This document shows positions 1 to 36,891 of a stretch of DNA of 36,891 bases, one piece after another (the stretch's first letter is position 1; each line of letters starts with the position of its first letter). A program made the position numbers and the translations under genes. The notes beneath the pieces were generated by a model that was given only the letters and a program-made list of their open reading frames with translations, ran no database searches and was not told the DNA's origin. Source of the stretch: Alphaproteobacteria bacterium (lineage in GTDB: Bacteria > Pseudomonadota > Alphaproteobacteria > GCA-2731375); NCBI GenBank assembly GCA_016869175.1, contig VGEV01000019.1, positions 1 to 36,891 on the forward strand. The letters run 5' to 3'.

Positions 1-88
1 CCTTCGCCAGCCGCTCCAGCGGGTCCCCCGCCGCCGACAGCCACGCCGGCCGCTCGTCCGTGTCGAAGAAACCAGCCTGTCCCGCCAT
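1..88 (-). CDS. IS5-family transposase, N-terminal fragment (cut by window edge)
   Basis: Only the first ~29 codons lie in the window; the gene runs leftwards off the edge. The start ATG is at 88 on the minus strand. The translation begins MAGQAGFFDTDERPAWLSAA and continues with GDPLERLAK. The pattern GFFD-x-DER followed by LSxxGDPLERL is the N-terminus I associate with IS5-type DDE transposases that open with a short helical domain. An IS-end-like sequence lies 55-75 bp upstream of the start (144-162), as expected for an insertion sequence. The catalytic DDE residues are outside the window, so activity cannot be judged. Confidence 0.75.
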   Translation of the reverse strand, partial: MAGQAGFFDTDERPAWLSAAGDPLERLAK

Positions 89-143
89 CCCCGCCTCCGG
101 CCATCGCCAGAGGTCAGAGAATCAACCCGCGACCCTCAACGCC

Positions 144-162
144 AGAGGTTTTCGAGGTGTCC
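144..162. repeat. Putative terminal inverted repeat of the left IS5-type element
   Basis: The segment ends in TTCGAGGTGTCC. The reverse complement of 36752-36770 at the other end of the window carries the same 12 bases as its outer tip, with further partial similarity inward. The position just upstream of a transposase start fits the IS end facing the window interior. No target duplication can be assessed because the other end of this IS copy is not present. Confidence 0.55.
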
Positions 163-195
163 CATTGGCGTACCCCCCACCCCCGGAGATCAGCC

Positions 196-360
196 ATGCC
201 GTCTCTCGCCATCTTGCTGCCACGCTGCTTGCTCGCGCGACGGCTTCTGCTGGGCCTCTGGGGCAGTCTCGTCGGTGGCGGCGGCCTGTGGGCGCGGCGG
301 CGCTGGCGGGCGAGCGGATCGACCGTCGAGCCGGTTCCGTCGGCCCGGACCCCGCGCTAG
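196..360 (+). CDS. Possible small hydrophobic protein (54 aa), uncertain
   Basis: This short open frame has an ATG preceded by GGAG seven bases upstream, which is a good ribosome binding site. The protein has a hydrophobic N-terminal half (residues about 3-30, Leu/Gly rich) followed by an Arg-rich stretch, like a single-span membrane peptide. Third codon positions are mostly G or C. It converges on and overlaps the stop of the proline iminopeptidase gene, and it begins 34 bp from the IS end, so it could be a remnant of a larger gene cut by the insertion, or chance. No family recognised. Apart from this frame, 163-356 holds nothing I can identify. Confidence 0.25.
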   Translation: MPSLAILLPRCLLARRLLLGLWGSLVGGGGLWARRRWRASGSTVEPVPSARTPR

Positions 361-1307
361 ACCAGGCTGCGGAAGCGGTCGGTGGCGGCGATGAGTTGCG
401 AGCGGATGCCGGCTTCGCCGGCCGAGTGGCCGGCATCGGCGACGATGCGGTAATCCGCTTGCGGCCAGGCACGGGCCAATTCGTCGGCGCTGACGATCGG
501 ACAGACCATGTCGTAGCGGCCCTGCACGATGACGCCTGGCAGATGGCGGATCGCTGCCACGCCGTCCAGCAACTGCCGCTCGCCCAGGAAGCAGTTCTCG
601 CGGAAATAATGCGCCTCGATCCGGGCGATGCCGAGCGCCACGGTGTCCGAGCCAAAACGGTCGGCCATCTGCGGGTCGGGCAACAGGGTCGAACAGGCGC
701 CTTCGTAGAGGCTCCAACTGCGCGCGGCCAGCATGTGCACCGCGGGATCGGCGTGCGTCAGGCGGTCGTAGTAGTTGGCCAAGAGATCGGCGCGTTCCGC
801 TGGCGGCAGGAACTCGGCGAACTTCCGCCAGTGCTCGGGAAAGACATTGCCAATGCCGTAGAGGAACCAGTCGATCTCCGACCGGCGGCCCAGAAAGATG
901 CCGCGCAGCACCAACCCGGTGCAGCTTGCCGGGTGCGCTTGCGCATAAGCGAGCGCCAGGGTGGAGCCCCACGAGCCGCCGAACACCAGCCAGCGTTCGA
1001 TGCCCAGGCTCTCGCGCAGGCGTTCGATGTCGCGCACCAGATCCTGGGTGGTGTTGGCGGCGAGGCTGCCGAGCGGCGTCGAGCGACCGGCGCCGCGCTG
1101 ATCGAACAGCACGATGCGATAGGCCTTGGGATCGAAGTAGCGCCGGTGCGTGGTGGAGGCACCGGCGCCCGGCCCGCCGTGCAGGAACACGACCGGCCGG
1201 CCGGCCGGATTGCCGCAAACCTCCCAGTAGAGTTCGTGGCCGCCGCCCACCGCCAAGCGACCGACCGCGTGGGGCTCGATTTCAGGATAGAAAGGCAGAT
1301 CGCTCAT
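357..1307 (-). CDS. pip: Proline iminopeptidase (alpha/beta hydrolase, peptidase family S33)
   Basis: Releases N-terminal proline from peptides in the cytoplasm. The 316-aa length is normal for bacterial Pip. The sequence shows the oxyanion motif HGGPG (residues 43-47), DQRGAGRS at 69-76, and the nucleophile elbow GGSWGS with Ser112. Asp266 (in GRYDMVCP) and His294 (in DAGHSAGE) complete the triad. The segment between about 135 and 240 is the helical cap that selects for proline. The ATG start is 12 bp downstream of the stop of the thioesterase gene, so it is the last gene of the five-gene minus-strand operon. Family membership is clear; specificity for proline over other small substrates is inferred. 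Confidence 0.88.
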   Translation of the reverse strand: MSDLPFYPEIEPHAVGRLAVGGGHELYWEVCGNPAGRPVVFLHGGPGAGASTTHRRYFDPKAYRIVLFDQRGAGRSTPLGSLAANTTQDLVRDIERLRESLGIERWLVFGGSWGSTLALAYAQAHPASCTGLVLRGIFLGRRSEIDWFLYGIGNVFPEHWRKFAEFLPPAERADLLANYYDRLTHADPAVHMLAARSWSLYEGACSTLLPDPQMADRFGSDTVALGIARIEAHYFRENCFLGERQLLDGVAAIRHLPGVIVQGRYDMVCPIVSADELARAWPQADYRIVADAGHSAGEAGIRSQLIAATDRFRSLV

Positions 1308-1319
1308 GCGGGAACTCGC

Positions 1320-1733
1320 CTATTGGGGCAGTGGGCGGATCAAGGCCGTCTGGCTGCCGGTGGCCAACAGCGTGCCGTCGGGCGTGAGGATGCGTCCCTC
1401 CAGAAACATCACCGCGCGGCTGCGATGCATCACCTGTCCTTCGCCGATCAGCCGTCCCGGCGGCGCCGGCCTGAGGAAGCTCGTCTTCAACTCCAAGGTC
1501 GGCAGCGCGGCCGGCGCCGGCACGGCGGCGATCGCCGCCTCCACCATCGCCTGATCCAACATGGCGGCCAGGAAGCCGCCCTGCACGCTGCCCAGGGCAT
1601 TCAGGAATTCCGGCCGCGCGAGGTAGGCGACACGGGCGAAGCCGCGCGCCTCGGTCAGCAGCAGTTCCAGCCCCAGATTCTCGCCGGCGGGTTCGCCGGC
1701 CGGGCGCCAATCGGGACAATTGCGCGGCTTCAT
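1320..1733 (-). CDS. PaaI-type hotdog-fold thioesterase
   Basis: This 137-aa protein has the single hotdog domain of PaaI/YdiI-like acyl-CoA thioesterases. The core helix reads NALGSVQGGFLAAMLDQAMV (residues 45-64). Families of this type usually have HGG at this place; here it is QGG (Gln51), with Asp60 as the likely acidic residue. I chose the ATG at 1733 because its A, T and G overlap the TGA of the upstream methyltransferase (ATGA junction); a GTG at 1742 in the same frame would add three residues. The substrate is unknown. Close packing with pip and the methyltransferase indicates one transcript. Confidence 0.75.
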   Translation of the reverse strand: MKPRNCPDWRPAGEPAGENLGLELLLTEARGFARVAYLARPEFLNALGSVQGGFLAAMLDQAMVEAAIAAVPAPAALPTLELKTSFLRPAPPGRLIGEGQVMHRSRAVMFLEGRILTPDGTLLATGSQTALIRPLPQ

Positions 1734-2254
1734 GCCGGCCACCAGCGATAGAGATGGTAGCGGCCGGCCGGCACCGCTGCCGGCAGCGGCTCTGCCTCAA
1801 GGCCCGGCAATGCCAGCGCCTGGTCGCTCGCCACGACCGCGCCCGCTCGCAGCAGCGCGATCAACGCCGCCGGCAACCAGGCGGCGAGCGCGGCGGTCGG
1901 GGCCCTCTCGCCACTGCCGAAATCGGCATGCGCCAGGGCCGCCGTGGCCCCCAGCCGGCGCGCCGCCGCCGGCAGGCTGTCGCGGAACTCGCCCAGGAAC
2001 AGGTGCGCCGCGTCCGGCACGCAATCGGGATGCGTGGCCACCTGGCGGTCGAACGCGAAGATCTCGCGCTCCGGCAGGATGGCGCGCAGATGATCGTAGC
2101 TGCGGCCGTTGCCCAGGCCCAGTTCCAGCACCGGCCCGGGCAGGTCGGCGACCAGCCTGGCCGCCTGTTCCAGGCAGGCGCGCTGGCCTTGCAGGCGGCG
2201 AATGGCGCTGTCGAGGCGGCTCAAGTCGGACGCACGACGCTCAGCCGCCGGCAC
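1730..2254 (-). CDS. Small class I SAM-dependent methyltransferase-like protein
   Basis: This 174-aa protein contains the SAM-binding motif I VLELGLGNGRSYDHLR at about residues 42-57, followed by an acidic strand end (IFAFDRQV) typical of motif II. The C-terminal half is Ala/Leu rich and ends RYHLYRWWPA. The protein is short for a methyltransferase (usually 200 or more), so it may have a minimal fold or act with a partner. The GTG start at 2254 overlaps the end of the cyclic-nucleotide-binding gene by 14 bp, and its stop overlaps the thioesterase start, so expression is likely coupled. The methyl acceptor is not predictable. Confidence 0.7.
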   Translation of the reverse strand: MPAAERRASDLSRLDSAIRRLQGQRACLEQAARLVADLPGPVLELGLGNGRSYDHLRAILPEREIFAFDRQVATHPDCVPDAAHLFLGEFRDSLPAAARRLGATAALAHADFGSGERAPTAALAAWLPAALIALLRAGAVVASDQALALPGLEAEPLPAAVPAGRYHLYRWWPA

Positions 2255-2705
2255 GCGCCAGCTTGGCGTTGGCCTCGCGCAACTGCACGTTCATCTGGTC
2301 GACGCGGCGGGCCAGTTCGCGCATGATCTCGACCGCCATCTCGGGAAACTCGCGCACCAACCGGAAGAACAGGTCCTTGCTGATCTTCAGCGTCTCCAGC
2401 CGTTTGGTCGCCTTGACCGTGGCCGTGCGCGGCACGTCGCACAGGATGGCGATCTCGCCGATGAAGGCGTTCTTGCCGACCTGCGCCACCACCAGGGGTC
2501 CGGTTGGCGACGCGATGATGATATCCGCGCCGCCGTCGATAATGACATAGGCGGCATCGCCCATGTCGCCCTGGCGGAACAGGTTCTGCCCCTCGGCGAA
2601 GGTCAGCCGTTCGCTGGTGAACGCCAGCAGCTTCAGCTTGGACAGCTCCAGCTTGGCGAACAGCGGGATGCTGCGCAGCAGTTCGACTTCCTCGTTGAGA
2701 CTCAT
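2241..2705 (-). CDS. Stand-alone cyclic nucleotide-binding domain protein
   Basis: This 154-aa protein is a single cNMP-binding beta-barrel domain without a DNA-binding domain. It shows GDxGDxAYVIIDGGADI in the middle and a phosphate-binding cassette near FIGEIAILCDVPRTATV (residues 81-97). Glu84 and Arg93 stand where cAMP- or cGMP-contacting residues sit in CRP-like barrels. The C-terminus is a helix with heptad-like spacing (about 115-150). It begins 21 bp after the stop of the large ABC protein and overlaps the methyltransferase gene. An obvious hypothesis is that it senses a cyclic nucleotide and controls the ABC protein, but the sequence does not prove that. Start ATG has AAGGGG upstream. 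Confidence 0.8.
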   Translation of the reverse strand: MSLNEEVELLRSIPLFAKLELSKLKLLAFTSERLTFAEGQNLFRQGDMGDAAYVIIDGGADIIIASPTGPLVVAQVGKNAFIGEIAILCDVPRTATVKATKRLETLKISKDLFFRLVREFPEMAVEIMRELARRVDQMNVQLREANAKLARAGG

Positions 2706-2726
2706 CGCCGGCCCCTTGGCGCTAGT

Positions 2727-5381
2727 TTAGGCCGCATTGAGCAGCGCGTGGAGTCTGGTGTTTTCCTGGTTGAGCTCGGCGAAGCTGCCTTGCTCCACCA
2801 CCTTGCCCTTCTGCAGCACCAGCACCAGTTCGAAGCGGTTGGCCATGTCCGCGCGATGCGCCGACCAGATCACGCCGCGCCCGGCGAATTCGGTCAGCAG
2901 GCCATCCAGCAAGTGCTGTTGGCTGGCCGGGTCGAGCGCCGCCGTCGCCTCGGAGAGCACCAGCAGGTCCGGCCGCTTCATGACCGCGCGGGCCAACGCC
3001 AGCTTGATGCGCTGTTGGCTGCCCAGCCGCGTGGCGGCGATGCCGACCTGGAAGCCCAGGCCGACTTCCGCCACCTGCCGGCGCAGGCCCAGATCGTCGA
3101 TCACCTCGCGCAACAGCCGGCCGGCGCGTTCCTGCGCTTCCGCCTGGCCATAGGCCACTTTGCCGAACAGGATGTTGTCCTGCAGGTTGGCGGCCGCATT
3201 GTAGCGCTGGGCGTCGAAGAACTCGATGGCGCCCTTGAGCTGGGTCGGCAGTTCGGCCGCGAATGCGTGCCGGGCCGCCAGGATCTTGGCCTTCAGCGCC
3301 TCGTCGATCACCCCCAACCGATGGCGCGCCTGGACCAGCTTGAACGGCAACGACATCAGCCGCTTGCGGTCCTCCAGCGCAAGCCCGGCCAAGGCATTGC
3401 GGTCGGCCCGCTGCAACAGGGCTTGCGTCTCCGGCAGGTCGTCGGCGGCGATGAAGCTGAACTGCTGAAACAGCTCGTGGTCGGGCGGCAGGCCGGAGAA
3501 CAGCTCCACCATGGTGGAGCCGACCTGGAAGCCGGCCTGCAGGAAGGGCTCGACCAGCGAGACCCGCTCGAGCACCTGCAAGACATAGGGATGCTCGGCC
3601 AGCCGGTCGAGATTGAAGGCGTCGCCGACCGGGCTGCCGAACAGCAGATTCTCCGCGACCGAGGCGTTGTCGTTGAAACGGTCGCGGTCGAAGGCTTCGA
3701 CCAGCGGCGCCAGCGCCGGATCGGCCAGCCGCTCGCGCAGCCGCAACCTTGCCCGCAGCATGGCATCCGCCAAATCGCCGCGCTGGCCGGGATCGATCGT
3801 GCCGCGCAAGCCGAACTGATAGACGTCCTCGCCCATCCCCACCAGGTCGAGCACACGCAACGCCTGCACCTGCAGTTCCTCGCGGTCGGCGGCACCGGCC
3901 GACTCGTGATCGATCCAGTCGGCCTTGAGATCGAAATCGACGTTGCCGGACCGCTGTGCTTCCTGCACGTAGCGCCGCCGCTCGTTGGCTGCCTGGCCTT
4001 GGTACTTGCGCTCCGCGACCGGCCGGTGCATCAGGCCGAAATACAGGTTGTCGGCGATGCTGCCGGCGAAGATGTAGGGATTCTGCCCGACGAAGGCGAT
4101 GCGTCGGCCGGTCACCGCCTGCGGCAGCTTGGCGAACTCGAGTTCGCCGGCGGTGATCTGGCCGCGATCGGGGTCCAGCAGTCGGGCCAGCAGCAGGGCC
4201 AGTTCGTCCCGCCCGCCGCCCGCCGGACCGACCAGCGCCACATGCTTGTCCAGCGGCAGGCGGATCGACACGCCGTCCAGCACCGGATGGTCGTGATCGT
4301 CCTTCAGCACCAGGTTGGCGGCCTGCAGTTCGCCGACGAGCTGCGGCAGGCCGTCGGGTTCCTTGATCTGGCTGTCGGCATCGCGCATGCCGGAGGGATC
4401 GAACTGGCTGACGATCTGCTCGTACTTGACCGCCGCGTCCTGCTGCATCTCGTAATAGGCCAGCAGCTCCTTCCACGGCGCCGCCAGGTCCTTGTGCGCC
4501 GCGATGGCCGCGACCAGCGTGCCGATCTCCAGTTCGCCGTTGATCACCAGGTAGCCGCCAATGGAATAAAAGAAAAATGGTCCCAGCTGCTGGATGAAGT
4601 TGTTCAGCAGCTTGATCAGAAATTTCAGGTTGTAGATGCGAAACCGCAGCTCGAACATGTCATTGAGCTGCTGGGCAAACCCGGCCAGGAAATAGCGCGC
4701 GGTATCGTGCGCGTGGATTTCCTGCACGCCGGCCACGGTTTCGCCGATCCGGTCGCTCAATCGGCGGACCCGGCGGGTGCGCTCCTTGGAGAGCATGCGA
4801 ATCCGGCGCTGGATCTTGGGAATGAGCCAGAACTGGAAGGGATAGAGCATGACCGCGGCCACCGCCATGCGCCAGTCCTGCCAGACCAGGAAGCCCAGGA
4901 TGGTCAGCAGCGTGCCGCCCTGGAATGCCGGCAGGGCGAAAGCTTCGCCGACAAAGCCGCCAAGCGGCTCCACTTCGCCCACCACCATCGGGATGATCTC
5001 GCCCTGGCTCATGTGGCGGAAGGTGGGCAGCGGGAAGCGCAGCACGCGGCCGTACAATTCGAAGCGCATGCGCCGCAGCATGCGCTCGGCCGTGCGGCCC
5101 TTGTACACATTGATACAGTATTTGAATCCCTGATTGATCAACACCAGTGCCAAGAATACGCCGCACATGAAGAAAAGATACGAATATTGCTCCAATACTA
5201 TTCCAAATCCGATATCCATACTTCGAAACGGCTGCTTGGGAGCGATGGCCTGGTTGACGATTGTCTTAGGAACATCATAAGAAAAGTAGAGAAATGGAAA
5301 CGAAGCGGCGGCCATTAACGTCAGGATCACCTGATCTCTCAGGCTGAAGCGGGTGATATACCTGAAAAGCGAGCGTTCCAC
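2727..5381 (-). CDS. Non-canonical ABC exporter-like protein with large insertion in the ATPase domain
   Basis: The 884-aa protein starts with GTG at 5381 (GGAG nine bases upstream). Residues 1 to about 320 form an exporter-type membrane domain with several hydrophobic segments (about 17-37, 66-85, 155-190, 255-290). The ATPase domain is odd. Walker A reads GPAGGGRDE at 385-393, without the usual Lys-Ser/Thr. The Q-loop is at Gln433 (FVGQNP). The signature-like LGSQQR lies at 786-791 and Walker B is LLVLSEATAALD with Ser810 replacing Asp. The gap between Walker A and signature is ~400 residues instead of ~110. Three DN/EN-x-x-FG motifs occur, near 444-449, 577-582 and 735-740. ATP hydrolysis is doubtful. 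Base composition drops to ~43% GC over 5101-5340. First gene of the minus-strand operon; substrate unknown. Confidence 0.8.
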   Translation of the reverse strand: MERSLFRYITRFSLRDQVILTLMAAASFPFLYFSYDVPKTIVNQAIAPKQPFRSMDIGFGIVLEQYSYLFFMCGVFLALVLINQGFKYCINVYKGRTAERMLRRMRFELYGRVLRFPLPTFRHMSQGEIIPMVVGEVEPLGGFVGEAFALPAFQGGTLLTILGFLVWQDWRMAVAAVMLYPFQFWLIPKIQRRIRMLSKERTRRVRRLSDRIGETVAGVQEIHAHDTARYFLAGFAQQLNDMFELRFRIYNLKFLIKLLNNFIQQLGPFFFYSIGGYLVINGELEIGTLVAAIAAHKDLAAPWKELLAYYEMQQDAAVKYEQIVSQFDPSGMRDADSQIKEPDGLPQLVGELQAANLVLKDDHDHPVLDGVSIRLPLDKHVALVGPAGGGRDELALLLARLLDPDRGQITAGELEFAKLPQAVTGRRIAFVGQNPYIFAGSIADNLYFGLMHRPVAERKYQGQAANERRRYVQEAQRSGNVDFDLKADWIDHESAGAADREELQVQALRVLDLVGMGEDVYQFGLRGTIDPGQRGDLADAMLRARLRLRERLADPALAPLVEAFDRDRFNDNASVAENLLFGSPVGDAFNLDRLAEHPYVLQVLERVSLVEPFLQAGFQVGSTMVELFSGLPPDHELFQQFSFIAADDLPETQALLQRADRNALAGLALEDRKRLMSLPFKLVQARHRLGVIDEALKAKILAARHAFAAELPTQLKGAIEFFDAQRYNAAANLQDNILFGKVAYGQAEAQERAGRLLREVIDDLGLRRQVAEVGLGFQVGIAATRLGSQQRIKLALARAVMKRPDLLVLSEATAALDPASQQHLLDGLLTEFAGRGVIWSAHRADMANRFELVLVLQKGKVVEQGSFAELNQENTRLHALLNAA

Positions 5382-5482
5382 TCAGACCAGCTCCAGCCGC
5401 GACCGCGATTCAGCAAAGCTTAACCGCAACCCAGACAAGGGTAAACGCCGGCCGCGCGACTGGCCGAACGATAGCGGCGGGC

Positions 5483-5598
5483 TAGTGGATCGGCTCAAAC
5501 GGATGCGCCCCATCCGTTTGGGCGGTCGATCCACTGCATCAATGGGTTGGTGGTTCGATTCAACCAACGCTTGGGAACCAAGCGTCGGCATCGAACCA
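5483..5598. repeat. Dispersed double-hairpin intergenic repeat, copy 1
   Basis: This 116-bp element matches 8197-8312 in the same orientation, with 95 of 116 positions identical in an ungapped hand alignment. It contains two nested hairpins. The first pairs AGTGGATCG (5484-5492) with CGATCCACT (5527-5535) around AAACGGATG/CATCCGTTT (5497-5505 and 5511-5519). The second pairs GTGGTTCGAT (5550-5559) with ATCGAACCAC (5590-5599) around ACGCTTGG/CCAAGCGT (5567-5574 and 5578-5585). The outermost eight bases, GCTAGTGG at 5481 and CCACTAGC at 5596-5603, are also inverted repeats. It fills most of the 300-bp divergent intergenic region 5382-5681, where I saw no clear promoter. Confidence 0.85.
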
Positions 5599-5681
5599 CT
5601 AGCGAGACGATAGCCGTTTTGCGGTTCCGGCCGGCCGCGGCGGCGTGCGATAGTGCCGGCAACAAGAAAGGGGACGGTAGC

Positions 5682-6929
5682 GTGAGCGAGGCAGCCGGCG
5701 GATCCCGCATCCTGATCTACAGTCACGATTCTTTCGGGCTTGGTCACCTGCGCCGCTGCCGGACGATCGCGCATAGCCTGGTGGAACGCTATCGCAACCT
5801 GTCGGTGCTGATTCTGTCCGGGTCGCCGATCATCGGCAGTTTCGACTTCCGCAGCCGGGTGGATTTCGTGCGCGTGCCGGGCGTCATCAAGCTGCGCAAC
5901 GGCGAGTACACCTCGCTGTCGTTGCATATCGGCATCGAACAGACGTTGGCCTTGCGCGCCCACATCATCGAGCAGACGGCCGAGGTCTTCGCGCCCGACG
6001 TGTTCATCGTCGACAAGGAGCCGCTTGGCCTGCGCGGCGAGGTGCATCGGACCTTGCAGCAGTTGAAGCAGCGCGGCGCCCGGTTGGTGCTGGGTCTGCG
6101 CGACGTGATGGACGAGCCCAAGAGTCTCGCGCCGGAATGGCGGCGCAAGAATGTGATGCCCGCCTTGCGGTCGCTCTATGATGAAATCTGGGTCTACGGC
6201 CTGCCGCAGGTCTGCGATCCGCTGGACGGCTTGGCGGTGCCCAAGATGGTGCGCAACAAGATCGTCTACACCGGCTACTTGCATCGCACGCTGCCGGTGC
6301 CGCGGGCGCGCCACCGCCTGCCGGACCTGACCCAGCGGCCCTACATCCTGGTAACGCCGGGCGGCGGCGGCGACGGCGAGCGGCTGATCGAGTGGGTGTT
6401 GCGCGCCTACGAGGCGCAGCCGCGCATGCCGTATCCGGCGCTGCTGGTGCTGGGCCCGTTCATGCGGCCCGAAAAGCAGGCCGAGTTCATGCGGCGGACG
6501 GAACGGCTGAACAACGTCGCGGCGATCACCTTCGATGCCCAGATCGAGGAATTGGAAGCCAACGCCGCGGGCGTGGTGGCGATGGGCGGCTACAACACCT
6601 TCTGCGAGATCCTGAGCCTGAACAAGCCGGCCATCATGGTCCCGCGCACCCGGCCGCGCATGGAGCAGTATCTCCGCACCGCCCGGGCGCAGGAATTGGG
6701 GCTCGCGCGCATGCTGGAAGACGACGGGACGTTGGATGCTGGCGTCATGGCCGCGGCCTTGCGCCTGCTGCCGTTCCAGAGCAAGCCCTCGGATGTGGTC
6801 ATTCCCGGGCTGTTGGAGGGCCTGCACAACGTCAACCGACTGGTCGAGCCGTGGCTGGGCGCGGTGGCCGTGCCAGCCGAAACCGAGGGCAGGGTCGCCG
6901 GCCGGCTCGCGCTGGTCGATGGCAAATAG
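5682..6929 (+). CDS. Glycosyltransferase of the COG4671 (MurG-like, GT-B) type
   Basis: This 415-aa protein resembles predicted glycosyltransferases of COG4671, with a GT-B fold and a nucleotide-sugar donor. The N-terminus has ILIYSHDSFGLGHLRRC, the family's glycine/histidine acceptor loop. The C-terminal domain contains LVTPGGGGDGE and GGYNTFCEIL, the donor-binding region as in MurG-like enzymes. I chose the GTG at 5682 because AAAGGGG stands 8-10 bases upstream and homology begins directly after it; an ATG at 5547 in frame would place the first 45 codons inside the repeat element. The stop overlaps the start of the next glycosyltransferase (11 bp), so the two are coupled. Sugar and acceptor are unknown. 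A paralogue lies at 10201. Confidence 0.8.
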   Translation: MSEAAGGSRILIYSHDSFGLGHLRRCRTIAHSLVERYRNLSVLILSGSPIIGSFDFRSRVDFVRVPGVIKLRNGEYTSLSLHIGIEQTLALRAHIIEQTAEVFAPDVFIVDKEPLGLRGEVHRTLQQLKQRGARLVLGLRDVMDEPKSLAPEWRRKNVMPALRSLYDEIWVYGLPQVCDPLDGLAVPKMVRNKIVYTGYLHRTLPVPRARHRLPDLTQRPYILVTPGGGGDGERLIEWVLRAYEAQPRMPYPALLVLGPFMRPEKQAEFMRRTERLNNVAAITFDAQIEELEANAAGVVAMGGYNTFCEILSLNKPAIMVPRTRPRMEQYLRTARAQELGLARMLEDDGTLDAGVMAAALRLLPFQSKPSDVVIPGLLEGLHNVNRLVEPWLGAVAVPAETEGRVAGRLALVDGK

Positions 6930-8199
6930 GACAGCGGGCGCCGTCGCGTTCGTGCTCAAGGGCTATCCGCGACTGTCGGAGAGCTTCATCGCGCAGGAAA
7001 TCCTGGCGCTGGAACGGCGGGGCCTGGATATCCGCATCGTCTCGCTGCGCCGTCCGACCGAGCGCAAGCGCCATCCGGTGCACGCCGCGATCCGGGCGTC
7101 GGTGCTCTATCTGCCGGAATATCTCTATCGCGAGCCGCTGCGCGTGCTGGGTGCCTGGTGGCGGCAGCGGCGCAATCCGCGCTATCCGGCCGCGCGGCGT
7201 CAATGGCTTAAGGATTGGCGGCGCGATCCCAGCCCCAATCGCGGCCGGCGGTTCGCGCAGGCACTGGTCCTGGCCGACGAGCTGAGCCCGGAGATCGGCC
7301 ATCTGCACGCGCATTTTCTGCACACCCCGGCCTCCGTCACCCGCTACGCGGCGCTGCTGACCGGGCTGGCCTGGAGCGGTTCGGCGCATGCCAAGGACGT
7401 CTGGACCACGCCCGATTGGGAGCTCCGCGAGAAGTTGGCCGACTGCCGCTGGCTGGCGACCTGCAGCGCCGCGGCGCTGGCACGCCTGGCGACCTTGGCC
7501 CCGGAGGCGAACCGCCGGCCGACCGTCACCCTCAGCTATCACGGCCTCGACCTCGACCGGTTTGCGCCGGGTCGGCCGCCGCCGGCGGCGCGCGACGGCA
7601 GCGATCCGGGGGAGCCGGTCCGGCTGCTGACCGTCGCCCGGGCCGTGCCGAAAAAGGGCTACGAGGATCTGCTGACGGCGCTCGCCCAATTGCCGCCGAC
7701 GGTGCACTGGCGGCTGACGCAGGTCGGCGGCGGGCCGCGCCTCAAACGCCTGCGCCGGCTCGCGGATCGGCTCGGCCTCGCGGCACGCATCGACTGGCGC
7801 GGCAACGGCACGCAGGACGAAGTGCTGGGCCACTACCGGCAGGCCGACCTGTTCGTGCTGGCCAGCCGGATCGCGCCGGATGGCGACCGCGACGGCTTGC
7901 CGAACGTGCTGCTGGAGGCGCAGAGCCAGGGGCTCGCCTGCCTGGCGACCGCCGTCTCGGCCATTCCGGAACTGATCGAGCCGGAGGTGACAGGCGTGCT
8001 GGTGCCGGCCGGGCAGCCGGCGGCCCTGGCCCAGGCAATGGCGCGTCTGCTTGCCCAGCCGGCGTTGCGGGCACGGCTGGGCCTGGCCGGCCAGGCGCGC
8101 GTCGTCGAACGTTTCGACCAGGCCCGGCTGATTGGCGAACTCGCCGCCCGTTTCGGCCTGCCGCCGCCGGTCGCTCGGCGTGACCGGGTCAGCGCCTAG
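6919..8199 (+). CDS. Glycosyltransferase family 4 (WcaL/AmsK-like)
   Basis: This 426-aa GT-B enzyme starts AVAFVLKGYPRLSESFIAQE, the opening typical of GT4 enzymes near colanic-acid WcaL and amylovoran AmsK. The middle has SAHAKDVW, an acceptor-side motif. The donor domain shows LLTVARAVPKKGYEDLLTAL, then EAQSQGLACLATAVSAIPEL (about residues 331-350), which carries the E-x7-E-like retaining motif region. The ATG at 6919 lies inside the end of the preceding gene. The stop codon TAG (8197-8199) is the first three bases of repeat copy 2, so the native C-terminus may have been altered by arrival of the repeat. Probably acts in exopolysaccharide or glycolipid assembly at the inner membrane. Confidence 0.85.
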   Translation: MANRTAGAVAFVLKGYPRLSESFIAQEILALERRGLDIRIVSLRRPTERKRHPVHAAIRASVLYLPEYLYREPLRVLGAWWRQRRNPRYPAARRQWLKDWRRDPSPNRGRRFAQALVLADELSPEIGHLHAHFLHTPASVTRYAALLTGLAWSGSAHAKDVWTTPDWELREKLADCRWLATCSAAALARLATLAPEANRRPTVTLSYHGLDLDRFAPGRPPPAARDGSDPGEPVRLLTVARAVPKKGYEDLLTALAQLPPTVHWRLTQVGGGPRLKRLRRLADRLGLAARIDWRGNGTQDEVLGHYRQADLFVLASRIAPDGDRDGLPNVLLEAQSQGLACLATAVSAIPELIEPEVTGVLVPAGQPAALAQAMARLLAQPALRARLGLAGQARVVERFDQARLIGELAARFGLPPPVARRDRVSA

Positions 8200-8312
8200 T
8201 GGCGCGGCCGAAACGGATGCTATCCATCCGTTTGGCCGGTCGATCGACCGCATCGATGGGTCGGTGGTTCCGTTCGACCGCCGCTTGCGCGCCAAGCGTC
8301 GGCATCGAACCG
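8197..8312. repeat. Dispersed double-hairpin intergenic repeat, copy 2
   Basis: Same element as at 5483-5598, about 82% identical and in the same orientation. The stem AAACGGATG (8211-8219)/CATCCGTTT (8225-8233) is fully kept and extended by GGCC/GGCC flanks. The inner stem of the second hairpin is CGCTTG (8282-8287)/CAAGCG (8293-8298). The outer stems are weaker than in copy 1. The two copies bracket exactly the coupled glycosyltransferase pair. No open frame of its own is supported. Confidence 0.85.
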
Positions 8313-8317
8313 CGAAT

Positions 8318-8384
8318 GTGGCGGATGTGCCGTTCCTCCGCTCTTGGCGGTCGACGCGGCGAGGAACCTCACATCCACCGCCAC
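8318..8384. other. Long imperfect hairpin next to repeat copy 2
   Basis: Three stem blocks pair in order: GTGGCGG (8318-8324) with CCGCCAC (8378-8384), ATGTG (8325-8329) with CACAT (8370-8374), and TTCCTC (8333-8338) with GAGGAA (8361-8366). The loop is about 22 nt. There is no T-run after it, so it is not a classical terminator. It may be a third hairpin of the repeat element, an RNA stability structure, or an attenuator before the operon at 8481. Together with the repeat it accounts for most of the intergenic region 8200-8480. Confidence 0.5.
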
Positions 8385-8480
8385 ACGACAATCATGGGAT
8401 TGCGCGTGTCCCGTTGATTGCGAAGTGGGCATGAGAGTGGCCGCATGGACTTGCGAGCTTCGCAATCGGGACGCCAGGGC

Positions 8481-9605
8481 ATGCGCATCGCGTTCTACGC
8501 CCCGATGAAGTCGCCCCACCATCCGGTGCCGTCGGGCGACCGGCGCATGGCGCGGCTGCTCTGGCAGGCGCTCGCCATGGCCGGGCACCAGCCGATGTTG
8601 GCTTCCCAGTTCCGCGGCTTCTCCGCCACGCCCGAATGCCAGGCGGCGCTGCGACAGCAGGGCGCGCTCGAAGCGGCGCGGCTCTTGGCGGCCTATCGCC
8701 TGCAGCCTGACCCGCCGGCGGCCTGGTTCACCTATCATCTGCACTACAAGGCGCCCGATTGGCTCGGCCCGGCCGTGACCGGCGGCTTGAACATTCCCTA
8801 TCTGGTCGCCGAGGCGTCGTTCGCGCCCAAGCGCGCCGGCGGTCCCTGGGATTTGGGCCACCGCGCGGCCGAGGCGGCGTTGCGCAGCGCGGATGCCATA
8901 TTCTGCCTCACCCGGCTCGATGCGCGCTGCGTGGCGCCGCTGGTTCAGCCACCGCGTCGACTGCTGGCCTTGCCGCCGTTCCTGGACGGGCCGCCGGCGC
9001 CTCTGCCGCCGCGCGGCGGCGCCCGTGCGGCCTTGGCCCGACGCTTCGGCCTGCCGGAAGCGGCGGTATGGCTGCTGGCGGTCGCCATGCTGCGCACCGG
9101 CGACAAGCTGGCCTCATACGCCCGGTTGGCGGCTGCGCTCGGCCGGCTTGGCGGCCTCGACTGGCGCCTGCTGGCGGTCGGCGGCGGACCGGCGGAGGCG
9201 GCGGTGCGGGCGCTGTTTTCCGCCGACCTGGCGGGCCGCGTGACGTTCCTTGGGCAGCAAGCTGCGCCGGCCTTGGCCGAATGCTACGCGGCCGCCGATA
9301 TCTATGTCTGGCCCGGCGTCGGCGAGGCCTACGGCATGGCCTATCTGGAAGCGCAGGCGGCCGGGCTGCCGGTGGTGGCGGGGGCGGAACGCGGCGTGCC
9401 AGAGGTCGTGCTGGCGGAGGAAACCGGCCTGCTCACAGCCCCTGGCGACGATGCCGCCTTTGCCGACGCCATCCGCCGGCTGGCGACCGACAATGGCCTC
9501 AGGCGCCGCCTTGGCGCGCGCGCGCGGGACTTCGCGTTGAACGAACGCCATTCGGGGCGAGCGGCGGCGATCCTGGACGACGCCCTGCGCGGGCTGCGCC
9601 GATGA
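8481..9605 (+). CDS. Glycosyltransferase family 4-like protein
   Basis: This 374-aa GT-B protein opens MRIAFYAPMKSPHHPVPSGD, with SGDRRMARLL as acceptor-side loop. The donor domain has LLAVAMLRTGDKLASYARL, VTFLGQQ, AAADIYVWPGVGEAYGMAYL and EAQAAGLPVVAGAERGVPE, the GT4 nucleotide-sugar site with its acidic residues. I chose the ATG at 8481 because typical homology starts there; an in-frame ATG at 8445 would add 12 residues and neither has a strong ribosome site. It is the first gene of the nine-gene chain; its TGA overlaps the next ATG (ATGA at 9602-9605). Confidence 0.8.
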   Translation: MRIAFYAPMKSPHHPVPSGDRRMARLLWQALAMAGHQPMLASQFRGFSATPECQAALRQQGALEAARLLAAYRLQPDPPAAWFTYHLHYKAPDWLGPAVTGGLNIPYLVAEASFAPKRAGGPWDLGHRAAEAALRSADAIFCLTRLDARCVAPLVQPPRRLLALPPFLDGPPAPLPPRGGARAALARRFGLPEAAVWLLAVAMLRTGDKLASYARLAAALGRLGGLDWRLLAVGGGPAEAAVRALFSADLAGRVTFLGQQAAPALAECYAAADIYVWPGVGEAYGMAYLEAQAAGLPVVAGAERGVPEVVLAEETGLLTAPGDDAAFADAIRRLATDNGLRRRLGARARDFALNERHSGRAAAILDDALRGLRR

Positions 9606-10201
9606 CCCTTCTGGCATTGCTGCGCCATGGCGCCACGGAATGGAACGCGGCCGGACGTCTGCAGGGCCGCGCTGACCCACCGCTGCTGGCCGCCGCGCGC
9701 CTGGCCTTGGCCGAGCGCTGCCTGCCCCGGTGTCTGGCCGGCGCCTGCTGGCATGTCAGCCCGCTGCGCCGCGCGGCCGAGACGGCGGGGCTGCTCGGCG
9801 GCGCCCCGCTGCGGCTCGAACCGCGCCTTGTCGAACTCGATTTCGGCGCCTTCGAGGGCCGCCGCCTCGTCGACCTGCGCCGCGACCCGGACGCCGCCAT
9901 GGCCGCGAACGAAGCGCGCGGCTTGGATTTTCAACCCCCCGGCGGCGAGAGCCCCCGGCAATTGCGCGATGGGCGCCTCAGGCCCTGGCTGGCGGAGCTG
10001 AGCGCCGCCGGCGGCTGGCATGTGGCGGTCACCCACAAGACCCCGATCCGAGTGATGCTGACGCTGGCCTGCGACTGGCCGCTGCTGGGCAAGCCGCCCG
10101 TCCGGCTCGACTGGGATTGCCTGCAGCTCTTCTGGCTGGAAGCCGGCGGCGCGCCCCGGCCTTTGCGGTTCAACCTGCCGCTTGCTGAGAGAGCGACCTG
10201 A
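9602..10201 (+). CDS. Histidine phosphatase family protein (phosphoglycerate mutase-like)
   Basis: This 199-aa protein has the phospho-histidine motif LRHGATEWN (residues 7-15; His9), the partner arginine region SPLRRAAETA, the acid-base region LVELDFGAFEG, and the second catalytic histidine in AVTHKTPIR. It is in the same superfamily as CobC/alpha-ribazole phosphatase and PhoE. Placed between glycosyltransferases, it most likely removes phosphate from a sugar phosphate or glycan intermediate rather than acting in glycolysis, but that is inference. The start overlaps the preceding gene by 4 bp and the stop shares one base with the next ATG (TGATG). Confidence 0.85.
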   Translation: MTLLALLRHGATEWNAAGRLQGRADPPLLAAARLALAERCLPRCLAGACWHVSPLRRAAETAGLLGGAPLRLEPRLVELDFGAFEGRRLVDLRRDPDAAMAANEARGLDFQPPGGESPRQLRDGRLRPWLAELSAAGGWHVAVTHKTPIRVMLTLACDWPLLGKPPVRLDWDCLQLFWLEAGGAPRPLRFNLPLAERAT

Positions 10202-11358
10202 TGGCAGGGCGCGTGCTGTTCTATGTGCAGCATCTGCTGGGCATCGGGCACCAGCGGCGCGGCGCCACGCTGACCCGGGCGATGCGCCGCGCCGGTCTGG
10301 AGGTCACCTTCGTCTCCGGCGGGCACGAGATCCCCAACCTGGACCTGGCCGGCGCCGAATTGGTGCAGCTTCCGGCGACGCGCGCGGTCGACCTCTACTT
10401 CAAGGAACTGGTGGACGAGAACGACCTGCCGATCGACGAGGCCTGGCGCAACCGCCGGCGCGACCTGTTGCTGGAGACCTGGCGGCGGGTCAGGCCCGAC
10501 CTGTTGCTTTTCGAGCTGTTCCCGTTCGGCCGGCGGCAGATGCGTTTCGAACTGCTGCCGCTAATCGAGGCGGCAAGGGCGAGCCGGCCGCGGCCGCTGA
10601 TCGTCTCCTCGGTGCGCGACATCCTGGTGGCGCAGCCCAAGCCCGCGCGCAACGACGAGATCCTGGCGCTGGTCGAACGCCATTTCGATCGCGTCCTGGT
10701 GCACGGCGATTCGGCATTTATCGCCCTCGACCGGACCTTCCCGCATGCCCGGCGCATCGCCGACAAGCTGCACTACACGGGCTACGTGGTCGACGAGAGC
10801 GGCGAGCGCGGCGCCGGCGGCGATGGCCAGGGCGAGGTGCTGGTCTCCTCCGGCGGCGGCGCGGTCGGGCTCAAGCTGTTGCAGGCTGCAATGGCCGGCC
10901 GCGCCATGAGCGGCCTGCGCACGCGGCCCTGGCGGGTGCTGGCCGGCTTGCGCATGAGCGATGGCGAATTTGCCGACCTCAGCGCGATGGCGCCGCCGGG
11001 AGTACTGGTGGAGCGGGCCCGTGGCGATTTTCCCAGCCTGTTGATGCATTGTCATCTGTCGATCAGCCAGGCCGGCTACAACACGCTGATGGAGGCGATG
11101 CGGGCCGGCTGCCGAGCGGTCGTCGTGCCCTATGCCGGCGGGCTGGAGACCGAGCAGACCCTGCGCGCCCGCCTGCTGGCGGCGCGTTCGTCCTTGCAGG
11201 TGGTGGAGGAGGCCGCCCTGGACGCCGCCAGCATCGCCGCGGCCGCCGACCGTGCCAATGCCCTGCCGCCGCTCGACCGGGCCGGGCTCAAGACCGATGG
11301 CGCCGGCCGCTCGGCGCAATTGCTGGGCGAGTGGCTGGCGGCTCGGTGCCAGCCATGA
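10201..11358 (+). CDS. Second COG4671-type glycosyltransferase
   Basis: This 385-aa protein is a paralogue in architecture of the product of 5682-6929. It opens RVLFYVQHLLGIGHQRRGAT, the same acceptor-loop pattern (GLGH/GIGH followed by RR). It continues with SVRDILVAQ, and its donor domain includes VLVSSGGGAVG, ISQAGYNTLMEAM and a nearby Pro-Tyr-Ala-Gly-Gly segment, like the MurG donor pocket. No signal peptide or membrane span is evident, so it should work on the cytoplasmic face. It is coupled to the phosphatase upstream (TGATG) and to the deacetylase-like gene downstream (ATGA at 11355-11358). Donor and acceptor cannot be told. Confidence 0.8.
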   Translation: MAGRVLFYVQHLLGIGHQRRGATLTRAMRRAGLEVTFVSGGHEIPNLDLAGAELVQLPATRAVDLYFKELVDENDLPIDEAWRNRRRDLLLETWRRVRPDLLLFELFPFGRRQMRFELLPLIEAARASRPRPLIVSSVRDILVAQPKPARNDEILALVERHFDRVLVHGDSAFIALDRTFPHARRIADKLHYTGYVVDESGERGAGGDGQGEVLVSSGGGAVGLKLLQAAMAGRAMSGLRTRPWRVLAGLRMSDGEFADLSAMAPPGVLVERARGDFPSLLMHCHLSISQAGYNTLMEAMRAGCRAVVVPYAGGLETEQTLRARLLAARSSLQVVEEAALDAASIAAAADRANALPPLDRAGLKTDGAGRSAQLLGEWLAARCQP

Positions 11359-12125
11359 GCCCCGTCTGGCAGGGGCTGGCCCAGGAACTGGCGCTCTGGC
11401 GCCAGGCCGGCCGGATCGCCACCTTCTGGTGGCGCGATGACGATGCCGGGCCGCTGGAGCCGGCCTTGGAGCGGCTGCTGGCGCTGCGGGCAAGCTTGTC
11501 GCTGCCGCTGGCTTTGGCGGCCATTCCGGCGGTGACGGAGCCCGAGCTGGCGCAACGGCTGGCGGCGGAGGACGAGATCGTCGTGTTGCAGCATGGCTGG
11601 CGGCATCGCAACCTGGCCGGAGCCGGCCGGCGCAAGGCCGAGTTCGGCGCCGACCGGCCGGTGTTCGAGCGTCTGAGCGACGTGGCCCTGGGCCGTGCCC
11701 AGCTGTTGGCCCAGTTCGGCGAACGTTTCCTGCCGGTATTCGTGCCGCCCTGGAACCGCATCGGCGACGATCTGCTGCCGTTCCTCAAGAATGCCGGCAT
11801 GGTCGGCCTGTCGCGCTACCGGGGGCGGGCCAAGCCGAGCCCGGCCCCGGGCCTGACCGAGAGCAACTGCCATGTCGATCCGGTGGCCTGGACGGGCCAT
11901 CGCGGCTTCGTCGGCCGGGCGGAAGCCGTGCGGCAGATGGTCGGCCACCTGTCGGCGCGGCGCACCGGCGCCGCCGATCCGGATGAGCCAACCGGCATCC
12001 TGAGCCACCACCGGCAGTTCGATGCGGCATGTTGGGAATTCGTCGAGAATCTGTTGCGAATGCTGCGGCAATGTGATGAAGCGCACTGGTTGAGCGCGCG
12101 TCGAATGTTTAGTGTCGCGCCGTGA
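11355..12125 (+). CDS. Polysaccharide deacetylase-like (NodB-related) protein
   Basis: This 256-aa protein carries elements of the carbohydrate esterase 4 fold. WWRDDDAG (Asp28-Asp30) matches the catalytic/metal motif 1, LQHGWRHRN (His80, His84) matches the H-x3-H metal motif, and VFVPPWNRI (130-136) matches motif 3. A late His-rich segment GILSHHRQFD may supply the final catalytic histidine. No signal peptide is visible, unusual for an enzyme acting on exported polysaccharide, so it may act on a lipid-linked or nucleotide-linked sugar in the cytoplasm. Overlaps both neighbours by 4 bp. Confidence 0.75.
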   Translation: MSPVWQGLAQELALWRQAGRIATFWWRDDDAGPLEPALERLLALRASLSLPLALAAIPAVTEPELAQRLAAEDEIVVLQHGWRHRNLAGAGRRKAEFGADRPVFERLSDVALGRAQLLAQFGERFLPVFVPPWNRIGDDLLPFLKNAGMVGLSRYRGRAKPSPAPGLTESNCHVDPVAWTGHRGFVGRAEAVRQMVGHLSARRTGAADPDEPTGILSHHRQFDAACWEFVENLLRMLRQCDEAHWLSARRMFSVAP

Positions 12126-12628
12126 CGATTCATGCCTATCCGTTTCGCGCCCTGCTTGCCGACTACGGCCGCGCCGTGTGCGGTTTGGCATTGACCGTGC
12201 TGCCGCTGCTGACCGAGGAGGTGGTGCCCGGTTTGGCCTATGCGCTGGCCGGGCTGGCGAGCGTGTTTGCCGCCTTCGGGCTGCGCACCGGCTTGCGGCA
12301 CGCCGGCCGGCTCGAGCTGAGCGCGACCGGCTTGCGTTGGAACGGCCCGCTTGCCAAGACGATTGCCTGGAACGAGCTGTCAAGCGTCGACTTGCGCTAT
12401 TTCTCCACCCGCCGCGATCGCGGCCAGGGCTGGATGCAGCTCGACCTGCGCGGATCGCGCGGCACCATCAGGCTGGAATCCACGCTGGAAGGGTTCAGCC
12501 AGGTTGCCGCCCGGTGTTTCGAGGTGGCGCGCGAACGGCAATTGCCGTTGCGCGAGGCGGCACTGACGAACCTGCGTTCGCTGGCTCCGGAGCAGTCGAT
12601 CAACGGCCCCCGATGGTCGACGTCCTGA
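12122..12628 (+). CDS. Membrane protein of unknown function with C-terminal PH-like region
   Basis: This 168-aa protein has two likely membrane segments (about residues 14-33 and 36-54, short loop between). A soluble part follows with the pattern ELSATGLRWNGPLAKTIAWNELSSV, which resembles bacterial PH-like domains of small membrane proteins. The match is by pattern only. The GTG start at 12122 overlaps the deacetylase stop, and the gene overlaps the importer ATPase start by 16 bp, so it sits at the join between the glycan enzymes and the importer. The role is unknown; a membrane adaptor is one possibility. Confidence 0.6.
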   Translation: MTIHAYPFRALLADYGRAVCGLALTVLPLLTEEVVPGLAYALAGLASVFAAFGLRTGLRHAGRLELSATGLRWNGPLAKTIAWNELSSVDLRYFSTRRDRGQGWMQLDLRGSRGTIRLESTLEGFSQVAARCFEVARERQLPLREAALTNLRSLAPEQSINGPRWSTS

Positions 12629-14490
12629 CGGTTCGCGATCTGGCGGTGCACTTTCGGGTTGCCGAAGGCATCGTCAAGGCGGTCGACGGGATCAGCTTCG
12701 TCGTGCCGCAAGGCCGCACCGTCGCACTGGTCGGCGAGTCCGGTTCGGGCAAGACCGTGGTCAGCCAGAGCATCCTGCGCATCCTGCCCGAGGCGGCGGA
12801 GATCGCGCGCGGCGAGATCCTGCTGGCCGACCCCGGCAAGCGGCAGGCGCCGATCGACGTCGTCAAGCTGGACCCCAACGGCCGGCCGATGCGCCAGCTG
12901 CGCGGCGGCTCGGTCTCGATCATCTTCCAGGAACCGATGACCTCGCTGTCGCCGCTGCATACCATCGGCGACCAGATTTCCGAGGCGCTGTTCCTGCACC
13001 GCGAGGTCGATCGGCGCGGCGGCCTGGAGCTGACCGCCGAGATGCTGCGCATGGTCGGCTTCCCGAGCCCGAAAGAGGCGCTGAGCCGCTATCCCTTCGA
13101 GCTTTCGGGCGGCCTTCGCCAGCGCGCGATGATCGCCATGGCGCTGATCTGCCGGCCGGCCCTGCTGATCGCCGACGAGCCGACCACCGCGCTCGACGTC
13201 ACCATCCAGGCGCAGATCCTGAAGCTGATTGCCGACCTGCAGAAAGAACTGAACATGGCGGTGCTGATCATCACGCACGATCTGGGCGTGGTGGCCAACG
13301 TCGCCGACGAAGTGGTGGTGATGTATCACGGCCGCATCATGGAAAAAGGGCCGGTCGACGCCATCTTCCACGATCCCCAGCATGCCTATCTGAAGGCGCT
13401 GATGCGGGCGGTGCCGCGCTTCGGCATGCGGCCCGGCGAACGGCTGACGCCGTTGCGCGAGATCACCGCCAGCGCCGGGCGCCTGCTGCGCCAGAAGGAA
13501 CCGTGGCCGACCGACCAGACGCAGAACGCCCCGCTGCTGGAAGTCGCCGGCCTGGGCAAACGCTACAGCCTGCGCAAGCGCGGCCTGTTCGCCCGCGCCG
13601 CGGGCGGCCGCGAGACCGTGGCGGTCGATGATGTCAGCTTCCATATCGAACGCGGCGAGTGCTTGGGCCTGGTCGGCGAATCGGGCTGCGGCAAGACCAC
13701 CACCTCGAAGATGATCATGCGGGCGATGGAACCCGACAGCGGCAGCATCCGGTTCAACGACCACGGCCGCGTGGTCGATGTGTTGGGCCTGCGCGACGCC
13801 GAGCTGACGCGCTATCGCCGCAAGGTGCAGTTCATCTTCCAGGATCCCTATTCTTCGCTGAACCCGCGCATGACGGTGTTCGACCTGCTGGCCGAACCGC
13901 TGCTGATCCATGGCATCGGTGACCAAGCGGAGCGGATCGAGCGGGTCAGTGAGCTGATGGCGCTGGTTGGCCTCGACCCGCGCTATCTGCGCCGCTATCC
14001 GCACAGTTTCTCGGGCGGCCAGCGGCAACGTATCGGCATCGCCCGGGCACTGGCGCTGCAACCCGATCTGTTGATCTGCGACGAGCCGGTGTCGGCGCTC
14101 GACGTCTCGGTGCAGGCGCAGGTTCTGAACCTGCTGAAAGACCTGCAGGACCAGCTCGGCCTGACCTATCTGTTCATCTCGCACAATCTGGCGGTGGTGG
14201 ACTACATCGCCGACCGCATCGCGGTGATGTGCGCCGGCCGGCTGGTCGAGCTGGCCCCCAAGGAAGCACTGTTCCGCGAGCCGCAGCATCCCTACACCAA
14301 AGCCCTGCTGTCGGCGGTGCCAAAGGCGGATCCGCACGACAAGCTCAATCTCAGCCTGTTGATGGAAGGTCGAGCTTCCGAGCCGTCCGCCTGGCCGGAA
14401 CCGTTCGCCCTGAACAACGGCAGGCCGGCGCACTTGCGCGACCTGGGCGGCGGCCATTTCGTGCGGCTGCAGGAAGGGGCTCGGCTGTGA
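12613..14490 (+). CDS. ABC importer ATPase with two fused nucleotide-binding domains (DppD-DppF/YejF type)
   Basis: This 625-aa protein contains two complete ATPase domains of the peptide/nickel/oligosaccharide importer class. Domain 1 has Walker A GESGSGKT (residues 41-48, Lys47), signature LSGGLRQR and Walker [13 protein letters not shown]. Domain 2 has Walker A GESGCGKT (355-362, Lys361), signature FSGGQRQR and Walker [13 protein letters not shown]. Both domains end in the class-specific tail with [11 protein letters not shown] or [11 protein letters not shown]. Unlike the exporter at 2727-5381, all catalytic motifs are intact. It powers the importer formed with the next three gene products. 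The start overlaps 12122-12628 and the stop overlaps the binding-protein GTG. Confidence 0.93.
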
Positions 14491-16394
14491 GACCGCGCCG
14501 CTGTCTTGCCGCCTGGCTGCTGCTGGGCCTGGCCTGCGGGGTGCCGGCGGAAGCGGGCGGCTATGTCGAGGTTCCCTCGTTGCAGGCCCAGGTCGAGTCT
14601 GGCGCCTTGCCGCCGGTATCGGAGCGGTTGCCGCAACTCCCGGCGTTGGCCCGCTTCGTTGGCGAAGGGCGCGGGATGGGGCAGCATGGCGGCGAGCTGC
14701 GCACGCTGATCGGCCGGGCCAAGGACGTGCGCATGCTGGTGGTCTATGGCTACGCGCGGCTTGTGGCCTATGACGAGTCGTTCGACCTGGTTCCCGACAT
14801 CCTGGCCGATTTCGAGAGCCATGAGGATCGCGCCTTCACGCTGCGCCTCAGGCCTGGCCACCGCTGGTCGGACGGCCAGCCGTTCACCGCCGAGGACATC
14901 CGCTATTGGTGGGAGGATGTCGCCAACAACAAGGAGCTGTCGCCGGCCGGACCGCCGCCGGAAATGCTGGTCGCGGGCAAGCCGCCGCAATTCGAGCTGT
15001 TGGATGCGACCACCGTGCGCTTCACCTGGCCGGCGCCCAACGCGTCCTTCCTGCCGCGCCAGGCCAGCGCCTCGCCGCTGTTCATCTACCGGCCCGCGCA
15101 TTATCTGAAGCAGTTCCATGCCCGCTTCGCCGAGCCGGACAGGCTGGCCCGCGCGGTCAAGGAGCGCCGCGTGCGCAACTGGGCCGCGCTGCATAACCGG
15201 CTGGACAATCTCTATGACTTCGACAATCCCGATCTGCCCACCTTGCAGCCGTGGTCGAACCGCACCGCGCCGCCGGCGACACGGTTTGTCGCCGAACGCA
15301 ATCCCTTCTACCACCGGGTGGACGAGGCCGGCCGGCAACTGCCCTATCTCGACCGGGTGATCATGAACGTGGCGGACGCCAAGCTGATTCCGGCCAAGAC
15401 CGGGGCGGGCGAGACCGACCTGCAGGCCCGCGGCCTGGCCTTCAACAACTACACCTTCCTGCGCGACAACGAGGAACGCAGCGGTTTTCGCACCCACCTC
15501 TGGCGCACCGCCAAGGGCGCGCACGTGGCGCTGTTCCCCAATCTCAACGTCAACGACCCGGTCTGGCGCCAGCTCATCCGCGATGTGCGCTTCCGCCGCG
15601 CGCTGAGCCTGGCGGTGGATCGGCCGATCATCAACCGCTCGCTCTATTTCGGACTGGCGCTCGCCGGCAACAACACCGTGCTGCCGGGCAGCCAGCTGTT
15701 CAAGCCGGACTACCAGACGCGCTGGGCGGGGTTCGACCCGGACGCCGCCAACCGGCTGCTGGACGAACTCGGCTTGCGCAAGCGCAACCGCGAGGGCGCG
15801 CGGCTGCTGCCGGATGGTCGGCCGCTGGAAATCGTCATCGAGACCGCCGGCGAGGACACCGAGCAGACCGACGTGCTGGAATTGGTGCGCGAATCCTGGT
15901 CCGAGATCGGCGTCAAGGTCTTCGCCAAGCCAACCCAGCGCGAAGTGTTCCGCAACCGTGTCTTCTCGGGCGCCACGGTGATGGCGGTGTGGAGCGGCTA
16001 CGAAAACGGGCTCTGCACGCCGGACATGAACCCGCAGGAACTTGCCCCGACTTCGCAGCAGCAATTGCAATGGCCCAAATGGGGCCAGTATGCCGAATCC
16101 GGCGGGAAGCAGGGCGAAGCGCCCGACCTGCCGGAAGCGATCCGGCTGGCCGAGCTGGCGACGGCCTGGCTTGCGGCCGGCAGCGTCGCCGAGCGCCGCC
16201 GGATCTGGCACGAGATGCTGGAGATCCACGCCGACCAGGCGTTCAGCATCGGCATTGTCTCTGGCGTCAAGCAGCCGGTCGCGGCGCGGACCAATCTGCG
16301 CAATCTGCCCGAGGAGGGCGTCTATAACTGGGATCCCGGTGCGCATTTCGGGCTCTACCGTCCCGACACCTTCTGGCTCGACGGGCGCGGCTGA
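14487..16394 (+). CDS. Periplasmic substrate-binding protein, family 5 (peptide/oligosaccharide type)
   Basis: This 635-aa protein has a signal peptide (CLAAWLLLGLACGVPAEA, cleavage near residue 24) and the SBP_bac_5 body. Recognisable pieces are LRPGHRWSDGQPFTAEDIRYW early on, and DVRFRRALSLAVDRPIIN in the middle with the family's central motif. It is longer than DppA-like proteins (~530), as in YejA and in oligosaccharide-binding members. It captures the ligand for the permeases at 16399 and 17421. The GTG at 14487 overlaps the ATPase stop. Peptides, murein peptides or oligosaccharides are all possible ligands; the glycan-enzyme context favours a saccharide but does not prove it. Confidence 0.88.
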   Translation: MRPRRCLAAWLLLGLACGVPAEAGGYVEVPSLQAQVESGALPPVSERLPQLPALARFVGEGRGMGQHGGELRTLIGRAKDVRMLVVYGYARLVAYDESFDLVPDILADFESHEDRAFTLRLRPGHRWSDGQPFTAEDIRYWWEDVANNKELSPAGPPPEMLVAGKPPQFELLDATTVRFTWPAPNASFLPRQASASPLFIYRPAHYLKQFHARFAEPDRLARAVKERRVRNWAALHNRLDNLYDFDNPDLPTLQPWSNRTAPPATRFVAERNPFYHRVDEAGRQLPYLDRVIMNVADAKLIPAKTGAGETDLQARGLAFNNYTFLRDNEERSGFRTHLWRTAKGAHVALFPNLNVNDPVWRQLIRDVRFRRALSLAVDRPIINRSLYFGLALAGNNTVLPGSQLFKPDYQTRWAGFDPDAANRLLDELGLRKRNREGARLLPDGRPLEIVIETAGEDTEQTDVLELVRESWSEIGVKVFAKPTQREVFRNRVFSGATVMAVWSGYENGLCTPDMNPQELAPTSQQQLQWPKWGQYAESGGKQGEAPDLPEAIRLAELATAWLAAGSVAERRRIWHEMLEIHADQAFSIGIVSGVKQPVAARTNLRNLPEEGVYNWDPGAHFGLYRPDTFWLDGRG

Positions 16395-16398
16395 AGCG

Positions 16399-17424
16399 AT
16401 GCTCACCTACCTGGTCCAGCGCTTCCTGATCATGATCCCGACGCTGCTGGTGATCAGCGTTATCACCTTCATCATCATCCAGCTTCCGCCCGGCGACTAT
16501 CTGTCCAACCAGATGGAGGAGCTGCGGGCGCAAGGCGACACGGCGGCGCTGGAGAAGATTGACTTTCTGCGCAAGGAATACGGCCTCGACCGGCCGCTCC
16601 TGGAACAATATGCCATCTGGCTCGGCATCTGGCCGGGCGACAACGGCTTCTCCGGCGTGCTGCAAGGCGATTTCGGCTGGTCGTTCGAGTATCAGCGCCC
16701 GGTCAACGAGGTGGTCGGCGAGCGCATGCTGCTGTCGTTCGTGCTCAATTTCCACGTCGTGCTGTTCACCTATCTCGTCGCCTTCCCGATCGGTGTCTAC
16801 ACGGCGATCCGGCAATACAGTCTGTCCGACTACACGATGACGCTGGTCGGCTATCTCGGCCTGGCCACGCCCAACTTCCTGCTGGCGCTGATCCTGCTCT
16901 GGCTGACCAACCGCTATTTCGGCGTGTCGATCGGCGGCCTGATGGACGAGCAGTATATCGGCCAGCCGTGGAGCTGGGCCAAGCTTGTCTCGGTCATGCA
17001 GCACCTGGCCATACCGGTCATCGTGATCGGCACCTCGGGCACCGCCGCCATGATCCGTCGGCTGCGCGCCAATCTGCTGGACGAGTTGCAGAAGCAGTAT
17101 GTCGTCACCGCCCGCGCCAAGGGCCTGCCGCGCCGGCGGGCCTTGATCAAGTATCCCTTGCGCATGGCGCTCAACCCGTTCATCGCCGATATCGGCAACC
17201 TGTTGCCGCAGATGATCTCGGGCTCCGCCATCGTCGCCGTGGTGATGTCGCTGCCGACCTCGGGCCCGATGCTGGTGCATGCGTTGCAGAGCCAGGACCA
17301 GTATCTGGCCGGCTCGTTCCTGTTGTTCCTGTCCTGCCTGACGGTGGCCGGCATGTTCCTGTCGGATGTCGCGCTGGCCGTGCTCGATCCCCGCATCCGC
17401 ATGGGCGCCGAAGCGCAACGATGA
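16399..17424 (+). CDS. ABC importer permease, DppB-like
   Basis: This 341-aa inner-membrane protein starts LTYLVQRFLIMIPTLLVISV, followed by IQLPPGDYL, the classic first transmembrane segment of DppB-like permeases. FGWSFEYQRPVNEVVGER precedes the core. The coupling-loop motif lies near QKQYVVTARAKGLPRRRALI, where it docks on the ATPase. About six membrane segments are visible. The region around residues 30-70 carries an extra segment that I associate with oligosaccharide members of this permease class. The ATG follows the binding-protein stop by 4 bp and the stop overlaps the next start. Confidence 0.9.
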   Translation: MLTYLVQRFLIMIPTLLVISVITFIIIQLPPGDYLSNQMEELRAQGDTAALEKIDFLRKEYGLDRPLLEQYAIWLGIWPGDNGFSGVLQGDFGWSFEYQRPVNEVVGERMLLSFVLNFHVVLFTYLVAFPIGVYTAIRQYSLSDYTMTLVGYLGLATPNFLLALILLWLTNRYFGVSIGGLMDEQYIGQPWSWAKLVSVMQHLAIPVIVIGTSGTAAMIRRLRANLLDELQKQYVVTARAKGLPRRRALIKYPLRMALNPFIADIGNLLPQMISGSAIVAVVMSLPTSGPMLVHALQSQDQYLAGSFLLFLSCLTVAGMFLSDVALAVLDPRIRMGAEAQR

Positions 17425-18584
17425 ACGCGGTGCCGCCCGCCAGCCCGCGCTGGGTCAGCCCGGATCCGTTCGATCCGTATTCCGTCGAGCGCCTGACGCC
17501 CGAGCAGGAGCGCTTTTATCTCGCCTCGGCCGGCCGGCTGATGTGGTGGAAGTTCCGCCGCCACAAGGTGGCGGTGGTGGCGGCGGCGTTCCTGATCGTT
17601 CTCTATTTCGCCGTCGCCTTCGCCGAATTCGCCGCGCCCTATCCGCTGGCCAAACGGCACGCGGACCACATCTACGCGCCGCCGCAAGGCGTGCACCTGT
17701 TCCACGAAGGCAGCTTCGTCGGTCCCTTTGTCTATCCCTACGCCGCCAAATTGGAACTGCGCACGCTGCGCTGGATCTATGAACAGGACCCCAGCCGGCC
17801 GCAGCCGCTGCGCTTCTTCTGTCTCGGCGACCGCTATGCCTTCTGGGGTCTGGTCGAGATGCGTTTCCATCTGTTCTGCCCGCCGACCGACGGCACCGTC
17901 TTCCTGCTCGGCACCGACCGGCTGGGCCGCGACATCTTCAGCCGCATCATTTATGGCGGACGCATCTCGCTGACCGTCGGCCTGGTCGGCATCGCCATCA
18001 GCTTCGTCATCGCCATGACGCTGGGCGGCCTCGCCGGCTATTACGGCGGCTGGACCGACAACGTGGTGCAGCGGCTGATCGAGATGATCCGCTCGTTCCC
18101 CGAACTGCCGCTGTGGATGGCCTTGTCGGCTGCCCTGCCCGTCACCTGGAGCCCGCTGGCGGTGTTCTTCGGCATCACGGTGATCCTGGGCCTGCTGGAC
18201 TGGCCGGGCCTGGCGCGCGCCGTGCGCTCCAAGCTCTTGTCCCTGCGCGAGGAGGATTTCGCCACCGCCGCGCGCCTGATGGGGGCCAGCCCCGGCCGCA
18301 TCATCCGCCGCCATCTGCTGCCCAATTTCATGAGCCACATCATCGCCAGCCTGACGCTGTCGATCCCCTCGATGATCCTGGGCGAGACGGCGCTGTCCTT
18401 CCTGGGGCTGGGCCTCAGGCCGCCGATCACCTCGTGGGGCGTGCTTCTGAACGAAGCGCAGAACATCAACGCCGTGGCGGTCTATCCCTGGCTGATCCTG
18501 CCGATGGCGCCGGTCATCCTGACCGTGCTCGCCTTCAACTTCCTGGGCGACGGCCTGAGGGACGCCGCGGATCCCTACAAATAG
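17421..18584 (+). CDS. ABC importer permease, DppC-like
   Basis: This 387-aa protein is the second permease. It has an N-terminal cytoplasmic part, a first span at about 50-72, then a long ~120-residue periplasmic segment before FLLGTDRLGRDIFSRIIYGG, the family's conserved motif. The coupling loop is at EEDFATAARLMGASPGRII, and the C-terminus has NFLGDGLRDAADPY, typical of DppC. The long insert is larger than in DppC (~300 aa) and suggests a special ligand or partner. It is the last gene of the chain; 18585-18652 holds the arsenic promoter. No clear terminator was found after it. Confidence 0.9.
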   Translation: MNAVPPASPRWVSPDPFDPYSVERLTPEQERFYLASAGRLMWWKFRRHKVAVVAAAFLIVLYFAVAFAEFAAPYPLAKRHADHIYAPPQGVHLFHEGSFVGPFVYPYAAKLELRTLRWIYEQDPSRPQPLRFFCLGDRYAFWGLVEMRFHLFCPPTDGTVFLLGTDRLGRDIFSRIIYGGRISLTVGLVGIAISFVIAMTLGGLAGYYGGWTDNVVQRLIEMIRSFPELPLWMALSAALPVTWSPLAVFFGITVILGLLDWPGLARAVRSKLLSLREEDFATAARLMGASPGRIIRRHLLPNFMSHIIASLTLSIPSMILGETALSFLGLGLRPPITSWGVLLNEAQNINAVAVYPWLILPMAPVILTVLAFNFLGDGLRDAADPYK

Positions 18585-18617
18585 CCCGACGACCTTGCGG
18601 CGCCGGCGCGACGGGGC

Positions 18618-18650
18618 TTGACACGCTTCGATAGTTCGACAATATTCGAA
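18618..18650 (+). promoter_or_regulatory. arsR promoter with overlapping operator
   Basis: TTGACA (18618-18623, perfect -35) is followed by a 17-bp spacer and AATATT (18641-18646) as -10. TTCGA at 18635-18639 and TCGAA at 18646-18650 form an inverted repeat across the -10, and another TTCGA occurs at 18627-18631. That is where an ArsR repressor would bind. Predicted transcription start is at or within a base or two of the ATG at 18653. Confidence 0.7.
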
Positions 18651-18652
18651 CA

Positions 18653-19012
18653 ATGGAACCAACACAGGCGATCGCTGCCTTGGGCGCGCTGGCGCAGGAC
18701 ACCCGGCTGGCGCTCTACCGCCTGCTGGTCGAGGCGGGGCCGCAGGGCCTGCCGGCCGGCGCCATCGCCGGGCGCCTGGCGGTGCCGCCAACCACCTTGT
18801 CCTTCCATCTCAACCTGTTGCGCCAGGCCGGGCTGATCGATTTCCGCCGGCAGGGCCGGACGCTGATCTACGCCGCGCGCTTCGCCCAGATGAACGCGCT
18901 GATCGGCTATCTGACGGAGAATTGCTGCCGCGCCGGCGATTGCGGCAGCCAATGCCAACCCCTAGGCGAAGGAGAGAGCCATGCAACGCCTGCACGTGCA
19001 CGTGTCGGTTGA
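18653..19012 (+). CDS. arsR: ArsR-family metalloid-responsive repressor
   Basis: This 119-aa winged-helix protein has the ArsR/SmtB recognition region VPPTTLSFHLNLLRQAGLID (residues 44-63) and the wing RRQGRTLIYA. Cysteines 91, 92, 97 and 101 after the last helix (ENCCRAGDCGSQC) form a likely As(III) site. Arsenite binding would release it from the operator overlapping its own promoter. The last 32 bp overlap the arsI start; the final ~15 residues past Cys101 may be non-essential. It is the first gene of an arsR-arsI-aqpS operon. Confidence 0.88.
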   Translation: MEPTQAIAALGALAQDTRLALYRLLVEAGPQGLPAGAIAGRLAVPPTTLSFHLNLLRQAGLIDFRRQGRTLIYAARFAQMNALIGYLTENCCRAGDCGSQCQPLGEGESHATPARARVG

Positions 19013-19439
19013 CGATCTTGCCCGCTCGATCGGCTTCTATTCCACGCTGTTCGGCGTGGCGCCGAGCGTGCTGAAGGACGACTACGCCAAGTGGATGCTG
19101 GACGATCCGCGGGTCAATTTCGCGATCTCGCGCACCGGCCGCGAGACGGGGCTCGACCACCTGGGCATCCAGGTGGAAAGGCCGGAGGAACTGGCGGCGG
19201 TGGCCGGCCGCCTGAAGGCCGCGCACGAAGCCGTCATGGAGCAGCAACAGGCGGTGTGCTGCTATGCCCGCTCGGACAAGGCCTGGAGCATGGATCCGCA
19301 GGGCGTGAGCTGGGAAACCTTCCTGACGCATGGTCAGGCCACCACCTATGGCCCGGACCATGCGCCGGCCATGCCGAAGGTTGAGGCCAAGGAAGCGGCC
19401 GGCGCCTGCTGCGCGCCCAGCTGTTGCGCACCGGCCTGA
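18981..19439 (+). CDS. arsI: ArsI/CadI-family VOC metalloenzyme, probable C-As lyase
   Basis: This 152-aa vicinal-oxygen-chelate protein matches ArsI, which cleaves the carbon-arsenic bond of trivalent methyl- and aryl-arsenicals to release As(III). Candidate Fe ligands are His5 (or His7), His60 and Glu112, and the substrate-binding cysteine pair is Cys93-Cys94 (AVCCYAR). These fall within a few positions of those in characterised ArsI. An additional Cys-rich tail, CC at 143-144 and 148-149, could bind metal or pass arsenite on. RBS AAGGAGAG lies upstream of the ATG. CadI-type annotation is an alternative, but the Cys pair and arsR partner favour ArsI. Confidence 0.82.
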   Translation: MQRLHVHVSVDDLARSIGFYSTLFGVAPSVLKDDYAKWMLDDPRVNFAISRTGRETGLDHLGIQVERPEELAAVAGRLKAAHEAVMEQQQAVCCYARSDKAWSMDPQGVSWETFLTHGQATTYGPDHAPAMPKVEAKEAAGACCAPSCCAPA

Positions 19440-19457
19440 GCCGGCGCCGCCTGACAC

Positions 19458-20132
19458 ATGCCGCCCGACCTGGCGCGGCGCCTGGGCGCGGAATATCTCG
19501 GTACCTTGCTGCTGGTGGCGACCGTGGTCGGCTCCGGCATCATGGCCGAGCGCCTGGCGCACGGCAACGACGCCATCGCGCTGCTGGCCAATACCGGCGC
19601 CACGGTGGCGGTGCTGGCGGTGCTGATTCTCAGCTTCGGGCCGCAATCGGGCGCCCATTTCAACCCGGCCGTGAGCCTGGCGATGGCGGCCTGCCGCGAA
19701 CAGCCCTGGCGGGACGTGCCGGGCTATGTGGGCGCGCAGGTCGCGGGCGGCCTCTGCGGCACCTGGCTGGCGCATGCCATGTTCGCCCTGCTGCTGCTGC
19801 AGGCTTCGACCAAGATCCGCAGCGGCCCCTCGCAATGGCTGGCGGAACTCGTCGCCACCTTCGGCCTGCTGCTGACCATTCGCGCGGTGTCGCGCAACCG
19901 GCCCGCGGCCGTGCCCTATGCCGTCGCGCTGTGGATCGGCGCCGCCTACTGGTTCACCGCCTCCACCTCGTTCGCCAACCCGGCGGTCACGCTGGCCCGC
20001 GCCTTTTCCGACAGCTTCGCCGGCATTCGTCCCGCCGACGCGCCGGGCTTCGTCCTGGCGCAACTGGCCGGCGCCGGGCTGGCGATCGCGGGTTCGCGCT
20101 GGCTCTATCGGAACATCAATCCGGCAAGCTGA
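19458..20132 (+). CDS. aqpS: Aquaporin-family channel, probable arsenite channel AqpS
   Basis: This 224-aa protein has the MIP duplication with two NPA boxes: HFNPAV (Asn69-Ala71) and FANPAVTLAR (Asn174-Ala176, Arg181 as filter arginine). Six membrane segments are visible. In alphaproteobacteria such channels in ars operons (AqpS) let As(III) leave the cell along its gradient. Here it would dispose of arsenite released by ArsI. No arsB, acr3, arsC or arsM lies in the window, so export depends on this channel or on genes elsewhere. Its end overlaps the convergent caspase-like gene by 17 bp. Confidence 0.85.
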   Translation: MPPDLARRLGAEYLGTLLLVATVVGSGIMAERLAHGNDAIALLANTGATVAVLAVLILSFGPQSGAHFNPAVSLAMAACREQPWRDVPGYVGAQVAGGLCGTWLAHAMFALLLLQASTKIRSGPSQWLAELVATFGLLLTIRAVSRNRPAAVPYAVALWIGAAYWFTASTSFANPAVTLARAFSDSFAGIRPADAPGFVLAQLAGAGLAIAGSRWLYRNINPAS

Positions 20133-21867
20133 GCGCCACGCGGAAACCCTGGTAGTCGAACGGCCCGCCCACCTCGCGTTCCAGCACCGTCACCGTTTCC
20201 GGTGAGTGCGCCCACGAGCCGCCGCGGGCGACGTGCCTGGTGCAATCGCCGGTCACCCGCGGCCGGCCGGTGCGCGGCGCGCCGACGTAATTGGGGTTCC
20301 AGCAGTCCTCCACCCATTCCGCCACGTTGCCCAGCAGGTTGAAGACCCCGAAGGCGTTCACCGGATAGCTGGCGACCGGCGCCGTCCAGGAAAAGCCGTC
20401 GTTGCACTCGGCCGGCAGCCAGTCGAAATCGGCCGCCTCGTAGCTGGCCTGGTCGTGCGCGTTGGCATGCTGGCAGAGCGCCTCCGCGACCATGCCGAAC
20501 GGCCGCTGCTCCTTGCTGCCGGCGCGCGCGACATATTCCCATTCGGCCTCGCTCGGCAGCCGATAGGGATGGCCGGTCTTCTCGGCCAGCTAGGCGACAT
20601 AGGCCTTGGCGCTCTCCCAGGCAATGCAGGCGGCCGGTTCATCCGCTTCCTGCTCGTAGCCCGGGTTGCGCCAGTGCATGGACTCGTTGCTGGCATATTC
20701 GGGCCGCACATAGCGCTTGCAGCCGCCCGCCACCGGCCGCTTGGTGGCGGCGACGAAGGCGGCGTATTCCGAGCGCGTCACCTCGCAGCGGCCGATGGCC
20801 AGGCGCTTGTCGATCGTCACCTCGCGTTCCGGCGCCTCGAACGTGGCGCTCTGGTTCGGCCGCTTCGGGCCGCCCATGGTGAACTTGCCGGCCGGCACCA
20901 CCACCATTTCCGGGCATTCGGCGCAGTCGCGGAAGGTGGCGCCGACGTCGCCCGGCAACGGCACGCGCAGCACGGGCGCCGGGGCCGCCGCCGGCCGCGA
21001 GGGTGCCCGCGTCTCGCCGGCGCCGGTGGGCGCTGGCGCGGCAGCGGCGACCACTGTGCCCTTGGGCACGAAGATGAAGTCGCCGCCTTCGTGGTCGGCC
21101 AGGCAGATGTCGGCGTATTGCGGCGTCTGTTCGGCGTTCAGCACGACCTTCTGTCGCAGCCGCTGGAACAGGCCAGCCGCCTCCAGCAGCTCGTCGTTCT
21201 CGCTGAGCGCGCCCAGAAAGGCATTGGCGAACACCGAATGGCCGCCGGCGCCCTGGTCGGTGACCGGCTCCAGGCCGCCCGAGACCATCGCCGTCCGCGC
21301 CCGCCTCTGCGTCATCCGTCGCAGCCATTCCGTGCGCTCGCCGCCGGTCTTGGGCTGCACGTTGGCGTCGCGCACCAGCGCGCCCGACTAGCAGCTATCT
21401 GCCACCACCAGCACATGCTTGGCGGCCATCGCCTTGACCCGGCGCGACAGGTCCTCGGTGGCGATCCATTTCAGGTCGTCGTCCTCGGCCGAATCGACCG
21501 GCACCCAGAAGCCGGTATTGGTCTGCCGGTCGATGGTGCCGTGCCCGGCGTAATAGATCAGCAGGTTGTCTTCCGCCGTGAGCTCCGCGCGCAGGCGGTT
21601 CAGCTCGCCCAGGATCTGCTCGCGCGTGGCGTTGGTCAGCAGCTTGACCTTGAAGCCGTAGCGTTCGCCGAGCAGTCGCGCGGTCGCCTCGGCATCGGCT
21701 ACGGCGGTCTTCAGCTTGGACAGATGCTGGTAATCGTTGTTGCCGATCACCAGCGCGTGGAACGGGCCGAATGCCAGCGCATCTTCCTGCGCGGCGCGGC
21801 CGGGCGACAGTCCAAGCAGCAGCGCCAACAGACCTGCCGCGGCAAGTGTCGACCAACGCATCCTCAC
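20116..21867 (-). pseudogene. Secreted caspase-like (C14)/formylglycine-enzyme-like fusion interrupted by two amber codons
   Basis: One continuous 584-codon frame with two in-frame TAG codons. Residues 1-26 are a signal peptide. Residues ~33-250 are a caspase-like domain with His109 (YYAGHG) and Cys159 (VADSC). Codon 160 (21390-21388) is TAG where the family has an aromatic residue in DSC-x-SG. After a Pro/Ala-rich linker (about 270-295) a SUMF1/FGE-like domain runs to the end, with LPSEAEWEYVARAG, NLLGNVAEWVEDCW, RHVARGGSW and YQGFRVAL. Codon 426 (20592-20590) is TAG where a Trp is expected (AYVA-x-LAEKTG). No frameshift is seen and codon choice stays typical. Recent decay, sequence error and amber read-through are all open. 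Last gene of the response-regulator operon. Confidence 0.75.
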
Positions 21868-21904
21868 CTCTCCCTGGCTGCTCCGCGCAGTCTACGCCAC
21901 GCTC

Positions 21905-22741
21905 TCAGGTCTTGCGCAACCACAGGCTGGCGGCGTGCGCGCCCGGCTTGGCCGGCAGCCGCGCCACCACCGAACGCTGCACTGCCTCGCCAGCGCGGGT
22001 GAGCAGGTAATGGCTGGCGAACTCGACCCGCCAGTTGCCGGCCAGCAGCATCGGCAGAATCGCGTTCTGCTCGTTGTAGCCGCGCCACCACCAGGCCGCC
22101 GGATAATCGTCGGGCAGGAAGACATCGTGCAGGTGCACGAACACGCCGCTCGCCAATTCCGGCAACAGGCGAGACAGCAGCAGATCGACGTCGCTGCCCG
22201 GCATCAGGATGTGGCTTGAATCGATCACCAGCATGTCGCCGGCGCTGAGGCTGGCGAGCCGCGGCAGATCGGCCTCGCCCAGCGTGCGCCGATGCAGCGT
22301 CACCGGCAGGCCGGCAAGATCGGCCCGGGGCGCGGGATCGATCGCCTCGATGGCGGTGCGCGTCAGTCCGCCATCGCGCGCCGCGCGCACCAGGAAGCGC
22401 GTCGAATGGCCGGATCCGACCTCGACGATGCGCGCCGGCCGCTGTTCGCGCACCAGCGTATAAAGCATGGCCGCGTCCAGCGTCGGGAACCAGTCCTGAT
22501 CGAAGCGAGGCTCCGGCGCCGGGCCGGCGATGGCAGCGAGATCGATGCCATAGCCTTCGACGGCGGCTAGCCGAGCGCGCATCGTGGGCTCGGCGCGCTT
22601 GAACAGGCGTTCGGCCGCGCTCACCGCCGGCAGCGGCCGCGGCGGCTGCAACCCGGCATAGCGATAAGGAATGAAGAAGCCGCGCGGCCGACCGAACAGC
22701 GTCGCGAGCCCCAGTGCGAAGCGACGCAGCGTCGCGCGCAT
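21905..22741 (-). CDS. Class I SAM-dependent methyltransferase-like protein
   Basis: This 278-aa protein has motif I IVEVGSGHSTRFLVRAA, an acidic strand at AIEAIDPAPR, and LVIDSSHILMPGSDVDLLL as the later acidic motif. HDVFLPDDYP near the C-terminus resembles Methyltransf_24-type proteins, which modify sugars or small molecules. I chose the ATG at 22741, 9 bp beyond the hydrolase stop; longer in-frame starts would overlap the neighbour with unlikely composition. It lies between the metallo-hydrolase and the caspase-like gene, with 37 bp to the latter. Confidence 0.75.
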   Translation of the reverse strand: MRATLRRFALGLATLFGRPRGFFIPYRYAGLQPPRPLPAVSAAERLFKRAEPTMRARLAAVEGYGIDLAAIAGPAPEPRFDQDWFPTLDAAMLYTLVREQRPARIVEVGSGHSTRFLVRAARDGGLTRTAIEAIDPAPRADLAGLPVTLHRRTLGEADLPRLASLSAGDMLVIDSSHILMPGSDVDLLLSRLLPELASGVFVHLHDVFLPDDYPAAWWWRGYNEQNAILPMLLAGNWRVEFASHYLLTRAGEAVQRSVVARLPAKPGAHAASLWLRKT

Positions 22742-22749
22742 GGCCGCCG

Positions 22750-23592
22750 TCAGGGTCGCAGGATCAGGCCCTCGCGGGCCAGCAGGGAACCGGGGCGCGT
22801 TTGCCGCAGCTCCGCCGCGATGTCGTCGAGCATGGCATCGTCGTGCCCGGGATCGTGGTGAAACACGACATAGGTGCCGACGCCGGCGGCATTGGCCAGC
22901 CGCGCGCCTTCCTGCCAGGTGGAATGGCCCCAATGCAGGTGATTGGGAAACTCGGCGTCGGTGTAGGTCGCGTCATAGATCATGATGTCGGTGCCGGCGA
23001 TCAACCGCAGTATCGACTCGTCCGGCCGGCCGATGACGTGCTCGGTATCGGTCAGATAGCAGATCGACTTGCCGGCGAACTCGATGCGATAGCCGGTGGC
23101 GCCGTTGGGATGGTTGAGGGCAACGGTCCGGATCACGATTTCCGGCGAGATGTCGAGCGTCTCGCCGGCGCGGAAATCGCAAAACGCGATGTCGGCGCGG
23201 AATGCCTCCGGTGGCACCGGAAAGAACGGCGCCCGCATCAGCTCGGTGATCGCCTGCCGGATGGTGTAGTCCGGCAGCAGGTGGCCGGCATGCAAGCGAA
23301 AGCGATGGCCGGGCACGAAGAACGGCGCGAAGAACGGCAGGCCGACAATGTGATCGAGATGGGTGTGGGTCAGCAGCAGGTCGGCGTCGATCGGCTTGCC
23401 TTCGGCCAGCATGGCAAGCCCGGCATAGCGGATACCGGTGCCGGCATCCAGCAGCACGCGGCGCGCGCCGCAGCGCACTTCGAGCGAGGAGGTGTTTCCG
23501 CCATAGCGCAGCGTCGCCGCGTCGGCGGTGGCGATGCTGCCGCGCACGCCCCAGAAACGCACGGAGAATTCGGGCGTGTCGCCCGACATCAT
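22750..23592 (-). CDS. Metallo-beta-lactamase-fold hydrolase (PhnP/cyclic phosphodiesterase-like)
   Basis: This 280-aa protein shows the metal motif THTHLDH (His76, His78, Asp80, His81), plus N-terminal VRFWGVRGSI and TLRYGGNTSS. That opening is typical of a subgroup near PhnP and 3',5'-cyclic nucleotide or ribosyl cyclic phosphodiesterases. YDATYTDAEFPNHLHWGHST and VVFHHDPGHDD supply further metal ligands. The start is 15 bp after the response-regulator stop, which suggests its activity is tied to that regulator. A cyclic-nucleotide substrate would be interesting given the cNMP-binding protein at 2241, but this is speculation. Confidence 0.82.
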   Translation of the reverse strand: MMSGDTPEFSVRFWGVRGSIATADAATLRYGGNTSSLEVRCGARRVLLDAGTGIRYAGLAMLAEGKPIDADLLLTHTHLDHIVGLPFFAPFFVPGHRFRLHAGHLLPDYTIRQAITELMRAPFFPVPPEAFRADIAFCDFRAGETLDISPEIVIRTVALNHPNGATGYRIEFAGKSICYLTDTEHVIGRPDESILRLIAGTDIMIYDATYTDAEFPNHLHWGHSTWQEGARLANAAGVGTYVVFHHDPGHDDAMLDDIAAELRQTRPGSLLAREGLILRP

Positions 23593-23607
23593 GCCGCCCC
23601 GGCGCGC

Positions 23608-24297
23608 TCAGGGCACAAGGCGATAGCCGCCGGGTTCGGTGATTAACAGTTCGGAATTGGATGGATCGCGTTCGATCTTCTGTCGCAAGCGGTAGATATG
23701 GGTTTCCAACGTGTGCGTGGTGACGCCGGCATTGTAGCCCCAGACCTCGACCAGCAGGGTTTCCCGCGAAACCGGCTTGTCGCCGGCGCGGTACAGGTAT
23801 TTCAGGATCGCCGTTTCCTTCTCGGTCAACCGCACCTTGCGATTCTTCTCGGTGTTCAGCAGCAGCTTGGCGCTGGGCCGTAAGGTATAGGGGCCGATGG
23901 CGAAGACCGCGTCCTCGCTGTGCTCGTGCTGGCGCAATTGCGCACGAATGCGGGCCAACAGCAGGGCGAACTTGAACGGTTTGGCGACGTAGTCGTTGGC
24001 GCCCGATTCCAGACCCAGAATGGTGTCGGCCTCGCCCGCCGCCGCGGTCAGCATGATGATCGGGCAACGCACATTGGCCCGCCGCAGCATCTTGCAGACC
24101 TCGCGGCCGTCGACATCGGGCAGACCCACATCCAGGATCACGAGATCGAACAACTGCTGCTTGACCGCCTGCAACGCCGCCGAGCCGGTGCCGGCGTATT
24201 GGCAACTGAATTCGCCGCCAAGCTGCAACTGTTCGCCCAAGACGCTCCGCAGCGTCTCGTCATCGTCGACCAGCAGGACCTTCTTGGCAATCGGCAT
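23608..24297 (-). CDS. OmpR/PhoB-family response regulator
   Basis: This 229-aa protein has a receiver domain (residues 1-120) with the acidic cluster Asp11-Asp13, phospho-acceptor Asp56 (LVILDVGLPDVDG), Thr84 and Lys106. A winged-helix DNA-binding domain follows (about 130-229) with RLTEKETAILKYLYRAGDKP and THTLETHIYRLRQKIE. The ATG at 24297 has GGGAGAGA upstream. No histidine kinase lies beside it, so its partner is elsewhere or it is an orphan. It is the first gene of the operon ending with the caspase-like gene. A 12-bp perfect palindrome (24352-24363) lies 55 bp upstream and could be an operator. Confidence 0.92.
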   Translation of the reverse strand: MPIAKKVLLVDDDETLRSVLGEQLQLGGEFSCQYAGTGSAALQAVKQQLFDLVILDVGLPDVDGREVCKMLRRANVRCPIIMLTAAAGEADTILGLESGANDYVAKPFKFALLLARIRAQLRQHEHSEDAVFAIGPYTLRPSAKLLLNTEKNRKVRLTEKETAILKYLYRAGDKPVSRETLLVEVWGYNAGVTTHTLETHIYRLRQKIERDPSNSELLITEPGGYRLVP

Positions 24298-24351
24298 GGC
24301 AACGTCTCTCCCGGCGGCCGGGCGAGCCGCCTGCCAACCCAACATATAGCG

Positions 24352-24363
24352 CGCCGTACGGCG
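24352..24363. promoter_or_regulatory. 12-bp perfect palindrome in the divergent region, possible operator
   Basis: CGCCGTACGGCG lies between the response-regulator and ribA genes. CTATAT-like sequence occurs next to it on the minus strand. It could be a site for the regulator itself, but GC-rich palindromes of this length can arise by chance in this genome. Nothing else is recognised in 24298-24499. Confidence 0.25.
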
Positions 24364-24499
24364 GGATGGAACCGCCTTCGCTGCCGCGCGGGCCGCCGGG
24401 CATCGCCTTAACCCCTTGATTCCAGTGCGGTGGCTTCCGGCCGTCCCGAACCGGCCGGGCGCCCGTCGGGCCGGCCCCGGACCCGGACGCGGCCAACGG

Positions 24500-24528
24500 T
24501 TGGCACGAGCCGCCGGGAATGTTCTAAG
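24500..24528 (+). promoter_or_regulatory. Putative ribA promoter
   Basis: TTGGCA (24500-24505) and TCTAAG (24523-24528) are separated by 17 bp. The predicted transcription start falls at about 24535-24537, which is the ribA ATG. No Shine-Dalgarno and no FMN riboswitch sequence were found upstream. Confidence 0.5.
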
Positions 24529-24536
24529 ACTGCGCC

Positions 24537-25655
24537 ATGACCGCCGCCGCCATGCCCGAGCCTCGCGTCGACAGTCCGGTCGCGGTCGAGCGGGCCGTCG
24601 CCGAGTTCCGCCGTGGCCGGCCGGTCATGCTGCTGACGCCGGCCGGCAGCGGCCTGGCGGCGGCGGCGGAATTGGTGACGCCCGTGCGCCTTGCCTGGTT
24701 CGCGCGCGAAACCGGCCAGGCGCTGCTGGCCCTGACCGCCGGCCGCGCCGCCGCCTTGCGCATTCCGCCGAGCGGGCATGCGACCCTGTTGGTCGAGCTG
24801 ACGCCCTGGCTCGACGCCGCTAGCATCGCCGCGCTGGCCGATGCCACGACCGATCTGGCCGCGCCACTGCGCGGGCCGTTCCAGCGGCAGAAGCGCCCGC
24901 CCGAGCCCTGGGAGACCGCCGCGCTTGGCCTGGCCAAGCTCGCCCGTCTGCTGCCGGCGGCGCTGGTCGGCCGATTGCCGGCGGACCAGCCATCGGACTT
25001 CGCGCGGCAGCACGATCTGCTGGCGGTGACGGCCGCCGCCATCGCTCGCTACGAACAGGGAGCCGCGCTGCGACTGCGCCAGGTGGCCGGCGCCCGGGTG
25101 CCGCTGCAGGCCGCCGAGGACTGCCAGATCCTGGCCTTTCGGCCCGAGGATGGCGGCATCGAGCATCTGGCGATCGTGGTCGGCGCGCCCGACCGCCGAC
25201 AACCGGTTCTGGTCCGGCTGCATTCCGAATGCTTCACCGGCGACCTGCTGGGTTCGCTCAAATGCGATTGCGGCGAGCAGTTGCGCGGCGCACTGGCGGC
25301 GATGGCGGCGCCGCAGGGCGGCATCGTGCTCTATCTGGCGCAGGAAGGCCGCGGCATCGGCCTGATGAACAAGCTGCGCGCCTATCGCTTGCAGGAGGAT
25401 GGTTTCGATACCATCGAGGCAAACTTGCGGCTGGGCTTCGATGCGGACGAACGGCTGTTCCAGCCGGCGGCGGAGATGCTGCGCCAGCTTGGGGTTGCCC
25501 GCATCCGGCTACTGACCAACAATCCCGACAAGGTGGCCGGCCTGACCGCGCTGGGCATCGAGGTGGTGGAGCGCGTGCCGCACGATTTCCCCGCCAACCG
25601 ACACAACGAGGGCTACCTTCTGGCCAAGCGGCACAAGGCCGGCCATCTTTTCTGA
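24537..25655 (+). CDS. ribA: GTP cyclohydrolase II with degenerate N-terminal RibB-like domain
   Basis: Catalyses the first step of riboflavin synthesis, opening GTP to the pyrimidine diaminophosphate. The 372-aa protein has a C-terminal GCH2 domain (about 185-372) with zinc cysteines Cys232, Cys243 and Cys245 (HSECFTG...KCDCGEQL), the catalytic GRGIGLMNKLRAY and LLTNNPDK. The N-terminal ~180 residues are laid out like a RibB (DHBP synthase) half but lack its acidic metal motifs, a pattern known from alphaproteobacterial RibA. No other rib gene is in the window. Start ATG at 24537 lacks a Shine-Dalgarno. Confidence 0.9.
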   Translation: MTAAAMPEPRVDSPVAVERAVAEFRRGRPVMLLTPAGSGLAAAAELVTPVRLAWFARETGQALLALTAGRAAALRIPPSGHATLLVELTPWLDAASIAALADATTDLAAPLRGPFQRQKRPPEPWETAALGLAKLARLLPAALVGRLPADQPSDFARQHDLLAVTAAAIARYEQGAALRLRQVAGARVPLQAAEDCQILAFRPEDGGIEHLAIVVGAPDRRQPVLVRLHSECFTGDLLGSLKCDCGEQLRGALAAMAAPQGGIVLYLAQEGRGIGLMNKLRAYRLQEDGFDTIEANLRLGFDADERLFQPAAEMLRQLGVARIRLLTNNPDKVAGLTALGIEVVERVPHDFPANRHNEGYLLAKRHKAGHLF

Positions 25656-25701
25656 GGCGGCAAGTCTTGCCGCCCCGCGCCCCGGCAAGTGCTTGATTCC
25701 A

Positions 25702-26461
25702 ATGCACTGGTTCGCGGCCCACGGGTTGCATCCGCCGGCATCGATGGTAACCGACAGCCTCACCGCGCTGTTCCCGAGCGAAGGCTCGCTGGCGGCCGAT
25801 CGCTATGCCGGCGCGCCCCGTCCGGGCGCCGACACGTTCTTCGGCCAAGGCGGCTTCGCCGAACTGCTGGCGGTGCTCACCCCCCTGCAACACTTGCCGC
25901 TGATCGGCAGCCTCTACCGGGCAGTGACGGGCGACATGCTGTCGCCGGGTGCGCGGCTGGCCGGCGGCGTGCTCTATGGCGGGCCGATCGGCTTGATTTC
26001 GGCGGTGGTGAACAACTTCGTCAAGGAGGCAAGCGGCCGCGACATCGCCGGCAACATGCTGGCGATGCTGGACGAGCCTGCCGCCGCCGACAGCCACGCT
26101 GCCGCCTTGCCGCCCGCCAGCGAAGGCGCGCCCGCCGGCCCGGTCCGGCCACCGAGCGAGGCGGCGCCACCTGAGCTGAGCCCGGAAGCGATGAACGCGC
26201 TGCTGGCCAGCGTCGGCGCCAACCAGCCCGGCCCGCGCGCAGCCGCGCGGCTTCGCCGCCTTTCCGGGCGCCGGCAAGGCCGCCGGTGGCAGCGGCGCGA
26301 TGCCCGGCAGCATCCCGCCGGCGCTCTATCGACCGGCCGCGGCCACGCCGCAAGCAGCCGCCGAGCAGGCCGAACGCCGCGCGGCGTCCTTGGACCTGCA
26401 CCGCCAGCTCAAAGGCTATATCGACGCGCGCAATCTCGCTTCGCCGGCGCAGGCCCGCTAA
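25702..26461 (+). pseudogene. Conserved hypothetical protein gene with apparent frameshift
   Basis: The first ~180 codons (ATG at 25702, alternatively 25744) encode a protein with hydrophobic HLPLIGSLYRAVTGDM and GARLAGGVLYGGPIGLISAV, then a Pro/Ala-rich linker and PEAMNALLASVGA. I recall a similar gene of unknown function in other alphaproteobacteria. Near 26230-26250 the sensible reading shifts by +1: continuing in frame gives an Arg-rich out-of-frame-looking peptide. The shifted frame gives PALYRPAAATPQAAAEQAER and ends HRQLKGYIDARNLASPAQAR with TAA at 26459-26461 and clean GC3. A single-base indel, real or sequencing, in the CG-rich run explains this. No function assigned. Confidence 0.6.
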
Positions 26462-26484
26462 CATCCCCGCCGGGGAGCACGGAC

Positions 26485-26985
26485 ATGCTGTTTCAGGTCG
26501 CGGCCGACGGCTGGTTCAGCTTCGCCACCCGGCGCTATCGTTGCGCGCTCGGCCGCGGCGGCGTCGCTCACGACAAGCGGGAAGGCGACGGCCGCACCCC
26601 GAGCGGCCGGTTCGCGTTGCGCCGTGTGCTCTATCGGGCCGACCGCGTGGCGGCGCCCGACACCGGCCTGCCGCTGACCGCGATCAAGCCGGAAGACGGC
26701 TGGTGCGACGACCCCGTCGATCGCGCCTATAACCAGCTCGTCAGGTTGCCTTATCGCGCGCGGGCCGAAACGCTTTACCGGGCGGACGGGCTCTACGACT
26801 TCCTGGCCGTGATCGGCTACAACGACCAGCCGCTGCTGCCGGGCGCGGGCTCGGCGATTTTCCTGCATATCGCGCGGCCCGACTATGGCCCGACCGAAGG
26901 CTGCGTCGCGCTCGCGCCTGAGCATTTGCGCGAAGTCCTGGCGCTGGCCGACACCGGCAGCGAAATCGAGATCCGCGCCAGCTAA
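26485..26985 (+). CDS. L,D-transpeptidase-like (YkuD-type) protein, no signal peptide
   Basis: This 166-aa protein has the YkuD-type active-site pattern: His128 in FLHIARP and Cys140 in PTEGCVAL, spaced 12 residues. It begins MLFQVAADGWFSFATRRYRC, with RTPSGRFALRRVLYRAD, also typical of this short COG3786-like subgroup. Catalytic L,D-transpeptidases normally carry an export signal; none is seen here, and the usual SxGC is TEGC. It may be a cytoplasmic or moonlighting member. The ATG at 26485 has GGGGAG upstream. The frame is open back into the preceding gene, but I see no support for a fusion. Its stop overlaps the convergent yggS stop. Confidence 0.72.
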   Translation: MLFQVAADGWFSFATRRYRCALGRGGVAHDKREGDGRTPSGRFALRRVLYRADRVAAPDTGLPLTAIKPEDGWCDDPVDRAYNQLVRLPYRARAETLYRADGLYDFLAVIGYNDQPLLPGAGSAIFLHIARPDYGPTEGCVALAPEHLREVLALADTGSEIEIRAS

Positions 26986-27683
26986 AGTGGCGCGCGGCGC
27001 GGTCCGAAGATCGCCGTGCCGACGCGCACATGCGTCGCGCCCAGCGCCACCGCCACCGGATAGTCGGCACTCATGCCCATCGACAGCTTGGCAAGGCCGT
27101 TGCGCCGCGCGATCTTAGCCAGCAGCGCGAAATGCGGAGACGGCTCCTGGTCGAGCGGCGGTATGCACATGAGGCCGTCCAACGGCAACTTCAATTCCTC
27201 GCGACAGAGCGCCACCAGCGCGTCCGCTTCGGCCGGGAGGACGCCGCCCTTCTGCGCTTCGCCGCCGGCGTTCACTTCGATGAACAGGCGCGGCCAACGG
27301 TTCAGCGCCGCCATCTCGGCCGCCAGCTTGCGCGCGAGCTTCGGCCGGTCGACCGTCTCGATCACGTCGAACAGGGCCACCGCCGCCCGCGCCTTGTTGC
27401 TCTGCAACGAGCCGATCAGGTGCAATTGCAGATCGGGGCATTCCGCCTTCAGCGCCGGGTATTTCGCTTCCGCTTCCTGCACCCGGTTCTCGCCGAACAC
27501 CCGCTGGCCGGCGGCCAGCGCGCCGCGCGCCGCCTCGGCCGGCTGGGTCTTGCTGACCGCGACCAGCGTGACGGTTTCCGGCGCGCGGCCGGCGGCGCGG
27601 GCCGCGGCCGCGATCTCGGCCCGCACGCGCGCCAGATTGGCGGCAATATCGACAGCGCTGGCGAGTTCGGCGGCAACGGCCAT
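26982..27683 (-). CDS. yggS: Pyridoxal phosphate homeostasis protein (YggS/PROSC family)
   Basis: A PLP-binding TIM-barrel protein that buffers and delivers pyridoxal phosphate; no enzyme activity is established for the family. The 233-aa length is normal. Visible motifs are LVAVSKTQP with PLP-lysine Lys45, FGENRVQEAEAK, LHLIGSLQSNKA and LSMGMSADYPVAVALGATHVR. The ATG at 27683 follows GAAGGA by nine bases; an in-frame start at 27719 would overlap the divergent gene. Its start lies 29 bp from the start of the ThiE-like gene, so the two share a very short promoter region. Confidence 0.92.
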   Translation of the reverse strand: MAVAAELASAVDIAANLARVRAEIAAAARAAGRAPETVTLVAVSKTQPAEAARGALAAGQRVFGENRVQEAEAKYPALKAECPDLQLHLIGSLQSNKARAAVALFDVIETVDRPKLARKLAAEMAALNRWPRLFIEVNAGGEAQKGGVLPAEADALVALCREELKLPLDGLMCIPPLDQEPSPHFALLAKIARRNGLAKLSMGMSADYPVAVALGATHVRVGTAIFGPRRAPL

Positions 27684-27712
27684 GACCAAGCATCCTTCGC
27701 TGGGCGGCTGAG

Positions 27713-28318
27713 GTGACAACGCTAGCAGAGCAGGCGCGCCGCCTCAAAGCGCCGCGGCGCGGTTTGCCCCACTTGTGGCTGGTCACCGACAGCCAGCGCC
27801 TGCCCGACCCGCTGCCCGCCGCGCGCCGCCTGCCGTCCGGCAGCGGCATCATCCTCAGGCATTACGACGATCCCGGGCGCTTGGCCCTGACCCGCCAATT
27901 GCGCCGCATCGCCGCCCAGCGCCGCCTGGTGCTGCTGCTGGCGGGGCCGCCCCCGGCGGGGCTTGCCGCCGGCGCCGACGGCGCGCACCTGGCGGAAGCC
28001 AGAACGCGCTACTGGCGGCGGCCCCGGCGCGGCTTCCGCGTGACCTGCGCCGCGCATTCGCTGCCGGCATTGCGCCGCGCCGAACGCGCCGGCGCCGACG
28101 CAGTGCTGCTGTCGCCAGCGTTTCCCACCGCCAGCCATCCGAACGCACGCACGCTTGGCCCGCTGCGGCTGGCCGCGCTCTGCCGCCAGGCGCGGCTGCC
28201 GGTGATCGCGCTGGGCGGCATCGATGCCCGCGGCGCACGTCGGCTGGCGGGAGCGCGGCTGGCCGGCCTTGCCGCCATCGCCGGGCTGGCGATTGCCAGC
28301 CGCGCGCACGGCAATTAG
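27713..28318 (+). CDS. Thiamine phosphate synthase/TenI-like protein
   Basis: This 201-aa protein has the ThiE/TenI barrel outline: HLWLVTDSQRLPDPL at the start, SGSGIILRHYDDPGR, ADAVLLSPAFPTASHP in the phosphate loop region, and LPVIALGGIDARGARRL near the end. The catalytic pyrophosphate-binding residues of true ThiE are not all clear, so a TenI-like thiaminase-pathway or TenI isomerase-like role is equally possible. The start codon is GTG. It overlaps the start of a strong bipartite hairpin at 28318. Confidence 0.7.
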   Translation: MTTLAEQARRLKAPRRGLPHLWLVTDSQRLPDPLPAARRLPSGSGIILRHYDDPGRLALTRQLRRIAAQRRLVLLLAGPPPAGLAAGADGAHLAEARTRYWRRPRRGFRVTCAAHSLPALRRAERAGADAVLLSPAFPTASHPNARTLGPLRLAALCRQARLPVIALGGIDARGARRLAGARLAGLAAIAGLAIASRAHGN

Positions 28319-28355
28319 GGCAATTTCCGATCGACACGATCGGGAGCCATTGCCC
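28318..28355. terminator. Bipartite stem-loop after the ThiE-like gene
   Basis: GGGCAAT (28318-28324) pairs with ATTGCCC (28349-28355) around an inner stem CCGATCG (28327-28333)/CGATCGG (28337-28343) with loop ACA. The outer stem begins at the last base of the gene's stop codon. There is no T-run, so factor-independent termination is uncertain. The rest of the interval to 28444 contains GATCG-rich sequence but nothing recognisable. Confidence 0.45.
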
Positions 28356-28444
28356 TGCAACCATGACAACAGCGCGGTGGGCTTCAAGCAGAGGGATCGC
28401 TGATCGCGATTCCATCCGATCGGACACCGCGCTAGCTTCTGCCG

Positions 28445-29014
28445 ATGCGCCTAAATCTCGGCTGCGGGCACGACAAGCGTGCCGGCTGGCTCAACGTCGA
28501 CAGCTCGCAGGCCGCCGAGCCGGACCAGCTCGTCGATCTGGAGAAGCTGCCTTGGCCGTGGCCCGATGACGCGGCGGAGGAGGTGCTGCTGAAGCACGTG
28601 CTGGAGCATCTTGGCCAATGCACGGCAACCTATCTGGGCATCATGCGCGAATTGTGGCGGGTATGTCGCGATGGCGCTAAGGTGCGCATCGTCGTGCCGC
28701 ATCCCCGGCACGATCATTTCCTCAACGATCCCACCCATGTGCGCGCGATCACGCCGCAGGGCCTGGAACTGTTCAGCCAGCGCAAGAACCGCGAGTGGCG
28801 CCTGAACGGCATCGCCAACAGCACGCTGGGTTTGCATCTGGACATCGACTTTGAGATCGAGTCGGTCTCCTTGCTGCCGGACGACGCCTGGCGGCAGCGT
28901 CTGGAACGCGGCGAGATCGACCGGGCCCAGTTGACCCAGGCGATGCGCGCGCAGAACAACGTCATCGCCGAGACCACCGTGGTCCTGACCGCGATCAAGC
29001 AACGTCATGGCTGA
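28445..29014 (+). CDS. Class I SAM-dependent methyltransferase-like protein
   Basis: This 189-aa protein opens MRLNLGCGHDKRAGWLNVD, a motif I close to that of Methyltransf_11-type enzymes in glycan loci. LLKHVLEHLG (with the HxLEH pattern) and MRELWRVCRDGAKVRIVVPH follow. NDPTHVRAITPQGLELFS resembles sugar methyltransferases of surface polysaccharide clusters. It overlaps the family-9-like glycosyltransferase by 8 bp, which supports a glycan substrate. No obvious ribosome site is present before the ATG. Confidence 0.8.
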   Translation: MRLNLGCGHDKRAGWLNVDSSQAAEPDQLVDLEKLPWPWPDDAAEEVLLKHVLEHLGQCTATYLGIMRELWRVCRDGAKVRIVVPHPRHDHFLNDPTHVRAITPQGLELFSQRKNREWRLNGIANSTLGLHLDIDFEIESVSLLPDDAWRQRLERGEIDRAQLTQAMRAQNNVIAETTVVLTAIKQRHG

Positions 29015-30260
29015 GCCCGCAACGCCGCCCCCGAGCCAACCCTCGCGCACGCCACTGGCGGCGTTCAGCACGAGCGCGGATTTCCGTTTCAGCCAGTCCA
29101 ATGCCAGTCCGCGCGCCGCCCAGCAGGGCCGCGCCGGCGAGCGCCATGTCACCTCCTCGCGTGCGTTCCTGAACAACGCGCTGCGCCGCGACGCGCGGTT
29201 CCGCATCTTGGGCAACGTGACCCTGCCCTGCCTCGCCCGCGGCGTTTGGCCGACGCATGCCTTTGCCGGACAGCGGGTGCTGTTTCTGCTGCCCAGCCCG
29301 GCGCTCGGCAGCAATGTGTCGACCGCGCTGTTCCTCGATGCCTTCGCGGCCCGCCACCGGCCCAAGGCGCTTGGCGTGTTTTGCGCCGAGTCGGCGACGG
29401 ACATCTATTTCCGTGCCGGCCTGAAGGACGTGTTCGCGCTGTTCGTCGCCGAGCGCGAGTTGCGCCGCTGGGACGTGATCGTCGATCTGGGCATGCTGGA
29501 AAGCCGGCGCGACGTCGAACTGTGGCCGGTCGACATGGAGGCGGAACTGAACGCCGCCTTCGCTCTGGCGCCCGGCCCGCGCTATGCCGCCGCGCCGCGC
29601 GCGCTGCCGCAGAGGCGCCTGCGCATCGGCCTGTTGCCGCTCGCCTCGTCGCCCTTGCGCACGCTGCCGCTGGCGGCGACGCAAGCGCTGCTCGAGCCGC
29701 TGCTGGGCTTCGGCGAACTGACACTTTGCCTCAACCGCTTCCAGCAGCAGGGCGTGCTCTATGCGCGCGAACTGGCTCCGCGGCTGCCGAAGGCGGTCAA
29801 GCTGATCGACGCCTTCGCCTCGATCGGCGCGCTGCTCGATGCCGTCGCCGGCTTCGACTACCTGGTGCTGGCGGACAGCGGCCCCGCGCACATGACCAAG
29901 CTCCACGCCACGCCCGGCGTCGCCGTCTACAGCTCGGCGCCGGCCGAAGTGCTGCAGGGCCGCTTCCGCAATCTGGCGGCCTTTCATGTCCGGTTCGCGG
30001 GGCCGCACTGCCGGGCACCGTGCGGGCTGGCCAAGCTGCGCGAGACCGCCGACGGCCGCATCGGCTGCATGGGCTCGCTGAGCTTGCCCCTGGCCGAGCT
30101 GCCGAAAACGCCGAAGCGCCAGGATCCGGCGCTGGTCGAGCATCTGCTGCTGGCCGCGCCAGTGCCGTGTGTCGCGGCGCTGGCCGCCGATCCGGCGCCG
30201 CTGGTCGCTTTCGTGCTGGCCGATCTGGCTGGGCGCGGGGCGATACCCCGAGCCTCATAG
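29007..30260 (+). CDS. Glycosyltransferase family 9-like (heptosyltransferase-type) protein
   Basis: This 417-aa protein resembles ADP-heptose:LPS heptosyltransferases in its second half: LIDAFASIGALLDAVAGFDY and LVLADSGPAHMTKLHATPG are the donor-site helix and DSGPAH loop. The N-terminal half has QRVLFLLPSPALGSNVSTALF and DVIVDLGML, matching the acceptor side only loosely. The first ~75 residues are low-complexity and may be an extension. Coupled to the methyltransferase by overlap; a role in LPS core or another surface glycan is likely. Confidence 0.75.
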   Translation: MAEPATPPPSQPSRTPLAAFSTSADFRFSQSNASPRAAQQGRAGERHVTSSRAFLNNALRRDARFRILGNVTLPCLARGVWPTHAFAGQRVLFLLPSPALGSNVSTALFLDAFAARHRPKALGVFCAESATDIYFRAGLKDVFALFVAERELRRWDVIVDLGMLESRRDVELWPVDMEAELNAAFALAPGPRYAAAPRALPQRRLRIGLLPLASSPLRTLPLAATQALLEPLLGFGELTLCLNRFQQQGVLYARELAPRLPKAVKLIDAFASIGALLDAVAGFDYLVLADSGPAHMTKLHATPGVAVYSSAPAEVLQGRFRNLAAFHVRFAGPHCRAPCGLAKLRETADGRIGCMGSLSLPLAELPKTPKRQDPALVEHLLLAAPVPCVAALAADPAPLVAFVLADLAGRGAIPRAS

Positions 30261-30277
30261 ACGGGGCCGGGCAATCC

Positions 30278-30318
30278 CCTACCCTCGCCCCCAGCGGGGG
30301 AGAAGGCGGGGTGAGCGG
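30278..30318 (+). terminator. GC-rich hairpin downstream of the family-9-like gene
   Basis: CCCCC (30288-30292)-AGC-GGGGG (30296-30300) sits within the wider CCCTCGCCCCCAGCGGGGG, followed by GCGGGGTGAG. Sequences of this form are common as dispersed REP-like hairpins in proteobacteria. It may end the transcript from 28445, without a T-run. Confidence 0.45.
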
Positions 30319-30340
30319 CTGTCCCTAAGCACAAAAGATA

Positions 30341-30365
30341 ACGGGGCGGGAAGATCCCGCCCCGT
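30341..30365 (-). terminator. Factor-independent terminator of the porin gene
   Basis: A perfect 11-bp stem ACGGGGCGGGA/TCCCGCCCCGT with a 3-nt loop is followed on the minus strand by TATCTTTTGTG. It lies 20 bp past the porin stop. Confidence 0.88.
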
Positions 30366-30384
30366 CTACTCGATCGAGAGAGAC

Positions 30385-31740
30385 TTAGAAGGAGATCGAC
30401 GTGCCGAAGTAGAAGATCGTCGCGTCGTTCTCGGCCACGAGTGCGTCGGTCGCGGTATTCGCAACGCGGTTCACGTTGCCATTACTGGCGTCCAAACTCC
30501 AGAACTGAATGCCGGTCGCCAGAAGGATGCCCGGCCCGAGCTGGTAGGTGAGGCCCACTTCGAACGCGTCCAACTCGTCCTCGCCGCCAACGTTGGTGTA
30601 GGCGACAGCGCCGGCGTTGTTTAGGATATTGCCGGAGCGGAAGCTGGTCTCGGCGTGGGTGTACTGCACGCCAATACCCCACGGGCCCCAAACATAGCGG
30701 CCCGCGACCGACCACACCTTGTGATCGTCGAGCGGATGGCCGCTGTCAGTGCCCAGGTTGTCGTAGCGATAGGCGCCGCCGATCGTGAAGCCCATGTACG
30801 ACAGGTTCAGGCCGATGCCGTACTCCTCGCGGTCGTCCAGCGAGTCGGCCGCCAGGGTTGCGCCGGTCGGGTTGAACGACTGCCCGCCGGCGGCAAGCGC
30901 GCCCGCGGCGATCACCGTCCCGCCTCCCGCCGTAAAAGCGGCCGCTCTGATGTTGTTCTCCAGGTTGCCTTTGCCGTAGCCGAGCGACGCTGCCACATCG
31001 ACGGCCATGATCTTTCCGACGTAATTAACGCCGATTTCGAAGACCTCAGTCTGCTGGCCGATTTCCTCGTCGCCCTGGAAACCCGAGTACGAGCCGCCGC
31101 AGTTGTTGCCGGTGGACGAGCCGACCGCGCCTTCTTCGCAGTTATCGGGCGTGTAGCTGATGCCCAGCTGGAAGCCAGCGAGGCGCGGCGTGTAGTAGCT
31201 GATCTTTTCCGCGTCGGAGGTGAGGTTCTGGTAGGTGGAGGGCAAGCCCACCGCCAGCGTCTGGTTGGTGCCGGGCTGCAGCACGCGGATGTTCGGCGAG
31301 TTCAAGCCAAAGGCGGAACTGCCCGACGGGTTCGGCGGCGCGTAGTGCATGCGGTAGGGCGCGGAGTTGATCGCGCCGGCCTCGATCCGGCCGAAGCTGC
31401 CTTCGACGAAGATATAGCTTTCGTCGATTATGTCGGCGCAGGACTCGGCCTCGAGCTGGATGTTCACGCCGACGTCGATGCCGTTGTCCAGCGTCGTCTT
31501 GCCGCTGAAGATGACTTCCGCCTCGCGCTTGATACCGTGGCTGCGCCGCGCGTAGCCCGGCTGGGCCGGGATGACCCCTGACGGCGCGGCGTCATCCTCG
31601 TCACCGGCGACGAAATAGGCCTGGAAGTAGCCGCCCACGCCGAGCTTGATCTTCTCGGCCGGCTTGGCCTGCGCATTGGCGCCGCCCGCCACGATGCTCG
31701 CGGCGACCAACGCGGTCGTGCCAAACAGTAAATGCTTCAT
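30385..31740 (-). CDS. Outer-membrane porin
   Basis: This 451-aa protein has a signal peptide ([20 protein letters not shown], cleavage before QAKPAEKI). A 16-strand-type barrel pattern of alternating Gly/aromatic segments follows, including [13 protein letters not shown] at the start and [10 protein letters not shown] at the end with a C-terminal Phe, the BAM recognition signal. It resembles porins of Rhodospirillales. The ATG at 31740 follows AAGGGG by seven bases. Promoter and terminator are recognised, so it is a single-gene unit, expected to be highly expressed. GC is lower than in the neighbours. Acidic loops suggest cation preference. Confidence 0.92.
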
Positions 31741-31770
31741 GAGTAACCCCTTAGATGTGTGGCCTGACAG

Positions 31771-31798
31771 AGGCATGCGAACACCCCAGGGCATGCCT
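31771..31798. promoter_or_regulatory. Perfect 8-bp inverted repeat in the porin 5' leader
   Basis: AGGCATGC (31771-31778) and GCATGCCT (31791-31798) are spaced by 12 bp. It lies in the predicted untranslated leader, as an RNA hairpin or a protein-binding site for porin regulation. Confidence 0.45.
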
Positions 31799-31809
31799 AA
31801 CCCCGCGTC

Positions 31810-31838
31810 ATTAAGAGAGAGCAACGGCAACCGGTCAA
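31810..31838 (-). promoter_or_regulatory. Porin promoter
   Basis: On the minus strand TTGACC (31838-31833) and CTTAAT (31815-31810) are 17 bp apart, five and four matches to the sigma-70 consensus. Transcription would start near 31803, giving a leader of about 62 nt. Confidence 0.65.
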
Positions 31839-31982
31839 GCAACGCCATCCCGCCGCCACAGGGAAAGCCGGTTACTGTTGCACGGCTGCAACGTCCCGTT
31901 GGCGACTCCGGCGCATTGCCCATCGGCTTGGCAAGCGCTATGAAGGTCATGCGTCGGCGGACGCGACTGGATGGGCGGGACC

Positions 31983-32528
31983 ATGCGCGCGGGACGGACA
32001 GCGGTTGCAAGCATGCTGGCGCTAGCGGCCTTGTGGCTGGCCGGCTGCCAGGACGTCAAGACCGAGTATGCCTATCCCGATCACCGCTATGGCCGACGCG
32101 ATCCGACGGGCAGCAACAAGCCCGTCGATTCCGTGTTCGGCCCCGGCGGCGGCCTGTCCATCCTGGGCGGCAACCGGGCGCCGGCCGAAAGCGGCGGCGC
32201 CGGCCTTGGCGTCAACAGCTTCCTCTGGCGGGCCAGCCTGGACACCATCGCCTTCATGCCGCTGGCTTCGGCCGACCCGTTCGGTGGAGTGATCATCACC
32301 GACTGGTTCAGCCCGTCGGAAACGCCGAACGAGCGCTTCAAGATGACGGTCTATATCCTCGCCCGCCAGCTTCGCTCGGACGGCCTGAAGGTGGCGGTGT
32401 TCCGCCAGGTGCGCGGGCCCGGCAGCGACTGGCAGGACGCCGCGGTGGCGACGCAGACCGCGACCGATCTGGAGAACGCCATCCTGACGCGCGCCCGGCA
32501 GCTTCGCCTGGAAACCGTGCAGGGCTGA
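31983..32528 (+). CDS. DUF3576-domain lipoprotein
   Basis: This 181-aa protein has a lipoprotein signal with lipobox LAGC (Cys22) and a DUF3576 body: [38 protein letters not shown] and [19 protein letters not shown]. The family lies upstream of leuS in many alphaproteobacteria, as here. It is probably anchored in the outer membrane and its role is unknown. An ATG at 31971 would add four residues; the lipobox is the same either way. 63 bp separate it from leuS. Confidence 0.85.
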
Positions 32529-32590
32529 GCGCCCCGGCGCCAGCCTCGCGGGGGCCACGGCCCCGGCGCAAGCCAGCAAAGACGGATCCC

Positions 32591-35138
<2,548 letters not shown>

Positions 35139-35149
<11 letters not shown>

Positions 35150-35648
35150 GCGGGCCGCGCTGCTGCTGGGCGCTCTGCTGCTGCTGGGCGCCTGCGAGCT
35201 GCGCCCGCTCTATGCGACGCGCGCCGGCGCGGTGCCGGCGGCCTTGTCCGAGGTGCTGGTCGCGGCGATCCCGGAGCGGACTGGACAGCTCTTGCGCAAC
35301 CGACTGGTCGAGCAGGTCAACCCCTACGGCCAGCCCGAACGGCCGCGATACCGGCTCGAAGTCGGCCTCAACGAGCGGAAGGAAGGCCTGGCCATCCGCC
35401 AGGACGACAGCGCCACCCGCATCAGCCTGATCCTGGTGGCGGATTTCCGCTTGATCGAGCTCGCCCAGGGGCGGCTGGCGATGGTCGGCTCCGCCCGCAC
35501 CGTGGTTGGCTACAACATCATCCGCTCCGACTATTCCAGCATCGTCTCGGAGCGGGATGCGCAGCGCCGGGCGGCGCACGAGCTGGCGGACGAAATCAAG
35601 GCCCGGCTTTCCTTGTTCCTGGCCCGACGGCCGGAGCAGACCGGCTGA
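35139..35648 (+). CDS. lptE: LPS-assembly lipoprotein LptE
   Basis: This 169-aa lipoprotein has a signal with lipobox LGAC (Cys19) followed by ELRPLY, the typical LptE opening. The family's pattern continues with [25 protein letters not shown] and [12 protein letters not shown]. It plugs the LptD barrel and aids LPS insertion in the outer membrane. I took the TTG at 35139 as start; no ATG or GTG in this frame gives the signal peptide. The position between leuS and holA is conserved in alphaproteobacteria. Confidence 0.87.
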
Positions 35649-35659
35649 GCGCCCGCGCC

Positions 35660-36772
35660 ATGCAACTGAAGCCGCGCGAGGCGGAGGCGTTCCTGGCAAG
35701 CCCGGATCCGGCGATCCGGGCGGTTCTGCTGTTCGGTCCCGACGCCGGCCAGGCGCGCGAGCGGGCCGACCACCTCACCCGGCTGGTCGCCGGCGGCCTG
35801 GACGACCCGTTCCGCGTCGCGCCGCTGCGCCGCGAGGCGCTGCTCGAATCGCCCGCGCGCCTGCATGACGAGGCCGCGGCGCTGTCGCTGATCGGCGGCC
35901 GGCGGGTGCTGCGCCTGGCCTTGACGGATGTCGGCAAGGCTTTGGCAACCTTGCTCGCGGATTACGTGGCGGCGCCGGCGCCGGGGGACAGCTTGGTGCT
36001 GGTCGAGGCGGGCGACCTGGCGCGCGAGGACGCGCTGCGACAGGCCTTCGAGGCGGCGGCGAACGCGGTCGCCCTACCCTGCTATGCCGATGAGGGCGAG
36101 GCGCTGGCGCGCTTCGCGCGGCGCACTCTGGGCGAGCAGCGCGTGGCCGCCGAGGACGCGGCGATCGACTACCTCTTGCAGCATGTCGGCGGCGATCGCG
36201 CGCTGGTGCGCGCCGAGCTCGACAAGCTCGCGCTCTATGCGGGGCGCGACGGCCGGCTGGCCTTGGCGGATGTCGAGGCCCTGATCAGCGACGCGCTGGA
36301 ACAGGATCTGCAAGCCCTGGCCTTCGCGGTGGCCGATGGCGCGCTGGCGGCGGTCGACCGGGACTATCAGCGCTGCCTCAGGTCGGGGACCAGCCCGGTC
36401 GGGGTGGCGCGCGCCGTTTTGCGGCATTTCCAGCGCCTGCACGGCTACGCGGTCCAGCTGGAACCGGGCGGCGACCCGCAGCGGCTGTTCGAACGCCTGC
36501 GCCCCAAACCGTTCTGGAAACAATTGCCGGCGCTGCGCCGGCAATTGCAGGCGTGGTCCGCCGGTCGGCTGGCGGAAGCCATGCGCCGGCTGGACGAGGC
36601 CGAGGCCGGCTGCAAGCAGACCGACATGCCGGCGGCAGCGCTGGTCGGCCAGACCTTGCTGACCGTGGCGCTGGCCGGCCGCGGCCGGCCGGGCCGTTGG
36701 GCGCAGCCGCCGCCGATGCCCGCCCAAAGCCGCCGTAAATCCAGCGGACACCTCGAAGAACCCCATCATTGA
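35660..36772 (+). CDS. holA: DNA polymerase III delta subunit, C-terminus altered by IS insertion
   Basis: The clamp-loader delta subunit opens the beta clamp. The 370-aa protein shows KPREAEAFLA, VLLFGPDAGQARERAD, DDPFRVAPL, HVGGDRALVRAELDKLALY and the C-terminal collar helices with LRRQLQAW. The usual length is ~340. The last eight residues (GHLEEPHH) and the stop come from the IS-end sequence at 36752-36770, so the native stop was replaced. The core domains are complete, so function is probably kept. No gene was found downstream. Confidence 0.88.
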   Translation: MQLKPREAEAFLASPDPAIRAVLLFGPDAGQARERADHLTRLVAGGLDDPFRVAPLRREALLESPARLHDEAAALSLIGGRRVLRLALTDVGKALATLLADYVAAPAPGDSLVLVEAGDLAREDALRQAFEAAANAVALPCYADEGEALARFARRTLGEQRVAAEDAAIDYLLQHVGGDRALVRAELDKLALYAGRDGRLALADVEALISDALEQDLQALAFAVADGALAAVDRDYQRCLRSGTSPVGVARAVLRHFQRLHGYAVQLEPGGDPQRLFERLRPKPFWKQLPALRRQLQAWSAGRLAEAMRRLDEAEAGCKQTDMPAAALVGQTLLTVALAGRGRPGRWAQPPPMPAQSRRKSSGHLEEPHH

Positions 36773-36891
36773 CGACGAAGCATCGCCGATGAGGGCATGG
36801 CCTGCGGCCCAGCCTGCGGATTGGGTGCTGTGGCGGGGTCTATTTGGTCTGCGGTGGCGTGTCGATGCAGTGAGCGGCGCAGTGAGCCCAT
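36752..36891. mobile_element. Right-hand IS5-type end, cut by window edge
   Basis: The first 12 bases, GGACACCTCGAA, are the reverse complement of the IS tip at 151-162. The element then runs off the window. No transposase start is seen in the ~140 bp available, so this is probably the transposase 3' end, placing this IS in the same orientation as the left copy. Open frames cross the segment but none is recognisable as the transposase. Confidence 0.5.

Follow-up and report, generated by a model that had tools for sequence, protein, structure and literature searches.

The locus examined here raises the question of what an ABC exporter-like protein does when its Walker A, Walker B, and signature motifs are all altered and its nucleotide-binding domain (NBD) carries a long insertion. 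The window, by which we mean the whole stretch of 36,891 nucleotides of alphaproteobacterial DNA that was analyzed, encodes such a protein together with a cyclic-nucleotide-binding (CNB) domain protein and a set of glycosyltransferases (Table 1).

Table 1. Features of the window, in window positions, with the residues of the ABC protein where they apply (TMD, transmembrane domain).
Feature	Coordinates	Strand	Residues or remarks
SAM methyltransferase PF12692	1730..2254	-	downstream of CNB gene
CNB-domain protein, cassette GEIAILCDVPRTAT	2241..2705	-	154 aa; directly downstream of ABC gene
ABC exporter-like gene	2727..5381	-	884 aa, GTG start, stop counted in
TMD	4362..5381	-	residues 1-340; Pfam ABC_membrane at 64-293
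NBD and insert	2730..4349	-	residues 345-884
Altered Walker A	4203..4229	-	residues 385-393, GPAGGGRDE
Helical unit copy 1, carries Q-loop	3702..4106	-	residues 426-560
DNLYFG motif	4035..4052	-	residues 444-449
Helical unit copy 2 (extra)	3231..3701	-	residues 561-717
ENLLFG motif	3636..3653	-	residues 577-582
Helical unit copy 3, carries signature	2982..3230	-	residues 718-800
DNILFG motif	3162..3179	-	residues 735-740
Altered signature LGSQQ	3012..3026	-	residues 786-790; family consensus L[ST]xAQ
Altered Walker B LLVLSE	2949..2966	-	residues 806-811, including Ser810
GT28-like glycosyltransferase, divergent	5547..6929	+	extent of the listed ORF; gene probably starts later
GT4-type glycosyltransferase	6736..8199	+	extent of the listed ORF; gene probably starts near 6919
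Second GT4-type glycosyltransferase	8418..9605	+	
Histidine-phosphatase domain	9611..10105	+	
Second GT28-like glycosyltransferase	10201..11358	+	

Domain assignment and predicted fold

Pfam assigned ABC_membrane (PF00664; E 2.7e-24, above the gathering score) and ABC_tran to the ABC protein, and nothing else. The top curated family was MsbA_lipidA (TIGR02203; E 5e-61), with a score of 206.9 bits that lies below the 602-bit curated cut-off, a value that few alphaproteobacterial MsbA-like proteins reach either (3 of 58 genomes). Members of the family are named in databases as generic ABC transporters only, and several MsbA-like proteins are encoded in the source genome of the window. Our search of the open-access literature found no study of this family.

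The single-chain AlphaFold model of the ABC protein had a mean pLDDT of 86.6, and values exceeded 90 over most of the NBD and insert. Residues 345-882 of the model superposed on the ComA NBD over its full length of 239 residues (1.7 Å, Z 28.4), and the NBD fold is complete in this prediction. The search of solved structures gave, among the matches listed, ordinary ABC transporters that aligned in separate stretches; SUR chains were among the fold matches.

Alterations of the ATP site

The initial annotation had described a Walker A stretch without Lys or Ser/Thr, a Ser in place of the Walker B Asp, and a distance of about 400 residues between Walker A and the signature. All of these were recovered: residues 385-393 read GPAGGGRDE, Ser810 replaces Asp within LLVLSE, and 401 residues separate positions 385 and 786. 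The same distance was 104 residues in 25 of 25 alphaproteobacterial control sequences, these being the members of a set of 30 MsbA-like proteins of the class in which both motifs were readable, and an insertion of approximately 297 residues is therefore indicated. The annotation had also made its reading depend on the absence of canonical motifs elsewhere in the protein, and neither a P-loop nor an LSGGQ-like motif occurs anywhere along it. Homologues are likewise non-canonical, with Walker A (GxxGxGK[ST]) and Walker B (hhhhDE) found together in 0 of 79 relatives. Recent decay in one genome is ruled out by this last count, and a sequencing artifact is ruled out by full-length open frames in approximately 80 distinct relatives.

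In the family alignment, 47 of the 81 sequences have Lys at the P-loop Lys position and 31 have Arg. Asp or Glu stands where the Mg-binding Ser/Thr would be expected in 68/81 (84%), an acidic replacement that, judged from its frequency, looks like a retained alternative and not random decay. Asn or Ser stands at the Walker B Asp position in 59/81, with Asp retained in 9/81; the Glu that follows is kept in 50/81 and the switch His is present in 26/81. Given the retention of this Glu and of the P-loop Lys, nucleotide binding or slow hydrolysis would still be possible. In one sub-clade (L089-L092) the P-loop has been lost entirely.

A helical unit in three copies

The three (D/E)N-x-x-FG motifs that had been noted previously begin at exactly residues 444, 577, and 735. 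None of 20,000 shuffles of the window protein contained at least two copies of [DE]N-x-x-FG, and the motif Asn was invariant at each of the three sites in 81/81 family sequences. It had been suggested that the helical segment after the Q-loop was copied into the insert. Family profiles of segments 426-560, 561-717, and 718-830 were compared with one another alongside 18 control segment pairs. Copies 2 and 3 matched with 97.7% probability (E 2e-12), copies 1 and 2 with 89% (E 2e-6, 22 columns), and copies 1 and 3 with 59% (E 9e-5, 58 columns), while the control pairs reached 5.7% at most. By profile comparison the Q-loop/helical segment is threefold, in agreement with that suggestion; the two alignments involving copy 1 are short or gapped, so that its homology depends mainly on the Q-loop/DNxxFG element.

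Against an MsbA profile spanning the Q-loop to Walker B, copy 1 matched at the Q-loop (91%), copy 3 matched from the helical domain across the signature into Walker B (99.4%), and copy 2 barely matched (6.9%). These matches place the beginning of an ordinary NBD in copy 1 and its resumption in copy 3. On this profile evidence, copy 2 and the elongated portion of copy 1 are the material inserted between the NBD halves.

Distribution and conservation of the family

Relatives (E <=1e-90) were found in 97 of 289 sampled alphaproteobacterial genomes, about a third, including Rhizobium and Sinorhizobium. Similar long proteins in other Alphaproteobacteria had been mentioned in the initial annotation, and long relatives do occur throughout the class. 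Among 398 genomes sampled across the phylum, 28 had a match and all were Alphaproteobacteria; spread beyond the class is ruled out for this sample, in which 0 out-of-class genomes matched. Two matches carry other labels, L021, a MAG assigned to Gammaproteobacteria, and L026, a fragment assigned to Phycisphaerae; both may be misbinned.

The TMD is the most conserved portion of the ABC protein. Entropy in the family was 1.12 bits for the TMD, 1.48 for the NBD core, and 1.53 for the insert, an order that is the reverse of that in MsbA of the same class (TMD 1.73, NBD 1.04 bits). The two sets were comparable in mean pairwise identity (0.47 and 0.51). Relatives consisting of the TMD only were also identified (WP_109153184 and WP_009820143), with approximately 39-42% identity to residues 1-342. 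Such TMD-only relatives stand beside azurin-like proteins in copper-resistance clusters at L122 (7770-9029) and L123 (7773-9077).

A partner gene with a cyclic-nucleotide-binding domain

The CNB gene was adjacent to the ABC gene in 71 and fused to it in 9, that is, in 80 of 84 unique loci, the adjacent cases being 70 counted automatically plus L059, where the CNB ORF overlaps the ABC ORF. A CNB gene was not found at 4 of the 84 unique loci. The partner in the window matches the PF00027 cassette pattern GE...PR[TS]A with GEIAILCDVPRTAT, and across the family Gly83, Arg93, and Ala95 of the cassette are conserved in 75/75 and Glu84 in 72/75. The Thr of its PRTAT stretch is presumably compatible with cAMP or cGMP.

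In the fused forms the CNB domain lies at the C-terminus of the ABC protein. These forms group together on the TMD tree with two changes at most, which points to one or two fusion events, and independent fusions are thus ruled out as repeated evidence. The cassette of the fused sub-clade L089-L092 reads RQLN, RPLN, RALD, and RRLD in place of RTAT, and it was noted that P-loop and CNB cassette have both drifted there. At L007, one of the 4 loci without a CNB gene, insertion-sequence-like genes, repeated in the stretch, occupy the usual CNB place after the ABC gene (9600-16500), and the similarity of the ABC gene to the window protein stops at residue 843.

Class III cyclase domains were detected in 96 of the 97 carrier genomes compared with 92 of the 192 other genomes, in a carrier comparison that ignores phylogeny and with cyclase counts that track lineage and genome size. 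The median number of class III cyclase matches in carrier genomes was at least 10, individual counts being capped near 11; among cyclase-positive genomes of 2.7-4.8 Mb it was at least 9 in carriers versus 2 in others. The sole carrier without a cyclase match (G108) is also without a CNB gene at its ABC locus, which is a single case. At L077, the locus of this same genome, a glycerophosphodiester phosphodiesterase-like gene (2154-2870; named by eye from its sequence) stands at the usual CNB place.

Glycosyltransferase neighborhood

Among the 71 loci with sufficient upstream sequence, GT28-like homologues were present at 48 and GT4 homologues at 48, divergent from the ABC gene every time. In Rhizobium, Shinella, and S. 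meliloti, like glycosyltransferases lie directly upstream and are co-directional with the ABC gene. A glycosyltransferase match was absent at 18 of the 71 loci, all fused forms among them, and a glycoconjugate substrate may for this reason not be general. Of 73 loci, 37 have a relative of the PF12692 methyltransferase further downstream, encoded on the same strand. The gene pRL110056 has been reported as an O-antigen gene required for root colonization (PMC11103875); it could be a member of the rhizobial operon, but the tag numbers are unmappable and it was excluded from the evidence.

Beyond the glycosyltransferase cluster, the window carries genes of an Opp/Dpp-type peptide importer (12112-18584; fused ATPases, SBP_bac_5, and two permeases), and a similar peptide importer lies upstream of the rhizobial cluster. 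An ArsR-like HTH gene followed by an MIP/aquaporin gene (18653-20132) is possibly an arsenic-response pair.

Interpretation

The initial annotation had proposed that the protein may be an ATP-binding or inactive regulator and not a conventional pump. The sequence gives good support to the view that this is no conventional pump, while a purely inactive regulator is disfavored. The CNB partner, the glycosyltransferase operon, the inverted conservation, and the TMD-only relatives, all of them absent from that annotation, argue for a membrane pathway under cyclic-nucleotide control over a purely inactive regulator. Our main reading, to which we give a probability of roughly 0.45 on these sequence features, is that the protein would have an ABC exporter fold, would be controlled by a cyclic nucleotide through its CNB partner, and would serve a glycoconjugate, without being a conventional ATPase pump.

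How such a pathway would work is our inference, from the dimer and its contact to the CNB partner through the ligand and the gating to transport itself and its substrate. Two subunits would form the usual exporter-type transmembrane pathway, with their NBDs, enlarged by the extra helical units, serving as a coupling scaffold. Binding of cAMP or cGMP by the partner would shift the NBD/coupling-helix layer, and the shift would open the pathway, close it, or hold it in one state. A glycoconjugate from the neighboring glycosyltransferases would then pass through the pathway or be flipped. A narrower version, argued by analogy and in our judgment rather doubtful, would have the ABC-fold pathway operate without ATP hydrolysis, gated by cyclic nucleotide via the partner, as a counterpart of SUR and CFTR in principle and not by descent, with the NBD-free relatives as its end point.

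The same retained residues that would allow slow hydrolysis bear on a different account, in which the protein is an ATP-powered exporter with unusual chemistry, ATP binding or slow hydrolysis flips a glycolipid, and the CNB protein merely modulates. This account draws on the Lys or Arg in the P-loop, the Walker B Glu, and the switch His where they occur, on the complete NBD fold of the model, and on the rank of MsbA_lipidA as top curated family. We consider it unlikely, however, given the acidic Mg-binding position, the scarcity of the Walker B Asp, the altered signature, an NBD less conserved than the TMD, and the disappearance of the P-loop in L089-L092.

It is improbable that the protein is a sensor or regulator without transport, acting as a receptor that reports the glycoconjugate or envelope state either to its CNB partner or to the glycosyltransferases. 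CNB proteins normally take their signal from cyclases, and no output, kinase, or DNA-binding domain is present in the ABC and CNB pair, even though the altered ATP site, the small stand-alone partner, and the strongly conserved TMD would all suit such a role. Very unlikely is a degenerate half of a heterodimeric exporter with its other half-transporter encoded elsewhere, since, although heterodimeric exporters often have degenerate sites (PMC7756269, a review) and the genome itself encodes several MsbA-like proteins, an adjacent ABC exporter gene is absent in the annotated rhizobial loci and the Walker motifs and signature are both altered, so that in a heterodimer neither composite site would be spared, unlike the usual one-site pattern.

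Should a cyclic nucleotide gate the ABC protein, these bacteria would have a non-transcriptional target for their many class III cyclases. Our main reading, if true, would also provide a test case for an exporter fold without ATP hydrolysis in which a helical subdomain has been multiplied.

Comparison with known systems

The protein resembles MsbA and the type IV (ABCB-like) exporters in its ABC_membrane TMD, its predicted NBD fold, and its glycosyltransferase neighbors, and the family differs from them in the altered Walker A, Walker B, and signature, in the long insert, and in the CNB partner. MsbA2 of S. meliloti (SMb21191) also has glycosyltransferases upstream (PMC3687685, PMC12239276). 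It is ruled out as the same gene, because the msbA2 operon lies near 938 kb on pSymB and the family member at 841.7-844.4 kb.

HetC of Nostoc is likewise an ABC exporter linked with a CNB domain, in this case an N-terminal one that binds ppGpp; it also has a C39 peptidase, and a catalytic residue of its ATPase is essential (PMC10986499). In contrast, the present family has a separate or C-terminal CNB domain, an altered ATP site, and no peptidase. A HetC-type peptidase exporter is ruled out by the absence of a C39 domain from the window protein in Pfam. The TMD-only relatives of the copper clusters differ from the window protein in that they have neither an NBD nor a CNB neighbor and are surrounded by copper genes.

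No sequence or domain sign places the window protein among the SUR and CFTR proteins (ABCC), in which one hydrolytic site is retained. What it may share with them, in the analogy proposed here, is the working principle only, namely an exporter fold that has taken on the role of a regulator or channel.
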